From: Aquirhabdus parva
GTDB lineage: Bacteria > Pseudomonadota > Gammaproteobacteria > Pseudomonadales > Moraxellaceae
Assembly: GCF_003351745.1 (NCBI RefSeq)
Contig: NZ_CP031222.1
Span: 1,656,207-1,720,206, forward strand
Direction: 5' to 3'
Length of the DNA: 64,000 nucleotides
Shown: one piece after another, positions 1 through 64,000 of the stretch
How the letters are laid out: each line of letters opens with the position of its first letter
How positions within the stretch are numbered: the stretch's first letter is position 1
Position numbers and translations under genes: made by a program
The notes under the pieces: generated by a model
Seen by the model: only the letters and a program-made list of their open reading frames with translations
What the model was told of the DNA's origin: nothing
The model's database searches: none

Positions 1-212
1 ACCCGCCAACCTTGCGCACGCAAGAAACGAACCATGTAATCAAAAGAGACCATGACGCGAGCGTGTCCGATATGGCAATAGTCATAAACGGTCATACCAC
101 AAACATACAACCCAATCTCGCCTGAAACACGCGGTACAAATACTTCTTTGCGTCGTGTTTCTGAGTTATGGAGAACTAACGAGGTTAAGGGCTGAGCAGT
201 TGCGGTGGTCAT
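1..212 (-). CDS. cysS: Cysteinyl-tRNA synthetase, N-terminal fragment
   Basis: This is the first 70 codons of a class I aminoacyl-tRNA synthetase that charges tRNA-Cys; the rest lies beyond the left edge. Translation of the minus strand from ATG at 212 gives a protein containing [18 protein letters not shown]. That stretch holds the catalytic-site Cys (a zinc ligand in the family) and the HIGH nucleotide-binding signature. The start is supported by AAAGGA a few bases upstream of the ATG on the minus strand. The gene is divergent from kdsD. The identification rests on the very characteristic N-terminal block and is firm despite the short length. Confidence 0.93.
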
Positions 213-509
213 GAAACATCCTTTAAAGAATAAAAAGAAAAAAACAGGGGGCAAGCTACAAGATAAAGGCTTTAAATAAAAGCTCTTGTAATAAAGTAAC
301 ATATCTTAAAGTATGAAGGTACGTGTAAAACAGCACGATTTGCCACGAAATGGCACCAAAAAATAAAGCCAACAAATTCTGGCTTTATTAAAAGTATGAA
401 CACGTTGACAATTAAGGTATAAGCGCTGCGTAAATGACTGTAGAATCACTTTGCGTGCACGGCACTGTTTTTGCCATAATGGCGTATATCTATATCAATC
501 ATCTGGAAC
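213..509. promoter_or_regulatory. Divergent cysS/kdsD intergenic region with candidate kdsD promoter
   Basis: About 300 bp separate cysS and kdsD. A possible sigma70 promoter reading rightwards is TTGCGT at 451-456 and CATAAT at 475-480, with an 18-bp spacer. A second -35-like TTGACA at 405-410 has no good -10 at the right distance. No small gene or RNA gene is recognisable here. The promoter call is by eye only. Confidence 0.3.
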
Positions 510-1535
510 TTGTTTGTGAACTCGGTTAACCCAATGCCTATTACATTAAAACCAGCACCTAAAAGTTTATTGGATTCTGCATTTGCAACGATTGCAACAG
601 AACAACATGCGATTGATGTTCTTAAAGGCGAGTTAGATGAGCGCTTTGAAAAAGCGTGTCATGTTCTATTAGCATGTACAGGTAAAGTGGTCGTGACCGG
701 CATGGGCAAGTCTGGCCATATCGCACGAAAAATCGCGGCAACATTTGCATCAACAGGAACCCCCGCATTTTTTATGCATCCTGGCGAAGCCAGTCACGGC
801 GATCTGGGTATGTTAACCAAAAATGATGTCTTAATCGCCATTTCAAATTCTGGTGAAAGCACTGAGATTTTAACGCTACTTCCTGTTGTAAAGCGTCATC
901 AAATTACCTTAATTACCATCACCCGTAATCAAAAATCAACCATGGCACGTTTAGCCGATATTGCTCTAACATCTGGCGAAAGCAATGAGGCGTGCCCACT
1001 CGGTCTTGCTCCGACCTCAAGTACAACCACAGCGCTAGTTTTAGGTGATGCCTTAGCCGTTGCGCTTCTTGATATTCGCGGTTTTACTGCAGATGATTTT
1101 GCACTATCTCATCCAGGCGGTGCATTAGGACGCCGACTGTTAACACGGGTCTCCGATATCATGCATCACGGCGATATGATACCCATGGTGACGACAGGAA
1201 CCTCCCTTGCAGACTCTCTGCTTGAGATGACCAAAAAGGGGCTAGGAATGACTGCGGTTGTTGACGAGACATCTAAACACCTACTTGGATTATTCACTGA
1301 CGGTGATTTACGCCGTGTACTTAAGCAGTCCGCATTGTCACATGATTTATTAGATCAGCCGATCGAAAAGCTCATGACTAAAAACCCCATTACCGTAACT
1401 GCCCAAATTCTTGCTGCTGAAGCGCTTGCTATCATGGAGAAGCGTAAAATTAACAGTATCCTTGTGCTCGATGATGATCGCCAATTGGTCGGTGCACTCA
1501 ATATGCATGATTTGCTGCAAGCTGGGGTAATGTAA
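510..1535 (+). CDS. kdsD: Arabinose-5-phosphate isomerase
   Basis: KdsD interconverts ribulose 5-phosphate and arabinose 5-phosphate, the first step towards Kdo in the LPS inner core. The protein has an N-terminal SIS sugar-isomerase domain with GMGKSGHIARK, the phosphate-binding SNSGES near residue 113 and the block EACPLGLAPTSSTT. Two CBS domains follow, from about residue 215 to the C terminus. The length matches the family (about 325-330 residues). The start is not settled: TTG 510, GTG 516 and ATG 534 are all in frame, and TGGA at 504-507 is best spaced for GTG 516. The TAA stop is followed directly by the kdsC ATG, so the genes are co-transcribed and probably translationally coupled. 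Confidence 0.95.
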   Translation: MFVNSVNPMPITLKPAPKSLLDSAFATIATEQHAIDVLKGELDERFEKACHVLLACTGKVVVTGMGKSGHIARKIAATFASTGTPAFFMHPGEASHGDLGMLTKNDVLIAISNSGESTEILTLLPVVKRHQITLITITRNQKSTMARLADIALTSGESNEACPLGLAPTSSTTTALVLGDALAVALLDIRGFTADDFALSHPGGALGRRLLTRVSDIMHHGDMIPMVTTGTSLADSLLEMTKKGLGMTAVVDETSKHLLGLFTDGDLRRVLKQSALSHDLLDQPIEKLMTKNPITVTAQILAAEALAIMEKRKINSILVLDDDRQLVGALNMHDLLQAGVM

Positions 1536-2117
1536 ATGGCATCGTATAGTGTCCAAGAGCGTGCAAAACAAATTCGTTTATTTGTCCTTGATGTTGATGG
1601 TATTTTTAGTGATGGGCGGTTAACGTTCACCAATAGTGGCGAAGAGCTCAAATCTTTTGATGTTCAGGATGGCTTTGGGATCAAATGTATTCAGGATGCT
1701 GGCATCATTGTTGGCGTTATCACTGGGCGTTCGAGCAATATTGTCCAAAATCGTATGCAAGCTTTAGGCATTACCCATATTATTCAAGGCCGAGAGGATA
1801 AAGGCGTTGCTCTACGCACACTTTGCCAAGAACTAAATATTGACTTACTTGAGACGGCTTATATGGGTGATGACTGGCCCGATTTAACGGCGCTCGGTTT
1901 AGTCGGTTTAGCTTTAACTGCTCCAAATGCACATGCCGAAGTTCGAAAACGTGCACATTTCGTGACACAAAACCGAGGTGGTCAAGGAGCTGTACGTGAA
2001 GTTTGTGATTTACTACTTCAAGCTCAAGGTCATTACGACGATTTACTGACGCACTACACACGCTCATTTGCGATCCATCATACTTCCAAGCACTCACTCG
2101 CTAAGAGTAAATCATGA
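1536..2117 (+). CDS. kdsC: 3-deoxy-D-manno-octulosonate 8-phosphate phosphatase
   Basis: KdsC hydrolyses Kdo 8-phosphate to Kdo, two steps after KdsD in the same cytoplasmic pathway. It is a small C0-type HAD phosphatase without a cap domain. Motif I is LDVDGIFSDG, with nucleophile Asp19 and Asp21. The metal-binding motif MGDDWPDL is at about 110-117. The family's C-terminal NRGGQGAVREVCDLLL is present. Its 193 residues fit the usual 180-190, with a few extra basic residues at the end. The ATG abuts the kdsD stop, and the gene overlaps lptC by 4 bp (ATGA). Confidence 0.95.
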   Translation: MASYSVQERAKQIRLFVLDVDGIFSDGRLTFTNSGEELKSFDVQDGFGIKCIQDAGIIVGVITGRSSNIVQNRMQALGITHIIQGREDKGVALRTLCQELNIDLLETAYMGDDWPDLTALGLVGLALTAPNAHAEVRKRAHFVTQNRGGQGAVREVCDLLLQAQGHYDDLLTHYTRSFAIHHTSKHSLAKSKS

Positions 2118-2671
2118 GTACTCGAATTCTTTACTTGATTGCATTGATTTTTATGGCTGCATCCGTACTTTTTTATTCATTAAATCGCGAAAAAGTACAA
2201 AAGCAAGTAGCGACACATTCTGACATCGACTTTTCAGCCAGTACCATCAATGCACGTCAAACTGATGAGCAAGGTCAAATACAGAATCAATTACAAGCGG
2301 ATGCTTTAAGACACTACCCTGATGGCGATCGCATGGAACTCGATCAAATTACGTCGACTTGGTATAAGGGCGGCTTACCACAAACCACCTTAAATGCGGA
2401 TAAAGGCGTGAGCTTTCAAAATAATGACAAAGTCGTACTCACCGGTAATGTACATGTGCAACAATTGGCAAAAGACGGTAAAGCGCCTACTGATTTGTAT
2501 ACCACAGTCATGAATGGTTACCCAAAGACCAAGCAAGTAGATACGGATCAAGTCGTCACGATAAAAAGTGCTCAATCTAATCTCGTCTCACAAGGCGTTC
2601 GCGCTGACCTCAATATAGGTCAATACGAATTTTTCAAATTAAGAGGAATTTATGCAACTCCCCGTCCGTAG
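2114..2671 (+). CDS. lptC: LPS export system protein LptC
   Basis: LptC is the bitopic inner-membrane component of the Lpt bridge. It takes LPS from LptB2FG and hands it to periplasmic LptA. The 185-residue product has one N-terminal membrane segment (about residues 5-22) and no cleavable signal. The rest is a beta-rich periplasmic domain with the LptC features NADKGVSFQNNDKVVLTGNVHVQQ and the family-like VTIKSAQSNLVSQGV near the end. The start overlaps the kdsC stop by 4 bp, and the 3' end overlaps lptA by 20 bp. Assignment rests on these features and on the conserved kdsC-lptC-lptA-lptB order. Confidence 0.9.
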   Translation: MSTRILYLIALIFMAASVLFYSLNREKVQKQVATHSDIDFSASTINARQTDEQGQIQNQLQADALRHYPDGDRMELDQITSTWYKGGLPQTTLNADKGVSFQNNDKVVLTGNVHVQQLAKDGKAPTDLYTTVMNGYPKTKQVDTDQVVTIKSAQSNLVSQGVRADLNIGQYEFFKLRGIYATPRP

Positions 2672-3221
2672 ATTTGTATCCGAAGTTCAGTTAACAATAC
2701 CGCGCATATTGCTGAGCAGTGTTGGCATATTTGCGTCATTTTTAATCAGTCAATATGTTTATGCTCTTGAAAGTGACCATGATCAACCTGTCCACCTTGA
2801 GGCGGATCGTGCGGTGTATAACCAACAAACAGGCGTGACTGTTTATACTGGTAATGTCGTGATCACTCAAGGGACCATTCGCTTACAAGCTGATTCAGTA
2901 ATTGCAAATCTTGATCAAAATAAGTCCATCAAAGATGTCACCGCGACTGGAAAGCCAGCTAAATTCCAACAAAAAATTAATCCTGATAAGGGGATCGTGT
3001 ATGGAGAAGGCGATCAGGTGTTTTATGATGCAAAATCTTCTCAAGTCACATTAACTGGAAATGCCAAATTGAATCAAGATGGTTCAAGCTTTGTTGGCAA
3101 TACTTTACGCTACGGTATGACTCAAGGGGATATCGAAGGGAATGGTAATGCACAACAGCGAGTCCAAATGGTCATTCCTCCTAGTGCGACACGGACCCCC
3201 TCCAGTGTGAAATCAAAATAA
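2652..3221 (+). CDS. lptA: LPS transport periplasmic protein LptA
   Basis: LptA polymerises across the periplasm to carry LPS from LptC to LptD. The 189-residue precursor has a signal peptide ending near VYALES (about residue 38-40). An OstA/LptA beta-jellyroll domain follows, with the characteristic stretches VHLEADRAVYNQQTG and VYTGNVVITQGTIRLQAD. The start is fixed by GAGGAA just upstream of ATG 2652, inside the end of lptC, so translation is coupled. A 110-bp gap with a possible weak hairpin separates it from lptB. Confidence 0.92.
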   Translation: MQLPVRRFVSEVQLTIPRILLSSVGIFASFLISQYVYALESDHDQPVHLEADRAVYNQQTGVTVYTGNVVITQGTIRLQADSVIANLDQNKSIKDVTATGKPAKFQQKINPDKGIVYGEGDQVFYDAKSSQVTLTGNAKLNQDGSSFVGNTLRYGMTQGDIEGNGNAQQRVQMVIPPSATRTPSSVKSK

Positions 3222-3273
3222 GACCTTCTCAATCATGTTTTGAGAGGTTTATAATTTATTTATGAAAATAGAT

Positions 3274-3296
3274 GCTTACATTTTTTTACTGTAAGC
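3274..3296. repeat. Inverted repeat between lptA and lptB
   Basis: Seven-base arms GCTTACA (3274-3280) and TGTAAGC (3290-3296) flank a 9-base loop made mostly of T. It sits 36 bp before the lptB start. It could be an operator or a weak attenuating hairpin in the lptA-lptB gap. No T-run follows, so it is not a normal terminator. Confidence 0.35.
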
Positions 3297-3331
3297 CATT
3301 AGGCACAGAGCTCTTACTATAGGTTTTAATC

Positions 3332-4105
3332 ATGCCCTCCGAAATGGAAACAAAGCAGCCTGCATCAGCAATCGTGCATAAAGTATTAACGATTGAAAAT
3401 CTCGCTAAAAGCTATGATAAACGTCAGGTTGTGCGTGATGTTTCTTTTCAACTGACCAGTGGTCAAATTGTTGGGCTTTTGGGACCGAATGGTGCTGGCA
3501 AAACAACCAGTTTCTATATGCTGGTTGGTCTCGTGCAAATGGATCGCGGACGCATCTTCCTCGATGATAAAGATTTATCTTCTTTAGCCATGCATGAACG
3601 TGCTAGGCGCGGTATTGGCTACCTGCCCCAAGAACCTTCAATTTTTCGCAAGCTGTCAATTGCTGATAACATCATGGCAGTTCTGGAAACCCGTGATGAA
3701 TTGAGTAAAGCCCAGCGTAAGGAACGTTTAGAGGCTCTTCTTGAAGAGTTCCACATTACGCATATACGCAACTCACTGGGCATGAGTGTTTCTGGTGGTG
3801 AGCGTCGACGTGCAGAAATTGCACGGGCTTTGGCTTTGGATCCTACATTTATTTTGTTGGATGAACCTTTTGCTGGGGTTGACCCTATTTCAGTTGCCGA
3901 CATTAAAAAGATTATTCAGGGTCTGAAGTGCCGTGGCATCGGTGTACTTATAACTGACCATAACGTACGGGATACGCTTGCGATTTGCGAAAAAGCATAT
4001 ATCGTTAGTGAAGGCGCAGTGATTGCCGAAGGCTCTCCGGAAGAAGTCTTATCCAATGAGCTTGTTCGTCAAGTTTATCTGGGTGATGACTTTAAGCTGG
4101 TCTGA
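3332..4105 (+). CDS. lptB: LPS export ABC transporter ATPase LptB
   Basis: LptB is the cytoplasmic ATPase dimer that powers LPS extraction with LptF and LptG. All ABC motifs are visible: Walker A GPNGAGKT at about 51-58, Q-loop [10 protein letters not shown], signature VSGGERRR at about 153, Walker [14 protein letters not shown] with its catalytic Glu near 178, and the H-loop LITDHNVRD. The product has about 20 more N-terminal residues than E. coli LptB. An in-frame ATG at 3344 would trim only a few, so the extension seems real but poorly conserved. A clear terminator follows at 4163-4191. Confidence 0.96.
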
Positions 4106-4162
4106 CTATGGATAGTTTTAATCACTAGACATAAATACATCTCATTACAAAATATCAATTGA

Positions 4163-4191
4163 ATCATGACGGTAAAGGTCATGATTTTTTT
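4163..4191 (+). terminator. Rho-independent terminator of the kds-lpt genes
   Basis: A perfect 8-bp stem, ATCATGAC at 4163-4170 and GTCATGAT at 4178-4185, has a 7-base loop and runs straight into seven T residues. It lies 57 bp after the lptB stop. Confidence 0.85.
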
Positions 4192-4315
4192 ATTGTTTAT
4201 GGCTATTCTGTTTAATTAATTTCAATAGATGTTTTAAAATTATTGAAGCATTAATACGTTATATTTTTCGCAAGTTTCAAAATAATTTTCATTATTCAAA
4301 AATATGGATGATCAC

Positions 4316-5158
4316 ATGGGCGCACTCACTATGACTTTTAAATCAAATACTCTCCTCATGACTCGCATAACGCTGCTTGCTGGTCTATGTGTAATAACGG
4401 CTCCAGTATTTGCAGATAACACTGAAACCATCAATGCCATTGGACAAGTTGCAACGGCAATGGGTGCTCAAGGCGGAAACAATAGTGGAACCTATAATCA
4501 GATTGGGCAAATTGCTGGTGCATTCGGTGGACAACAAGGTGCAGCAAATTCGACATCCCCATCTAATAGCGGTGGGCTTGGTCAGCTTGGACAATATGCC
4601 GGTGCATTAGGTCTTGGCGGAGCAGCAACTACAAATACAAGTCTGACGACTCAACCTGTACTGTATTCTGATAATGATCTCAAAGGTATGGATTGTTTAG
4701 GGTTAGAGCTGGCTTCAACACGAACTAATAATGCAATCAATAAAACCAAAGCTAATGCTACTGACTTACTTGCGACAGTAAAACAGGAACAAGGTCAGCA
4801 AAAAAGCCAAGCCAGTGCTGCCGCTGATATTGGTGCATTGATACTTGCTCAGCGCGGTGGAAAGACTGGCGAATATGCCAAGCTTTATCAGAATATGAAA
4901 GGTGATCCCAATGCAAATAGCAACGCATTAGACATCGAGATCAAAAATCTTGAAAAAATGAATGAACAAACGGCTGAGATCAAGGTTTATCAAAAATACA
5001 AAAACTGCCCCGGTTCAACAACCGTAACGCCGACTCCAGCTCCGGCACAAATTGCAGCCCCTGTTGCAGCAGCAGCGACTACTGCTGCAGTTGCTACAAC
5101 AACCACTAAAGCGACTAAGAAGAAAACAAAGAAAAAAGTGGTCAAGAAAACCAGCTAA
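4316..5158 (+). CDS. Exported Ala/Gly/Gln-rich protein with basic tail, function unknown
   Basis: I do not recognise this protein. It has a signal peptide ending near APVFADN. A Gly/Gln/Ser-rich segment follows, with three imperfect repeats of an IGQ-x-A-x-A-x-G type (IGQVATAMG, IGQIAGAFG, LGQYAGALG). A charged, probably helical middle carries two Cys residues (DCLGLE and KNCPG) that could form a disulfide. Next comes a Pro/Ala/Thr linker, and the protein ends in a Lys-rich tail (KKKTKKKVVKKTS). The chosen ATG 4316 has GGA 7 bases upstream; ATG 4304 and ATG 4331 are alternatives. It stands alone between the lptB terminator and a convergent hairpin. A surface or nucleic-acid/polyanion-binding role is conceivable from the tail, but nothing proves it. 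Confidence 0.7.
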   Translation: MGALTMTFKSNTLLMTRITLLAGLCVITAPVFADNTETINAIGQVATAMGAQGGNNSGTYNQIGQIAGAFGGQQGAANSTSPSNSGGLGQLGQYAGALGLGGAATTNTSLTTQPVLYSDNDLKGMDCLGLELASTRTNNAINKTKANATDLLATVKQEQGQQKSQASAAADIGALILAQRGGKTGEYAKLYQNMKGDPNANSNALDIEIKNLEKMNEQTAEIKVYQKYKNCPGSTTVTPTPAPAQIAAPVAAAATTAAVATTTTKATKKKTKKKVVKKTS

Positions 5159-5166
5159 TTAGGTTG

Positions 5167-5198
5167 GTGACCAAGGATGGATAACCATTCTTGGTCAC
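5167..5198. terminator. Convergent hairpin between exported protein and crotonase genes
   Basis: Arms GTGACCAAG (5167-5175) and CTTGGTCAC (5190-5198) continue through a G-T wobble into ATGG/CCAT around an ATAA loop, giving about 14 pairs. It sits between the ends of two convergent genes and probably serves both, although neither side has a strong T-run. Confidence 0.6.
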
Positions 5199-5204
5199 AT
5201 TCTA

Positions 5205-6086
5205 CTACTCCCACCATGGGTAAAATGACGGCATCGCTGAAGCCTTACCAGTAAATTGCGTTTCACGTTTCTCTAAAAATGCTGCTACACCTTCTTTTCC
5301 ATCACCGATACTGCTATAAAACATGGCTAATGAGTCCACGTTATGTGCATCACGGGGATGGGGTGCCGCGCTATTTCGATACATCATCTGACGTACAAGT
5401 GCGGTTGCAATTTGAGATTTTCCAGAAACGATACGACGTGCCAGAGCTTGTGCCTCAATCAACAATTGATCTGCAGGATAAACCGCTTTAACCAAGCGTC
5501 CTGCTAATGCCTCGTGAGCACCAAAAATATCGGCTGTATAAACCCACTCTAAAGCTTGCTGAATACCAACAATGCGCGGTAAGAACCAACTTGAACAGGC
5601 TTCTGAACAAATCCCTAGTTTTCCAAAAACAAAACCAATTTTAGCCTTCTCTGATGCTAAGCGAATATCCATGGCTAAGGTCATGGTCACCCCGACCCCA
5701 ACGGCCGCGCCATTGATTGCCGCAATGACTGGTTTTTTACAGTCATAAATAGACAGTACCACTCTTCCACCCGTATCACGTACACCGTGTTTGATCATGG
5801 GATCTTCACCGCGTTGTTGTAGTTCTTGTAAACTAGGCTGTAGCGATTCATCCAACCCAAAAACATTGCCTTCACGAGTCAGATCCATACCCGCACAAAA
5901 AGCTCGCCCAGAGCCTGTCACTATGACTGCGCCAACCTTATCGTCATCATTGATCCGGGTGAAAAAGTCGATTAACTCATTCGCCATCTCAACTGTGAAA
6001 GAGTTCATTTCCTCAGGACGATTTAAAGTGAGCGTTAAAACTCCCTGATCCAATGCGGTATGTAAGGTGTTGTATTGATAGTCCAT
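5205..6086 (-). CDS. Enoyl-CoA hydratase/isomerase (crotonase) family protein
   Basis: This 293-residue crotonase acts on an acyl-CoA. The oxyanion-hole elements are GRAFCAGMDL and INGAAVGVGVTMTLAMD. At the position of the first hydratase catalytic Glu (Glu144 in rat mitochondrial hydratase) my alignment shows Thr. The segment GICSEACSSWFLPR resembles the catalytic-Glu region of delta3,delta2-enoyl-CoA isomerases (SPEGCSS type). An isomerase or another single-Glu crotonase activity is therefore more likely than classical hydration. The start has a good AGAGGATG upstream. It is the last gene of a minus-strand group after sbcD and sbcC, 35 bp from sbcC, with no obvious functional link to DNA repair. 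Confidence 0.85.
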   Translation of the reverse strand: MDYQYNTLHTALDQGVLTLTLNRPEEMNSFTVEMANELIDFFTRINDDDKVGAVIVTGSGRAFCAGMDLTREGNVFGLDESLQPSLQELQQRGEDPMIKHGVRDTGGRVVLSIYDCKKPVIAAINGAAVGVGVTMTLAMDIRLASEKAKIGFVFGKLGICSEACSSWFLPRIVGIQQALEWVYTADIFGAHEALAGRLVKAVYPADQLLIEAQALARRIVSGKSQIATALVRQMMYRNSAAPHPRDAHNVDSLAMFYSSIGDGKEGVAAFLEKRETQFTGKASAMPSFYPWWE

Positions 6087-6121
6087 ATCATCCTCTAAAT
6101 CGTTATCAGGGTTGAGTGTGA

Positions 6122-9100
6122 TTAAATCACTGTTAATTGGCTTTGGCCATTTCCGAGTTTTTCTACGCGAATTTGTGTAGGGATACGTTCATGCATTTCT
6201 TGTACATGGGTAATCACGGTTACAACTCGACCCTGACCTTGCAAACGGTCTAGGGCATCCATGACAACTTGTAGCGACTCTGGGTCAAGTGTACCAAATC
6301 CCTCATCAATAAAGAGTGACTCAATACGTAACCGTCCAGAGGCCATTGCCGCCAGTCCAAGTGCCAAAGCTAATGAGACAAGAAAAGACTCGCCACCTGA
6401 AAGAGAATGCACTGAGCGGCGTTCATCCCCCATATCCATGTCAATGACCAACAGCCCCAAAGAATCTGCAGCACGAATAAGCTGATAACGACGACTAAGC
6501 TGTTCAAGTTGCTGGTTAGCTTCTTCAAGTAATAAGTCTAAATAATAACCTTGGGCGATTTTCTGAAAAACTTTGCCATCTGCATTCGCGATGGGACTGG
6601 CCATACGATCAACACGTAAATATGCTGCGTAGGCATGATCTAATTCTTGCTGTAAATCCAGAGCTTTTTCTTTGCGCTCATTGTCTTGAGAGATCTGAAG
6701 TTGGAGTGAGATCCAGTCATTTTGCACTTGCTCAAGCTGGTGACTATTGTCTGAAATCTTTAGACTGATCTCAGACGCCAATATCATAGTCGATGCTGGT
6801 TTTATAACGTTAGATGAATCCACATGAGATACTTGAGATCTTTGATCATCGGGACTAGGTGGTATCTGCAATTGATGATGTTCAAGTTGTGTCTGATGTT
6901 CAGTTAGACGCGTTTGGGCTTCAATCAGTTGATGTTGCACCTGTTCAATTTGTTGTTTGATTAACTGCTCGTCATCATTTGAAACCGCCAGCAATTCATG
7001 TAGCAGCTCTTCAGAGTGAATGGGCTGAGATTGGTACCACAAATTAATTTTTGTGGTTAATTCGGTATTTTCGTGCTCTTCCAAGCTTTGTTGTTGTTCT
7101 GCATGCTCAATAGTGCTTGTGAGTTTATGCAGTTCGGGATTAATGAGATCAATTTGATCTTGCATAGACCGCAGGGTATTTTGCGCATTTGTGAGCTGGC
7201 TATCAAAGCAGGTTTGCCAATCCAGTGAACTCTTAATGACATCTCCAAAAGTTGAAGTCGCTTCAGACAGCAGGTCTTTGAACTGTGATTGGATCGCTGT
7301 GAGTGCGTGAGAAAGCTTTTGTAATGAAACTTCTAATTCATGGTGTTTAGCTTGCTCTTGAGATTGTTTGAGCTTCAGAAGCTGATCCGCCTGCTGTAAA
7401 GCCATGATTTCATTTTGCAAACGTTGTTGAGTCGCCAATTGGTTTAGACGATTAGTCATGTGCCTTTCTAGAAAAAGCAGCGTTTCACTTTTGTTTTCCT
7501 GCCACTTGTTCTGTATATCGGGATCAAAACAAGGTAAGAAGTATTGCTCAGTTTTATCAAGTATTGATTTTAATTGATTTTGTTGATCGACCGCACTCTG
7601 CCAAACCTGCTGAAGTTGAGATTGCCGATGACGTGCTTGATCGATTTGTTTAATCAGATTTTGTTCAATCTCTTGCAACGCTTCAAGCCCGGTAATGCTA
7701 GTTTGTATCGTTTTTTCACTCGTCTGATTTTCCGTAATTTTCTGTACGAGCCACGCCTGACGAGCGGAGTCGTCTTGTGAGAATGAGCGCAGTTCAGTTG
7801 CAAAAGGCAGTTGAAGCATCACCCCCTTTATTGATCTTTCTTCAGCGACGCGTTGCTGTAATTCGACTGAGCGTAGATCAATTTCTTGATTCAATAATTT
7901 CAGTTCCGTTGTCGTCGCTTGATGGAGACTCTGAGCATCAAGAAGCGCAGTTCTGGCCATTTTTTCTTGTTGCTCATCATCATGCTTTAATGCATCAAAC
8001 AGGTGTTCAGCTATAGAAAAAGGATGCTCTGTACTCCCGCAAACAGGACAGGGATGATCAGGAAGGAGTTGATTGCGTAATGTTTCGACATTTTTATGGC
8101 GCAATAAACGCTGATTAGAGAGTACTTTCAGCAAGGCATTTAGCTCAAGTTCTGCGTGCTGTACACTTTTCTGTGTATGAACAAGATTCTGTGTTAATCC
8201 GGTTTGATGCTCAAGGGCTGTTTTCTGCTTTAAATTTAAGTCCGTGACGATTTTTAAAATGTGCCGATAATCTTGATACTTTTGCGCAAGAACATGGAGC
8301 TCAGAGTCGGTCTGACGACATATCATCAGATCCTTCTTAAGTGATTGCAATTTATCGCTTTTATTAGTTGCATTTCCATAATGCTGCTGATGCTGCTCTA
8401 AATCTGATGAAAGCACTTGAAGTAAAGAGGTCGCTTCGCTGAGTTCGTGATGCTGTTTAGGGATATGACTTTCTAATTGGTTTAACTGTTGCGTATAGCG
8501 CTCTGCATCACGCATACGATCGAGTTGTGATAGCCATTGATCTTCAAGTGCTGCTAAATATTGAGTAGTTTGTAATTGCAGACCAATTTTTTGTAATTGA
8601 TCTAAAGTATTATTTTGTTGCTGAGTATTGTTCAGGAGCGCAAGGGTGGTTATTTGAGCTTGGGTATGATGTTGCTTGATATGCGCTAGCTGTTGAGCTT
8701 GTTCTTCGGAAATGCGTGCAATTTCATGTTCTAAACGCTGTGCATTCATGATCTTTGGCAATGCAAGGGCATGTTTCTGTTGTAGCTCTTGTAAGTGAAG
8801 CGCTGCATCACGTTGCTGGGGTTGCAAGTGTGCAAGTTTTTCCTGTAGAACCTGTACTTGTATTTTTTGTTTTGCCAGGCTTTGGTTCCGTATAGTCATT
8901 CGCTCAATCAAAGTGTTTTTCTGATGAATAAGCGGACGAATTTCCCGAATCTGATCAAGCTGCGTTGCTTTTAGGCGGAGAGGCTCAAGGTTAAGCCAGT
9001 TTTGGGTATGGGTAGCTAAAGACTGCTGACTTTCGTGGATTTGTGTGTCTAACCGAGTTTGAGTCTGATACCACGCTTGTGTTGCATTCAAATAGTTTTG

Positions 9101-9871
9101 AACTTTCTGTAGTTGGGATCTGAGTTGTCCCATTGTCACGAGGCTATTTTCTAATGCTTGTCGTGCATCAGAATCAAGAGGCTCAATTCCCCCGATTTGA
9201 TTTTTGATAAGTTGATAGGCGTCCTGATATTTTTTACGTTTTTCGTGTGCAAAAATACCAATCCGACGATAAATTTCTGTCTCAAGTAAGCGCTCAAGAA
9301 GTTGGGCTCGCTCAACATCGCTGGCTTTGAGAAACGCCCCAAATTCCGATTGAGCGAGCATTACAGCCCGAGTAAATTGTTCAAAATTAAGCCCAATGAC
9401 TTCCGAAACCCGCAGGTCACATTCACGTACTTGGCTAGCCAGCGTTTGTCCTGTTCCGACATCAATCAGAATTCTTTCTGCAGCCAGTAATTTTCCCGTA
9501 GACTTGTTTCTTGCGCGTCTGACTTGCCAGCGAGCCAGATAAATACGTCCATCGCGCCCCAGAAATTCAATTTCGGCATAGCCTTCGGCCGTACCACGCC
9601 TTAGTAGGGTGCGTGGATCGTGCATAGATAATTGGTCATTCTCCACCCCATCTGGTACTTTACCCTCTTGTCCTTTTGAAGCAGCACGTAAACGTGGTAC
9701 TTGTCCAAATAAAGCTAGGCACATTGCATCCAATATCGTGCTTTTTCCAGAGCCAGTCGGTCCGGTAATAGCCATGAGACCTGCACTTGCAAGGGGTTCA
9801 GTACGGTAATCAAGTTCTTGCTCACCTGCGAGGGATGCTAAGTTACAGAGTTTAAGGCGTAAAATTTTCAT
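6122..9871 (-). CDS. sbcC: Exonuclease subunit SbcC (Rad50-like ATPase)
   Basis: SbcC is the SMC-like ATPase of the SbcCD nuclease, which cleaves hairpins and processes DNA ends during replication repair. The 1249-residue protein has Walker A GPTGSGKST at residues 37-45. Two very long Gln/Leu-rich coiled-coil arms flank a zinc hook, CPVCGS, near residue 608. The ABC signature LSGGESFLVSLALALGLA is near 1157, followed by Walker B LFIDEGFGTLD near 1187. It is about 200 residues longer than E. coli SbcC, with the extra length in the coiled coils. It follows sbcD by 58 bp. Confidence 0.96.
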   Translation of the reverse strand: MKILRLKLCNLASLAGEQELDYRTEPLASAGLMAITGPTGSGKSTILDAMCLALFGQVPRLRAASKGQEGKVPDGVENDQLSMHDPRTLLRRGTAEGYAEIEFLGRDGRIYLARWQVRRARNKSTGKLLAAERILIDVGTGQTLASQVRECDLRVSEVIGLNFEQFTRAVMLAQSEFGAFLKASDVERAQLLERLLETEIYRRIGIFAHEKRKKYQDAYQLIKNQIGGIEPLDSDARQALENSLVTMGQLRSQLQKVQNYLNATQAWYQTQTRLDTQIHESQQSLATHTQNWLNLEPLRLKATQLDQIREIRPLIHQKNTLIERMTIRNQSLAKQKIQVQVLQEKLAHLQPQQRDAALHLQELQQKHALALPKIMNAQRLEHEIARISEEQAQQLAHIKQHHTQAQITTLALLNNTQQQNNTLDQLQKIGLQLQTTQYLAALEDQWLSQLDRMRDAERYTQQLNQLESHIPKQHHELSEATSLLQVLSSDLEQHQQHYGNATNKSDKLQSLKKDLMICRQTDSELHVLAQKYQDYRHILKIVTDLNLKQKTALEHQTGLTQNLVHTQKSVQHAELELNALLKVLSNQRLLRHKNVETLRNQLLPDHPCPVCGSTEHPFSIAEHLFDALKHDDEQQEKMARTALLDAQSLHQATTTELKLLNQEIDLRSVELQQRVAEERSIKGVMLQLPFATELRSFSQDDSARQAWLVQKITENQTSEKTIQTSITGLEALQEIEQNLIKQIDQARHRQSQLQQVWQSAVDQQNQLKSILDKTEQYFLPCFDPDIQNKWQENKSETLLFLERHMTNRLNQLATQQRLQNEIMALQQADQLLKLKQSQEQAKHHELEVSLQKLSHALTAIQSQFKDLLSEATSTFGDVIKSSLDWQTCFDSQLTNAQNTLRSMQDQIDLINPELHKLTSTIEHAEQQQSLEEHENTELTTKINLWYQSQPIHSEELLHELLAVSNDDEQLIKQQIEQVQHQLIEAQTRLTEHQTQLEHHQLQIPPSPDDQRSQVSHVDSSNVIKPASTMILASEISLKISDNSHQLEQVQNDWISLQLQISQDNERKEKALDLQQELDHAYAAYLRVDRMASPIANADGKVFQKIAQGYYLDLLLEEANQQLEQLSRRYQLIRAADSLGLLVIDMDMGDERRSVHSLSGGESFLVSLALALGLAAMASGRLRIESLFIDEGFGTLDPESLQVVMDALDRLQGQGRVVTVITHVQEMHERIPTQIRVEKLGNGQSQLTVI

Positions 9872-9929
9872 ATCTGTCTATTTCTACTCTGTACTTTTGC
9901 CATCAAACGAGCTTTTATGACGTGTTGAT

Positions 9930-11162
9930 TCAACTGATGATATCCTGTTCGCTTTGGTTTAATTCATCAATGAGTGCCGCAAAATCTGCAAAGACTTCAG
10001 AATCTGGGCTATGCCCGAGTTCACTCCATACTTTCTCATACAATGATTGTGGTGTTTGCTCTTTGACCATTTGCTTATGATCTCGAGCGTCGCCATCACC
10101 TTCACGTGCCCATGATTCTTTACGAAAACGTATTAATCGTACCGCCTGCGCAGGAAGTGCGGCTTCAATTTGTTGTCTTGTATCCGGCGGAAATGGCGCA
10201 TTGTCTGGATAAACGCGCACTTCTAAAAACGGTTGCTCGCTGATAACGCGCGGTGTTGGGTCCAATTGAGCCAACTGCGCTAGCACATCTGCTAATACAC
10301 CAGATATTCGAATCATAGCGACTGCGCGTGGGATCACTAATGATTCAATCTTTGCTGGCTGATCAGGATGTAACTCAACATGAAGCACTTGATGTTGATA
10401 GCCTTCCTCACTGAATGACATGGGAATAGGCGATCCTGAATAACGTATTCGATCCTGCCCAACCGATTGAGGTCGATGCAAATGGCCCAATGCGACATAA
10501 CTAATATCAGATGGAAATAAATCCGTTGATAGAGCTTCTGCAGTTCCAATCACAATAGATCGTTCAGACTCTTCTGAAGTTGCACCACCTACCAAATGCG
10601 CGTGACTCATGAGGACTAATGGCAATCCTTTCGCTTGTTCTTTTGCAGTTGTAATTAACTGTTGATAAACATGAGTAACCGCTTCCATTGTGGGTAAGCC
10701 CTGCCCACCTGCAGTCACTTCGGCAGGTCGCAAAAAAGGCATCGCTAAGCACCAGCTATCAATCTCGTTGTGCTGATTCGTCATCGGGATGAGTAATTGC
10801 TTGGTATCTAAAACGCCCGCAGACAACCACCTGACACGACCTATAACGTGAGTTCTCAGCGCTTTAAGTAGAGGTGCCGGTAGTTCAATTCGCCCCCCAG
10901 AATCATGGTTGCCTGCGATCATGATGATTTGCAGACTAGGTAGGCGTGTATGCGCTTCCGCCAGAAAGCGATAAAGTTGCTCTTGTGCCGAGATTGGGGG
11001 ATTGACTGTGTCAAAGATATCACCAGCAATGAGCAATGCATCAGGTTGATATATTGTAATTTGATCTAATAACCAAGATAGAAATGCTGCATGCTCATGT
11101 TCACGCGATTGACCATAAAGACTTTGCCCTAAATGCCAGTCTGAAGTGTGAAAAAAATGCAT
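9930..11162 (-). CDS. sbcD: Exonuclease subunit SbcD (Mre11-like nuclease)
   Basis: SbcD is the Mn-dependent nuclease subunit partnering SbcC. The calcineurin-like phosphoesterase motifs are intact: SDWHLGQ with Asp8 and His10, AGDIFDTVNPP, AGNHDSGGR, MSHAHL and ALGHLHRPQ. A C-terminal capping and SbcC-binding region follows. The length of 410 residues is normal for the family. It is the first gene of the sbcD-sbcC-crotonase group. The perfect palindrome GAGCTTAAGCTC lies about 20 bp upstream of its start. Confidence 0.96.
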   Translation of the reverse strand: MHFFHTSDWHLGQSLYGQSREHEHAAFLSWLLDQITIYQPDALLIAGDIFDTVNPPISAQEQLYRFLAEAHTRLPSLQIIMIAGNHDSGGRIELPAPLLKALRTHVIGRVRWLSAGVLDTKQLLIPMTNQHNEIDSWCLAMPFLRPAEVTAGGQGLPTMEAVTHVYQQLITTAKEQAKGLPLVLMSHAHLVGGATSEESERSIVIGTAEALSTDLFPSDISYVALGHLHRPQSVGQDRIRYSGSPIPMSFSEEGYQHQVLHVELHPDQPAKIESLVIPRAVAMIRISGVLADVLAQLAQLDPTPRVISEQPFLEVRVYPDNAPFPPDTRQQIEAALPAQAVRLIRFRKESWAREGDGDARDHKQMVKEQTPQSLYEKVWSELGHSPDSEVFADFAALIDELNQSEQDIIS

Positions 11163-11464
11163 GGCTCATCCAAGAATATACGAGCTTAAGCTCAAAAGTA
11201 ATGCCAAAAAAGAATGATACGCTCTTTGTCAGATGGGTAAAACCTTTGCATGCTTTCTTATTGTGGGCTTTTTTCAACTTTATCCATCTTTGTCGCCCCT
11301 CGATGCACCGTTGCAATGTCTCATTGCTTTCGTTATATTTATGCAACTAATTGCATATTTATCATCATTGAAAGATATCATAAACCGCTTTATTTATCGT
11401 TGATCCTGATCCAATCACTACTCTATACGTCCATACACTCAAGACCTAATGAGAGGTACTTTTA
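11163..11464. promoter_or_regulatory. Divergent region between sbcD and the YheT-like gene
   Basis: This 302-bp gap holds no convincing gene. On the sbcD side is the 12-bp palindrome GAGCTTAAGCTC at 11182-11193. In the middle, ATGCAA and TTGCAT at 11341-11356 form an inverted repeat around CTAA. A possible rightward promoter is TTGATC at 11400-11405 and TATACG at 11424-11429, with an 18-bp spacer. GAGAGGT precedes ATG 11465. Confidence 0.35.
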
Positions 11465-12556
11465 ATGTTTAGAATTGCAGCTACAGTAACGACAATGCTT
11501 GGTTTGAATTACTGGTTTCGCGCTGCGAAAAAACCTAAATTATTTTCGGTAAAGTGTGAGGATAATCAATATATTATTCAAAATATTGATCAGTTAAATA
11601 AAAAGTACTATCCAACACCATGGATGTATAACACGCATTTACAACTTATCGCATTGGGCCTGACGAAAAAATTCGCACCTGCTTTGCGCTATGACAAAGT
11701 GGAAACTTTAAATATGGCGGACGGCGGCCATACCGCTCTAGCATGGTTAGGGTATGATCGTGCACCCACTACACCAACCATAGTCGTTTTGCATACGATT
11801 ACGGGTAGTCCACAAAGCATGCGGGGTTTCATGAAAGATCTAGCACAGATGACCGGATGGCGAGTAGTGATGTGCGTTCGTCGAGGTCATGCTGATCTAA
11901 AGCTCGAGGTACCAAAAATCAATACAATGGGTTCAACAGACGATCTCCGTGAGCAATTAAACCTGATACAACAACGTTTTCCTCAGTCACCACTTTATGG
12001 CGTAGGTATTTCTGCAGGATCGGGTTTGCTCGTGCGATATTTGGGAGAGGAAGCTGAAAAATCTGTCTTTCGCGCCGGGTTTGCTTATTGTCCTGGCTAC
12101 AATATGGATGAAGCCTTTCAATACACACAACCCTTCTATAGCCGCTTAATGACTAAGAAACTGATCAAGCAGTTTATTACGCCAAATCGTCATCAGTTTA
12201 AACACTTGAATACCCTCAACCAACTTGAGCAATCAAGAAATTTAGATGATTTTCATAAGCATATCTATGAAGTCTCAGGTCATGGTAGTCGGCAGGAATA
12301 TTTCAGTTTATCGAATCCTTTCCATGTTTTTAGTCAAGTCAAAACACCTCTGATGATTTTAAATGCTGAAGACGATCCCATTTGTAAAAAAGAAAATGTG
12401 GATGCGTATATTCGCTCCAACAATTTAATCCCCAGTTCAATTCTGGTGACAACTGAACGAGGTAGCCACTGTGCCTACTACGAAGGTTGGCAAGCCAAAT
12501 CTTGGGCCAATCGTTTAATTGCAAATTACTTTTTGACCATAGATAGCAAAAAATGA
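11465..12556 (+). CDS. YheT-like alpha/beta hydrolase
   Basis: This is a 363-residue alpha/beta hydrolase of the ABHD1/ABHD3/YheT type, whose characterised members are carboxylesterases or phospholipases. The nucleophile elbow is GISAG with Ser183. The acid is probably the Asp in LNAEDDPIC, and the His is in ERGSHCAYYEGW, which has the YheT-like G-x-H context. An oxyanion-side HTITGS occupies the usual HG position. The first 20 residues are hydrophobic and could be a membrane anchor. GAGAGGT precedes the ATG. The physiological substrate cannot be read from the sequence. Confidence 0.85.
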   Translation: MFRIAATVTTMLGLNYWFRAAKKPKLFSVKCEDNQYIIQNIDQLNKKYYPTPWMYNTHLQLIALGLTKKFAPALRYDKVETLNMADGGHTALAWLGYDRAPTTPTIVVLHTITGSPQSMRGFMKDLAQMTGWRVVMCVRRGHADLKLEVPKINTMGSTDDLREQLNLIQQRFPQSPLYGVGISAGSGLLVRYLGEEAEKSVFRAGFAYCPGYNMDEAFQYTQPFYSRLMTKKLIKQFITPNRHQFKHLNTLNQLEQSRNLDDFHKHIYEVSGHGSRQEYFSLSNPFHVFSQVKTPLMILNAEDDPICKKENVDAYIRSNNLIPSSILVTTERGSHCAYYEGWQAKSWANRLIANYFLTIDSKK

Positions 12557-12581
12557 CGTTAAGTTTATTCAAACGATAGGA

Positions 12582-13337
12582 TTAGTTTTCAACGCCATGA
12601 CCAGCCAAAATTTCGGCTGCGATTTTAACAAAAGGTGCCTTTCCTGATTTCAGCAAGGTCTGAGCCATTTTTTGTTTGAAGCCCAATGTCGCAGTGCTTG
12701 CACATTGTCGCAGCCAAGCCGCAGCTTCTATATCTTTCCCCTGCTCTGCAAGCCTAGAAGCGTGGTTAAATTGCCCGCGAAAATCACCAGCTTCTGCTGA
12801 TCGTCGATACCAATCAACTGCCAATGCTGAATCTTGTTTAGCCTCCCACCCTTCTTCAATGAAACGGCCAATAACATTCATGGATTTGGCATGACCTTGA
12901 GAAGCAGCCTTGTTATAAAGCTCAAATGCTAATTTTCGATTTAGTGGGATGGCCTGACCACGCGCAAGTAAATTGGCATAATTATACATACCCCAATCAA
13001 GGTCTAAATTTGCTGCACGCTTATACCATTCGGCGGCGCTACTGGGGTCTGCTGCCACTCCCCATCCATTTTCTATACATCGACCCACCATATTAATGGC
13101 CATAGCATGATTTGCTAAACTTGCGGTCTTAAACCAATGCAAAGCCTGAACTTGGTCAATATCGACACCTTGGCCATCTAATAATAACTGAGCATATAAT
13201 GCTTGTGCTTCGGGATAGCCTTGTTTCGCCGCAGCGAGAAGACCCAGTGCCACTTGTTCTGGCGTTCCTGTGAGTTGACTAATGATTTCTTGCTCAGTTT
13301 TTGCAGGATCGAGAATACCCGAAGCTTCGATAGACAT
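12582..13337 (-). CDS. Sel1-repeat (TPR-like) protein
   Basis: The protein is made almost entirely of five tandem 36-residue Sel1-like repeats. They are recognisable by recurring A-x-x-W-[FY]-[KR]-x-[AS] ends such as ALHWFKTA, AAEWYKRA and AVDWYRRS, and by GxGV-type turns. Such solenoids bind other proteins. There is no signal peptide, so a cytoplasmic adaptor role is likely. I chose ATG 13337 (MSIEASGIL). An in-frame ATG at 13397 would add 20 residues that resemble no domain. It is convergent with the YheT-like gene, 25 bp away. Confidence 0.82.
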   Translation of the reverse strand: MSIEASGILDPAKTEQEIISQLTGTPEQVALGLLAAAKQGYPEAQALYAQLLLDGQGVDIDQVQALHWFKTASLANHAMAINMVGRCIENGWGVAADPSSAAEWYKRAANLDLDWGMYNYANLLARGQAIPLNRKLAFELYNKAASQGHAKSMNVIGRFIEEGWEAKQDSALAVDWYRRSAEAGDFRGQFNHASRLAEQGKDIEAAAWLRQCASTATLGFKQKMAQTLLKSGKAPFVKIAAEILAGHGVEN

Positions 13338-13433
13338 ATTAAAATCGTCTTTTTTGCTAAAAATAATTGTGAAGCAGTATCTAAATGCAAACTGCAATTG
13401 TCAATGAGAATCATTTATTTTAATCAATTTTCT

Positions 13434-13467
13434 AAAAAAAACGGTATAAAGCACCTGCTTTATACCG
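13434..13467 (-). terminator. Terminator of the first lipase-like gene
   Basis: Perfect 11-bp arms CGGTATAAAGC (13442-13452) and GCTTTATACCG (13457-13467) surround a 4-base loop. Read on the minus strand, the hairpin is followed by a run of eight T. It lies just after the stop of the gene ending at 13501. Confidence 0.88.
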
Positions 13468-13500
13468 CCTTTAAAACTGTTTCAGATGGAGTGCATCAAC

Positions 13501-15276
13501 TTAGTATTGCTGGAAGAATGCACGCGCTGCTGAAGTACAGAATGGTGGAACCAAGCTGCCATGATAACTACTCGCAACTGCTGCAGTCGCTGCGCTTGTC
13601 GCTGCGGCGGTCACAACAGCAGTACCTGCAGCTTTCGCAGCAGCAGCAGCATCGGCTTGACTACCTCCTGCAGTCAGTACCTTAACATAAGCTGCTTGCC
13701 CTGCAGCATTTGCAGCGGCAACAACTTTTGGATCAACCTTCGCGGCTTCAATTGCTGCATCTTTTGTAGCACCTAGAATAGTGCCAAATCCAGTCTGTGC
13801 TTGTTGTGCAACAGCCTTCATGTTTGTGGTGACAGACGTGTTTAACCCAGCACTACTAAATCCGACCGGTGCTTTTGATGTGGTATCAACATCAAGTAAA
13901 GCAAAGGCCACAGGAGCGCCAGCACCAGCGATATTACCCAAGATCCCTGCCATAAGTTGTGCGTTAGGTGCAAAAAATACTGTCGGATCTTGATTACCTC
14001 CACACATCAGCACTGGCATGGATGGAACATAGCCGCGAAGATCATTGAGAGCAAAAGCTTTCCTCAGTGGATGCTGTGGCGCTGTCGCTGGTAATGGGCT
14101 TGCGGTGAGAGCAGGTACAGCACCATCTGGGTTTGCAGCAGCGTCTTTTAAGTATGCAGCACGATAGCTCGTATTAATTAAATAGCTGCTTGGATCAAAT
14201 CCAAAACTAAATTGGCTGGTCGATAGATCTGCTCCCGTTATAGGGTCAACTTGACCGCCACTTGAACCCGCCACACTTTGGAATAATGCCAGTTGTGGTA
14301 ATTTTCCTGTGGTAAACAAAACGTTCTGTGAGAGTGTGGTTGGTAATAGGGTATCAATATTGGCAGCATAAGCTGATGTATAGGCGTCAGAAGTTATATT
14401 GTAGATATTGCCATAGGCCTTCTGATAACTTGTGGTGAGTAATGGTGCAAACACAGTGCCGCCAATAGGAGTATTTCCGTAGAAAATCGCATCGCCATAA
14501 GCTTCTAATGAGTATGGTCCAGACATTGGTGCACCCGCAGTTACAGGGATATGAGCGGCATCCATGGCTTTTAATGCAGCCATTGCGACATAGCCGCCTT
14601 CAGAGTAACCGGTAACAAAAAGCTTACCAGAGTCCGTCGTTGTAGTCCCCGCAGCATCTTTTGGTAAAGCTGCTCGCCCAGCTTTCAACGCATCAATCAT
14701 TTCTTGAGATTGTTGTTTGTAGTTGACATAGGGATGATACGCTAAAGTTGAGGTGTCATAGCCTGCATAGTTCGGTGCAACAACGATATAACCTTGCGCA
14801 GCAAATGTAGCAGCGACTAATGTGGACTCACCTGCTGCGGCATTGGTTGGATCTGTAGTCAACGCAGCCATGTTAAAGCCTTTGCTTGTTGTCGTGCCGT
14901 GGGCATATAAGACCACAGGACGTTTACCCGTACAGGATGGATCGCTGCCTGTAGGCACCATGAGTGCGCCAGAAGCTGTTGTCGCCTCACCCGCACCGCC
15001 AATCGTTGAGTACTCTATATGGCTGATGCTGACATCACATTTCGGCTGACCTGCTACGCTAAGAATTAGTTTACCACTTGCTGAAGCACCGAGACTTGCA
15101 TTGAAATTTGCTGCTGAGAGCGCTGGTTTTTGCTCTGAGCCTAATAGAGTTGTTGTTGGTGTTGTACCCCCTCCAACCACTGCACCATTGTTATTGCCAT
15201 TGCTGTCACCGCATGCAACAAGTAATACGCTCGTCGCGATTGTGATAGCCGCAGCCATTGTTGTTTTTTGAAACAT
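13501..15276 (-). CDS. Secretory-lipase-family lipoprotein, copy 1
   Basis: This is a predicted outer-membrane-anchored alpha/beta hydrolase resembling the LIP secretory lipases. The N terminus is a lipoprotein signal with lipobox LVAC followed by Gly-Asp. The nucleophile is in GYSEGG, the acid probably in MCGGNQDPTVFF, and the His in YHGSLVPPFC close to the C terminus. An Ala-rich helical insertion of roughly 70 residues lies between the acid and the His. I start at ATG 15276 rather than 15294 because AAGGAG lies 7 bases upstream of it. It follows a clear paralogue (15615-17252), but the 338-bp gap suggests a separate promoter. Substrates are unknown; lipids or esters are the family expectation. 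Confidence 0.85.
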   Translation of the reverse strand: MFQKTTMAAAITIATSVLLVACGDSNGNNNGAVVGGGTTPTTTLLGSEQKPALSAANFNASLGASASGKLILSVAGQPKCDVSISHIEYSTIGGAGEATTASGALMVPTGSDPSCTGKRPVVLYAHGTTTSKGFNMAALTTDPTNAAAGESTLVAATFAAQGYIVVAPNYAGYDTSTLAYHPYVNYKQQSQEMIDALKAGRAALPKDAAGTTTTDSGKLFVTGYSEGGYVAMAALKAMDAAHIPVTAGAPMSGPYSLEAYGDAIFYGNTPIGGTVFAPLLTTSYQKAYGNIYNITSDAYTSAYAANIDTLLPTTLSQNVLFTTGKLPQLALFQSVAGSSGGQVDPITGADLSTSQFSFGFDPSSYLINTSYRAAYLKDAAANPDGAVPALTASPLPATAPQHPLRKAFALNDLRGYVPSMPVLMCGGNQDPTVFFAPNAQLMAGILGNIAGAGAPVAFALLDVDTTSKAPVGFSSAGLNTSVTTNMKAVAQQAQTGFGTILGATKDAAIEAAKVDPKVVAAANAAGQAAYVKVLTAGGSQADAAAAAKAAGTAVVTAAATSAATAAVASSYHGSLVPPFCTSAARAFFQQY

Positions 15277-15614
15277 TACAGCACTCCTTGCCAAAATTAG
15301 CTAATCAGAAATAGCATATAATTGTCCTACAATCAAGACAATCATAGCAACCCTGTAGACTGTTTGGTACATCATCAGACCTTGATTTTATTAGTTCTTA
15401 AAAACATTGCATAGGTTGTTTCTAAATATATGAAAAGATCTTATTCAAAGTAAATTTTGTCTAACAATTTCATGGGATTCGTAATAAAAGCTTAGGATCA
15501 GCAACTTCACAACATCAAATTTGACAGACTAATGCGTGCCCTTCCTTCCAGATGTCATGAGAGCAATCAAGTCTTATAGCGTAGATAGTTTAATTATTCG
15601 CAACAATACAAGGA
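15277..15614 (-). promoter_or_regulatory. Upstream region of lipase-like copy 1
   Basis: The region is AT-rich with no gene. On the minus strand a plausible sigma70 promoter is TTGTCT, a 17-base spacer and TATGCT, ending about 30 bp before the Shine-Dalgarno sequence. The -35 lies inside a small inverted repeat, ATTGTC/GACAAT, which could be an operator. The call is by eye only. Confidence 0.3.
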
Positions 15615-17252
15615 TTAATATTGTTTAAAAAACTCTCTGGCTGCCGCAGAACAATAACCAGCAACTAAGACACCGTGGTAGTTAGCAGTAAGGGCATCCG
15701 GAGTCATGGTACTAATGTCATTGAGAAACTTTGTTTGGAGGCTTAACGCTGATTTCGCCATGTTTTGAGCAATAGAAGAAGAAAGACCGATGCTGCTCAT
15801 CAAACCAAGTTGACCTACACCGTACTTCGTTGCAGTCGATGATAGAAAGCTTTGCATTCCTGCATTTAGCCCTGTCAGGGTAAATGTTTGTGGAATGATT
15901 GATGCTGCATCAATATCGAGTTGAACGAAGGTCACAGGAATACCCGCTGCAGATGCTGCAGCAAAGGTACTGCTCATTAACACCGTATTGGCAAAGAATA
16001 CGGTTGAGTCCCGCCCCCCGCCACACATCAGCACCGGCATAGTAGGCGTCATTCCGCGTAAATCATTGGTCTTTAGCGCCTGACGCAATGTGCTCTGGGG
16101 GGATGCTGCTGGAAAAGTATTACTGCCAGACATGACACCATCTGGATGTAGCCCCATATCAGCCAGATAAGCGAGTCTATAGCTCGTATTGATAAGGTAG
16201 TTATTGCTTGAAAATCCAAAGGTATAGGCAGGGTTGACTGGTGATAGCGCATCCAGTTGTGTATTGCCAGTTGGGGTAGCTTGAAATAATACATTGGTAC
16301 TAGGCGTAGTCGTTTCTACCGTCCATGAATAATTGGGGGTATATATATCGGCTGGTGTTTGATAAATATTGCCATAGGCTTTTTGATATCCCGTCGTGAG
16401 TAGCGGGATAAATGTTGTTGAATTTCGATTTAAATATCCCATAAATACAGCATCACCAAAGGCTTCAAGTGCATAGGGACCCGATATCGGTGCAGCTGCT
16501 GCAACAGGAATATGCGCTGTAGTCATGGCTTTCAATGCCGCCATGGCTACATATCCACCTTCTGAAATCCCTGTGACATAGAGTTTACCAGAGTCGCTTA
16601 TCAGGCCCGATGAAACCTGAGGAAGTCCTAGCCGCCCTGCATTGAGTGCGTCGATCATTTCTTGGGATTGTTGCTTGTAGTTGAGATAAGGGTGATAAGA
16701 CAACGTTGAGGAGTCGTATCCTGCATAATTGGGTGCAATAACGGTGTACCCTTGTGCCGCAAACATTGCGGCTATAAACATGGACTCTGAAGCCGCGGGA
16801 TTATTGATGTTCGTTGCGTCAGCGATATTATAACTGTGATTTGTCTGTGTGCCGTGAGCATAGATAACGATAGGCCGTTGCCCAGTGCATCCTGGACCAC
16901 CTGTTGGTGTCATTAAAGCACCGGACGCCGTAGTCGATTCATTGGCAGCCCCAATAGTATTGTATTTAATGTAATTAAAATCGACGCCGCAAACAGGGCT
17001 GCCCGTCACTTTTAAGATTTGTTGCCCTGATGGAGATGCATTCAATGTACTGGCTAACTGTGCCGCCGACATGGATGCGAGTAACTGAGGTGAGCTGGAA
17101 GAAGTGGTGGCTAAATTTTGATTGTTAAGTGCAGCAGCGGCAATAGGAGTAGAACGACTGCTATCGGTATTTGCAATGCTGTTGTCATCGCCGCAAGCAG
17201 ATAACAGTATGATACTACTTAGTGTTATCCCAACTCTGGATATCGCAAACAT
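15615..17252 (-). CDS. Secretory-lipase-family lipoprotein, copy 2
   Basis: This is a paralogue of the neighbouring lipase-like gene. Both share APNYAGYD, SYHPYLNYKQQSQEMIDAL and the nucleophile elbow (here GISEGG). The lipoprotein signal ends in lipobox LSAC. The acid is probably in MCGGGRDSTVFF and the His in YHGVLVAGYC near the end. At 545 residues it is shorter than copy 1, mostly because the spacer between acid and His differs and is less Ala-rich. AGAGGTG precedes ATG 17252. The pair presumably arose by tandem duplication and has since diverged. Confidence 0.85.
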   Translation of the reverse strand: MFAISRVGITLSSIILLSACGDDNSIANTDSSRSTPIAAAALNNQNLATTSSSSPQLLASMSAAQLASTLNASPSGQQILKVTGSPVCGVDFNYIKYNTIGAANESTTASGALMTPTGGPGCTGQRPIVIYAHGTQTNHSYNIADATNINNPAASESMFIAAMFAAQGYTVIAPNYAGYDSSTLSYHPYLNYKQQSQEMIDALNAGRLGLPQVSSGLISDSGKLYVTGISEGGYVAMAALKAMTTAHIPVAAAAPISGPYALEAFGDAVFMGYLNRNSTTFIPLLTTGYQKAYGNIYQTPADIYTPNYSWTVETTTPSTNVLFQATPTGNTQLDALSPVNPAYTFGFSSNNYLINTSYRLAYLADMGLHPDGVMSGSNTFPAASPQSTLRQALKTNDLRGMTPTMPVLMCGGGRDSTVFFANTVLMSSTFAAASAAGIPVTFVQLDIDAASIIPQTFTLTGLNAGMQSFLSSTATKYGVGQLGLMSSIGLSSSIAQNMAKSALSLQTKFLNDISTMTPDALTANYHGVLVAGYCSAAAREFFKQY

Positions 17253-17327
17253 GAAAGCACCTCTTCCCTAGATATCACTGCGATTAAAATATAACAGAAT
17301 TTATTTAAATAAGTTTTTTAAACATCA

Positions 17328-18062
17328 TTATTTTATAGGGGATATAGAACGCTCATTTTGAGCCAAAAACTTTGCGACCCATTGAGGCACAATCTGAGTT
17401 GCTGCGCCGTAGATATGGTGCGCAAACGCACTTTTGTTCGCTGCCGGCTCTAAGTTGATTTCAATGGTTTCTGCACCGACATGTTTGGCCAGTCTTACAA
17501 ATCCAGCAGCCGGATAAACAGATCCACTGGTGCCGATGCTGAGAAAAACATCACATTGGCTCAATGCATTTTCAATGTCATCCATATATAAAGGCATTTC
17601 ACCAAACCAGACAATATGAGGTCGTAAAGTACCAGTTAAATCACAGCACAAACAGCGTGTATCTGATTCAATTTTATCCTCAAAGTTAAAAACTTGCTCT
17701 GTATGCCTGCAATGAACTTTGAGCAACTCACCATGCATGTGTAATAATCGTTTTGAGCCTGCACGCTCATGTAAATTATCTACATTTTGGGTAATCAATA
17801 AAAAATTATCCCCTAACGCTTCTTCCAGTTCTGCAAGAGCTATATGCGCTGCATTGGGTTGTATTGTCGATTCAAATAACTGTTCCCGCCTCTTATTATA
17901 AAAATGTTGCACTAATGACGGGTTTCGCTTGAAGCCCTCAGGGCTTGCGACATCTTCGATGCGATGGTTCTCCCACAGCCCATCGCTAGCCCGAAAGGTA
18001 CGAATCCCTGATTCGGCAGAAATACCTGCACCCGTCAAAACAACAATACGAGGTTGCTTCAT
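17328..18062 (-). CDS. cobB: NAD-dependent protein deacylase (sirtuin)
   Basis: CobB removes acyl groups from protein lysines, using NAD. Visible motifs are [26 protein letters not shown], the catalytic HMHGEL and a Cys-rich zinc site (CRHT and CLCCD). FYNKRREQ contains Tyr-x-x-Arg, the pair that in class III sirtuins (E. coli CobB, SIRT5) binds succinyl and malonyl groups. Start ATG 18062 is supported by AAGGA about 6 bases upstream. A longer in-frame reading to 18137 would run into the preceding gene. It sits 8 bp after the pseudouridine synthase gene, probably in one transcript. Confidence 0.93.
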
Positions 18063-18070
18063 AAGTTTCC

Positions 18071-18817
18071 TTAGACACTGTTTGGGTCCAAAATCTGTTT
18101 TGCAGCTTGCTGTTGCAATAGATCTAGATAAATCCACTGCCCTTCCTCTACATCCGTTAATTTGAACTGTCCAATTTGCTCACGATGCAAGGCTATCACA
18201 TGATTCCCTACCGCAGCGATCATACGCTTCACTTGATGGTAGATGCCTTGATGTATCGTCAGGCTGAGGATATGACTATCTTCTAATTCGCAATGATCTG
18301 CCAGCAACAATGATTTTTCACCCATGAGCTCAACGCCTGACTGTAACTGTGCAATTTGCTCAGGCGTTATCGGTTCACTGGTGGTGACACGATAACGCTT
18401 AGGCACATGCCGGCGTGGATGTGTCAATGCATGTAGATACGCGCCATCATCCGTTAATAATAATAGCCCTGTTGTATCCTGATCCAGACGCCCAACGCAC
18501 TGTAAACCTCGTTCAATAAGCTGCGGAGGAAATAAGCTAAAAACGCTGCGGTGATGCTGTGGTGTGTGTGAACATTCGAAACCTTGAGGCTTATTGATCG
18601 CGATATAAACTTTCTCTCGATATTGCCATGTTTTTCCCATGACTGAAAACTCAAAATGATCTATCGGAAAGTTGGCTTTCGGATCAAAACAAGGCGTATT
18701 TTCCACGTTGACTTTACCGCTTTCGATTAATAAGCGGCATTGCTTTCGACTGCCAAAACCTTGGGATTGAATAATTTTTTCGAGTTGCATAGTCTTTTTC
18801 ATGGTTTTTAAATTCAT
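18071..18817 (-). CDS. RsuA/RluE-family rRNA pseudouridine synthase
   Basis: This enzyme isomerises a specific rRNA uridine to pseudouridine. An N-terminal S4 RNA-binding domain ([20 protein letters not shown]) precedes the catalytic domain. Its motif [13 protein letters not shown] carries the catalytic Asp, and [12 protein letters not shown] is the other conserved block. The size (248 residues) and overall pattern fit RsuA, which modifies 16S U516. RluE or RluF cannot be excluded without alignment. Starts at 18817, 18802 and 18790 are all possible, and none has a clear Shine-Dalgarno sequence. cobB follows 8 bp downstream. Confidence 0.88.
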
Positions 18818-18853
18818 GGGAATTTTACGCTATTTTAAAGACCGCCTTAAAAT

Positions 18854-18886
18854 AAAAATCCCCTGTTTATAACAAGGGATTTTTTT
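18854..18886. terminator. Terminator after the DUF885 gene
   Basis: A-rich and T-rich flanks surround arms ATCCC and GGGAT, with TGTT/AACA continuing the stem around a TAT loop. There are T-runs on both strands, so it can work in both directions. It mainly serves the minus-strand gene ending at 18914. Confidence 0.8.
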
Positions 18887-18913
18887 GATTAAGCGAGATT
18901 AAAAAAACATGAT

Positions 18914-20725
18914 TTAGTGACCCTTGGTCTTTGCTTTGGTCGCGACAATCCACGCTTTGGTTCGGGTTTCCAATACATCCAAGGGTAATGCGCCACCATC
19001 CAAAATCACGTCATGGAACGCACGGATATCAAATGCATCTCCTAACTCTTTTTTGGCAAGAGCTCGTAGTTCAAGGATTTTTAACTGTCCCATCTTATAG
19101 GCTAATGCCTGACCCGGCCATGTAATATAACGATCAGTTTCCGCCTGCAGATCAGGTTCATCCTCACTGGAATGGGCATGGAAAAAATCGACCATTTGCT
19201 GGCGTGTCCAATGCTTGTAATGCACACCAGTATCCAGCACTAAACGATCTGCCCTTAGCAGCTCACTTGAAAGACGTCCATAGTCTGATAAAGGATCTTT
19301 ATAAAAACCAATATCTTTCCCCAGTTGTTCAGAATAGAGAGCCCAGCCTTCAATGTAAGCCGTATAACCTGCTTGCTGACGGAACGGTGGTAATGCGGGT
19401 AAGGTTTGTGCAATGGATATCTGCATATGATGACCAGGAATTGCTTCATGATAAGCAGTCGATTCAAACGTTGTTGAAGAGCGATTCGCAAAATCTCCAG
19501 TATTCACAAAAACCTGACCGGGTCTTGAACCATCGGGAGTGCCCTGTTGGTACTCTGCACCAGCAGCTTCTTTTTCACGGTATTCTTGGACAGGGACAAC
19601 TTCGACTTTAGTTTTTGGCAATAAACCAAATAACTTAGGTAACTCCGGTTGCATTCCCGCAATAAAGCCGCGATAGGCTTCAAGAATTTCTTCACGGGAC
19701 TTTGGATGGACTTTCGGATCTGTTTTTAAAGCTGCGCGGAAGCTAGCCAAATCCTTATAGCCTTGAGCTTTAGCAATTTCCGTCATGGCTGTTTCAATGC
19801 GTTTTACTTCAGCAAGACCAAGCTCATGGATATGCTCAGGGCTTTCTTTGGTTGTCGTCATTTGCTCGACTTGATAACGATAGATCGCATCTCCATTCGG
19901 AAGCTGCCACACACCAGGTTGACTACGACCATGCGGTGCGTAATCTTTTGCGATGAATTTACCCAGTTTGCTATACGCAGGACGAACATCATGATCAATA
20001 GCATCAATAATCGCCGCGCTTAAACGCTTACGATCCGCTTCTGAAATACTCTCTGGAAAGTGTTTTAAAGGATCGGCAAACGCACTGTCTTTACCAGCGG
20101 GCTTAGCAATACTGTCAATCTGCACAACTACTTTTTCAAGCAAGTATTTTGGTGGCATCATGCCATCCTGCAAGCCCTGCTTAGCCACTCCCATAGATTG
20201 ATCAAGCAATTTTGGAATCGCTTTTAAGCGTTTGATGTAATCTTCATATTCCTTAGTCGTTGTAAACGGGATTGAGCTGACAAATCCCGGAAGCTGTAAA
20301 TGGATGCCACTCATTTGATCAAAGGGCATTTCATACAATTTCAAATCATATCCACGCAAGCTATCTTTCAGTTGTCTGACCATTAGCTCTTGGTTAAGTT
20401 TATCCTCTGCTGAGAAACCACTGGTATCGATGGATTCAAAGCGTTTTAGAAAGCTTTCTGTAACTTTATGCTCGCTTTTGATATGTGCCAAAGACATATC
20501 CGACCACTTGTCGTTATAGCGTAAGTCTCCAAGAGTCGTTGCAAACTCTGGCGTATTTTCTAAATTGTACTGCCATTGCTCTGAGAGTAAATCGTTCAAG
20601 GCTTTTACACGTGATGTCACATCGGTCTGCTGAGTCGCAGTATTTGTCTCTGTTGCTTGGGCGATATTAATCATGCCCATGCTTAAACCTATGCTAAGAC
20701 TTAAGCTCAAAATTCTACTTTTCAT
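18914..20725 (-). CDS. DUF885-family exported putative metallopeptidase
   Basis: This 603-residue protein has an N-terminal signal peptide (cleavage near IAQATE) and a full-length DUF885 domain. The family's zinc-site-like motif HEAIPGHHMQ is at about 425-434, preceded by STAY. A conserved IEGWALYSEQLG follows, whose Glu is the likely third ligand. The family is predicted to contain periplasmic carboxypeptidase-like metalloenzymes. Biochemical evidence is thin, and the substrate cannot be read here. It is transcribed alone, ending at a strong bidirectional terminator. Confidence 0.85.
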   Translation of the reverse strand: MKSRILSLSLSIGLSMGMINIAQATETNTATQQTDVTSRVKALNDLLSEQWQYNLENTPEFATTLGDLRYNDKWSDMSLAHIKSEHKVTESFLKRFESIDTSGFSAEDKLNQELMVRQLKDSLRGYDLKLYEMPFDQMSGIHLQLPGFVSSIPFTTTKEYEDYIKRLKAIPKLLDQSMGVAKQGLQDGMMPPKYLLEKVVVQIDSIAKPAGKDSAFADPLKHFPESISEADRKRLSAAIIDAIDHDVRPAYSKLGKFIAKDYAPHGRSQPGVWQLPNGDAIYRYQVEQMTTTKESPEHIHELGLAEVKRIETAMTEIAKAQGYKDLASFRAALKTDPKVHPKSREEILEAYRGFIAGMQPELPKLFGLLPKTKVEVVPVQEYREKEAAGAEYQQGTPDGSRPGQVFVNTGDFANRSSTTFESTAYHEAIPGHHMQISIAQTLPALPPFRQQAGYTAYIEGWALYSEQLGKDIGFYKDPLSDYGRLSSELLRADRLVLDTGVHYKHWTRQQMVDFFHAHSSEDEPDLQAETDRYITWPGQALAYKMGQLKILELRALAKKELGDAFDIRAFHDVILDGGALPLDVLETRTKAWIVATKAKTKGH

Positions 20726-20845
20726 AAACTTGCCTTCGATGCCTGATTAATTTTTCCAAACAGTCCGATATTACAATTATTGTGCCAAGTTAAGCATCTA
20801 AATTGTGTATTTTCAGTATCTTTAGCGCAGAAAAAGCTGATTTAT

Positions 20846-22297
20846 TTATGCAGCAGGTATCCGTGATTTCGCCCAAGGTTGCGCTAGTTCTAACTCGTAC
20901 GCCAATTCTATGAGTGTGCGTTCATCACCATATTTACCACAGAAATGCACACCAATAGGTAGACCAACTTGAGACACGCCCATGGGCAAGGAGATAGCTG
21001 GGGTTCCTGTGATGTTTTGAATCGGTGTGAATGCCACATAATCGAGCAATCGTTCAAGTAATTTGTCAAAAGGCACATCTGGACCGAGATAGCCTATTTT
21101 TGGCGTCGTATGTGCAAGTACAGGGGTCATGATGACGTCGAATTGATCAAAAGACTTTTCATAATCTCGAGCACTTTGCTTCAGACGTGATATCGCCTTA
21201 GGAGTATGAAAAAAGTTCTTTTTGAAATGTTGCATTAAACCAAAAGTCAAAGGTTCAAGCTTTTGACTGTCAAAATCTTTATTAAAAGCTACGCGCCCTA
21301 ACTTCGATACTAAAAATGACAACATGGCCCAATACTGTAGAAAATCGTCGGTAAACGTCGATGCCACAGGCATGGAAATCTCAGTGACATGATGCCCTAA
21401 GCCCTCTAGAAGCTTTGCTGTACTACTTAACGTATGACGAGTCTCAGCATCAGTTTTTGAGCGAATTGAATCGAATAAAATTCCAATGCGTAGGCGCTTA
21501 GAATTGGGTCGCTCAATTAGACCTAGAGCCGGTAGTTTCTTATTTTGATAATACTGTTCCGCACTGGCATAGAAATGTGCGGTATCGCGTACAGAGCGCG
21601 TCACTACCCCTTCACTGATAATATTAATCGGAAAAATAGCGGCTTGAGGTGGGGACATCAGTCGTCCGCGTGAGGGTTTTAGACCCACCAGACCACAACA
21701 CGCTGCAGGAATACGAATTGAGCCGCCACCATCATTGGCATGGGCAATCGGCACTACACCTGAAGCCACAAGCGCTGCCGAACCGCCTGACGATGCGCCT
21801 GAGGAATAGTCCAAATTCCAAGGATTGCGCGTTGCTGGTTGACCCACAAATTCAGTTGAGGCATTTAAACCAAATTCAGGCAAAGTACTTTTACCCAGAA
21901 TATTAAAACCTTGATCGATGAATAATTGCGTTAACGGCGAGTGTTGAGAGGCTATTTTTGGCGTAAATGCGTGTGAACCTTGAGTTGTTTTCATCCCAAG
22001 TACGTCAGTATTGTCCTTGACAAAAAAGGGGATACCAGCAAAGATGGAATACAGATTCGTTGAATTCTGGCATATTAAATTTTGTTGTGATTTCGCTTGA
22101 ATAATTGCAAGATCAAAAGCTTCTTCTTGAATGGCATGAATATAGGGTTCCGCAGCTTTCGCACGTTCAATCGCAGCACGTGTCAACTCAAGTGGGCTTA
22201 TCTCGCCTTTAAGAAGTAGTTCGGATAAAGCAACGGCATCATGGTCTCCCATAACATCTGATTTCTGATCTTGTTTTGCACTAACAATATTCTTCAT
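20846..22297 (-). CDS. Amidase signature family hydrolase
   Basis: This is a 483-residue amidase-signature enzyme that hydrolyses an amide bond by a Ser-cisSer-Lys triad. Lys at about 91 is in FFVKDNTD, the cis-Ser near 168 is in [13 protein letters not shown], and the nucleophile Ser near 192 is in [24 protein letters not shown]. Spacing between the three matches the family. Sequence style resembles stand-alone amidases of the 6-aminohexanoate-cyclic-dimer hydrolase (NylA) group rather than GatA, but the substrate is open. There is no signal peptide. An internal ATG (MGDHDAV) 15 codons in is an alternative start. Confidence 0.87.
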
Positions 22298-22388
22298 ATC
22301 AAGACTGTCCTTATCTTTGTAAATTTTTTACTGTGTGAATCATTTAGAAGCATCAACACTATATTAGACAATCAAGATTTTCAACAAT

Positions 22389-22423
22389 AAAAAAAGCCCC
22401 TACTACTAAAGTAAGGGCTTTTT
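22389..22423. terminator. Terminator after acnB
   Basis: Arms AAAAAGCCC and GGGCTTTTT, extended by TACT/AGTA across one mismatch, surround a 4-base loop. Read on the minus strand it ends in a T-run, 22 bp after the acnB stop, before the amidase gene. Confidence 0.88.
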
Positions 22424-22444
22424 CAATTCAACTCAATGGAACCA

Positions 22445-25069
22445 TTAAGTCAACTGAGCAACATTGATCTTACCAGTTTCGATTTTGTCTGCCTGAGTGG
22501 TGTATTCAGACATTTTGTCGAAGTTCAGGTATTGGTAGATGTCCGCTGACATGCTGTTGATGGTATTGGCATACGTCATATACTCTTCAACTGTTGGCAG
22601 CTTGCCCATGACAGCTGCAACTGAAGCCAATTCAGCAGAAGCCAGATACACATTGGCACCTTGACCCAAACGGTTCGGGAAGTTACGGGTAGAAGTTGAT
22701 ACACAGGTGGTGTTCGGTGCTACACGAGCTTGGTTACCCATACACAGTGAACAACCTGGCATTTCAGTACGCGCACCAGCACGACCATAAATGTTGTAGT
22801 AACCTTCTTCCATCAGTTGATGTTCATCCATACGTGTAGGCGGAGCAAGCCATAGACGTGTTGCGAGTGAACCACCCTCAACTTTATCCAACAGCTTACC
22901 AGCAGCACGGAAGTGACCGATGTTGGTCATACATGAACCAATGAACACTTCATCAATCTTGGTGCCAGCAACTTGTGACAATGGTTTCGCATCATCTGGG
23001 TCGTTCGGGCAGCACAGGATCGGTTCTTTGATTTCGTTCAGGTCTATTTCATAAACTGCAGCGTATTCCGCATCGGCATCAGCACGCAGTAAGCTTGGGT
23101 TAGCCAACCATTTTTCCATCGCTTCAACACGACGTGCCATAGTACGAGCATCGCCGTAACCTTGAGAAATCATCCACTTCAACATGGTGATGTTGGAGTT
23201 TAGGTATTCAGCAACGGATGCTTCAGACAATGTAATAGAACAACCAGCCGCTGAACGTTCTGCAGACGCATCCGACAATTCAAAAGCTTGTTCTACGGTC
23301 AGATCTTCCAGACCTTCAATCTCAAGTACACGACCGTTGAATACGTTCTTTTTGCCTTTCTTCTCGATGGTCAATTCACCGCGTTGAATCGCTGCGTAAG
23401 GAATCGCATGTACGAGGTCACGTAAAGTGATACCAGGTTGCATTTTGCCTTTGAAACGAACCAATACTGATTCAGGCATATCGAGTGGCATAACACCTGT
23501 CGCAGCAGCAAACGCGACCAGACCAGAACCCGCTGGGAAAGAAATACCGATTGGGAAACGGGTATGTGAGTCACCACCAGTACCAACAGTATCTGGCAAC
23601 AGCATACGGTTCAACCAGCTATGGATGATACCGTCGCCTGGGCGCAGTGATACACCACCACGGTTCATGATGAAGTCAGGCAGGGTGTGATGAGTCGTTA
23701 CGTCTACTGGTTTTGGATATGCAGCGGTATGACAGAACGATTGCATGACGAGGTCAGCTGAGAAGCCCAAACATGCCAAGTCTTTCAACTCATCACGGGT
23801 CATTGGACCAGTGGTGTCTTGTGAACCGACAGTGGTCATTTTTGGTTCGCAGTAAGTACCTGGACGGATACCGGTACCTTCTGGCAAGCCACATGCACGG
23901 CCAACCATTTTCTGTGCTTGGGTGTAACCTTTACCAGTGTCGGCTGGTTGTACTGGAGTGCGGAACAAGGTTGAAACTGGCAGGCCAAGCGCTTCACGTG
24001 CTTTACCAGTCAAACCGCGACCGATGATCAAATTGATACGACCACCTGCACGAACTTCATCCAGCAATACTTGTGATTTCAGTTCAAAAGTCGACAGTAC
24101 TTCATCAGTACCGTTTTTGGTGATTTTGCCTTCGTATGGGAAAATGTCGATAACATCACCCATGTTCAAGTTAGCAACATCTGCTTCAAATGGCAGTGCG
24201 CCAGCATCTTCCATAGTGTTGAAGAAAATCGGAGCAATTTTAGAGCCGATACACACACCGCCATCGCGTTTGTTTGGGATGTGCGGCAAATCATCGCCAG
24301 TAAACCAAAGGACAGAGTTGGTTGCTGATTTACGGCTTGAGCCCGTACCAACCACGTCACCCACATAAGCAACTGTATGACCTTTCGCTTTTAATGCTTC
24401 GATTTGTTTGATTGGACCAATTTCACCTGGTTTCTCAGGAGTAATACCATCACGCGCGTTTTTCAGCATTGCATTGGCGTGAAGTGGGATATCTGGACGT
24501 GACCATGCGTCTTGAGCAGGTGACAAGTCGTCAGTGTTGGTTTCGCCGGTAACTTTGAACACGGTTACAGTAATTTTTTGTGCAACTTCTGGACGGCTGG
24601 TGAACCACTCTGCGTTTGCCCATGATTCAAGTACGGCTTTAGCGTGTGCATTGCCCGCTTGTGCTTTTTCTTGCACATCATGAAATGCATCAAATACTAA
24701 TAAGGTTTTTTTCAATGCTTCAGCAGCACCAGCAGCAAGTTCTGGGTTATCCAGTGCAGAAACCAATGGCTCGACGTTGTAGCCACCCAGCATGGTGCCT
24801 AACAGGTATACAGCGCGCTCTTTGGTCACGAGTGGTGATGTTGCCTCACCTTTGGTGATTGCGGCTAAGAATGCAGCTTTCACATAAGCAGCTTGGTCTA
24901 CGCCTGGTGGAATACGGTTTTCCAGTAAATCAACCAAAAAAGCTTCTTCGCCTGCTGGAGGATTTTTTAGGAGTTCAACAAGGCTTGCAACTTGAGTTTC
25001 ATCAAGTGCTTTTGGTGGGACACCAAGTAGGGCACGTTCTGCAACGTGTTGGCGATAGGCTTCTAGCAT
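22445..25069 (-). CDS. acnB: Aconitate hydratase B
   Basis: AcnB interconverts citrate and isocitrate in the TCA cycle using a 4Fe-4S cluster. The 874-residue protein has the AcnB order, with the HEAT-like and swivel domains at the N terminus. The cluster cysteines are in GSCMTNIGH (about 711) and PGCSLCMGN (about 772 and 775), almost the same positions as in E. coli AcnB. Substrate-site signatures [11 protein letters not shown] and [13 protein letters not shown] are present. The start has AAAGGA six bases upstream. It is a single-gene unit with its own terminator and a 339-bp upstream region. Confidence 0.97.
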
Positions 25070-25408
25070 GGTTTTGTCCTTTAGTAATATTAAGGGAAAA
25101 ATTTGATAGGCAGCGATCCTTACAGAAAACTACAGCGTAAAGAGACTTTATTCAGCCCTGCTCTTCGCTCAACAATTAAAGCGGTTATTGCCTGAATGAT
25201 CTCATCGAATCATCCCATGCAAATCGAGACGCTGCCTAGGTGTGGGAATGGTACTTGAATTTCCACTAAATGTTAATCAGATAAAGGCATAACGCCAGTG
25301 TAATGGCGCAATGATGAATATTTTTTTTGGAAATGGTGGCCAATTGAGCATTTATTATATTTTGTGTTGCAAATTTCTTTAATGCCAATACAGAGTTGAA
25401 AGCGCCAC
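25070..25408 (-). promoter_or_regulatory. acnB upstream region
   Basis: This 339-bp gap lies between acnB and the phosphopantetheinyl transferase gene, both on the minus strand. I see no gene. A small inverted repeat CGCCA/TGGCG occurs around 25290-25310, and the part near 25320-25380 is very A/T-rich. The acnB promoter must be in the left half, but no convincing -35/-10 pair stands out. Confidence 0.4.
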
Positions 25409-26158
25409 TTAATCTTCAATATTAGTCCTTTCTAATGTACCGAAACACACGATTTGTTCACCTAATGACTTTAGTCCAATCTTTTCTACGTTTAACCAAA
25501 AACGCTGCCCAGCAGACAAGTCTCCCCAATCTACAGTTAACATCAAACATGCTAGTTCTAGGGCTTCATCAACCGATAAAACCTCAACAGCTTCAAACGG
25601 CATAAACCGATTTACTTTGAAAAACAAAAGTTTGAAAAGTGTTTCTTTTAATGAGTAAATCATGGTGAGCCATTTTTCTCGCTCAATTGCCATTCTCTCT
25701 CCCAATCGCAGTTCATTTTCTGAAGCTATTAATTTAACGATGTCGTTTGCATGGTCGATCGAAAAAATGGTTTCGCAATCTATAGCAACCGAAGCGTATT
25801 GATTTTTTTGAGCAATGATCGCAATAGCTAAACCATTTTTTTCAAGCATGTTATGTGTAATTGATCCTATAAACTCGACAGGCCAAATAGGTAGACCTTG
25901 AGCGGTGCGTCCCATAACAGATTTTAATTGTTCCTCAGGACACAAAAATCTCTGTAAGGCGTGTATGGCGCTTAAGCGACCAGCTAGAAAGCTTGCTTTG
26001 CGCTGAGGAGAGGCCGTGCTGAGTTCTTGAGCCAAATTTCTGGCTAATTCACGAATAGACTCAGGGAAAAGATGCACAATTTCTGCATATTCATCGCTAC
26101 GAAATACATGGCTTTCACAATGAATCCCTTCGGGTAACTTTAGTTTGACGATAGACAC
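25409..26158 (-). CDS. Sfp/EntD-type 4'-phosphopantetheinyl transferase
   Basis: The enzyme moves the phosphopantetheine arm from CoA to the conserved Ser of a carrier protein. The magnesium-binding Asp-x-Glu is in AIDCET (about 126-128). The family block W..x(n)..SLKETLFKLLFF is at about 160-175. An upstream LAGRLSAIHAL resembles the EntD-type R-x-A-x-x-A-L motif. The 249 residues and a 4-sheet N-terminal half fit the group. The start is GTG 26158 with only a weak GAG upstream. It diverges from the synthetase gene across 140 bp, so its likely client is the carrier domain of that synthetase. Confidence 0.9.
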   Translation of the reverse strand: MSIVKLKLPEGIHCESHVFRSDEYAEIVHLFPESIRELARNLAQELSTASPQRKASFLAGRLSAIHALQRFLCPEEQLKSVMGRTAQGLPIWPVEFIGSITHNMLEKNGLAIAIIAQKNQYASVAIDCETIFSIDHANDIVKLIASENELRLGERMAIEREKWLTMIYSLKETLFKLLFFKVNRFMPFEAVEVLSVDEALELACLMLTVDWGDLSAGQRFWLNVEKIGLKSLGEQIVCFGTLERTNIED

Positions 26159-26298
26159 TATTGATTACTCAAATTTACTTGCACGCCATCGTAGGATAGC
26201 GCTAAATACTTGTCATAGCGCTCTTTAGTTGTCGGAGCGACACTTTTAATCGACAATACTTTCTTTATTAAATTTATTCTATTGTAATTGGATATTTT
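26159..26298. promoter_or_regulatory. Divergent promoter region of the synthetase and its activating enzyme
   Basis: The 8-mer ATAGCGCT occurs twice, at 26196-26203 and 26215-26222, 19 bp apart, and each contains the palindrome AGCGCT. Just to the right, TTGTCG (26229-26234) and GACAAT (26252-26257) form a plausible sigma70 promoter with a 17-bp spacer for the synthetase. They also overlap an inverted repeat TTGTCG/CGACAA. The arrangement looks like two operator half-sites on one helix face directly upstream of a -35 box. Confidence 0.45.
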
Positions 26299-29200
26299 GT
26301 GAACTCTGCATCTCAAGAAAATCAAAACAACACTGATCACTCAGACATACGAGCTATTGTTCGTGGCGAAAACCGTCCAGATTTACTCAAGCATGAAGTT
26401 CTTGCTGATTTGTTCGAGGAGACCGTCTCTCGAGTACCAGAAAAAATTGCGCTCATTTTCAATGATGAAAATTTAGGGCAGCGGTCTGTGACTTATGCAG
26501 AACTGAATCATCAAGCGGATCTGGTGGCTCATCATTTAATCCAAAACGGTGTTGTTTCAGGCCAGATCGTGGGTCTTTGGCTGCCGCGCGGTATTGAGTT
26601 ATTAGTGGCCCAACTTGGTATAGCCAAAGCAGGCGCAGCATGGCTTCCGTTTGATACAGAAACCCCTGTAGATCGTATTATGGTCTGCCTAGAAGATGCC
26701 AGTGCTGCGGGTTTAATCAGTGATGCAAATTGGCATTCTCGATTAGCACCTATTGAGCAACCTGTTTGGACAATAGAAGCCTTACTTGCCCCAGTTAGCG
26801 GTGTTTTAAGTCATCGGCAAAATTTTTTACCGAGTCATCCTGCTTATGTCATTTATACCTCGGGTTCTACAGGAAAGCCTAAAGGGATTGTGATTAACCA
26901 AGGTAGTATTTGTCATTTCTTACGTAGTGAAAATGCGGTTTTGGGCGTGCAAGAAAGTGATAAGGTTTATCAGGGCTTTTCAACAGCATTTGACATGTCT
27001 TTTGAAGAAATCTGGATTTCTTATTTGGTCGGTGCAACCTTATGGATTGCCCCGAAATCATTAACAACAGATCCCGATGCCTTACCTCTTGCATTGATCG
27101 AGAACCAGATTACGGTATTACATGCTGTCCCTACGCTACTGGCACTTTTCAGCATTGATGTCCCGAATTTGCGCATTATCAATCTTGGCGGGGAAATGTG
27201 CCCAGATTCGTTGGTTGAGCGATGGGCACTAGCCCATCATCAAATTTTTAATACTTATGGCCCGACAGAAGCGACTGTTTCCGCCAGTTTAGCGAATCTA
27301 CATCGTGGACATCCGGTGACCATAGGTAAACCATTACCAAATTATGGTCTGCTGGTGGTCGATGACCAATTTAATTTGCTCAATATCGGTGAAACCGGTG
27401 AGCTCTGTATTTTCGGTATGGGCGTTGCTGATGGTTATTTAGGTCGTCCCGATCTCACCGCTGAGAAGTTTCTAAATAATCCATGGGCCCAGACACCAGA
27501 AGAATCTAAATTATATAAAACGGGTGACCTCGCGATTTTGGATGAAACTGGTCAGATTGCACTGCTGGGCCGTGCTGATGATCAAATCAAAATTCGTGGT
27601 TTCCGCGTAGAACTTGGCGAGATAGAAGCAATACTCACCGAACAAACAGGGATAGGTACCGCTGCAGTGCTACTGCGAAATGAAGATGGCATGGATCAGT
27701 TGATCGCATTTATCGTCCCCGATGGATCACAAGAACACGACTTACAAGCCAAGACGGAAAGTCTGAGTAGCACTCACTTACGGGCAAAGTTACGTGAAAA
27801 ACTACCGCCTTATATGGTTCCCAATCGTTTTGAGGTCATCGAACAAGTTCCGCGGTTACTCTCTGGTAAAATTGATCGCAAAGCGCTACGTGTATTGCCA
27901 CTGACGACAATCGTCGATCGTGCTGCTTCCGACGAACCAACCAATCCAGCCGAAGTTGCACTTTTCGGCGTACTGAATAAGTTATTTCCGAATGCTCCAA
28001 TTCAACTGAGTGCCGATTTTTTTGATGATCTAGGTGGCCATTCATTACTGGCTGCACGTTTAGTTTCAGGCTTACGTGCTTTTCCAGAATACAGCCACAT
28101 TACGATTCATGATCTTTATCAGAAACGTCGTGTTGGGGCAATTGCAGAGAAAATGGCTGAGCAATCCGCCCAACAAGATAATATTGCGGCGTGGCAACCG
28201 GAAGAATTACAAGATCATACAGCACGCCGTTTCTTCTGCGGGCTGGCTCAAATCATTTTGTTGCCTTTCCTCATCAGTCTGCATATTCTGCAGTGGCTTG
28301 CACCCTTCTTCACCTACCACTTTTTGACAGGTAGCCCTGACGATAATATTTGGTATGCAATCGGTGTTTCACTTGCCGTATTTTTATTGACACAAATTAC
28401 TGGTTTTGCAGTTTCGATCTTCGGCAAACGCTTATTGCTTCTAAATATCAAAGCGGGAAGGTACCCACTTTGGGGCGTTGTTTATTTACGTTGGTGGCTT
28501 GCTGATCGTCTTTCTGACGTTGCACCAGTGCATTTGCTATCGGGCTCTTCTTTATATCACTGGTATTTACGAGGTATGGGGGCAAAGGTAGGGCACGATG
28601 TTTCCATTGGCTCTATTCATGTACGCATGCCTTCCCTTGTTAATATTGGTGATGGTGTTAGCATTGGTTCATCGGTGAATCTGGAGAATGCTCGCGTTGA
28701 ACGCGGCTGGTTGGTTCTAGGCAGTATTAATCTCGAAAAGGAAAGTTATATTGGATCTTATGCAATCTTAGAAAGTGATACTACGATCAAAACTTATGGG
28801 CGTTTGAATGGTTTATCCGCACTCTCCCATGGACAGACAATCAATGAATATGAAGTTTGGGATGGTGCACCGGCTAAGAAAGTCGAAATTTTTGATCCCG
28901 CTAGCTACCCGCCACGTCCAGCTGTATCAAATACACGATTGATTGGAGAGTTTGTATTTTTCTTAGCCAGCGTCATGGTTGTGGCCTGTCTATTCTTTAT
29001 CCCGATTTTCCCAACGTTTATTATTGTTGACTGGTTTGATGCACATTGGTTAAGTCCACTTCTTGCTGCTGACAATATTACGTTAACTGCGGTGCATTAT
29101 TTCATCTTAGCAATCCCTGCTAGCGCCGTTATGATTATTGTGACTGCTTTATTGTCTGTGGCAATTCGATGGATTGCGTTACCACGTCTAAAACCGGGAA

Positions 29201-30369
29201 TCTCATCAGTTCATAGTGAAACGTATTATCGCAAATGGTTTGCAAACCAGATTCAGGAATCCAGCCTGCAAATCCTACGTGGGGTTTATGCCACCGTTTA
29301 TGCACCAACGTGGTATCGAATGCTGGGTGCTAAAGTAGGTCGTGATGCTGAGATTTCAACGGCTATGGGCGTTGTGCCAGACATGCTAACTCTTGGCGAT
29401 GAGAGCTTTATTGCCGATGCAGTGATGCTCGGTGATGAGGAAATCAGTGGAGGATGGATGATTCTAAAACCCACTGTTGTTGGCAACCGCAGTTTTGTCG
29501 GTAATGGCGCGTATGTCCCAGATGGTACGACAATTCCTGATGGGGTCTTGATTGGTGTGCAGTCTAAAGCGCCAGAGCATGCGATTAACGAAGGGGAAAC
29601 ATGGTTTGGATCACCGCCAATACGCCTCCCTGCTCGCGAGAAGATGACGGGTTTTACCGAAGGGTTAACATTTAAGCCGACCATATTGCGCCGTATTGCG
29701 CGGGGCTTCATCGAAGCAATGCGTATAGTGCTACCACTTGCGCTTACGATTGGTGTGGGTTACATGGTCGTACTCTCAGTCATTGAAACGACAGAAAATC
29801 AAGGGTGGACTGCTGGGTTTGCTATGCTGATTTTATGTGGACTGCTTTATGGGGTTGGCTGTTTTATTTTTGTTGGCTTGCTCAAATGGATTTTGATCGG
29901 GCGCTACAAACCTAAGTCTGTGCCGATGTGGACACTCTTTGTTTGGCTCAGTGAAGCGGTAACCAGTCTCCATGAGTCTGTCTCAGTCCCAAACTTCCTA
30001 AACTATTTACGCGGTACACCACTGTTGCCTTGGATGTTCCGCTTGATGGGTACAAAAATTGGTAAACAGGTCTATCTAGATACCACAGATATCACTGAAT
30101 ATGATTGCGTACAAATTGGTGATCATGTAGAAATGAATAGTTTCTGTGGACCACAGACGCATCTATTTGAAGACCGAATCATGAAGATTGGGCACGTCAT
30201 CATCGGTGATCGGGTTTCGGTGAGTGCGCGTAGTATTATTCTATATCATGCAGAAGTGGGCCATGATGCCTACCTCGGGCCTTTGACCTTGGTAATGAAG
30301 GGTGAGCAAATTCCGCCATCAAGCGCATGGACTGGGTCGCCTGCCGTACCATGGAGAAAGGCAGACTGA
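26299..30369 (+). CDS. Pls/PosA-type single-module peptide synthetase (cationic homopoly-amino-acid synthetase-like)
   Basis: The 1356-residue protein follows the layout of Streptomyces poly-epsilon-lysine synthetase. An adenylation domain carries [11 protein letters not shown] (186-196), [44 protein letters not shown] and [10 protein letters not shown] carrier domain carries GGHSLL with attachment Ser582. Then come three pairs of membrane segments (about 640-710, 885-965 and 1135-1195), each followed by a soluble domain rich in hexapeptide repeats (IGD, VGRDA, IGK types). There is no condensation or thioesterase domain. Aligned by hand to PheA, the pocket reads D232 M233 E236 H275 N295 G297 T319 V327 S328 K524; the acidic E236 suits a basic amino acid. 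The start is GTG with GGA upstream. The product is inferred, not shown. Confidence 0.88.
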   Translation: [1356 protein letters not shown]

Positions 30370-30389
30370 CCATACTTTTGTATATCTGA

Positions 30390-30415
30390 AGCCGTATGAG
30401 CAATCTCATACGGCT
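30390..30415. terminator. Hairpin between synthetase and GT4-like gene
   Basis: Perfect 11-bp arms AGCCGTATGAG (30390-30400) and CTCATACGGCT (30405-30415) surround the loop CAAT. It lies between two convergent genes and is probably a shared terminator, although neither strand has a proper T-run. Confidence 0.65.
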
Positions 30416-30435
30416 CTTCAAGATTTAAGGAAATG

Positions 30436-31857
30436 CTATTCTTTTTCTTCAACTGCTATTATTTCTAATAAATTCACGTCCAGACTTGAATCTGCGTAGA
30501 CCCAGACGCGTACCTCCAACTCAGAAACTGCGTCATCGAGTAAAAGTGGCATATCCAGAATTAAGTTACTGTCTTCAATTTTAATCAATGGGTAACTGTC
30601 AATAATAACGACCCTATCTTTGTTAATTGTCACTTGTGCGAAAGCATGAAATTCACCGCCTAATGACCTAATTTCACCATAAAGTTTAACGCGATATTGC
30701 CCAGCCTCAAGGGGGGTATATGGGCCATGAACAAGGAATCCTTGTACGCCAGTTGTACGAATGGCTGTACCGGACTTTTTGCCAACCTGAGTCGCCAAGC
30801 GAATATCTGCACCATCAAAGCGAGAAATCGAATTTGAGTTATCGTATGTCTCATAGAGTGTCATCGTTGCCTCTGAAACAGTCGCTGCAAGCAGCGCATC
30901 ATCATGTGCCGAGTCGATAAGCTCAGGTTTCCACGCTTGAATGACATCGTTATATAATCCTTCCCACTGCTGAATGACCGAATCCAGTCCGACTTTTTTT
31001 CGCAATGTCGATGATACTTCCGTAATAGTCTTAGCATCATATTGTTCAAGCGCATGCAGCATCGATTCCGTACGAATGGTGTGCTCAACAACTTTACGAC
31101 ATCCCATAAAACTGTCTGGCCAATCTTGAAGCAGCTCAGATGACAGTATCCCACCAAAGCCATTATGGTCGGTTAAAATGACCATTGCTCCTGTGGCAGA
31201 TGCTTCAATGGCACTGCGTGAAAAAGCAAATACGACATCTGCTTCCAGAAACCTTTCGGGCAAATTGGTGGCTATTTTTCCGACTCCACTGCCTACAGCA
31301 TCAACTTCAATTCCCCGAAGTTTGCATGCTTTTTCAATCTCAGGCACAAAGTCTGCGATATGTTTTGTCACGATCAATGCTTTAGAGGGTTTTTTTGCGA
31401 TCTTCTGTCGTAAGGGAAATTTTGTGAGATCGACACCATTAGCAATGATTTGAATTTTTGATTCGGGCACACCATCTACGATCATTCGGTCACGGCATAC
31501 GGCATCAATAGCAACGTACCCTCCTATCCGATTTAAGAGCGGTGGTGGCGAATCGTATGGAGAAACGGAGTCATGGCAAACAAAAACTGCTGGAGTTTTT
31601 GGAAAACGGATTAAAGCGGCGATCAAAGCGACATTATGATGACCATGAATAATATCGGGAACAAAACCGATTTTCCCGATTTGGTTTGTGACGGGGATGC
31701 CCAGCGTTCTGGCAATTCTTGCGGTTGCACCGAGCATAGGACTAAAGATTGCAACACGATGTCCCCTAGATTTTAGGGCATATGCAAGTTCGACCGTCGC
31801 AACTTCCGTACCGGAGCGCCCAGATAAAATGATGTTTGTAATTAAAATCGAAAGCAT
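30436..31857 (-). CDS. GT4-like glycosyltransferase with C-terminal beta-rich domain, copy 1
   Basis: The N-terminal 300 residues look like a GT-B (GT4-like) glycosyltransferase. They start ILSGRSGTEVATVELAYAL, a family-like loop for the acceptor domain, then HGHHNVALIAAL, FVCHDS and a donor-domain segment around VFAFSRSAIEASATGAMVI, which resembles the E-x7-E region in weakened form. From about residue 330 is a 140-residue domain of beta strands (GPYTPLEAGQYRVKLYGEI and a strand-rich end) that looks like a jelly-roll or carbohydrate-binding fold. I do not recognise it by name. A close paralogue follows at 32098. The donor and acceptor are unknown, and no other glycan genes are near. Confidence 0.65.
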   Translation of the reverse strand: MLSILITNIILSGRSGTEVATVELAYALKSRGHRVAIFSPMLGATARIARTLGIPVTNQIGKIGFVPDIIHGHHNVALIAALIRFPKTPAVFVCHDSVSPYDSPPPLLNRIGGYVAIDAVCRDRMIVDGVPESKIQIIANGVDLTKFPLRQKIAKKPSKALIVTKHIADFVPEIEKACKLRGIEVDAVGSGVGKIATNLPERFLEADVVFAFSRSAIEASATGAMVILTDHNGFGGILSSELLQDWPDSFMGCRKVVEHTIRTESMLHALEQYDAKTITEVSSTLRKKVGLDSVIQQWEGLYNDVIQAWKPELIDSAHDDALLAATVSEATMTLYETYDNSNSISRFDGADIRLATQVGKKSGTAIRTTGVQGFLVHGPYTPLEAGQYRVKLYGEIRSLGGEFHAFAQVTINKDRVVIIDSYPLIKIEDSNLILDMPLLLDDAVSELEVRVWVYADSSLDVNLLEIIAVEEKE

Positions 31858-31997
31858 AGGTCTTATTCCCCCAAGTTTTATTATATAAAGCTGAGTTTTA
31901 GATGATGATTATTAGAAATAAAACAAAACTTTATAGGTTTTATAACTCTAGACTATTGGAAAAGCAACTGAATACACTGAAAATTTGTAGCTATTAC

Positions 31998-32034
31998 TTT
32001 TAATTTTCCATGAAGGTGTCATGGAAAATTAAAA
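31998..32034. terminator. Perfect 16-bp inverted repeat between the two GT4-like genes
   Basis: Arms TTTTAATTTTCCATGA (31998-32013) and TCATGGAAAATTAAAA (32019-32034) are exactly complementary around the loop AGGTG. It lies 64 bp after the end of copy 2 and acts as a terminator in either direction. The two paralogues are therefore probably separate transcription units. Confidence 0.8.
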
Positions 32035-32097
32035 TCGAATAATTATTAAAAGGTGGATATTATGATGTAGAAAATAAACTACGGAGAATTTTTGTAG

Positions 32098-33555
32098 TTA
32101 GGCAATATATTGATTTAAATTGAATTCGCTTTCCTGTAACTCATGATCAACAGGAGAAATTTCTATTGAGTACACTTCTAGGCGAGAATCAGCTGAAACA
32201 TTGATTCTAATTTCGATATCAGTCGCAGATTCATTCAAATAAAGTGGGATATCTACAATTAGATCACTACTCGGTACATGACTAAGCGGAACTTTTATTA
32301 ATTTTTTCATCCCTCTTTCTATCGTAACATCAACATAGTCCTGTTCATTTAAAAAGGTTATATTGCCGAAAATTTTAACTCGGTAATAACCATTTTTTAG
32401 AGGGATGTACGGACCAAATAAAAGAAAACCTGCTACCCCAGTTGTTGTAAGGGCTGATTTGGTTTTTTTTCCAACTAAGGTTTTCAAGCGAGGATTGGCT
32501 GCATCAAAACGATAAACTGCGTAACGCTCCATATCATCATCAGAATACTTCTCAGCTACGTTGAATGTCATGTGTGCAACATAAGATGCAAGCAAGGCAT
32601 CGTCATGTGCAGGATTGACAAGACGTTTAGGTGAAGAAATTACCTCCTCATATAATGTTTCCCATTTTAGTGCTAATGCATTAAGGTCAACTTTTTCTCG
32701 CACTATATATGATATTTTTTTGAGCTCTTCGACGTTATAACTATCTAACGCTGTAAGGATATCTTCAGAACTAACATGTTTATTTAAAAAGTGTCGGCGA
32801 CCTAAATTACAATTTGGCCATTCTTCAATCATGTTCGATGAGAGAATGCCCCCATAACCGCTTCCATCAGTCATGATAACCATTGCGCCTGTTGCAGCCG
32901 CCTCAATTGCACTTCTTGAGTAGCCGAAGACAACATCAGCTTTTTGAAATCGAATCGCTAAATCATCAACAACTTTTCCGACACCAACACCGACAACACT
33001 AAGCTCAATCCCTCTAAGATCACATGCTTTTTTTATTTCAGCAACATAATCGGTATTCAGTTTGGTTACAACTAATGCTGATTTGGGGGTGATCGCATAA
33101 TCTATTCGAGGCTTAAATAAGTCTAGATTTACTGCATTAGCTATAATTTGAATTTTTGTGTCAGGAACACCGTCTAATACCATTCGATCGCGGCATGCAT
33201 GGTCGATAGCTATATAAGCACCAATTCGGCTTACTAACGGGGGGGCAGCATCATAAGGGGTTGATGAATCATGGCACACAAATATGGCCGGGGTTTTTGG
33301 AAAGCGGATCAATGCAACTGTTAATGCTGTATTATGATGTCCATGAATAATATCTGGTACGAAGCCGATCGACTCAATTCGATTAGTAACAGGTATCCCT
33401 AGAACTCTTGCCCTATGTGCAGTAGGTCCTAGTGATGGACTATATATCGCTACACGATGCCCTCGACCCTTTAAGGCATATGCTAGCTCTACTGTAGCAA
33501 TCTCCGTCCCGGACCTCTCTGCTAAAATGAGATTTGTCATCAAAATAGATGCCAT
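32098..33555 (-). CDS. GT4-like glycosyltransferase with C-terminal beta-rich domain, copy 2
   Basis: This is a full-length paralogue of the gene at 30436-31857, with the same two-domain plan. The opening ILAERSGTEIATVELAYAL, HGHHNTALTVALIRFPKTP, FVCHDSSTPYDAAPPL and VFGYSRSAIEAAATGAMVI match almost block for block. The C-terminal domain again contains GPYIPLKNGYYRVKIFGNI and ends in beta strands. The 485-residue product has a slightly longer tail than copy 1 (473). Its surroundings and codons look more A/T-rich than the housekeeping genes, which could mean a later arrival or relaxed selection. The function remains open: glycosyltransferase is inferred from the fold-like motifs. Confidence 0.65.
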   Translation of the reverse strand: MASILMTNLILAERSGTEIATVELAYALKGRGHRVAIYSPSLGPTAHRARVLGIPVTNRIESIGFVPDIIHGHHNTALTVALIRFPKTPAIFVCHDSSTPYDAAPPLVSRIGAYIAIDHACRDRMVLDGVPDTKIQIIANAVNLDLFKPRIDYAITPKSALVVTKLNTDYVAEIKKACDLRGIELSVVGVGVGKVVDDLAIRFQKADVVFGYSRSAIEAAATGAMVIMTDGSGYGGILSSNMIEEWPNCNLGRRHFLNKHVSSEDILTALDSYNVEELKKISYIVREKVDLNALALKWETLYEEVISSPKRLVNPAHDDALLASYVAHMTFNVAEKYSDDDMERYAVYRFDAANPRLKTLVGKKTKSALTTTGVAGFLLFGPYIPLKNGYYRVKIFGNITFLNEQDYVDVTIERGMKKLIKVPLSHVPSSDLIVDIPLYLNESATDIEIRINVSADSRLEVYSIEISPVDHELQESEFNLNQYIA

Positions 33556-34041
33556 GAAATCCTTCCCTGTTTTATATTACTCAATCCACTAAGCCAAGCA
33601 TGCTAAGTTTTAATCTACTTAGGTACAACTCAGACTGTTTATTATAGATTCGAATAAAAGTGTGCACGTTTTTTTGTTTGCGTACTGGCTCACATAAATT
33701 CGGGTATTTACTATCTAATTAGTGACCTAAACACACAATTTGTTCATAGCGAAACAATTATTGCTTATCAACGACCCATCAATTTATTAAGTTCATATGT
33801 ATTCATAAAAGCGTTGCTACAACCAATCTGAATAAATCAGTTGCATTTTGATACGACTCTGTATTGAGTGAGAATGATGATGTATGGTACTGTACTGTAC
33901 AGTACGATAATGAGTGTATTAAGGGAGCACATTCAAAATATACTCATTCATGCTTTATCAATACACGAAATTCAGCAAAATACTGCAAGTTTTGAGATGA
34001 CTAGGCTGGACATTTTTTGTCAATAACCCATGGAATTCATA
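33556..34041. promoter_or_regulatory. Divergent region between GT4-like copy 2 and the TetR gene
   Basis: This is a 486-bp A/T-rich gap without a recognisable gene. It must contain promoters for both neighbours. The notable element is the palindrome at 33892-33905, described separately. Confidence 0.5.
33892..33905. promoter_or_regulatory. Candidate TetR-type operator
   Basis: GTACTGTACAGTAC is a perfect 14-bp palindrome, preceded by another TACTGTAC copy in the same phase. It sits immediately before GATAAT (33906-33911), a possible -10 element, so bound repressor would cover the -35/-10 spacer. It lies about 135 bp upstream of the TetR-family gene, which suggests autoregulation. Confidence 0.5.
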
Positions 34042-34725
34042 ATGCCCGATACAATCGAAAACACGCAAATCCACTCTATCGCAGATACGATGCCTAATTT
34101 ACCGCAGACAAAACGTGGGATTGATCGACGCGAGGCATTACTGGCAGCGGCAGATGAGTTGTTTTTGCAGCATGGTTTTGACGGTGTCAGTTTAGACAGT
34201 TTAGTTGCGCATGTTGGTGGCTCTAAAGCATCGATTTATCAGTATTTTGGTTGCAAAAAAGGTTTATTAGTTGCTCTGGTTCAACGGCGGCATGAACGTT
34301 TCTTCGGTGAAAATGCCTTACCTACAGAACTTGGTACATCAAGTGTGCGCGAAGTTCTTATAGATACCGCGCTGAAGCTATACAATGCTGTTATTCAGCC
34401 AGATAAAATCGCATTCATGCGTTTAATTGTTCGTGAATCACAGCGCGATCCAGAAATTGGTCGTATTGCTTATGAACTTGGACCTGCACGCGGACAGTCC
34501 ACAATGGCTAAGATATTAATGGATGCTGATGCACGTGGAGATATTTATTGTCCACACCCTTTTGAATCGACTGTTATGTTTGGCGGTTTCTTGCAGCATA
34601 TTAAGTGGCGAATACTGATCGGGCTCCCACCATTAGAAGAAAATGTAAGTGTTGATGATTTTTTTGAATTTTTTATTGATCGTTTTTTGGCAGCACATCA
34701 CCCTAGCCATAGACCAGTTCATTAA
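34042..34725 (+). CDS. TetR/AcrR-family transcriptional regulator
   Basis: The N-terminal helix-turn-helix is typical: RREALLAAADELFLQHGFDGVSLDSLVAHVGGSKASIYQYFGCKKGLL spans its core (written here as one domain of about residues 30-75), with SKASIYQYF as the recognition helix. The C-terminal half is an all-helical ligand-binding and dimerisation domain of the AefR-like type (MRLIVRESQRDPEI). ATG 34042 is preferred over ATG 34030 because GGAA lies 8 bases upstream. A 20-residue disordered N-terminal arm precedes the DNA-binding domain. The ligand and targets are unknown. The palindrome upstream suggests it controls itself and perhaps the divergent GT4-like gene. Confidence 0.9.
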   Translation: MPDTIENTQIHSIADTMPNLPQTKRGIDRREALLAAADELFLQHGFDGVSLDSLVAHVGGSKASIYQYFGCKKGLLVALVQRRHERFFGENALPTELGTSSVREVLIDTALKLYNAVIQPDKIAFMRLIVRESQRDPEIGRIAYELGPARGQSTMAKILMDADARGDIYCPHPFESTVMFGGFLQHIKWRILIGLPPLEENVSVDDFFEFFIDRFLAAHHPSHRPVH

Positions 34726-35065
34726 CAATTCACGTTATTTATCTCATTTTGCAGCTAAGAGGTAATTGACACCCGTTCAAAAAGCCTCACTTTGTGTCCC
34801 CATATTTAAAAATATCTGTCATGGCTTCTATGACTAAATCAATAAGATGAACTTGCGCGTAGGTCGTAAGCGCAAGTATTTCTCCCTGCCCTTCATATTT
34901 ATCAAGTATAATCTCTGGTTTTTCTAATCTTTGGCGTATGGAAGTGCGGTTATTGCTTACATATATGCTTAAGTGAAGATTGGATTAGGCCATCTCACGT
35001 TTTTAGAAAATGAACGAATAATAGAATTGCGAGAAGTTTTTTTTGCAACAATTCGCGGAGTTAGC
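34726..35065. promoter_or_regulatory. Region between tetR-family gene and argF, with hairpin
   Basis: Perfect 8-bp arms ACTTGCGC (34851-34858) and GCGCAAGT (34870-34877) enclose an 11-base loop. The hairpin could end the regulator transcript, although it lacks a T-run. The rest is A/T-rich and contains no gene. The argF promoter should lie between 34880 and 35040; no pair stands out clearly. Confidence 0.4.
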
Positions 35066-35995
35066 ATGTTGCGGTTAGCCAGTCAGCCTCCACGGCACTT
35101 TTTAAGTTTACTCGATACTACACCCGAGGAACTGCATAATATTTTAGATCGGGCAATCGAGCTTAAAGCATTGCATCGTCAGGGTTTATTGCATCAGCCC
35201 TTTCATGGTCGTGTACTTGGGATGATTTTTGAAAAATCCAGTACACGCACACGGATATCTTTTGAAGCTGGCATGAGTCAGCTTGGAGGAAGTGCGATTT
35301 TTTTGTCACCACGTGATACTCAACTGGGCCGTGGTGAACCGATCGAAGACTCTGCACGGGTTATTTCGCGGATGGTTGATATCGTGATGATTCGTACTTT
35401 TGCGCATGAAACCGTTGAACGTTTTGCCGCCTATTCACGTGTGCCTGTGATCAATGGACTCACTGATGATCACCACCCGTGTCAGCTTTTGGCCGACTTG
35501 CAAACCTATAAAGAAATGCGTGGTGACTTTGCTGGGAAGACCTTCGCCTGGATCGGTGATGGTAACAACATGTGTAACTCTTATATCCATGCGGCACATC
35601 AATTAGGATTCAAGTTAAAGATTGCTTCGCCATACGGGTTTGAACCGGATCCTGCACTGTTATTTGAATACGCACATTGTGCCGAGCTAGTCTCGTCGAG
35701 TGAAGCTGCAGCTGAAGGCGCACATCTCGTTGCAACCGACGTCTGGACCAGTATGGGGCAAGAAGCTGAACAAAATATTCGTAAGCGTCGATTTGCAACT
35801 TATCAAATCACTCCTCGATTACTCGATTTAGCGGCAGATGATGTCCTGTTTATGCATTGTTTACCAGCGCATCGCGGTGAAGAGATTTCCGAAGATATGC
35901 TTGATGATCCGCGTGCGGTCGTATGGGATGAGGCTGAAAATCGTTTACACGCCCAAAAAGCGCTTATGGAGTTTTTATTAAGACCGGCTGTTTAA
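35066..35995 (+). CDS. argF: Ornithine carbamoyltransferase
   Basis: ArgF makes citrulline from ornithine and carbamoyl phosphate in arginine synthesis. The signatures are complete: [18 protein letters not shown] (carbamoyl phosphate site), [36 protein letters not shown], and the ornithine-loop and catalytic [12 protein letters not shown]. The start ATG 35066 gives 309 residues, the normal length. It has GGAG 5 bases upstream, whereas the longer reading from 34973 adds residues unlike any ArgF. It is a single gene, followed after 67 bp by a DedA gene. Confidence 0.96.
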
Positions 35996-36062
35996 TGCAC
36001 TCAATACTGTCATTAAAGACAGGTTATTGTGTGTAAATAAGAACAACTGGAAAAACTAAATT

Positions 36063-36701
36063 ATGATAATTCCTTCTTTTATCAATGAAATCATCAATCA
36101 TGGTGCTTTAGGCGCGACGATTGGGATTATCTTTTTTTGTTATATTCAGGAGGATGCGGGTCTCATTTTGTCAGCAACACTTGCTTCAACAGGTGTTGTT
36201 CCGCCTTTCTATGCGTGGGCTGGTGCATTCTTTGGAATCTGCACCGGTGATCTGACAATATATTTGATTGCCAGAATACTGCGCAAACCCATGGGAAATA
36301 TACAATTTAATAGTGATGCTGCAATTTCAAACAAAGAATTGTTTATGTGTCGCTTTGTCCCTGGTTTGCGCACTGTGGCATATGCTTGGTGTGGAATCAA
36401 TCGCATGCCAATTTGGCGTTTTGGCCAAGTCATTTTTTGGTCGGGTATCGTATGGACGGGTACCGTTTTCAGCTTAATTTACTGGGTAGGTGTACAACTA
36501 GGTGATCTTCCGATTTATTGGAAGCTTTTACCCGTTGCGTTGGTTATTGGTTTAATTTTATGGTGGCGACGTCATTGGCATCCAGCTTTCTTAAATAAAA
36601 AAATAGATGAAGATGTTCAAAAGACTATTCATGACAGTAGCGATATTATTTTACCGACTCGTGAACAAAATAATCTCGCAAAAAATGAGCCGAAAGAATA
36701 A
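36063..36701 (+). CDS. DedA-family (VTT domain) membrane protein
   Basis: This is a 212-residue inner-membrane protein with the DedA/SNARE-associated core: an acidic re-entrant segment (YIQEDAGLILSA), GICTGDLTIYLIAR and the conserved RFVPGLRTVAYAWCG. At least four hydrophobic segments are visible, and the hydrophilic tail is cytoplasmic. DedA proteins are linked to proton-motive-force-dependent lipid scrambling and undecaprenyl-phosphate or phosphatidylethanolamine flipping. Which lipid this one moves cannot be told. It follows argF by 67 bp. Confidence 0.88.
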   Translation: MIIPSFINEIINHGALGATIGIIFFCYIQEDAGLILSATLASTGVVPPFYAWAGAFFGICTGDLTIYLIARILRKPMGNIQFNSDAAISNKELFMCRFVPGLRTVAYAWCGINRMPIWRFGQVIFWSGIVWTGTVFSLIYWVGVQLGDLPIYWKLLPVALVIGLILWWRRHWHPAFLNKKIDEDVQKTIHDSSDIILPTREQNNLAKNEPKE

Positions 36702-36791
36702 GGGAAACAATTTTAAGAGTGCTAATTAAAGTACCAAACATTGAACATTTAGCCTTAGTAATAAAAAACGAGTTCCTTTCGATTATAGCTC

Positions 36792-36839
36792 AATCAAAAA
36801 TCTAGATTGAGTTGCCTTTCCCCAATCTAGATTTTGATT
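36792..36839. repeat. Long inverted repeat between dedA and tamB
   Basis: The left arm AATCAAAAATCTAGATTG (36792-36809) pairs with CAATCTAGATTTTGATT (36823-36839) along 17 pairs with one bulged A; the loop is 13 bases. It lies between convergent genes and is probably a bidirectional terminator. Each arm contains the palindrome TCTAGA, so cruciform or mobile-repeat origins are alternatives. Confidence 0.6.
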
Positions 36840-36874
36840 CATAATTTTTTTGTCTCGCAAATCAGATGTAACAT

Positions 36875-39800
36875 CTAGAAACGCCAGTTATAGAAGAAAT
36901 CGATTGCACGATCCAGAGAGGAACTCGCCTCCATATATAGCCGTTGCGTCATTTGATAGCGAAGTGTCAGCTTGTTGATCGGTGTAAATACGCCAACCCC
37001 ATAACGCAGATAGAGATCAGGTGAAATATAGCCAGTGACATTGACTGTAGTTCCATCGCCACTTCCCTCTGCATCAAAAGTCAGATTACTTAAACCAAAA
37101 GCACTACCCAGTTTATTGGTAAAACCACGAGAGCCACTTAGCCCCGCACTAATACCTGCTGCGGCTATGGCATTGTTTACATCTGAACGGAAACCCGCGG
37201 TGTTGTTAATCGTTGAGCTCGTCGAGTTGATATGTCCCGATAAAATCGCACTGTAGGTTTCTTGATCGGTTAACCCAGCATCATTAAATGTGGTGATCTT
37301 AGGATTACTTGCACGACCTGTGATTCGGAGCCCTACAGTATGGCTATCAATAATCTTAAATGCCTCGATATCCAATTGTGGCTGCAGCATAGGTCCACTG
37401 AAAATGACATTGCTCTTACTCAACGTCAGCGCTTGACCATAAGCTTCAACCCGTGCGTTACGCTGCAATGCAATTTGTCCTACGGCAGTCATACCACCTT
37501 GTCCGCGCTGGCGTATATGCAATTGACCAAGGAGTTTCGCATTAGAACCAAAGCCCCTAAAATAAACAGCATCGCCCAAAGCCGCATCGATATCCGCATT
37601 GATTGTCCATGCTTTTACATTTTGAAGTACGGTATCGACATTTTGATCCAAGCGCACGACACGGACGTCTGCAGATTTTGAGATTGCATTGCTTCCTGTG
37701 CTTGCGCCAGGAGTGATAGAGCCTCGAGGGACATCAATACGACCATTAATTGTTACTTGCTTGTCTATAGGTAAGACCTGAACATCTATTGAAGGACTAA
37801 CCCATACAGCGACCATCGGCGGTTGACGTATTTCTAATTCTTTTGCGACTAATTTTAAGTTAATTTCAGGCTTATCAACCCATGTTGCTAATCCAGTCAA
37901 AGTTCCCTTTCCGTCTCCACTCATAAATTGCCCATTGATACTGGCTTGAGTCCCGCGGATACTGGATGAAAAATTGATGTCATGCAGATTCAACGGTAGA
38001 TTTGTCGCAACAATGCGACCATTATTAAGCTTAAATTCACCATAGAATGCAGGATTTGTAAGTGGACCACTCATCCCGCCTGCAAGTGATGCAACACCTG
38101 AAAGATCGCGAATACCGGGTAAAAACGGTTTCAAGACTTGCAGTTGTACATCATCTAAAACCAACGCACCATTAATGGTTTTTGTTTCAGGTTTTGGATC
38201 AATCAGTGCATCAACATACCCTGTACCGATACTGGGAGTTTTAGCATCAAAACGGAGTTTTATACCATCACTTTCAGTTGCCAGTAGTAGACTTAAGCGT
38301 TGATATGGCATGGTACTTGGTGGGTCTTGTGGATCATCCGCAGCCAAACCAATAAAACCATTGTCTGTTGAGATTTGGGCGTTGATTTGCGGCGATGTGT
38401 TGGCTTGCCAACTGGCCGTTGCATGACCTTGTAATTTTCCAGTCCAGACCATGCCACTTGGCATCACGTCATTGAAACCGGCTAGATCTAATGCATCAAG
38501 TGCAATTGCGACATGACCAGCTTGCGCACTGGCAATCAAAGGTTCCGTAATGCATAATTTACCTGCACCAGACCAGCAATGTGCGGCTAATGTGACTGCT
38601 TGTGTTTGATGTAAATATTGTAGTGCCGCAGCTTGCTCTTGTTTTAAGGTGAGCTGCTTCGTACTTAAGGCGCCTTGGCGTATCTGACCAATCCAATCCA
38701 TTTGCTCGTTCAAGCCACCAGCTAATTGCACCGAAAATTGTGTTTTCGGTGTTTTAATTGCCATATCTAAAGCATGAGATTTTTGTGTGCCTGTAAGCTT
38801 GGCATTAACATTGTTTATAACTTGCTTCCCTCGACGCAAGTCATTCACGTTGAGTGTCAATTGACTCGGTTGGAGCCCTAGTTGAGGAATATCACCAATA
38901 AGAGTGGCATTTTTGATGGTCAGCTCAGGCATTTTTAATTGTTCTACCGACAAATTAATATGCGCATCAGGTGACTGGCTTTGGCCAGAGAGAGAAACTG
39001 TTCCATAGACTCGACCATTTAAATTTGGGCTAATCTGCCCTAAATTCCGGGCATCAATATTCATCAAGAAATTACCAACAGGAGCACCTGTACCACTCGC
39101 ACTGGCACCACCATTTGCAGTAACACGGTTACCAGCCCAATCAACCATAAAGTTGTTGGCAATTAAACGTTCTGGTAGCGGCGATACTGCTTTGGGATTG
39201 AAAATGGCACTCAAAGAGCCCTTTGCCAGTAAAGGTTGTTTTTTCAATGATCCTGCTAAATCTAATTGTGAAATTTGAACATTGCGTACCAAAGCATCCC
39301 ATTGTCCTGTTGTGTTAAAGGCACCGCTGAGTGCGCTTGGATAAGTTGGGACAAAGAAACCTAAATTAAAATTATTGAGTCGACCTGTCGCTTGCCATTG
39401 AAGACCAGCTTTGGTCATAATTTGACCTGTTGCACTGATCTGACCTGCTGCGCCGTTATGTTCAAAACGCTCGATTCGGGTGAGGTCTGGTGTACCTGAA
39501 ACCTGAATATTCAGATTCCCGGTGGGCGCTTCACTACCTTTTAAATCACCATCAAATTTTGCGGAGTATGATTTCAAACCGCTTGTATTCTTAGCGGTAT
39601 TCATCAGCAAAATTGCTTGTCCCTTTCCTGTAAGAGAAATATTTCGTGATGGAGTACTAGCTCCTTTTTGTACGGATTCTGATTGAAGGATTCCCGTTAG
39701 TTCAGGCTGTACAGAAATGGTTTGTTGTGCTTGCGTACTGATTCCCGAAGCTGTAATTGCACCCTGTAAGCGTTGTATTGGTGAAGAGACAATAGAAGTA

Positions 39801-41476
39801 AGGTCTAAACCTTTGGTTGCAACTGAAGCAGCCCAAGTCATCGGTTTGGCGGCTTTCTTCTTCTCTGCTTTGGTAGCAAAACTAATATTTGCTGCAGCAC
39901 CTAAAGACCCAGCATCTCCTTTGAACGTCAAAATCGGAATCTTCACACCCGTTGGCTGACTGATAATGGTGGCTGCATAATGCCCAGATGGCACATGCTG
40001 GCTGGGAAGCATTTCAATCGTTGTATTAATGGTTGTAAGACCTTGGTGCATTCCGATTTTTGCAGTACCGCTTCCAGTATTAATCTGTCCAGCCCCAGCT
40101 AATGTACGACTCAGGTTTTGCCATCGTGCATCTACGGCAAGTGGAAGGCTATTATTTCCCATGCTTCCTGCACGCCCCACGCCCACAATCCATTGTTCAC
40201 CTACAGAACTAATTAATCTGACCCCCAATTGGGTATGGTGTTTCCCCATCAATGCGGTATGACGAAATGGTCCAGTTAATGTTTCAGGTAGGTACGTAGA
40301 ATAAGGTTTTATATTTTCTGGTAGTAAATTGGCGACTTTGACACCTGTAAATTGCCCTTGGATAAACCAACGTAAATCACCCTGCCAATCCAAACGCCCA
40401 AAACCAGTTGCTGTCCCTTGTGCAATTTTTGCATTTAAAGATTGGATATCCAGACCCTTGTAGTCCGTAAACAACTTAACATCGTATTGTCCAGCAGGAA
40501 CGCTGCTACCCATGAAGTCAGTGACGATATGAATATCTATACCATGAGGGAGGCTTGAAATTTCAGCTTGCCCCGTTTTTGAGTAGAAATTTTGGTCCGT
40601 GACAATGGGCCAATGGAAATCATTCCAATTTAACTTACCTTTCAACGATAAAATATGATCCATGGGACGTACAATAAGATTGCCACCCATCACATCCTTT
40701 GTTTGTGCAACAAGACCTGCATGTATTTCTTCTAAATCACCAGTAACATTGACTTGGAATGGTGGAAAGCCTTCTTTATGCAACAAAGGGATTGCTAAGC
40801 GACCAGTAAGTTTGATGGGATAATGACGATTAAACTCCATGTCACCAGTAACTTGATCTGCTTCAAATTCTGCGCTCTTAATACTGGAATCTTTTAAAGT
40901 AAGTAAATCCTCTTTCCAGCGCGCTTCTCTCAAATGGACTTGAGTAAAAACAATGTCAACTCTAGGTTCAAGTTGATGGGAAACGGGATCAAGAACCACT
41001 TGACTAATAGTTAGACCATTAATAATGCCTTCATTCACACGAAGTACGACCGGCAGTTTAATCGGGGTATAGGTAAAAGGCTTGCCGTTGGAGAGGGTTT
41101 TTGAATGGATAACCAAATCATCTATAACGGCATGACTTAAATGCACTTCTCCTGCAAGTACTGAACGCCAGCCAATTCGAGCAACTATCTTCTTTGCAGT
41201 AATATCGGTCTTTTCTAAATTGACTCGAAATTGATCTAATGTCACGCCATTTTGCAAGTTACCGCCTACATAATGATAGGTAACTAGATGCTGAAGCGTG
41301 CCAGCCTTGTCGAGTAGAAATTTTGTCCCAGAATCCGATCCTGCAAGAGCAAAGAGACCAATAACTAAAAGGGCAAGCAGACCAAAAATTAGACTAAAGA
41401 CACCAACTAATACACGTCGCAATGTCTTTTTTTTAGGTAATGTTGGTTGAGTTGTTGATTGTTCAGGAGCAGTCAT
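36875..41476 (-). CDS. tamB: Translocation and assembly module protein TamB
   Basis: TamB is the very long beta-helical groove protein that spans the periplasm from the inner membrane to TamA and is implicated in lipid transport to the outer membrane. The 1533-residue product has an N-terminal membrane anchor (about residues 18-44). A long series of beta-strand repeats of AsmA/TamB type follows, with a DUF490 C-terminal domain from roughly residue 1180 ending in an aromatic-rich strand (DRAIDFFYNWRF). E. coli TamB is about 1260 residues, so this one is longer in the middle. Its ATG overlaps the tamA stop by one base (TAATG), so translation is coupled. Confidence 0.94.
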   Translation of the reverse strand: MTAPEQSTTQPTLPKKKTLRRVLVGVFSLIFGLLALLVIGLFALAGSDSGTKFLLDKAGTLQHLVTYHYVGGNLQNGVTLDQFRVNLEKTDITAKKIVARIGWRSVLAGEVHLSHAVIDDLVIHSKTLSNGKPFTYTPIKLPVVLRVNEGIINGLTISQVVLDPVSHQLEPRVDIVFTQVHLREARWKEDLLTLKDSSIKSAEFEADQVTGDMEFNRHYPIKLTGRLAIPLLHKEGFPPFQVNVTGDLEEIHAGLVAQTKDVMGGNLIVRPMDHILSLKGKLNWNDFHWPIVTDQNFYSKTGQAEISSLPHGIDIHIVTDFMGSSVPAGQYDVKLFTDYKGLDIQSLNAKIAQGTATGFGRLDWQGDLRWFIQGQFTGVKVANLLPENIKPYSTYLPETLTGPFRHTALMGKHHTQLGVRLISSVGEQWIVGVGRAGSMGNNSLPLAVDARWQNLSRTLAGAGQINTGSGTAKIGMHQGLTTINTTIEMLPSQHVPSGHYAATIISQPTGVKIPILTFKGDAGSLGAAANISFATKAEKKKAAKPMTWAASVATKGLDLTSIVSSPIQRLQGAITASGISTQAQQTISVQPELTGILQSESVQKGASTPSRNISLTGKGQAILLMNTAKNTSGLKSYSAKFDGDLKGSEAPTGNLNIQVSGTPDLTRIERFEHNGAAGQISATGQIMTKAGLQWQATGRLNNFNLGFFVPTYPSALSGAFNTTGQWDALVRNVQISQLDLAGSLKKQPLLAKGSLSAIFNPKAVSPLPERLIANNFMVDWAGNRVTANGGASASGTGAPVGNFLMNIDARNLGQISPNLNGRVYGTVSLSGQSQSPDAHINLSVEQLKMPELTIKNATLIGDIPQLGLQPSQLTLNVNDLRRGKQVINNVNAKLTGTQKSHALDMAIKTPKTQFSVQLAGGLNEQMDWIGQIRQGALSTKQLTLKQEQAAALQYLHQTQAVTLAAHCWSGAGKLCITEPLIASAQAGHVAIALDALDLAGFNDVMPSGMVWTGKLQGHATASWQANTSPQINAQISTDNGFIGLAADDPQDPPSTMPYQRLSLLLATESDGIKLRFDAKTPSIGTGYVDALIDPKPETKTINGALVLDDVQLQVLKPFLPGIRDLSGVASLAGGMSGPLTNPAFYGEFKLNNGRIVATNLPLNLHDINFSSSIRGTQASINGQFMSGDGKGTLTGLATWVDKPEINLKLVAKELEIRQPPMVAVWVSPSIDVQVLPIDKQVTINGRIDVPRGSITPGASTGSNAISKSADVRVVRLDQNVDTVLQNVKAWTINADIDAALGDAVYFRGFGSNAKLLGQLHIRQRGQGGMTAVGQIALQRNARVEAYGQALTLSKSNVIFSGPMLQPQLDIEAFKIIDSHTVGLRITGRASNPKITTFNDAGLTDQETYSAILSGHINSTSSTINNTAGFRSDVNNAIAAAGISAGLSGSRGFTNKLGSAFGLSNLTFDAEGSGDGTTVNVTGYISPDLYLRYGVGVFTPINKLTLRYQMTQRLYMEASSSLDRAIDFFYNWRF

Positions 41477-43884
41477 TAAAGTGGCGCTCCTATGTAGAAT
41501 ACCAAACGAACAGGTACACTTCTTTCAGAAACACCAGCAGCGATATCCACTCGAACCGGCCCTACCGGAGAAGCCCAACGTACACCAAAACCAGCACCAA
41601 CCTTAACAGGATCCGTAAATCGTTTATCGAAAGCATTACCCGCATCAACAAATACCGCCCCGCGCCATTTGGGTTTAAATAAATAATTATATTCAAAGGA
41701 TCCTACGGCAAGGTTCTGACCACCAATATTATAGCCATTGCGCTGAGTCGATAAACTCTTATAGTCAAACCCCCGAATACTCTGATCTCCACCGGCAAAA
41801 AAGCGCAGATTATAAGGAACATCATCAAAATTAGTGGTGATAATGGATCCTAGATCCGCACTGGCAACAATCTGATGCTTAACTGCAAAGGTCTGTAATC
41901 CGCGAAATCCAGCACGTAAAATCACCATATTGGCATCAGAAAACGCGGTTTTAGCACCAGTGTCGATTTGATAAAATTGACGAAAACCTGAAGTCGGATT
42001 AATTCCTCCTTTAGAGGTGACTTTATTGAGTCCAAATCCAAAGAGCAGCGCTTGTTGATTGGTACTAATCCCTGCAACGTTAAATGGCGGAGGTAATGTT
42101 GAGGGGTCAACATTATCAAGAGCATTGTTTTCAAGCTGATCTAAACGATAACGTATCGAGTATGTGCGTTGCCAATCCCCAGCAGGTTTAACAGCACGTT
42201 GTGCCCCCACCGTTATAGTTTTAGTATTAACATCCAATCCACTGGTTTCATTTAATTTTTCATCTTCAAACCCACCGAACACACTAAACACGTCTTCAAG
42301 TGGGCTTCCCAATGGGATGTTATATTTCACATCCAAGGCTTTACGAATTTTTGATGCTTCAGCATTGGCATCGAAACTATGTCCTGAGTCATTTATCAAT
42401 GCACGGCGGTATTGAGTCCGAATTCGAGGTCCAGTATCGGTTCCAAAGCCCAGTCCGACCTCAGCGCTGTTAGGATGATCCGCATTCAGTAAAACAATGA
42501 CGGGAATGCTATATTTCGCATTGTTAGTAGCTGGTGAGTGATCATCTTTGATGTCAACAGCTTTGACAGTAGCGAGGCCAGTATTTTGATCATTTAAGAT
42601 TGAGGAATCGATAGCCCCTTGTAAGGCTGTCTTGGCCTGAGCTGCCGGCGTAGCATCTTTACTAGCTGTCGGAGATTCAGTTTCATTAGTCTTTGGTGGA
42701 GAGGCACCATCTTTCGCAGCCGAGTTGCTGTCTGTCGGCGGCTTAATCTCAGCTGTACTTGATACTGTTGCAACTGCTGGGGTACTTGTTGCCTCGTCAA
42801 CTAACGCATCTGGCGTTGGCGCATCAACTTGAACATTATTAAAATAACGCGTATCTAATAAATTGCGAGATAATTTTGCAAGTGCGTTTGCACTATAAGG
42901 GTCACCGGGTTTGAACGGTTGTAATGTAGCAAGTACCTCAGGCTTAATGGGTAGTTTAGTGCTGCCATTGGTATTTTTATAAATCACATCACCAAACTTA
43001 TACCGTACTCCGCTCTCATATGCCAAAACAATATCTGCTGTTTTGGTTGGAAGCGTCACTTGTACATCATGGGCAAGAAAATGCCCTAAAAAATACCCTC
43101 GATCTGTTGCCATATTAATAATTCTATTTTTTGTTTTTTCATATTCACCATGGTTGAAAATATCACCAACTTGTAAATCTGGCGAGCTTTGCAGACGTAT
43201 AAAGGGTTTATCTTTTGCAGCTTCACCAGTAATTTCGATTTTTTGACTTGCAACTTTCACTGGATCACCAGGTACGACATCAATAATTAAGGTATCCGTG
43301 CCATTTTTGCTGAATCTGAAATTGGCATCGTAATAGCCCACTGCCTGTGCAGCATCTGTTGCTAGGCTTCTAAAACGAGGAAGACCAAACTGGAAATCTT
43401 CGAAATCAGAAATCGTTACCTGTTTTAAAGTTTCGATTAAATTTGTCTCAAGTTCTTCAGGGGCGCCATTGACCTTAACTGAAATGGTAGGCTCAGCGGG
43501 CATTGCTACGTATTCTTCCGTTGTATCCGGTTTCCGCCAAAAAAATATGGTATTTCGCACGCGTTTGAAGAAGCCGGGCTTGGCTTTTGGTGTAGCGACA
43601 GGAGTATCTGTATTGGCTGTTGACGGCGTGGGTTGACGAGCTACTGCTGATGAGGCTCCTGCTTCAGTTGAAGTCACAGCCGATACTTTGGTTGTAGTGG
43701 TTTCATCGCTAGCAGTGGATGAGTTGTTGGATGCATCCGCGTTTACTTGAGTGTTCGTATCATTAGTATTTTGAGTCGAATCAATAGGTGGTGATTGTAC
43801 CGGCTCGGCGGCTTGAATCGCTGTTGATGTCAAACTAGCACCAACGACCATCCACACAAATGATGAAAAACGCGAAATTGGCAT
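41476..43884 (-). CDS. tamA: Translocation and assembly module outer-membrane protein TamA
   Basis: TamA is an Omp85-family outer-membrane barrel working with TamB. After a signal peptide (cleavage near IQAAEP) come about 90 Thr/Ser/Ala-rich residues. POTRA domains start near residue 135, and the 16-strand barrel begins around NADHPNSAEVGLGFGTDTGPR. The barrel has the Omp85 lid motif RFFAGGDQSIRGFDYKSL and a terminal strand ending VRLVFYIGAPL. At 802 residues it is much longer than E. coli TamA (about 577). The excess is the N-terminal linker plus a low-complexity stretch of about 95 residues (357-452) inside the last POTRA domain. tamB follows directly. Confidence 0.93.
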   Translation of the reverse strand: MPISRFSSFVWMVVGASLTSTAIQAAEPVQSPPIDSTQNTNDTNTQVNADASNNSSTASDETTTTKVSAVTSTEAGASSAVARQPTPSTANTDTPVATPKAKPGFFKRVRNTIFFWRKPDTTEEYVAMPAEPTISVKVNGAPEELETNLIETLKQVTISDFEDFQFGLPRFRSLATDAAQAVGYYDANFRFSKNGTDTLIIDVVPGDPVKVASQKIEITGEAAKDKPFIRLQSSPDLQVGDIFNHGEYEKTKNRIINMATDRGYFLGHFLAHDVQVTLPTKTADIVLAYESGVRYKFGDVIYKNTNGSTKLPIKPEVLATLQPFKPGDPYSANALAKLSRNLLDTRYFNNVQVDAPTPDALVDEATSTPAVATVSSTAEIKPPTDSNSAAKDGASPPKTNETESPTASKDATPAAQAKTALQGAIDSSILNDQNTGLATVKAVDIKDDHSPATNNAKYSIPVIVLLNADHPNSAEVGLGFGTDTGPRIRTQYRRALINDSGHSFDANAEASKIRKALDVKYNIPLGSPLEDVFSVFGGFEDEKLNETSGLDVNTKTITVGAQRAVKPAGDWQRTYSIRYRLDQLENNALDNVDPSTLPPPFNVAGISTNQQALLFGFGLNKVTSKGGINPTSGFRQFYQIDTGAKTAFSDANMVILRAGFRGLQTFAVKHQIVASADLGSIITTNFDDVPYNLRFFAGGDQSIRGFDYKSLSTQRNGYNIGGQNLAVGSFEYNYLFKPKWRGAVFVDAGNAFDKRFTDPVKVGAGFGVRWASPVGPVRVDIAAGVSERSVPVRLVFYIGAPL

Positions 43885-44016
43885 GCAAAAGAACCTGTTT
43901 GACTACCGAATAGGATGAGTGGTGACCAGATGAATAATAACGTGTTGTCCTAAAGCTTGCTAGTGAACTCAGAGATCGTTATGGTAGCAGTCGCCTGTAT
44001 TCTAGCTGAGCGGTTC
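43885..44016. promoter_or_regulatory. Divergent tamA / MFS intergenic region
   Basis: This is 132 bp with divergent starts on both sides. I see no clear promoter pair or operator. In-frame TTG 43957, GTG 43963 and ATG 43981 could extend the MFS protein but have no Shine-Dalgarno support. Confidence 0.3.
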
Positions 44017-45330
44017 ATGCCTAACCAATTTTCACTTCTAAAAACACGACGTTTTTTACCAATTTTTATCACCCAATTTTTGGGTGCATTAAATGACAAT
44101 ACATTTAAGCAAGCTTTAGTGATCTTGTTCACATTTCATGCTGCTGAAATCATGCATATTCAGCCGACTATTTTAAATAACCTTGCTGCAGGCTTATTTA
44201 TTTTGCCGTATTTCTTATTTTCCTCTACGGCTGGGCAAATCGCAGATAAGTTTGAGAAATCGAAGCTTACTCAATATATCAAAATCTTTGAAATTTGCAT
44301 TATGTTGTTGGCAACAATAGGTTTTTTTACACATAATTTTTGGCTGCTGATGTTTGCTTTATTCCTCATGGGAACGCATTCGACTTTTTTTGGCCCTATA
44401 AAATACAGCATATTACCCCAGCTTCTTGCGAAGAAAGAGCTGGTGGGTGGCAATGGCATGTTTGAAACAGGAACCTCTCTTGCAATCCTCGCTGGCATGA
44501 TTTTGGGTGGTGCAATTATGGCCAATGCGGGTGGAAATTTTGCGTGGATCAGTGGAACTTTATTGGCAATTGCAGTGATTGGATATTTGTTTTCTCATGA
44601 AATTCCTGCGCAATCTGTTGGACATGCTCAATTAAAAATAAATTGGAATGTTTTTGTAACTACTAAAGAAACATTAGTTTATGCCAGTAAATTAGGTGAT
44701 GTTTTTTACACAATCATTGGAATCTCTTGGTTTTGGTATTACGGCGCTACCTTTTTGACTCAAATTCCAGAATTTACCCGTGTTGTGCTACATGGATCGG
44801 AAAGTGTGGTCACCTTTTTATTGACTATTTTCTCCATCGGAATTGCATTGGGTTCTTTGCTGTGTGAGCGTTTTACAGGGCATACCGCTAGCTTAAAATT
44901 AGTGCCTGTGGGTGCCGTAGGTCTTGCGGTATTCTCAGCAATACTTTATCTCTCCACCCAAAATCTCGTCCATGTAACCCATCATCAAAATATTGTAGAA
45001 GTGGTCCACCAATCCCAATATTGGCCCGCATTATTTTCATTGTTCGGTATTGGAGTCTTTGGCGGTTTTTATATTGTGCCGTTGTATGCGCATTTGCAGT
45101 CTGACGCACCAGAATGTTTTAGAGCACGCGTGATTGCAGCAAATAGCATTATGAATGCACTATTTATGGTGATTTCAAGTCTAGTGTCTGTCGCGATCTT
45201 GTCAGGGTTACATCGTACAATTCCAGAATTGTTTTTAATCACAGCCATATTGAGTACCTTAGTTTCATTGATTGTTATCCGTCATTTACGAAATAATGGT
45301 CAAGAAGACTCAACAAAAAACTTGGAGTAA
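44017..45330 (+). CDS. MFS transporter, LplT-like (lysophospholipid transporter type)
   Basis: This is a 12-helix major facilitator protein of 437 residues with the opening [25 protein letters not shown]. That block is characteristic of LplT and of the MFS half of Aas-type acyltransferase fusions. [20 protein letters not shown] and [15 protein letters not shown] are also diagnostic for this branch. In E. coli LplT flips lysophosphatidylethanolamine inward for the acyltransferase Aas. No acyltransferase gene is adjacent here. Start ATG 44017 has GAGCGG a few bases upstream and gives the usual family N terminus. coq7 follows by 5 bases, but a functional link is not obvious. Confidence 0.85.
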
Positions 45331-45335
45331 TTGCA

Positions 45336-45971
45336 ATGCGCCGCCAGACTTTAGCCGATCGGATTATCAGCTCCTTTGATCAAGCTTTACGGAGTGTGGT
45401 GCCTCATAGCACACAAGCGGATCGTCCTCTTCCACATCCTGAAGCAACCAGTGCACTGAATGTCAGTGATGCACGCCATGTCGCTGGATTGATGCGTGTA
45501 AATCATAGTGGTGAGGTCGCGGCTCAAGCGCTTTACCATGGACAAGCATTGACAGCCAAACTTCCCCATGTTCGCGAAGCAATGAAACAGGCCGCTCGTG
45601 AAGAGCAAGATCACCTCGTTTGGTGTGAGACGCGCTTAAAGGAACTTGATAGCCATACGAGTCTACTCAACCCACTCTGGTACGCCATGTCCTTTGGAAT
45701 TGGAGCTATTGCAGGCTTAGCTGGGGATCAATACAGCTTGGGCTTTGTAGCTGAGACAGAGCGTCAGGTTGGATCACATCTTGATGAACATTTGCAAGCT
45801 TTACCTGAAAATGATGAGCGTAGCCGTGCAATCCTAGAGCAAATGCATGAAGATGAACTTCATCACCGTGCACAAGCTTTGGAGGCGGGTGGTAAAGAGC
45901 CTCCTGAATCTGTGAAGAAAGTCATGGGAGTCGTATCTAAAGTGATGACAAAAAGCAGTTATTTTGTTTAA
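45336..45971 (+). CDS. coq7: Demethoxyubiquinone hydroxylase, Coq7 type
   Basis: Coq7 carries out the C6 hydroxylation of demethoxyubiquinone in ubiquinone synthesis. It uses a di-iron centre in a ferritin-like four-helix fold rather than the flavin of UbiF. The two E-x-x-H-type iron motifs are visible: [15 protein letters not shown] with [10 protein letters not shown] in the first half, and [17 protein letters not shown] with [11 protein letters not shown] in the second. The 211-residue length fits. Bacteria with coq7 generally lack ubiF, as in Acinetobacter and Pseudomonas. GGAG precedes the ATG. It is followed by a 218-bp gap with a hairpin at 46065-46092. Confidence 0.94.
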
Positions 45972-46064
45972 AAAACCGCTGTGAACGATCGACTTTAACT
46001 TTTATTTAGCTTTCTCGCAGAGCAAAAGACGATTCTAAGGATTAAAAATCAGTTTTTACTTAAA

Positions 46065-46092
46065 GATATTGAACTATTTTTAGCTCAATATC
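46065..46092. repeat. Hairpin after coq7
   Basis: GATATTGA (46065-46072) pairs with TCAATATC, and the stem continues after one mismatch with CTA/TAG around a TTTT loop. It may end the MFS-coq7 transcript; no T-run follows. Confidence 0.5.
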
Positions 46093-46155
46093 CAATGACC
46101 TTTAGGATCAATTCCGAGTAAAAAAATATTTGTACTTCAATGTTCGACGCGCGAT

Positions 46156-46188
46156 ACTCAAACCTTAACACTCTCTTAAGATTTGAGT
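46156..46188 (+). promoter_or_regulatory. Hairpin abutting the mscS-family start codon
   Basis: ACTCAAA (46156-46162) pairs with TTTGAGT (46182-46188), and inside it CTTAA pairs with TTAAG across a single C/A mismatch; the loop is about 7 bases. The 3' arm ends one base before ATG 46190 and covers the whole place where a Shine-Dalgarno sequence should be. It could control translation of the channel, or be a DNA operator. Confidence 0.55.
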
Positions 46189-46189
46189 T

Positions 46190-47656
46190 ATGCCAGCCAT
46201 TTTTCTTTCCCACCCCTTAGAGTGCGCAGTTACGCTTTTATTATTGGATGTCGCGTTTTGGCGATTTATTCCAGAGACTCTTAAGTATTGGCGATTGGCA
46301 GGAAGACTCATCGTTTTCTTGCTTTACAGTACCATTTTGTTAAAAGCAGGAATGAGTCCTCTTAAAGCAGCACCGTGGTCAGAAGAACCCCTTCTCCATC
46401 TGGTTTCCATGGGACTTGAAATAATTTGGTGGCTTTTGGGAGCGCGAACATTAACGATATTAATTAACACTTTATTTATTCCCGAGGTCGGTAAAAAAAG
46501 TCGATTATTAACAGACGTGCTTGGGGCAGTAATTTTTCTCATCGCGGTGATTGCAGCAACAGCGTACGTAATGGGATTACCTGTAAAAGGTCTACTTGCG
46601 ACCTCTGGTGCAGTCGCAATTATTATGGGTTTGGCATTACAAAGTACCTTGAGCGATGTGTTCTCTGGAATCGTGCTCAATACTACAAAACCTTATCAAC
46701 TGAATGATTGGATTGTCGTTGAATCGACCGAAGGTAAAGTTGTCGAGATCAATTGGCGTTCCACACATCTGTTGAACGGTGTAGGTAGTCTCGTCATTTT
46801 GCCCAACTCACTAATCGCAAAAACAAAAATTATTAATTTAAGTCGCCCCAGTAATGTTCACGGCATTTCAATCATCATTGAAGTCACTCCTGAAGCACGC
46901 CCTCGTACTGTGCTTGAAGCCCTTGATCGAGCGATTAAGGGGTGCAGCGAATTGCTCACAACACCTGGAGCCAGTGCAAAGCTTAAGCATGCAAAAGCAA
47001 TTTCTATTGAATACGAGATTAATGGTTTTGTGCGCTCAATGGACCAAAAGACGCGTGTTTGTAATTTACTATATGACCTTGCCTATCGACATCTTGCGGC
47101 TACAGGTGTCCTGTTGCATAACTTATCCCTCCCGATGGTGATCCCGCCTCAAGCGACGCATCAAAAGATATTACTGGATGGAATTAGCATTTTCAGGACA
47201 TTAACCGATGATGAGAAATTAAGTTTAAGCACAAAAATGGTCGGGCACGAATACCCTGTAGGTGAAGAAATCATTACTTTTGGTGAGGTGACGAACTATT
47301 TGCTTATTATCGAATCGGGGGTTATTTCTGTATGTCTAGCAACCCAAGATGGCTCGGTAATCGAAGCAGGTAGAATGGGTCCTCGGGAGGTTATCGGTGA
47401 ATCAGGCATTTTGAAAAATACGCCTATGCGGGCGCACTTTAGAACGTTAACACCGACTATGGTTTATCGCATAGAAAAGGATGATTTGATGCCGTTTATC
47501 CAAGCTCGTGCGGAAGTTGGCGATGCACTTTCGAATTTATTAAGCCTTCGTGAGCATACTGGACAGACATTATTGGCTGAACATGAATCTTTGCCCGTTG
47601 CTCAGCATGGTTTTAGGCAGTGGATTCGTAGAACATCGACGTGGTTAAAGAAATAA
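46190..47656 (+). CDS. MscS-family mechanosensitive channel with cyclic-nucleotide-binding-like domain
   Basis: This 488-residue inner-membrane channel has three or more N-terminal membrane helices. The MscS pore-lining helix and beta domain follow: GLLATSGAVAIIMGLALQ and STLSDVFSGIVLNTTKPYQ, then LNDWIVVESTEGKVVEINW, the hallmark of MscS. From about 330 it adds a C-terminal CNB/CRP-like domain, with the phosphate-cassette pattern GPREVIGESGILKNTPMRAHFR (core GESGIL and MRA). MscS-CNB fusions are known in bacteria, where they are thought to be gated by cyclic nucleotide or similar ligands. A hairpin covers the translation start. It is convergent with folK, 8 bp away. Confidence 0.88.
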   Translation: MPAIFLSHPLECAVTLLLLDVAFWRFIPETLKYWRLAGRLIVFLLYSTILLKAGMSPLKAAPWSEEPLLHLVSMGLEIIWWLLGARTLTILINTLFIPEVGKKSRLLTDVLGAVIFLIAVIAATAYVMGLPVKGLLATSGAVAIIMGLALQSTLSDVFSGIVLNTTKPYQLNDWIVVESTEGKVVEINWRSTHLLNGVGSLVILPNSLIAKTKIINLSRPSNVHGISIIIEVTPEARPRTVLEALDRAIKGCSELLTTPGASAKLKHAKAISIEYEINGFVRSMDQKTRVCNLLYDLAYRHLAATGVLLHNLSLPMVIPPQATHQKILLDGISIFRTLTDDEKLSLSTKMVGHEYPVGEEIITFGEVTNYLLIIESGVISVCLATQDGSVIEAGRMGPREVIGESGILKNTPMRAHFRTLTPTMVYRIEKDDLMPFIQARAEVGDALSNLLSLREHTGQTLLAEHESLPVAQHGFRQWIRRTSTWLKK

Positions 47657-47664
47657 TCCGACAA

Positions 47665-48069
47665 TTAAGTTCGTGCGAATTGTTGTAAAGAAATGGTGCA
47701 CTCTTGCCAGATTTCCTGCATAGGCAAAACAACATCTTGTGGAAGTGGAAACCGGTTTGGGTCGAAAACGACAGCCTGCCCTTCCTCCTGCCATGCGATT
47801 AGATCGATATCTAAACGTACCGTATTTGACCGCCGAATACGACCGGCGGTCGTTTCAAGCTCAAAAATATGTTGTCGAAGGCGGTCGATACCCATCGCAG
47901 AATCAAGCTGCACAGCCATGTTGATGTAGTCCACCCCGATACCACTACGTGGTGGAAACTCATAACGCGAGGAAACGTGAACAGCGCCCAGTCTCTCCAG
48001 AGAAGCACAAGCAAAATCTAATGCTGGTTGAGGTTGATCGTTACTTCCCAGAGCGAGCCAATAGCGCAT
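47665..48069 (-). CDS. folK: 6-hydroxymethyl-7,8-dihydropterin pyrophosphokinase, compact form
   Basis: FolK transfers pyrophosphate from ATP to hydroxymethyl-dihydropterin in folate synthesis. The first strand LALGSNDQPQPALDFA, SSRYEFPP and the acidic pair in VRLDIDLIAW (the two magnesium-binding Asp) are present. At 134 residues it is about 25 shorter than E. coli HPPK. The loop GRIRRSNTVRLD is shorter than the usual GRxRxxxxGPRTLD, and the HPR segment is reduced to FPLPQDVVLPM. It overlaps folB by 29 bp, so the pair is coupled. The reduced loop raises the question whether it is fully active. Confidence 0.85.
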   Translation of the reverse strand: MRYWLALGSNDQPQPALDFACASLERLGAVHVSSRYEFPPRSGIGVDYINMAVQLDSAMGIDRLRQHIFELETTAGRIRRSNTVRLDIDLIAWQEEGQAVVFDPNRFPLPQDVVLPMQEIWQECTISLQQFART

Positions 48070-48421
48070 GTCGCTCCCGTATAATTTCTATGCCGACAGC
48101 CTGAGCACTTTTGACTGCCAAAGGTTTCTTGACGCGAACTTGTACACTTTCAACAGTTGGATAATTATTTAATAACATCTCAGCCAATCTATCGGCAAGG
48201 GTCTCAAGTAACTGAGGTTGTAGAGATTGGGTAAGCTCCGTGATTTGTTCTGAAGCCAAAGCGTAATTGACAGCATCGTTTAGATCATCGCTCACAGCTG
48301 CAGCACGTGTATCAACAAGCATTACGATGTCGATCAATATGGGTTGTTCAATTTGCCGCTCCCAATCAAATACACCGATAACTGCATTAACACGCAGTCC
48401 TTCAATCAGAACCTTATCCAT
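48041..48421 (-). CDS. folB: Dihydroneopterin aldolase
   Basis: FolB cleaves dihydroneopterin to the pterin substrate of FolK, so the overlapping folB-folK order follows the pathway. The 126-residue protein has the family's first strand DKVLIEGLRVNAVIGVFDWE. The catalytic Glu corresponds to the one in the IGVFDWERQIEQPILID block, and the Lys lies in the final strand near RVKKPLAVKSAQAVGIEI. It lies 45 bp after the ubiB-like gene as part of a minus-strand run from prfA. Confidence 0.92.
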   Translation of the reverse strand: MDKVLIEGLRVNAVIGVFDWERQIEQPILIDIVMLVDTRAAAVSDDLNDAVNYALASEQITELTQSLQPQLLETLADRLAEMLLNNYPTVESVQVRVKKPLAVKSAQAVGIEIIRERHALLARSGK

Positions 48422-48466
48422 TGCTTACCTTATTTTCTTATGAGCATTTTAAAAATACTCATGTCA

Positions 48467-49774
48467 TCAATGAATTAACTTTGATACAGGTTCAACATCA
48501 GCCACAAGTTGTAAACGTGCATCGCCAAATAGATCCATATGAGGAGTCAGCACTTGCATGAAACGATCAAAATACAACATTTGCTTCATGAGTAGCGCGA
48601 AATCACTGGGGAAACGAATCCCGTGACGTTCGCCAACCTGAACCATATCCATAAGTAATGTGTTCAAATCGCCAGTCTCACCAGAAATAATCTTTTGCGG
48701 ATCCGCCATGAGTAGCGTCTGGAACATTTTTTCAATGTCAGCTTGTAAAACCTTCAGATCAACTTTGGCGTGAGTCATACCCATGCTAACCATGTTTTCG
48801 GCCATCAATGCATAATTGGTTGTTTGCAATGCTTGCATAAAGCTGATGGAAGCCTGCCATACTTCAGGCTTTAGCTGTCCAACGATCCCAAAATCAATAA
48901 AACCGACACGACCATCTGTGAGTAACATAAGATTGCCTGCATGCAAATCTGCGTGAAAACTTTTACATAGCATCAATGATGCAAACCAGGTGTTCATTGC
49001 AGTGATCAATGCTTGTGCGGGATCCTTGGTATATTGTTTCATTGCATCAATATTAGTCATTGAAACGCCATAAAAGCGCTCCATGGTTAATACGCGACGT
49101 GTTGATGCTTTAGCATAAACTTTGGGAACGACGACTTGAGTGTTATTTGTTTTTTCTAAAAAGTGCTGAAAATCTAGAATATTTTGTGCTTCTTCAATAA
49201 AGTCTACTTCACGAACCATGCGGATTTTAATTTCATTGACGATCGCCGCTAATGATGCAAATTTAAGCTTTGGCACAAAGCGCTCAAGCAGTTTCGTTGC
49301 AAAATGAACAAAACCAAGGTCCGTATGCAAAATAGTTTCGACACCAGGTTTCTGAACCTTGATGACAACGTCTTCACCTGTAACCAGTGTCGCAGCATGC
49401 ACTTGTGCAATGGAAGCTGATGCCAGAGGTTTTTGCTCAATATGACTAAAAATTTCAGTCAAAGGACGATCAAACTCATCAACGAGTAATGCCTGAATCT
49501 CAGAAAAAGGAATAGGTGTTGTTTGATCCAGACACCCCTGAAACTCTTCAACATACTCACGAGGAAATAGTGATGGTGAACTGGCAATAAACTGCCCCAG
49601 TTTAATATAAGTCGCACCGAGCTTCTCAAAGGTTTCACGAACCAATAGGGATGTCGGAGGCTTCTGATTGGCATAGCGAATGCCTGCTGCTGCCAAAACG
49701 AGCGTGGTTTCACCGATACGAGCGATGCTGCGCAAGCTATTGAGTAACAGATGATTTTCTGACATTCGCATCAA
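48467..49774 (-). CDS. ABC1/UbiB-family atypical kinase
   Basis: This UbiB-like protein belongs to the family that aids ubiquinone synthesis or lipid-dependent processes through an atypical kinase fold. The KxGQ motif KLGQFIASSPSLFPREY, the Ala-rich loop LASASIAQVHAA, the catalytic block HADLHAGNLMLL and the DFG-like IDFGIVGQL are all present. The 435 residues are shorter than E. coli UbiB (546) because it lacks the two C-terminal membrane helices. It is therefore an AarF-like short form rather than a certain UbiB. An ATG at 49765 (MSENHLLL) is an alternative start. Confidence 0.85.
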   Translation of the reverse strand: MMRMSENHLLLNSLRSIARIGETTLVLAAAGIRYANQKPPTSLLVRETFEKLGATYIKLGQFIASSPSLFPREYVEEFQGCLDQTTPIPFSEIQALLVDEFDRPLTEIFSHIEQKPLASASIAQVHAATLVTGEDVVIKVQKPGVETILHTDLGFVHFATKLLERFVPKLKFASLAAIVNEIKIRMVREVDFIEEAQNILDFQHFLEKTNNTQVVVPKVYAKASTRRVLTMERFYGVSMTNIDAMKQYTKDPAQALITAMNTWFASLMLCKSFHADLHAGNLMLLTDGRVGFIDFGIVGQLKPEVWQASISFMQALQTTNYALMAENMVSMGMTHAKVDLKVLQADIEKMFQTLLMADPQKIISGETGDLNTLLMDMVQVGERHGIRFPSDFALLMKQMLYFDRFMQVLTPHMDLFGDARLQLVADVEPVSKLIH

Positions 49775-49848
49775 TCCTAAAGAAAGTTTTTTTAAAGACC
49801 GTAACCTTAAAGCGACAACATAATAATAATTCTAAGCCACACCATTCA

Positions 49849-50601
49849 TCATATTGAGTTTGTCGATGCGCATACTGAGCAATGCGGATCTTTATGGTAG
49901 CGTATTTGGCGTTGATTTAGATTTAAACCGTCCCATAGTAACAAACGCTCAGCTAAAGGGGTTAATCCCATGCCTAAAAACAAAAGTGCAGCATGAGCTT
50001 GCATGGCTCCAATTGTTGCCGTCGTTGTAGCCAACACACCAGTATCTGCACAACGTCGTGCATCATCATCAGGTGCATCTTGGAATAAGCAACGATAACA
50101 TGCCTTCGATGGCATGATCAGCGTCATTTGACCTTCAAAGCCGATTGCCGCTGCTGACAATAACGGAATCTTAGCTCCTACACACGCTTTATTTACAGCA
50201 TCTCTAGTCGCAAAGTTATCTGAGCCATCAAGTACTAAATCAACACTTTCTAATAATGATGGTAGGTTTTGCTCAGAAACTCGATCTTGAATGGCGTCGA
50301 TTTCAAGCCATGGATTGATCGCGTGTAGACTACGCTTAGCCGCTGTGACTTTAGGCTGACCGAGATCCTGAGTTATAAAAAGAGTTTGACGCTGAAGATT
50401 GCTTTCGTCAACCGTATCAAAATCTACAATCCTTAAATAACCCAATCCGGCACGTGCTAGACCTGTTGCTGCTGGGCAACCGAGCCCTCCCATTCCAATC
50501 ATCAATACACGTGCTTGCGATAACTTGAGCTGGGCGTCAATGTCCCAATCAGGCAATAAGATTTGCCGACTAAAACGCAATAGCTGCGCATCATCTAGCA
50601 T
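49849..50601 (-). CDS. moeB: ThiF/MoeB/HesA-family adenylyltransferase
   Basis: This E1-like enzyme adenylates the C terminus of a small sulfur carrier such as MoaD or ThiS. The nucleotide loop GMGGLGCPAATGLARAG, the conserved RQTLF, DGSDNFATRD, a CxxC pair CYRC and a second CSVC near the C terminus (zinc site) are visible. The cysteine in RRCADTGVL fits the position of the MoeB catalytic or loop Cys. The 250-residue single-domain form without rhodanese fits MoeB. It overlaps prmC by 7 bp. moaD or thiS is not in the window, so MoeB versus ThiF is decided only by family resemblance. Confidence 0.85.
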   Translation of the reverse strand: MLDDAQLLRFSRQILLPDWDIDAQLKLSQARVLMIGMGGLGCPAATGLARAGLGYLRIVDFDTVDESNLQRQTLFITQDLGQPKVTAAKRSLHAINPWLEIDAIQDRVSEQNLPSLLESVDLVLDGSDNFATRDAVNKACVGAKIPLLSAAAIGFEGQMTLIMPSKACYRCLFQDAPDDDARRCADTGVLATTTATIGAMQAHAALLFLGMGLTPLAERLLLWDGLNLNQRQIRYHKDPHCSVCASTNSI

Positions 50602-51473
50602 GACGGTAAGCCTGCTTTACGGCCGACACTGACCCGATCATTGCCACCATAATCACGCACAGTGCGCACATTATTAAATCCCGCGTTGACCAGTAGGTGA
50701 CGCACCGTATCTGCTTGGTCGTACCCATGCTCTAAAACCAGCCAGCCATTCAAACTCAAGCGATTAAGAGATTGCTCAATAATGATCTTTAAATCTGCCA
50801 AACCGCTATCTTTAGCCACTAAAGCACTGATTGGCTCATGAGTGAGGTTAGCAAGATGTGCATCGCTAGAGTCGATATAGGGGGGATTGCTGACAATGAG
50901 ATCGAAGCTTTCACGATGATTAGAGCCCTGCAAATCGTAGGAGAGTGTGTCTGGTAGTGCTTCAAACCAGTTGCCTTGAAAGAATCGAACATGATCTAAA
51001 TGATGGCTATGGGCATTATCCATCGCAACCGCTAATGCATCGGATGAGAAATCCGTGGCAGTAATGCTCCATGATGGTCGCTCACTGGCCAAAGACAATG
51101 CGATAGCCCCCGTGCCTGTTCCCAAATCCAACACACTGATTTTTTGATCTTTGTCGAATAGCTCTAGGCTAGTCACAATAACCATCTCGGTATCTGGGCG
51201 AGGTATCAACGTTGCAGATGTCACTTTTAGATTCAATGTCCAAAATGCCTGTGTGCCGAGGACGTATGCTAAGGGAATTCCTTCTACAAGCTGTTGTTGA
51301 AACTCTTGAAATAAATCTGTTTGTTCTGTCGTGAGCAAACGTTCAGGGTGCGTACGCAAAAATGCATGATTTTGTTTTAAAACATGCATTAGAACCTGTT
51401 CAAGCTCACGTTGAAGAACCGCCGGCCCTGTCATTTGTAGAGCCTGAGCAATCGTGAGATTGAGGGAAGCCAT
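50595..51473 (-). CDS. prmC: Peptide chain release factor N5-glutamine methyltransferase
   Basis: PrmC methylates the Gln of the GGQ motif in release factors, using SAM. The Rossmann SAM site is VLDLGTGTGAIALSLA, and the substrate-binding NPPY is in LIVSNPPYIDSS. The N-terminal helical domain is of the usual size. I start at ATG 51473, which follows the prfA stop by one base and has GGTGG upstream. ATG 51485 would overlap prfA. The direct prfA-prmC arrangement matches its job of modifying RF1. Confidence 0.95.
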   Translation of the reverse strand: MASLNLTIAQALQMTGPAVLQRELEQVLMHVLKQNHAFLRTHPERLLTTEQTDLFQEFQQQLVEGIPLAYVLGTQAFWTLNLKVTSATLIPRPDTEMVIVTSLELFDKDQKISVLDLGTGTGAIALSLASERPSWSITATDFSSDALAVAMDNAHSHHLDHVRFFQGNWFEALPDTLSYDLQGSNHRESFDLIVSNPPYIDSSDAHLANLTHEPISALVAKDSGLADLKIIIEQSLNRLSLNGWLVLEHGYDQADTVRHLLVNAGFNNVRTVRDYGGNDRVSVGRKAGLPSC

Positions 51474-51474
51474 A

Positions 51475-52575
51475 TTATCCACCATTTTCTTGAGCCAACA
51501 TTGCGAGTTGGTCAGCCTGATGTTCGCGATGTAGTGCGTCTAATAGCTCATTCATATCGCCCTGCATAATGGCATCAAGCTTATATAAAGTCAGATTAAT
51601 ACGATGATCGGTCATACGCCCTTGAGGGAAATTATACGTCCGAATTCGCTCAGAGCGATCCCCCGTACCAACCAGATCGCGACGCATGCTGGCTGTTGCA
51701 GCATCGGCCACGTCACGCTTTGCTTGCTCCAATCGAGCTGCTAGCCATGACATTGCACGAGCTTTATTCTTATGTTGGCTACGCTCCTCTTGACACTCAA
51801 CAACAGTACCCGTTGGAATATGGGTGATGCGAACTGCGGAGTCGGTTTTATTGATGTGCTGACCACCCGCACCGCTTGCTCGGTAAGTATCAATTCGAAG
51901 ATCGGCAGGATTAATTTCAACGGTATGATCTGTATCTACTTCGGGTAAAATTGCAACAGTACATGCGGAAGTATGGACTCGACCTTGAGTTTCAGTCGTG
52001 GGAACACGTTGAACGCGATGAGCACCACTCTCAAATTTCAACCGACCATAAACACCTTCGCCCTCAATCCGAGCAATAATTTCCTTGTAGCCCCCATGCT
52101 CCCCTGGGCTTTCAGAGAGAACTTCCAAATTCCAGCGCATTTTTTCAGCAAAACGAGAATACATGCGGAACAAATCCCCTGAAAAAATAGCGGCCTCATC
52201 TCCCCCTGTCCCCGCACGAACTTCAAGGAATGCCGAGTTTTGATCGCTTGGGTCTTTGGGGATCATCAGAATGTTAAGTTGATTGGTGTAATCCACTATT
52301 CGAGCCTGAGCATCACGCTTTTCTTCATCCGCCATATCGCGCATATCTTTGTCAGCACTCGGATCGCTCGCCATTTCCTCAGCTGTTTTGATATCTGCTT
52401 CAGCTTGAGTAAATTGGCCCCAGACTTTTACTAATTCCTCTAAGTCGCGATGTTCGCGCGATAAGGCCCGAAAGCGATTATTATCGCTAATCACACTGCT
52501 ATCCGACAGCAATGCATTTAACTCTTCAAAACGATCGGTCAGTTGGTCTAAACGTTGGCGAAGCGACGGCTTCAT
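51475..52575 (-). CDS. prfA: Peptide chain release factor 1
   Basis: RF1 terminates translation at UAA and UAG. The peptidyl-tRNA hydrolysis motif GGQ is in [18 protein letters not shown]. The stop-codon recognition loop reads [13 protein letters not shown], so the P-x-T tripeptide is Pro-Thr-Thr where E. coli has Pro-Ala-Thr. The 366 residues match the family. It is first in the group prfA-prmC-moeB-ubiB-like-folB-folK. hemA, its upstream partner in enterobacteria, is absent. Confidence 0.97.
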
Positions 52576-52785
52576 GTGCAGGCATCCAATTCAGGCAAGT
52601 ACTTAACAGAACAGAAATTCAAAAAAATATTAGACTCTATATATAAAATCTAATTCAACCAGAAGAATTCCTTTCGGTTCAGTAAATAAAAAATATTAAG
52701 GGCGCATAGTCTGACAGCATCAGCGTTTGGGTGCAAATGGGGCTTCTGCTTAAACACTCATTTATAAATTGAATTCTTTAATGAA

Positions 52786-53646
52786 CTAACCAATACGGCG
52801 CTTTAGCCCTTTAGTTTGAATTACGCGCGTTGCGATTTCTTCAATCGACATCTCAGAAATATTCAGACTTGGAATACCTTCACTGATATAAATGCCTTGA
52901 ATCGCTCGTAACTCCATTTGGCATTGCTGGAAACTCGCATAACGGCTTCCGGCTTTGCGTTCGCTACGAATAGCAACTAAACGCTCCGGATCAATCATTA
53001 ATCCAAATAATTTATGACGATATTCTTTTAGAACCTTGGGCAAACGATTGTCATCTAAATCATCTTCAGTTATGGGATAGTTTGCCGCTCGGATACCAAA
53101 TTGAAGTGCCATATAAATACAGGTCGGGGTCTTACCCGAGCGGGAAACCCCAATCAGAATGATATCGGCTAGGTCATACTGCCTCGTACGTGCCCCGTCA
53201 TCATTATCCAGTGCGAAATGCACGGCATCAATGCGCGACTTATAATCCTGTGAGTCCACCATACCGTGAGAACTACCAACGATAGGTTCTGGTGGAACAC
53301 CAAGTTCAGTAGAAATTTTACTAAGAATTCCTTCGAATACATCTAGGTTCAGAGCGGAAGCGGTATTGATAATGTCACGAACAGCGGGATCAACTAATGT
53401 ATCAAAAACCAGTGGGCGCATTTGGTCATCGTGTGCGGCTTGATTGATCACTCCAACTGCATCAAATGCACTGGCCTCATTATCCACATAAGGCAGAATT
53501 CGCATATCAAACTCTACCTGTGGAAATTGAGAGAGTAACGAATGCCCTAATGTTTCCGCCGTAATCGCTGTCCCGTCAGAAACAAAAAAAACAGTCCGAT
53601 GTAGTTTTTTGGATTTATTTGATGTAGTGGAAGATGATTCAGTCAT
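52786..53646 (-). CDS. ppsR: Phosphoenolpyruvate synthase regulatory protein
   Basis: PpsR is a bifunctional kinase/phosphorylase (DUF299) that inactivates PEP synthase by ADP-dependent phosphorylation and reactivates it by Pi-dependent removal. The P-loop GVSRSGKTPTCIYMA is near residue 165, and the N-terminal FFVSDGTAITAETLGHSL is a family signature. The 286-residue length is normal. It is divergent from ppsA across 520 bp, the usual genomic pairing, so each gene supports the identity of the other. Confidence 0.95.
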   Translation of the reverse strand: MTESSSTTSNKSKKLHRTVFFVSDGTAITAETLGHSLLSQFPQVEFDMRILPYVDNEASAFDAVGVINQAAHDDQMRPLVFDTLVDPAVRDIINTASALNLDVFEGILSKISTELGVPPEPIVGSSHGMVDSQDYKSRIDAVHFALDNDDGARTRQYDLADIILIGVSRSGKTPTCIYMALQFGIRAANYPITEDDLDDNRLPKVLKEYRHKLFGLMIDPERLVAIRSERKAGSRYASFQQCQMELRAIQGIYISEGIPSLNISEMSIEEIATRVIQTKGLKRRIG

Positions 53647-54166
53647 GGCAGATGTGATCAGCAGATAATTTACTTACTATAGCCTGACCATTGTTATTTT
53701 TTCCATGCTTAATTTTTGAAGGCAGAGCTATACACGCGCTTAGAGTCGAGATACGGGTTATTGTTCTCACTCTATTGATGAGCATTAATACAATAACAAC
53801 AACATCCTTCACCACAACGTCATCTTTTCGAATTAAAGTATCGACTTACAAATAAAGACTTACTTGCTCATAATTCAAACAACAATAAGCGATTCATACG
53901 GATGATGCGTTTGTCTTGCAGCCATAGAGTCTTTATAGTAGTCAGTATATTGTTAGATTGTTTTTTGCTAATGTTTTTTTGAGAAAAACGGTCAGATTTG
54001 AAGTGCAAAAATACACATTGAAGTGATGAGATCTGCCCCAATCAAAAACATGGTAAATACTATCAAAACCTGCGAATTTTCTGCGTTAACATGTTATTCG
54101 TTTGTCTCATAGACGAATTTCAACCTAGCAGCTTAAGCCTGCTAATACTATCTTGGGAGTTGCATC
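53647..54166. promoter_or_regulatory. ppsR/ppsA divergent region
   Basis: This 520-bp gap without a gene contains promoters for both directions and a long ppsA leader. A hairpin TAGCAG (54126-54131) and CTGCTA (54139-54144) with a 7-base loop lies 10 bp before the ppsA Shine-Dalgarno sequence. A second short stem (GTCT/AGAC, extended by ATTC/GAAT) lies just upstream of it. No convincing -35/-10 pair was found for ppsA. Confidence 0.45.
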
Positions 54167-56533
54167 TTGGAACCACGTGTAATAGACCTCGCCAAACTCG
54201 GCAAAAATGATATCGACCGCGTCGGCGGAAAAAATGCATCCCTAGGTGAAATGATTAGCCATCTTGCCGGTGCTGGTGTAAGCGTCCCAGGTGGTTTTGC
54301 AACAACTGCGCAAGCATTCCGCGATTTCTTAGAGCAAAGCGGATTGAATGCACGCATTCAGAGTGCACTGCAAAATTTAAATGTAGATGATGTTCAAGCC
54401 TTGATCAAAACTGGTGCGCAAATTCGTCAGTGGATTATAGAAACACCACTAACGGCTGAACTGGAACAAGATGTTCGTACTGCTTTTGCTACCCTCTCGG
54501 AAGGTAATCCTGATGTAGCTGTTGCCGTTCGTTCAAGCGCTACAGCAGAAGATTTACCGGATGCGTCTTTTGCAGGTCAACAAGAAACTTTTTTGAATAT
54601 TCGTGGCATCGACAATGTTTTGATCGCAATTAAAGAAGTATTTGCCTCATTGTTTAATGATCGTGCGATTGCTTACCGTGTGCATCAAGGATATGCCCAC
54701 CAAGGCGTTGCATTGTCTGCCGGTATCCAACGTATGGTCCGCAGTGAAACTGGCGCAGCAGGCGTGATGTTCACTCTGGATACTGAGTCAGGTTTCCGCG
54801 ATGTCGTGTTTATCACGGCGGCTTATGGTTTGGGTGAAACCGTGGTCCAAGGCGCAGTCAATCCCGATGAATTTTATGTGTCCAAGCCGCTGCTTGAAAG
54901 TGGCAAACACGCTATTGTTCGTCGCAACTTGGGCAGTAAGCATCAGAAAATGGTTTATGGCGACAGTGGTGTGACAGGCCATTCAACCGTTATTGTTGAT
55001 GTCGATAAAGCTGATCGCCAAAAATTTGCGTTAAATGATCAGGAGTTGGTTGAGCTCTCCAAGCAAGCTTTGATCATCGAAAAGCATTATGGTTCACCCA
55101 TGGACATTGAGTGGGCGAAAGATGGCGATGACGGTAAGCTTTACATTGTCCAAGCACGTCCAGAAACCGTAAAAAGTCGTCAAAACGTCGGCACCATGGA
55201 ACGCTACTTGCTCAAACAGAAAGGAACAGTTCTTTGCGAAGGACGCTCCATTGGCCAACGTATTGGTTCTGGTAAAGTTCGTATTATCAATTCCATCAAA
55301 GAAATGGATCTACTCCAACCTGGTGATGTACTGGTCTCTGACATGACTGATCCAGATTGGGAGCCCGTCATGAAGCGTGCTTCTGCGATCATCACTAATC
55401 GCGGCGGTCGTACTTGCCATGCTGCAATTATTGCGCGTGAGTTAGGCGTTCCAGCTATCGTCGGTTGTGGTAATGCGACTGAAGTATTGGTTGACGGTAC
55501 TGAAGTTACAGCATCATGCGCAGAGGGTGATACTGGCTATATCTATGAGGGTGCGCTTGATTTCGAGGTTCAAAAGAACTCCATCGATTCCATGCCTCCC
55601 CTCGCATTCAAAATTATGATGAATGTGGGCAATCCAGATCGCGCCTTCGATTTCGCGCAGATTCCTAATCAAGGTGTGGGATTGGCTCGTCTGGAATTCA
55701 TTATTAATCGTATGATCGGCGTACATCCAAAAGCATTGATCAACATTGATAGCTTACCGCGTGAAACCCGTGCTGCAGTGCTTGCTCGTACTGCGGGTTA
55801 TGCAACGCCGGTTGAATTTTTTGTTGAGAAATTGGTTGAAGGTATCTCAACACTTGCTGTTTCTTTCGCAGGTAAACCTGTCATTGTGCGGATGTCTGAC
55901 TTTAAGTCAAATGAATATGCAAATCTGATTGGTGGAAAACTCTACGAGCCTGAAGAAGAAAACCCAATGCTCGGTTTCCGTGGAGCGAGTCGCTATGTTT
56001 CTGACAACTTCCGCGATTGTTTTGAGCTTGAATGTCGTGCGCTGAAAAAAGTTCGTGATGAAATGGGTCTAACTAACGTAGAAATCATGATCCCATTTGT
56101 GCGTACTGTGGGCGAAGCGGCTCGTGTGATTGAGCTACTCGCACAAAATGGTTTGGTTCGAGGTGAAAATGGTTTACGCGTTATTATGATGTGCGAGTTA
56201 CCAACCAATGCATTGCTTGCCGACAAATTTCTCGAACACTTTGATGGTTTCTCAATTGGTTCAAACGACTTAACACAACTCACGTTGGGTTTAGATCGTG
56301 ACTCTGGTATCGTCTCCCACTTGTTTGATGAGCGTGATGACGCGGTTAAGGCCTTACTTTCAATGGCCATTTCTGCATGCCGTAAAGCTAATAAATATAT
56401 TGGGATTTGTGGTCAAGGCCCATCTGATCACCCTGACTTAGCATTGTGGCTCATGGAGCAAGGGATTGATTCTGTCTCTTTGAATCCAGACTCGGTTCTC
56501 GATACCTGGTTCTTTTTGGCTCAAAGCCAATAA
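54167..56533 (+). CDS. ppsA: Phosphoenolpyruvate synthase
   Basis: PpsA makes PEP from pyruvate and ATP for gluconeogenesis. The N-terminal ATP-binding domain opens [11 protein letters not shown]. The phosphocarrier His is H418 in [21 protein letters not shown] (E. coli His421), and the C-terminal PEP-utilising domain ends [17 protein letters not shown] and SLNPDSV. The 788 residues match the family. The start is TTG 54167: GGGAG lies about 8 bases upstream and no suitable ATG precedes the conserved N terminus. A terminator follows at 56590. Confidence 0.96.
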
Positions 56534-56589
56534 TAGTACCTATGCTTATTCGTGTTATAGATTGTTAGTATGATCTTCAATTACAAAAG

Positions 56590-56611
56590 GCTCGTTTTAC
56601 ACGAGCTTTTT
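56590..56611 (+). terminator. ppsA terminator
   Basis: Arms GCTCGT and ACGAGC with a 5-base loop are followed directly by TTTTT, 57 bp after the ppsA stop. Confidence 0.85.
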
Positions 56612-56742
56612 GTTGATTACAATTTTTGATATTGTGTTTAATTCCATTTTTTGTCCAAAGAAAAATCTTCTTCAGATTCATATCTCAATAGAGAGAACTT
56701 CAGTTTAAACTTTCACATTTATATGCGCAGGCGTTCTTAAAC

Positions 56743-57573
56743 ATGCAAATTTACCTAGCTCGGAATAATCAACAAGCGGGTCCCTACACTCTTGAACAAG
56801 TCAATGCGATGTTGGCAAATACTCAAATTGTTTTGACCGATCTCGCATGGCATGAAGGCATGGAAACCTGGCTACCGTTAGGTCAATTGACTGGCGGTAA
56901 GATGGTTTATATTCCATCTTCAGATAAAAGCGCTGTCATTTCTCCATTTTCAACACCAACTACACCCAGTGCTAATAAGACTGCAGGTGTTTATTCGAGA
57001 ACGACATCAACAAAAATTGATGCAAATCATTTTTTTGCTAATGGTTCAACAATTGCAAATGTTGGTACGCGGATTGGGGCAGCGGTCGTTGATCTATTAA
57101 CACTACTCGTTATCACTACGATTGCGATGTATCAAATCTTGCCGCAAGATACGATCGCAAAAATTAGTGCGATTATGGAAAAAGCATCATCGGAGACGAC
57201 GTTGCAGTTGCAACAGCAAGTTTATGCGCTAATTCCGCCACAAGTGCAGGTTCAAGTGTTACTGATTGCTGCTGTTGTGGCCTTCGTGCAAATTCTTCTG
57301 ATCATTTGGCGTGGTCAGAGTATCGGCAAAATCTTATTCAAAATTAGAATTGTAGATGAAAAAAGCGGCTTAAAAGCAGGATTCATGCAAGGAGCAGTAC
57401 TCAGAACATTATTGTTCAATCTTGCTTATAATTTACCTTTAGTGGGCTCTCTCATTTTTATGGTTGATTTTATCTCTTTATTTACAGAAAAGAATCGCAC
57501 CCTTCATGACCGTCTGGCTAAAACCTTGGTCGTGAATGCGTTGCCTGTACAATTAGAAAAACCTAAATCTTAA
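56743..57573 (+). CDS. GYF-like domain plus RDD-family membrane protein
   Basis: The first 50 residues are a GYF_2-type domain (YLARNNQQAGPYTLEQVNAML, then TDLAWHEGMETWLPLG), which binds proline-rich or other short peptides. A disordered Thr/Ser linker leads to a C-terminal RDD domain with membrane helices. The R-D-D pattern is seen as GTRIGAAVVDLL, GQSIGKILFKIRIVDEKSG and NRTLHDRLAKT. RDD proteins are poorly understood; some are Na+/H+ antiporter-like. It stands between the ppsA terminator and the CNNM gene. A second RDD protein lies at 59020. Confidence 0.83.
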   Translation: MQIYLARNNQQAGPYTLEQVNAMLANTQIVLTDLAWHEGMETWLPLGQLTGGKMVYIPSSDKSAVISPFSTPTTPSANKTAGVYSRTTSTKIDANHFFANGSTIANVGTRIGAAVVDLLTLLVITTIAMYQILPQDTIAKISAIMEKASSETTLQLQQQVYALIPPQVQVQVLLIAAVVAFVQILLIIWRGQSIGKILFKIRIVDEKSGLKAGFMQGAVLRTLLFNLAYNLPLVGSLIFMVDFISLFTEKNRTLHDRLAKTLVVNALPVQLEKPKS

Positions 57574-57700
57574 GTAAATTTTATAAAAATGTGTGGTATT
57601 GGCACAATAATCGCTTGATATCACACATAGAATTTGCAATAAAAACGTGTTAGAAACCTTAAAGAAAGTAAAGGATAAATACTAAAATGGTAGCGGTCGT

Positions 57701-59008
57701 ATGACGATTCTGATTCTATTTCTCTTAATCGTCTTAAATGGCGTATTCGCAATGTCGGAGATGGCATTGGTTAGCGCACGTAAAGCTCGCCTGCAAAAAA
57801 GAATCGATGACGGGGATAAAGGCTCCATTGCTGCTGCCAAATTGGCTGAAGACCCCGCTGATTTTATGTCTACCATGCAAATTGGTATTTCAACGATTAC
57901 GATCTTAAGTGGTATTTTAGGTGAGGCTGCCCTATCTGAACCACTTGAGAAGTTTTTACTCGACTTTGGCATGCGCGATGCGATTGCAAGGCCACTATCG
58001 ATTGTCTTTGTTGTCGCCATCATTACCTATGTCAATATTGTTGTTGGTGAATTGGCCCCCAAACGACTGGGGCAGATTGCTCCTGAGAATGTGGCACGCA
58101 TCGTGTCTAGACCCGTGCTATGGCTAACTGCGGTCATGTTGCCTATTGTGCGGTTTCTCTCGGGATCAACTTATTTAGTTCTACGATTGATAGGGATTAA
58201 AAATACCCAAGGTCCTAAAATGACCTCTGATGAGATTCATGCGATTCTCGTTGAAGGCTCACAGAGTGGATTGATTGATGAGCAAGAGCATCAAATGGTG
58301 CGCAACGTTTTTCGATTGGACGATCGAAAAATTGCCAGTCTGATGGTTCCTCGTTTGGATGTCACCTGGTTATCCGTTAATGACGATCTTGAAAAGATTT
58401 TAGATGTTATTGAAAAAAGTGAATTTTCGCGCTTCCCTGTTTGCCGTGACAGTATCAATGATGTGATGGGTGTGGTGATGGCAAAAAATGTGCTCACCCA
58501 AGCCCTCAATAAAGAGCTCCTCAATCTTGAGTCGATTATGGAACCGCCTCTCTATGTGCCAGAGTCGTTGAATGGAATGGAGTTACTGAACCTGCTCCGT
58601 AGTTCTCAGACTGAGATGGCTTTGGTGGTTGATGAATATGGTGATATTCAAGGTATCGTGACCGTGCAAGATTTACTTGAGGCCATCACTGGGGAATTTC
58701 AGACGGATGACGAAGAGGATTCCTATGCCATTGAACGTGATGATGGATCTTGGTTACTTGACGGCTTAATTCCAAGTCACGATCTTAAAGACCGATTAAA
58801 AATAAAAAGCTTACCAGAAGAAGAGCGTGGGTTGTATAACACACTTTCAGGGCTAATGATGATGCAGCTTGGGCGCATTCCAAAAACGGCAGACAAAATT
58901 GAGTGGTCTGGTTGGGTGCTTGAGATTGTCGATATGGATGGTAAGCGTATTGATAAAGTGCTTGCTACACCGCTCATTTGCCATGATGATCTTGACGAAC
59001 AAGACTAA
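57701..59008 (+). CDS. CNNM/CorC-family (HlyC/CorC) transporter-associated protein
   Basis: This 435-residue protein has a DUF21/CNNM membrane domain (start MTILILFLLIVLNGVFAMSEMAL, about residues 1-190). A pair of CBS domains follows (about 205-335, with MVPRLDVTWL and FPVCRDSINDVMGVV), and then a CorC_HlyC FAD/transporter-associated domain (SWLLDGLIPSHDL, GLYNTLSGLMM). Homologues take part in magnesium or divalent-cation efflux and in tolerance to membrane stress. It follows the GYF-RDD gene by about 130 bp and precedes another RDD gene by 11 bp. The small membrane proteins are probably expressed together. Confidence 0.9.
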   Translation: MTILILFLLIVLNGVFAMSEMALVSARKARLQKRIDDGDKGSIAAAKLAEDPADFMSTMQIGISTITILSGILGEAALSEPLEKFLLDFGMRDAIARPLSIVFVVAIITYVNIVVGELAPKRLGQIAPENVARIVSRPVLWLTAVMLPIVRFLSGSTYLVLRLIGIKNTQGPKMTSDEIHAILVEGSQSGLIDEQEHQMVRNVFRLDDRKIASLMVPRLDVTWLSVNDDLEKILDVIEKSEFSRFPVCRDSINDVMGVVMAKNVLTQALNKELLNLESIMEPPLYVPESLNGMELLNLLRSSQTEMALVVDEYGDIQGIVTVQDLLEAITGEFQTDDEEDSYAIERDDGSWLLDGLIPSHDLKDRLKIKSLPEEERGLYNTLSGLMMMQLGRIPKTADKIEWSGWVLEIVDMDGKRIDKVLATPLICHDDLDEQD

Positions 59009-59019
59009 GTGACATCGCT

Positions 59020-59688
59020 ATGGACAAGCCATCAGCACAAAGCCCTCCACCTATTCCTCCTGAAGTCGCCTATCGCGTAGTTTATGCTGCCAGCCGAGAT
59101 CAACGCATACGGGCTGGCATTATCGATCATACAATCGATAGCACCATCTGGCTTTGGCTAATGGCGATGGCGTTGTGGTCTGTCTTTCATTTAGAAACTG
59201 CAAGTGATGCCCGCTCTATAATCGCCTCATTGGCTTCTCAGTTTTCATTTTCTATCAGTTTTATTGTTGCACTTTCATCGTTTGATTTATTCCTCTGTGT
59301 CAGGCGTGGACAAAGCATAGGGCAGTTATTCAATAGAATTTACAAAAAACCATTTCAATCATCGCCTAATAATCTAATCAGTGTTATTAAAGTTTGGGGG
59401 CATGGCTTGGTCAGTCGCTGTCTTGGCTTGCCGCTGCTCCACGTCTTTCTGGTATTCATTATTTTCTTTAATCCGACAATACAGCCGATGTCACTCTCCG
59501 ACTTCTCATTGATTGAGCCTGAGGGAAGTCTAACTTTGCTTATTTTTCTATTCAAAATCGTCCTTGCTTCATGCGTGCTATTTGGCGTATTTTTACCTTT
59601 TGGACTAGGGTTTCTTCGTCAGCCGTTGCCAACATGGTATGACCGTGTATTAGGTGTAGATGTACTGCAGTGCAAGGATTTTCTCTAG
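59020..59688 (+). CDS. RDD-family membrane protein
   Basis: This 222-residue protein has a Pro-rich N terminus (SAQSPPPIPPEV) and then an RDD domain: RIRAGIIDHTIDSTIW, RRGQSIGQLFNRIY and TWYDRVLGVDVL. There are at least four membrane helices. It follows the CNNM gene by 11 bp and is likely co-transcribed. The Pro-rich N terminus is the sort of sequence that GYF domains bind, and the neighbouring protein at 56743 has a GYF-like domain, so an interaction is a fair hypothesis. No function is known. Confidence 0.8.
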   Translation: MDKPSAQSPPPIPPEVAYRVVYAASRDQRIRAGIIDHTIDSTIWLWLMAMALWSVFHLETASDARSIIASLASQFSFSISFIVALSSFDLFLCVRRGQSIGQLFNRIYKKPFQSSPNNLISVIKVWGHGLVSRCLGLPLLHVFLVFIIFFNPTIQPMSLSDFSLIEPEGSLTLLIFLFKIVLASCVLFGVFLPFGLGFLRQPLPTWYDRVLGVDVLQCKDFL

Positions 59689-59731
59689 ATCAAATCACCC
59701 ATAACGATATTTATTCAAATAGGAATAACAA

Positions 59732-60865
59732 ATGACGGAGCTACTAAGGCGAAATCTAGAAAACCGCGAGTTGACGCGAGGAGCCGGTAAAGTCTCGGCT
59801 TTTATCTCTATCGCGCTGGGTATATTGGCGATATTGGCTGCGCTATGTTTTTTATTTCCTAATTTGCTAACAACTCCAGAATTTCGTCCTCTTTATAATG
59901 CCCACCTTTTACGCCAACTTTTAATTCTGGGTATCGCTATTGGTTTTATTTCTGGTGTGATTAGTGCATTTCGTAATCTCAATCGTCGTTGGGGATTATC
60001 TGGGATGTTATTGAATGCTTTGGCAGCACTGCTTGCATCTGGCCAGATTGAACCTGTTTATCATGGTCGCAGTGTATATGCGGGTTTGGATTATTTTGTT
60101 CTGACTTTGCTCATTGCAGCGTTAATCTTTATTCCGATGGAGCGTTTTTTTGCTAAATACCAAGAGCAGAAACTATTGCGGACAGGATGGGTTACCGATC
60201 TAAAATATTTTATGTTTAGTCATATCGGATTGCAGCTCATTAGTTTTTTTACCATCATCCCTGCTCAAATTATGTTTAACCGCTGGTTAAATCCAACATG
60301 GCAGCAGCTGGTCAGTAGTCAGCCCTTAGTTTTACAGTTTATTGAAATTCTCATTGTTGTCGATTTTTTCAGCTATTGGATACACCGCTCGATGCATAAA
60401 GTGCCGAGATTGTGGCGTATTCATGCAGTACATCACTCCTCGCATCATATGGATTGGCTAGCGGCAAGCCGGGTTCATGTAATTGAGATTATCACTAACC
60501 GATTTATTGGATATATTCCTTTACTATTTATGGGCTTCTCCCCTGCTGCAACTTACGCCTACTTAGTCTTTATTTCTTTTCATGCAATTTTTATCCATGC
60601 CAATGTCCGCTTTCGCTTTCCAGGTTTCCGTTGGGTGCTCGCAACTCCAGAATTTCATCATTGGCATCACTCTTCTGAAAAAGAAGCTTTAGATATCAAC
60701 TTTGCCGCATTTCTACCCGTTTATGATGTGATTTTTAAAACCGCTCATATGCCCGCCCATTTACCTACACGTTATGGCACGACTGCTGAAACAAAAGTTC
60801 CCGAGGGGTTTGTTGGGCAATTCCTCTATCCTTTAAAGCGCCGTAAGCGCAAGAAGAAGCTTTAA
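59732..60865 (+). CDS. Sterol desaturase / fatty acid hydroxylase family protein
   Basis: This integral-membrane di-iron oxygenase has the family's histidine motifs: WIHRSMH, HAVHHSSHH and, near the C terminus, EFHHWHHSSEKEALDINFA, which together provide the eight-or-so His ligands. Several membrane helices surround them, with two hydrophobic hairpins before the first His box. Homologues act on sterols, fatty acids, carotenoids or alkylglycerols. The substrate is not readable, but it is probably a lipid. The tail ends in a basic stretch RRKRKKK. It starts 43 bp after the RDD gene. Confidence 0.88.
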   Translation: MTELLRRNLENRELTRGAGKVSAFISIALGILAILAALCFLFPNLLTTPEFRPLYNAHLLRQLLILGIAIGFISGVISAFRNLNRRWGLSGMLLNALAALLASGQIEPVYHGRSVYAGLDYFVLTLLIAALIFIPMERFFAKYQEQKLLRTGWVTDLKYFMFSHIGLQLISFFTIIPAQIMFNRWLNPTWQQLVSSQPLVLQFIEILIVVDFFSYWIHRSMHKVPRLWRIHAVHHSSHHMDWLAASRVHVIEIITNRFIGYIPLLFMGFSPAATYAYLVFISFHAIFIHANVRFRFPGFRWVLATPEFHHWHHSSEKEALDINFAAFLPVYDVIFKTAHMPAHLPTRYGTTAETKVPEGFVGQFLYPLKRRKRKKKL

Positions 60866-60944
60866 TTTCCGTAATAGTTAAGGCGATAAACCTATATTTG
60901 TTGATAAAGTGATAAATAAAGGGAAGGTATTGATTACCTTTCTC

Positions 60945-60973
60945 TTGTATAAAAATAAGACTGGTATTATAAT
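60945..60973 (+). promoter_or_regulatory. Sigma70 promoter of the rpsF group
   Basis: TTGTAT (60945-60950), a 17-bp spacer and a perfect TATAAT (60968-60973) form the best promoter match in the window. It leaves a leader of about 140 nt before rpsF. Confidence 0.82.
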
Positions 60974-61084
60974 CCGCGCTTCGCTTTTGCGATCACGCAT
61001 AGATTTTTGTTTATAAGCTATTTATAAAAAAATGTTTCTAAATAACATTTTCTGCGTGCCTCCTTGCTTCTATCGCGTCGAAAG

Positions 61085-61119
61085 ACTCTGATGGGGGCTG
61101 CCCAAACCGTAAGGAGCTA
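61085..61119 (+). promoter_or_regulatory. Candidate S6:S18 autoregulatory leader of rpsF
   Basis: TGGG (61092-61095) pairs with CCCA (61101-61104). CCG (61107-61109) lies in the 3' bulge next to this stem, and an outer CTC (61086-61088) can pair with the GAG of the Shine-Dalgarno sequence (61114-61116). The published rpsF leader motif has exactly a CCG in a bulge near a hairpin that S6:S18 binds. The match is by eye. Confidence 0.5.
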
Positions 61120-61122
61120 TAC

Positions 61123-61515
61123 ATGCGTCACTACGAAATCGTACTTCTGGTTCATCCAGACCAGAGCGATCAGGTTGTTGGCATGGTTGAACGCTACTTG
61201 ACTCAAATCAAAGATGCAGGTGGTCAAGTCCATCGCCTCGAAGATTGGGGTCGTCGTCAACTTGCTTACCCGATCAACAAGATCCACAAAGCACACTACA
61301 TTTTGATGAACATCGAATGTGGCCAAACAACTCTTGATGAACTTGAAGAGCTGTTCCGCTACAACGACGCCATCATCCGTAATCTCATCATCCGTCGCGA
61401 TGAAGCAATCACCGAAGAATCACTGCTCGCTAAGAGTGCTGAAGAAAAACGCGCGCGTAAAGCACAGCGTAACGATGATGTGTCTTCTTCTGACATGATC
61501 GCTGACGAAGCTTAA
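61123..61515 (+). CDS. rpsF: Small ribosomal subunit protein bS6
   Basis: S6 is a 30S platform protein that binds together with S18. The sequence [38 protein letters not shown] and [15 protein letters not shown] are standard S6 landmarks. The C-terminal tail is charged and Ser-rich. GGAG precedes the ATG. rpsR follows 13 bp later. The leader carries the candidate feedback element. Confidence 0.98.
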
Positions 61516-61528
61516 GGAGCAATCGACA

Positions 61529-61756
61529 ATGGCACGTTTTTATCGTCGTCGCAAGTTCTGCCGCTTCACAGCTGAGAACACAAAATACATCGACTACAAA
61601 GATGTAGAAACACTGAAACAGTATGTGACTGAAAACGGCAAGATCGTTCCTTCACGCATCACTGGTACTAAAGCCCGTTATCAACGTCAATTGGCACTTG
61701 CGATCAAGCAATCACGCTACTTGGCATTGATTCCGTATACCGATAACCATCAATAA
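61529..61756 (+). CDS. rpsR: Small ribosomal subunit protein bS18
   Basis: S18 is the partner of S6 on the 30S platform. The 75-residue protein begins [19 protein letters not shown] and contains the family's [32 protein letters not shown] and [14 protein letters not shown], all near the usual positions. AAGGAG lies upstream. There is no priB-like gene between rpsF and rpsR, unlike E. coli. Confidence 0.98.
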
Positions 61757-61767
61757 GGAGATGAATT

Positions 61768-62214
61768 GTGGACGTTATTCTACTGCAACGCATCGCTAAT
61801 TTGGGTCAACTCGGTGACAAGGTTTCTGTAAAGTCAGGCTATGGCCGTAACTTTCTGATTCCTCAAGGCAAAGCTGTTTCTGCAACTGCAGCAAACACTG
61901 CATCATTTGAAGCACGTCGTGCTGAACTTGAGCGCATTGAAGCCGAATCGCTTGGCAAAGCACAAGAGCGTGCTGCTCAATTGAACGAATTGAATGTAGT
62001 TATCACCTCGAAAGCTGGTGATGAAGGCAAACTGTTTGGTTCTGTTGGCACACGTGACATCTCTGATGCACTCTCTGCTGCTGGTCATCCAGTTGAAAAA
62101 GCTGAAGTTCGTTTACCAAATGGCGCATTGCGTCACACTGGTGAATTCCATGTTGCAATTCAAGTCCATCACGATGTGACGGCTGAAGTTTTGGTTACGA
62201 TTATTGCTGAATAA
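61768..62214 (+). CDS. rplI: Large ribosomal subunit protein bL9
   Basis: L9 binds 23S rRNA domain V and holds an extended helix. The sequence starts [17 protein letters not shown] and continues [17 protein letters not shown] with the long central helix, then [16 protein letters not shown]. The 148 residues are typical. The start is GTG 61768 with AAGGAG about 7 bases upstream. It closes the rpsF-rpsR-rplI group, with a perfect terminator at 62241. Confidence 0.98.
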
Positions 62215-62240
62215 TCGTTTCTGAACAGGCAATATGAACT

Positions 62241-62269
62241 AAAAAAGCACGCGAAAGCGTGCTTTTTTT
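62241..62269 (+). terminator. Terminator of the rpsF-rpsR-rplI group
   Basis: AAAAAAGCACGC and GCGTGC with a GAAA tetraloop are followed by a seven-T run. It is a strong bidirectional terminator, 26 bp after rplI. Confidence 0.92.
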
Positions 62270-62490
62270 GTCTGGGTGAATACGATATTTAAAAAACAGA
62301 AATAATGACTGGATGATATTGACCGCTGTCGCTTTATCTTCCTCATAAAATAACCATAAAAATGGTGACGTCAGTTTATTATGATTTTACTACTGCCCAC
62401 GTCTGTCAATTAAGGTATCCTAAGCAACTCATTTTTTAGTTTGTTGTACCTGCTTCACGTTCCACTACACACTTAAGTACAGGTTTGATC

Positions 62491-63984
62491 ATGCCAGACG
62501 CACCAGCTTCGCCAAATCGTGTCGCGACGCTATCGACTCACTCTGCAGAGAGTAATACCAAAGTCGCTCGTAAATCGAATAAAAAAAATGATGCTGAAAA
62601 AAGCACTGAGTTGACGCGTGAATTACGTGTGCCACCGCATAGTATTCAGATGGAGCAAGCCGTACTTGCCGCACTCATGACGATCAGCGAATCATGGGAG
62701 CAGGTCAGTGAAACCATTAATGAAAACTCATTTTATGCGATACGCCATCGTTTAATTTTTAAAGCTATTGGTCATTTGTCTACTGCCAATATGCCCTATG
62801 ACGCGGTCATGGTCAGTGATTGGTTAAGTGGTCAACATCTGCTTGATGACATTGGTGGTGAAGAATATCTGATGCAGTTACTTGCTGAAAGCCCAGCGAG
62901 TTTATTCAACCTCCCAGCTTATGCCGAAAAAGTCCGTGAACATGCAGTACTTCGCGATTTAATTGCTGTTGGTAATGAAGTTCTGCAAATTTCTTACGAC
63001 CCTAAAGGGCAGCCGGTCAGTGAAATTTTAGATGCCGTTGAAAGTAAGGTGTTTTCGATTAGTGAACAACATAATAATCGAACGGCTGAGAGTGGCCCTA
63101 AAGCCATCAATGCGGTATTGAAAACTGTACTGAACAAGGTTGAAGAGTTGCAAAATGCCGACAGCGCAATTACCGGTTTAACAACAGGTTTTGTTGAGCT
63201 AGACAATAAAACGTTAGGAATGCAAAAAGGCGATCTGATTATTGTCGCAGCACGTCCGAGTATGGGTAAAACCACATTTGCAATGAACTTGATCGAGAAT
63301 GTTTTGTTTGGTAGCGACCTTCCCGCTTTGGTGTTCTCCATGGAAATGCCTGCTGACTCCATTGCAGTACGTTTGCTCTCTTCGTTCGGTTCAATTGACC
63401 AGAGCCGCTTACGCTCAGGGCGCTTAGAAGAAGGTGATTGGGTCCGTTTAACCAGCACTATGAGTCAGTTACAAAGTAAACATTTATATATCGATGATTC
63501 TTCTGCACTACCACCCAATGAATTGCGTTCTCGAGCTAGACGTATTGCCAAGATGCACAATGGTAAAATTGGCGCAATTATGATCGACTATTTACAGCTC
63601 ATGAAAGTGCCAGGTATGGGCGATAACCGAGTTGGTGAGATTTCTGAAATCTCACGAAGCCTAAAAGCCCTAGCCAAAGAGATGAACTGTCCCGTCATAG
63701 CACTATCACAGTTAAACCGCTCTTTGGAAAATCGCCCCAACAAACGGCCGATCATGTCTGACCTTCGTGAGTCTGGCGCGATTGAGCAGGATGCTGACTT
63801 AATTATGTTTATTTACCGAGACGAGGTCTATAACAAAGAGTCTAAAGAGCAAGGTACAGCTGAAATCATTATTGGTAAACAACGTAATGGTCCGATTGGG
63901 ACCGTACGTCTTGCCTTTCAAGGACAATTTACGCGATTTACCAATTTGTCTCCTGAATATTATCGTCCAGAGGATGATGAATAA
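62491..63984 (+). CDS. dnaB: Replicative DNA helicase
   Basis: DnaB unwinds DNA at the replication fork as a hexamer. The N-terminal helical domain opens near LRVPPHSIQMEQAVLAAL. The RecA-like helicase domain has Walker A ARPSMGKTT near residue 255, MIDYLQLM (Walker B region), DLRESGAIEQDADLIMFIYRDE and the arginine-finger region GKQRNGPIGTVRL. The length of about 498 residues is slightly above E. coli (471), owing to a disordered N-terminal 45 residues. ATG 62491 has AGG 8 bases upstream; TTG 62485 is also in frame. No intein is present. The gene ends 16 bp before the right edge. Confidence 0.97.
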   Translation: MPDAPASPNRVATLSTHSAESNTKVARKSNKKNDAEKSTELTRELRVPPHSIQMEQAVLAALMTISESWEQVSETINENSFYAIRHRLIFKAIGHLSTANMPYDAVMVSDWLSGQHLLDDIGGEEYLMQLLAESPASLFNLPAYAEKVREHAVLRDLIAVGNEVLQISYDPKGQPVSEILDAVESKVFSISEQHNNRTAESGPKAINAVLKTVLNKVEELQNADSAITGLTTGFVELDNKTLGMQKGDLIIVAARPSMGKTTFAMNLIENVLFGSDLPALVFSMEMPADSIAVRLLSSFGSIDQSRLRSGRLEEGDWVRLTSTMSQLQSKHLYIDDSSALPPNELRSRARRIAKMHNGKIGAIMIDYLQLMKVPGMGDNRVGEISEISRSLKALAKEMNCPVIALSQLNRSLENRPNKRPIMSDLRESGAIEQDADLIMFIYRDEVYNKESKEQGTAEIIIGKQRNGPIGTVRLAFQGQFTRFTNLSPEYYRPEDDE

Positions 63985-64000
63985 GTTGACTCAAGCTGCA

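Follow-up and report, generated by a model that had tools for sequence, protein, structure and literature searches.

The locus lies within a window of 64,000 nucleotides, the whole stretch of DNA that was analysed, and comprises two divergent genes. The first ORF (26299..30369, + strand) starts with GTG and encodes 1356 aa in the order A-T-TM/beta-helix; from its TIGR02353 match, its match to PDB 8g95 and its specificity code, it is predicted to be a PosA-type delta-poly-L-ornithine synthetase. The second ORF (25409..26158, − strand) also starts with GTG and encodes a 249-aa Sfp/EntD-type 4'-phosphopantetheinyl transferase (PPTase), which was assigned from Pfam domains and orthologues and is proposed as the dedicated activator of the synthetase. 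The 140 bases between them (26159..26298), which are presumed to hold the promoters, could be aligned across four genomes of the genus. Promoter-like sites in a scan of this region were no commoner than in shuffled sequences, so no promoter is claimed, and no Rfam match was found in window positions 18000-37000. Between posA and a tetR-argF pair lie two tandem, related glycosyltransferase-4-like genes (30436-31857 and 32098-33555, − strand). In L157, another genome of the same genus, this slot holds a different pair of mutually similar ORFs (9930-10511 and 10572-11180), and the glycosyltransferase-like genes were rejected as members of the system on that ground. The slot downstream of posA is variable within an otherwise shared gene order.

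To characterize the synthetase, we scanned it against Pfam and NCBIfam. The results showed a single adenylation (A) domain (residues 39-531; 26413..27891, + strand; Pfam AMP-binding, 235 bits; TIGR01733, 385 bits), with AMP-binding at residues 39-381 and AMP-binding_C at 441-524, followed by a single carrier (thiolation) domain at about residues 550-620 (27946..28158, + strand). The PP-binding match to the latter (residues 564-616) scored 21.0 bits, barely over the Pfam cut-off of 20.8, and the phosphopantetheine serine, Ser582 (codon 28042-28044), sits within a GGHS motif (579-582) conserved in 105/105 aligned rows. AMP-binding, AMP-binding_C, PP-binding and hexapeptide/beta-helix families were the only Pfam families detected, and the scan returned no C or TE family. 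The remainder of the protein, the C-terminal polymerisation domain (residues 650-1349; 28246..30345, + strand), was delimited by TIGR02353, AlphaFold and hydropathy. The NCBIfam model TIGR02353 (NRPS_term_dom, "Pls/PosA family") matched residues 650-1349 over profile positions 2-695 of 695, with 760.4 bits against a cut-off of 423.1 (E = 1.8e-228). Hydropathy analysis revealed six strong membrane segments past residue 640 (646-664, 684-702, 885-903, 936-954, 1143-1161 and 1177-1195), while one further weak match falls in the A domain and is not a membrane segment.

An AlphaFold model of residues 550-1356, built with 48 aligned sequences (pLDDT 86, pTM 0.87), showed the carrier domain together with three pairs of long helices and three left-handed beta-helix units, and its C-terminal part agrees with the PosA model described by Patel and Gulick. 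A Foldseek search returned no solved structure for the entire C-terminal part; its partial matches, which covered single units, were hexapeptide acyltransferases and gamma-carbonic-anhydrase-like proteins. An earlier, sequence-only reading of this DNA had proposed a Pls/PosA-class synthetase with one A domain, one carrier (Ser582), six membrane segments, three soluble hexapeptide-repeat domains, a Pls-like C-terminal fold and no C or TE domain. Pfam, the alignment and hydropathy agree on this layout, the three beta-helix units correspond to the three soluble domains, and the family score together with the predicted model bears out both class and fold. On sequence grounds, the synthetase is assigned to the Pls/PosA family, and to its ornithine branch rather than its lysine one. 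The family itself, its name, substrate code, wide distribution and predicted fold are already published (PMC10522769, PMC4668381).

We then examined the neighbouring PPTase. Two of its domains passed the Pfam cut-offs (4PPT_N, 48 bits; ACPS, 37.8 bits), and the catalytic motifs D127-x-E129 and K171-E172...K176 are retained. The best NCBIfam match, EntD, remained under its cut-off, and the protein also scored below the curated cut-offs of Npt and PptT. ORFs, domains and motifs thus confirm the divergent Sfp-type activator gene that had been noted 140 bp from the synthetase. The gene adjoins posA divergently in 4/4 genomes, so this pairing holds across the genus; its orthologues occupy the corresponding position in the other three and are 50-53% identical to it. 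Set against the 87% identity of PosA, this value raised the possibility of abnormally fast evolution, which was rejected since the housekeeping PPTases of the same genomes are likewise only 54-56% identical. The linked gene has not outpaced its housekeeping counterpart in divergence and therefore gives no sign of decay. The own genome, a single contig of 3.78 Mb, encodes three PPTases (a 223-aa housekeeping enzyme, one within a PKS-region ORF and the posA-linked gene), and its carrier domains are AcpP, those of a PKS region and PosA, the last being the sole NRPS-type carrier found. Separately, positions 405000-415000 of this contig (G000:C1; L090, L093, L094) hold a large two-carrier ORF, a PPTase-ended ORF, a small ACP-like ORF and a glycosyltransferase-like ORF, which suggests a PKS-type lipid or glycolipid cluster.

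To assess how widely synthetase and PPTase are coupled, we surveyed the neighbours of the 80 nearest named loci of the synthetase, including the own-genus locus L009. A short PPTase-superfamily gene lies directly downstream of the synthetase in 53 of them, and five of the six such genes tested passed the Pfam ACPS cut-off. L009 carries the divergent PPTase and A. rudis a different downstream one, bringing synthetase-adjacent PPTases of all forms to 55/80 loci (54/79 without L009). When the choice of loci rested on the family model and not on a sequence pattern, an adjacent PPTase was present in 9 of 20, six of these from one genus. By our estimate, the chance of a PPTase falling within about 1.5 kb, given three PPTases per 3.78 Mb, is far below 1% for any one locus. 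In most Acinetobacter, posA has no PPTase linked to it, and the linked PPTases found elsewhere belong to other subfamilies and orientations than that of the window, the arrangements being divergent upstream, overlapping downstream, or upstream in the same direction. On the FastTree phylogeny, which contains long branches, a single change accounted for each of the divergent, A. rudis and DFEALGTVTK-linked forms, while the short downstream form was dispersed over the tree through gains or losses. The PPTase families differ in both sequence and location, which makes repeated coupling likelier than a single inherited arrangement, although gain and loss are not separable here.

The beta-proteobacterial partner PPTases were missed by our first PPTase profile and were recovered by clustering neighbours. 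Met or Leu often replaces the second acidic residue of their D-x-E motif, while all retain W-x3-E-x3-K; this change may point to a group of PPTases that is specialised or modified. D-x-M or D-x-L is common in posA-linked PPTases of beta-proteobacteria and Pseudomonas (L055, L037, L073 and similar). The main text of the PosA paper (PMC10522769) does not contain the word phosphopantetheinyl, and we found no paper on a synthetase-linked PPTase in the open-access literature, which is not proof of novelty. The fresh point of this analysis is a modest one: a PPTase is repeatedly found beside Pls/PosA-type synthetases, the synthetase itself being of a known kind. We tentatively suggest, at a little short of even odds, that outside most Acinetobacter the proteobacterial synthetase and a dedicated PPTase often form a two-gene module, assembled repeatedly from different PPTase subfamilies, in which activation by the partner could switch polymer production.

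These data bear on whether the neighbouring PPTase is dedicated to PosA. The housekeeping PPTase could load PosA as well, and if it were the actual activator, the neighbour would serve another carrier or be redundant; the two additional PPTases of the own genome and the missing partner at most Acinetobacter posA loci are in keeping with this. We nevertheless consider it unlikely, as the pair is kept throughout the genus, the PPTase retains its catalytic motifs, the own genome yielded no further NRPS carrier, posA-linked PPTases recur in many relatives, and the linked gene has diverged at the pace of the housekeeping one. We infer that the neighbouring PPTase serves the PosA carrier.

The distribution of the synthetase was examined next. 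Full-length identity was 87% within the genus, where posA of one member (G026) is split across two contigs, and 61-66% to Acinetobacter and the nearest other Moraxellaceae. The nearest named relative, the Moraxellaceae MAG L009 (87% identity), seems to be identical with a contig of G037, a genome of the window's genus. In the FastTree phylogeny, the synthetase fell together with PosA-type members from Acinetobacter in a 15-row Moraxellaceae set (support 100). The Acinetobacter sequences formed a group separate from the window's genus, so the host belongs to a Moraxellaceae genus other than Acinetobacter. The TIGR02353 cut-off was passed by 21/249 genomes of the bacterial family and 2/245 order genomes (own genome included), and the Pls/PosA family was present in about 7% of the genomes sampled across the phylum. 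In L203-L210, which form a distinct branch of the family within this phylum, the code is DLEDIGSVVK or DLEDLGTVVK, and PMC10522769 lists comparable ones (D L E D I G T V T/V/I K) among unusual signatures. The patchy spread of the family would suit a silent or vestigial locus that makes no polymer, yet neither ORF is disrupted, and within the genus the synthetase is conserved more strongly than the housekeeping PPTase, which renders such a locus improbable.

To predict the substrate, we computed the ten specificity residues from the alignment. The results showed D232, M233, E236, H275, N295, G297, T319, V327, S328 and K524, a code (DMEHNGTVSK) identical at 10/10 positions to that published for PosA (PMC10522769). 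The best PDB matches of the A domain were the A. baumannii PosA structures (8g95, 590 bits), and the Streptomyces Pls A domain scored far lower. Crystallography and mutagenesis have shown that PosA holds ornithine through Asp217, Met218, Glu221, Thr304 and Ser313 (PMC10522769), and all five pocket residues are retained in the window synthetase. Met218 is the chain-length position, occupied by Ala in Lys enzymes and by Phe in Dap enzymes (PMC10522769); here it is Met233, and the Ala of a lysine pocket is absent. The kcat/KM of PosA is about 160-fold higher for Orn than for Lys, no lysine polymer is made, and the in vitro product consists of delta-linked ornithine oligomers of 7-12 units (PMC10522769). 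Among 105 aligned relatives, the code varied at single positions (T for S in 18, S for T in 2), so it tolerates some change and is by itself no proof of product.

The cationic substrate proposed in the sequence-only reading is thus well supported, and because the code is identical to that of PosA, ornithine is predicted over Lys, Dab and Arg. Epsilon-poly-lysine, poly-Dab or poly-Dap, though characterised products of other Pls/PosA members, are very improbable here given the full set of PosA specificity residues, the Met at the chain-length position and the preference of PosA itself for Orn over Lys. From orthology and pocket identity, the predicted product is poly-ornithine. The argF gene (ornithine carbamoyltransferase; 34973-35995, about 4.6 kb past posA) was considered as a marker of ornithine supply and rejected: of the loci fetched, only the window and L157 have it close to posA, and in L157 too it follows posA. 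Being kept with the posA locus only inside the genus, it adds nothing on substrate supply and probably reflects synteny only.

We also searched the C-terminal domain for a candidate polymerisation site. A Q1286-x-H1288-x-x-E1291 motif in the third beta-helix unit (30154..30171, + strand) was invariant in 33 diverse third units that are 29-91% identical to the window over the unit, as well as in a 21-member full-length set. K1296 and MKGE (1333-1336) were likewise invariant in the 33 units. A three-way alignment of the window's own units showed that the first and second lack a histidine at the H1288 place. The third-unit profile also matched galactoside and maltose O-acetyltransferases, enzymes that employ a histidine base. 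The motif is therefore a candidate for the polymerisation site, in which H1288 may act as base or catalytic residue.

The domain layout, intact key residues, PosA code, fold class and conserved pairing are all visible in the sequence, and we consider it highly probable that the locus encodes a PosA-type poly-ornithine synthetase with an adjacent activating PPTase and yields a short cationic ornithine oligomer. In the proposed mechanism, the PPTase would transfer the 4'-phosphopantetheine arm from CoA to Ser582, and the A domain would adenylate L-ornithine and load it onto this arm. The three beta-helix units, anchored in the membrane, would then repeatedly join the loaded carboxyl to the delta-amine of ornithine or of the growing chain, giving a short, isopeptide-linked cationic oligomer, possibly akin to the 7-12 units of the A. 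baumannii enzyme. Knocking out posA in that species left growth normal and slightly raised biofilm formation; fungi were inhibited by a synthetic ornithine 12-mer, which had minimal effect on two Gram-negative bacteria (PMC10522769). By analogy, an antifungal role would have better precedent than the biofilm or killing role that the sequence-only reading put forward as possible for a secreted product. With these results, poly-ornithine synthesis is predicted for a second Moraxellaceae genus and, on the strength of the specificity code, for many beta- and gamma-proteobacteria. For heterologous production, the linked PPTase is a partner gene that can be tested, and the invariant Q-x-H-x-x-E offers a first target for studying the polymerisation mechanism.

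Among known systems, PosA of A. baumannii (PMC10522769; PDB 8G95-8G98) is the closest, with the same domain order and all ten specificity residues; its Acinetobacter relatives share about 61-62% full-length identity with the window synthetase and the same predicted C-terminal fold. Unlike the A. baumannii system, the window's genus has an adjacent divergent PPTase throughout. Among PPTases, the window enzyme shares the 4PPT_N and ACPS domains and the D-x-E and K-E...K motifs with EntD/Sfp types, but it falls under the EntD, Npt and PptT cut-offs and its genomic partner is a PosA synthetase. The PDAP synthetase of Streptomyces albulus PD-1 (PMC4668381) is likewise a single-module A-PCP enzyme whose C-terminal part combines soluble units in tandem with membrane helices, but differs in its poly-diaminopropionate product and in Phe at the Met218 position (PMC10522769). 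Pls, the epsilon-poly-L-lysine synthetase of Streptomyces albulus (7WEW), has the same A and carrier domains, six membrane helices and three tandem units, but is distant in sequence (A domain, 241 bits versus 590 for PosA) and has a pocket of the Lys type, in which Ala takes the place of Met218 (PMC10522769).

Follow-up and report, generated by a model that had tools for sequence, protein, structure and literature searches.

Most of what is known about TAM comes from E. coli and a small number of other species. The solved TamA proteins of E. coli (4c00; with TamB in 9xdc/9xdd) and P. aeruginosa (8us1-8us3) are alike in having three POTRA domains, a 16-stranded Omp85 barrel and TamB as a partner, and both have only a short turn between strands β2 and β3 of POTRA3. 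In E. coli, according to PMC4525385, POTRA3 comprises residues 190-261, and POTRA1, the dock that has been tested experimentally, is needed for TamB binding. PMC12800296 adds contacts between TamB residues within 1153-1167 and N237, S238, N227 and V241 of E. coli POTRA3 as well as F159, and PMC13098762 (primary source Mellouk et al. 2024) reports a direct interaction of TamA POTRA domains with outer-membrane lipids. The insert described below is not mentioned in the literature searched, nor in the searched passages of PMC4525385, PMC4494059, PMC4104836, PMC13098762 and PMC11014939.

The locus analyzed here lies in a window of 64,000 nucleotides, the whole stretch of DNA under study, from Aquirhabdus parva. 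Its tamA gene (41476-43884, minus strand) encodes 802 amino acids and was identified with Pfam and phmmer. The Omp85 family (PF01103) matches with 115.6 bits (cut-off 24), POTRA (PF07244) with 51.4 bits in two stretches, and POTRA_TamA_1 (PF17243) with 29.6 bits (cut-off 26); the best PDB relatives in phmmer are the solved TamA chains 8us1 and 4c00. Directly after it on the same strand comes tamB (36875-41476, minus strand; 1533 amino acids; Pfam TamB PF04357, 164.9 bits), whose start overlaps the tamA stop by one base (TAATG). The AF2 model of the window TamA, made with a 43-row alignment, has a mean pLDDT of 77.0 and a pTM of 0.69, with POTRA3 and the barrel well folded. It contains three POTRA domains at about residues 134-468, the first of them of the TamA type (PF17243), and a 16-stranded Omp85 barrel (41479-42471, minus strand; residues 472-802; Pfam, AF2 and Foldseek). 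In Foldseek, this model retrieves E. coli TamA 4c00 at rank 1 (E 7.6e-50, TM 0.85 by target length). Elsewhere in the window, an open reading frame at 46190-47656 on the plus strand would encode an MscS-like channel, the C-terminal part of which, as read from its sequence, resembles a cyclic-nucleotide-binding domain.

In contrast to the short turn of the E. coli and P. aeruginosa proteins, the window TamA has 101 residues at the β2-β3 hairpin of POTRA3, between YFNNVQVDAP and YSIPVIVLLN (42514-42816, minus strand; residues 357-457). The original prediction had placed about 95 residues at 42525-42815, inside POTRA3 and rich in Ala, Thr, Ser, Asp, Lys and Pro, and the measurements come close to it. 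The insert contains A19, T14, S11, D10, P9 and K8, and its Shannon entropy of 3.51 bits is lower than that of all 470 windows of the same length in the remaining TamA (minimum 3.84) and of all 1432 such windows in TamB (minimum 3.63). Disorder-promoting residues make up 86% of the insert versus 66% of the remainder, and its GC content is 0.482 versus 0.427 elsewhere in tamA. An origin from tandem repeats was rejected, as no tandem DNA repeat was found within 41000-44200.

The position of the insert within the domain follows from two lines of evidence. In phmmer comparisons with solved TamA chains, POTRA1-3 are aligned up to residue 359-364 and the alignment resumes at 454-461 (three alignments shown). 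In the AF2 model, POTRA3 (42481-43008, minus strand; about residues 293-468, with Pfam POTRA at 295-358) consists of β1 (296-304), helices at 315-319 and 332-344, β2 (350-354), the insert and β3 (459-467); the β-α-α-β-β domain is complete, its five elements all have high pLDDT, and the insert separates β2 from β3. Since the insert is followed by β3, and β3 by the barrel (from 472), the insert is inside the β2-β3 hairpin of a complete domain. It is hardly credible, then, that the segment lies between POTRA3 and the barrel or is an artefact of annotation or assembly; besides this order of strands, the frame is open without an internal stop, and an insert occupies the same place in three further genomes of the genus. 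Within the insert, pLDDT is below 50 over residues 367-412 and 428-454, and a weak helix is predicted at 413-430. As modeled, the insert is a largely disordered periplasmic loop that emerges from the POTRA3 hairpin, with the fold and the barrel intact.

This assembly is not alone in having the insert. TamA was matched in 197 of the 199 genomes of a family sample, and 114 TamA proteins from the family and order samples were aligned, omitting partial genes and loci with too-short flanks; most omitted loci were re-taken with longer flanks, and three with partial genes only (G014, G019 and G030) are outside the count. In eight Moraxellaceae genera, each of the 72 full TamA proteins has 48-209 residues at the POTRA3 hairpin, versus 7-8 residues in all 17 from seven other Moraxellaceae genera and 5-9 in all 25 taken from the order outside Moraxellaceae. 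The inserts measure 48, 48, 77 and 101 residues in the four genomes of the window genus, with little conservation among them, 93-94 in Alkanindiges (n=4), 89-134 in Acinetobacter (n=32), 86 and 92 in two genera represented by one MAG each, 125-136 and 130-182 in Moraxella groups g11 (n=8) and g7 (n=4), respectively, and 151-209 in Psychrobacter (n=18). In a titled-locus set (n=80), which has genomes in common with the family and order sample and is not independent of it, inserts of 79-189 amino acids were found in 62 of 62 clade members; the other loci were three Moraxellaceae or Moraxellaceae-like MAGs with 7-8 residues, four of Salinicola with 47, and 11 others with 7-8.

Beyond the order, 158 of the 274 genomes of a class sample matched an insert-free Moraxellaceae TamA query. 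Among the matches listed, 145 of 150 rows (138 of 142 genomes) span the hairpin in one piece, and their alignments contain, over the full length, no more than 32 net extra residues. Four outliers were inspected, three of which have extra residues near the hairpin (G507, about 30; G233, 44; G375, 24), with none there in the fourth (G354). These smaller inserts indicate that the hairpin takes insertions occasionally, the Moraxellaceae clade being the extreme case. The peculiarity is, consequently, not wholly confined to Moraxellaceae. The TamA proteins of Salinicola (L195, L196, L197 and L199) resemble that of the window in that their POTRA3 hairpin also holds an insert, one whose conserved core reads WW.E.TGRDTTA....LGGPGL; they differ from it in the length of the insert, in showing no visible sequence similarity to it and in lying outside the Moraxellaceae clade.

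A FastTree phylogeny of 73 sequences was built from the alignment columns of the POTRA domains and the barrel, leaving the insert out; it is a tree of TamA itself and not an independent species tree. In it, all 38 insert carriers of the clade form one group with a support of 1.0, and two Salinicola rows fall outside this group, the Salinicola insert being apparently independent of that of Moraxellaceae. Inside the carrier clade, Acinetobacter groups with Alkanindiges (0.839) and Psychrobacter with Moraxella (1.0), and the placement of the window genus is weak (0.104-0.42). The simplest history would be a single gain on the stem of the clade, without loss.

The N-terminal region of TamA also differs between these systems. 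The E. coli and P. aeruginosa proteins are without a long N-terminal linker, whereas about 105 residues separate the signal peptide from POTRA1 in the window TamA. Most of this is a linker rich in Thr, Ser, Ala and Asn (43573-43809, minus strand; about residues 26-104, by composition and AF2), much as had been predicted, and residues 1-100 have pLDDT below 50. Just before POTRA1 there is a basic-aromatic segment, KPGFFKRVRNTIFFWRKP (43528-43581, minus strand; residues 102-119), with a modeled helix at 105-114 (pLDDT of about 64). In the insert clade, 117-468 residues precede POTRA1, versus 9-62 in most others, and the tail ends in segments of this kind, KPGFFKRVRNTIFFWRKP in the window genus, KPNIFKRIWYRFWPP in Alkanindiges and KPGFIKGLYNRFFNDG in Psychrobacter, with similar ones in other insert-bearing genera. 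The segment is possibly a contact for a partner or the membrane. Its reading as a significant amphipathic helix was unsupported, with shuffle fractions of 0.09-0.31.

Across the Moraxellaceae clade, the hairpin alignment and the insert profiles are in agreement with the expectation that the insert is kept in position and not in sequence. Two insert types are recognizable. In the Psychrobacter and Moraxella groups, about 90 columns are common (hhalign 99.85%, 98.4% and 97.3%), including KL..I..KA.RL..LPDDRVLDE as a motif and LLGKIS.AIS..AK.I.PDE as a helix; the segments common to Acinetobacter and Alkanindiges are PDPI..LELP and VVDE.QFAG (hhalign 97.3%). The insert of the window genus contains the conserved segments of neither type and matches both with an hhalign probability below 1%; homology of the two types to each other or to the window insert was likewise undetectable (hhalign below 1%). 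To judge from these comparisons, the sequence of the insert has been largely rewritten since its acquisition. The description of the insert as low-complexity holds for the window genus and fails for most of its relatives, whose inserts hold conserved segments.

The TamA of Acinetobacter and Alkanindiges is like that of the window in having an insert at this hairpin, a long N-terminal extension with the basic-aromatic segment and a TamB of about 1500-1530 amino acids. Psychrobacter and Moraxella also have the hairpin insert and the long N-terminal extension, but their inserts are of 125-209 amino acids, about 90 of which form a conserved module that includes an amphipathic helix, and their TamB proteins are of 1582-1689 amino acids. 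When Psychrobacter and Moraxella inserts were scanned, the best helical moments were 0.59-0.67, a level reached by no more than 10 of 5000 shuffles, so that their helix is strongly amphipathic. In an AF2 model of a Moraxella TamA (L164; mean pLDDT 72.4), the insert has helices at 501-518, 537-552 and 581-587, the first two with pLDDT of about 50-67. In one Acinetobacter and one Alkanindiges insert, the best 18-mers reached 0.31-0.46, the top ones over proline-rich stretches. No convincing amphipathic helix was found in the window insert, where the best 18-mer has a moment of 0.25.

Rates of substitution were compared between pairs of related species, which have species in common. Over the whole insert, dN/dS was 0.094 in Acinetobacter (30 pairs) versus 0.042 in the core, and 0.148 in Psychrobacter (40 pairs) versus 0.051. 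Thus, the insert is under purifying selection in these two genera, 2-3 times looser than that on the core. The parts of the insert outside the motifs have values of 0.154 and 0.184 and evolve 3-4 times faster than the core (0.042 and 0.051); the named conserved segments have values of 0.015-0.122, which are partly circular because these segments were picked for looking conserved. Estimates within the window genus were set aside, as synonymous sites are near saturation there (pS 0.73).

TamB differs in the same clade. As predicted, it is longer in the window than in E. coli (1533 versus 1259 amino acids in chain 9xdc_B), and complete TamB proteins of the insert clade have 1498-1690 amino acids, versus 1335-1357 in the complete ones of other family genera. 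By alignment with the latter, most of the extra length is at 39077-40279 (minus strand; about TamB residues 400-800). In genus g2 (L212-L214), the longest TamB open frames have about 1000 residues and are open at the 5′ edge of the sequence examined, which may reflect a shorter or split TamB or merely the extent of that sequence. With regard to the contact with TamA, the phmmer alignment equates E. coli N237, S238 and V241 with N349, N350 and V353 of the window TamA, so that β2 of POTRA3 (42823-42840, minus strand; residues 349-354) corresponds, given the contacts in PMC12800296, to the TamB-contacting strand of E. coli, and the insert starts three residues past it. The original prediction had put POTRA3 beside the barrel and the TamB docking site, where a flexible loop could alter contact with TamB or the substrate. 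The insert does adjoin a TamB-contacting strand; nevertheless, the experimentally tested dock is POTRA1, and POTRA3 is one of three interfaces.

The TamB loop that aligns with the E. coli POTRA3-contact segment (37142-37246, minus strand; about residues 1411-1445) holds a clade-specific sequence, GFRSDVNN. The corresponding motif, F[KR]S[DEQ]V[NT]N, is present in 61 of 65 TamB proteins of the clade, the exceptions being one incomplete sequence, one of the window genus and two of Moraxella group g7, and in none of 30 others (17 of other Moraxellaceae, 10 others and 3 of Salinicola). The motif and the TamA insert occur together on just a single branch, which counts as one event. A coupling between the insert and the length of the TamB loop was rejected, since loops as long or longer occur without a TamA insert in Moraxellaceae genera g3, g4 and g6, and the reverse is found in Salinicola, where the 47-amino-acid insert is accompanied by a TamB loop of ordinary length. 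The even longer loops of the former (FGHAPERQQALFG...) were seen in L215-L218, again without an insert.

What the loop does may be considered in terms of binding, of tolerance or of contact with the membrane. We favor the first, at about even chances: the loop would have grown out of the POTRA3 β2-β3 hairpin once, on the stem of one Moraxellaceae clade, and been kept in every sampled member, serving in most genera as a flexible tether that holds short putative binding segments beside the TamB-contacting strand. The likeliest partners would be the C-terminal region of TamB or the outer membrane at its inner face. In the window genus, the binding segments would be gone and a shorter spacer left, which may be near neutral; the length of 48-101 amino acids and the little conservation among four genomes fit such a spacer. 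This proposal builds on the position of the insert, its distribution, its occurrence in a single clade, its predicted disorder, the segments that other genera conserve within it and the purifying selection on the loop of Acinetobacter and Psychrobacter; the amphipathic helix of Psychrobacter and Moraxella and the clade-specific TamB motif also speak for it. Against it stand the limitation of that motif to one branch, the long TamB loops of g3, g4 and g6 without an insert, the ordinary loop of Salinicola and the low pLDDT of the Moraxella helices. We infer the binding function and the partner stepwise, first binding from the conserved segments and then a function from the binding.

The loop might instead be neutral and merely tolerated by a hairpin that accepts insertions, with no role beyond leaving the fold undisturbed. 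Smaller, apparently independent inserts at this hairpin (47 amino acids in Salinicola, 24-44 in three genomes) are in line with this, as are the absence of a profile match between the window-genus insert and those of other genera and the faster evolution of the non-motif parts. Moreover, as PMC3871556 reports, the POTRA domains of E. coli BamA tolerate many 5-residue insertions, some of those in POTRA2 and POTRA3 being severe, which makes tolerance alone plausible for the TamA loop. However, no loss was seen among 72 clade members, and a neutral loop would not be expected to keep conserved segments or to be under purifying selection, as the insert does in Acinetobacter and Psychrobacter, so for the clade as a whole this explanation is on the unlikely side; for the window genus in particular, it is a serious rival. 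A further, improbable alternative is that the insert, for instance through an amphipathic helix, binds the outer membrane at its inner leaflet, making it thinner or tilted close to the barrel, instead of binding TamB. The strong amphipathic helix of Psychrobacter and Moraxella and the lipid interactions of TamA POTRA domains reported in PMC13098762 would suit such a role, but the Moraxella helix is modeled with low confidence and the moments are lower in the one Acinetobacter and one Alkanindiges insert scanned and lowest in the window.

A broader and rather doubtful reading is that the clade has a distinct TAM, with two flexible TamA arms (at POTRA1, an N-terminal tail ending in the basic-aromatic segment; at POTRA3, a loop that bears motifs) and a longer TamB with a new docking-loop motif, in which TamB or phospholipids would be held by extra, exchangeable contacts that are absent from the E. 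coli TAM. The clade-level variant of TamA is real; the function proposed for it is putative. As Acinetobacter, Moraxella and Psychrobacter all carry the insert, structures and inhibitor ideas that take E. coli TamA as their basis may overlook a part specific to this clade where POTRA3 meets TamB.
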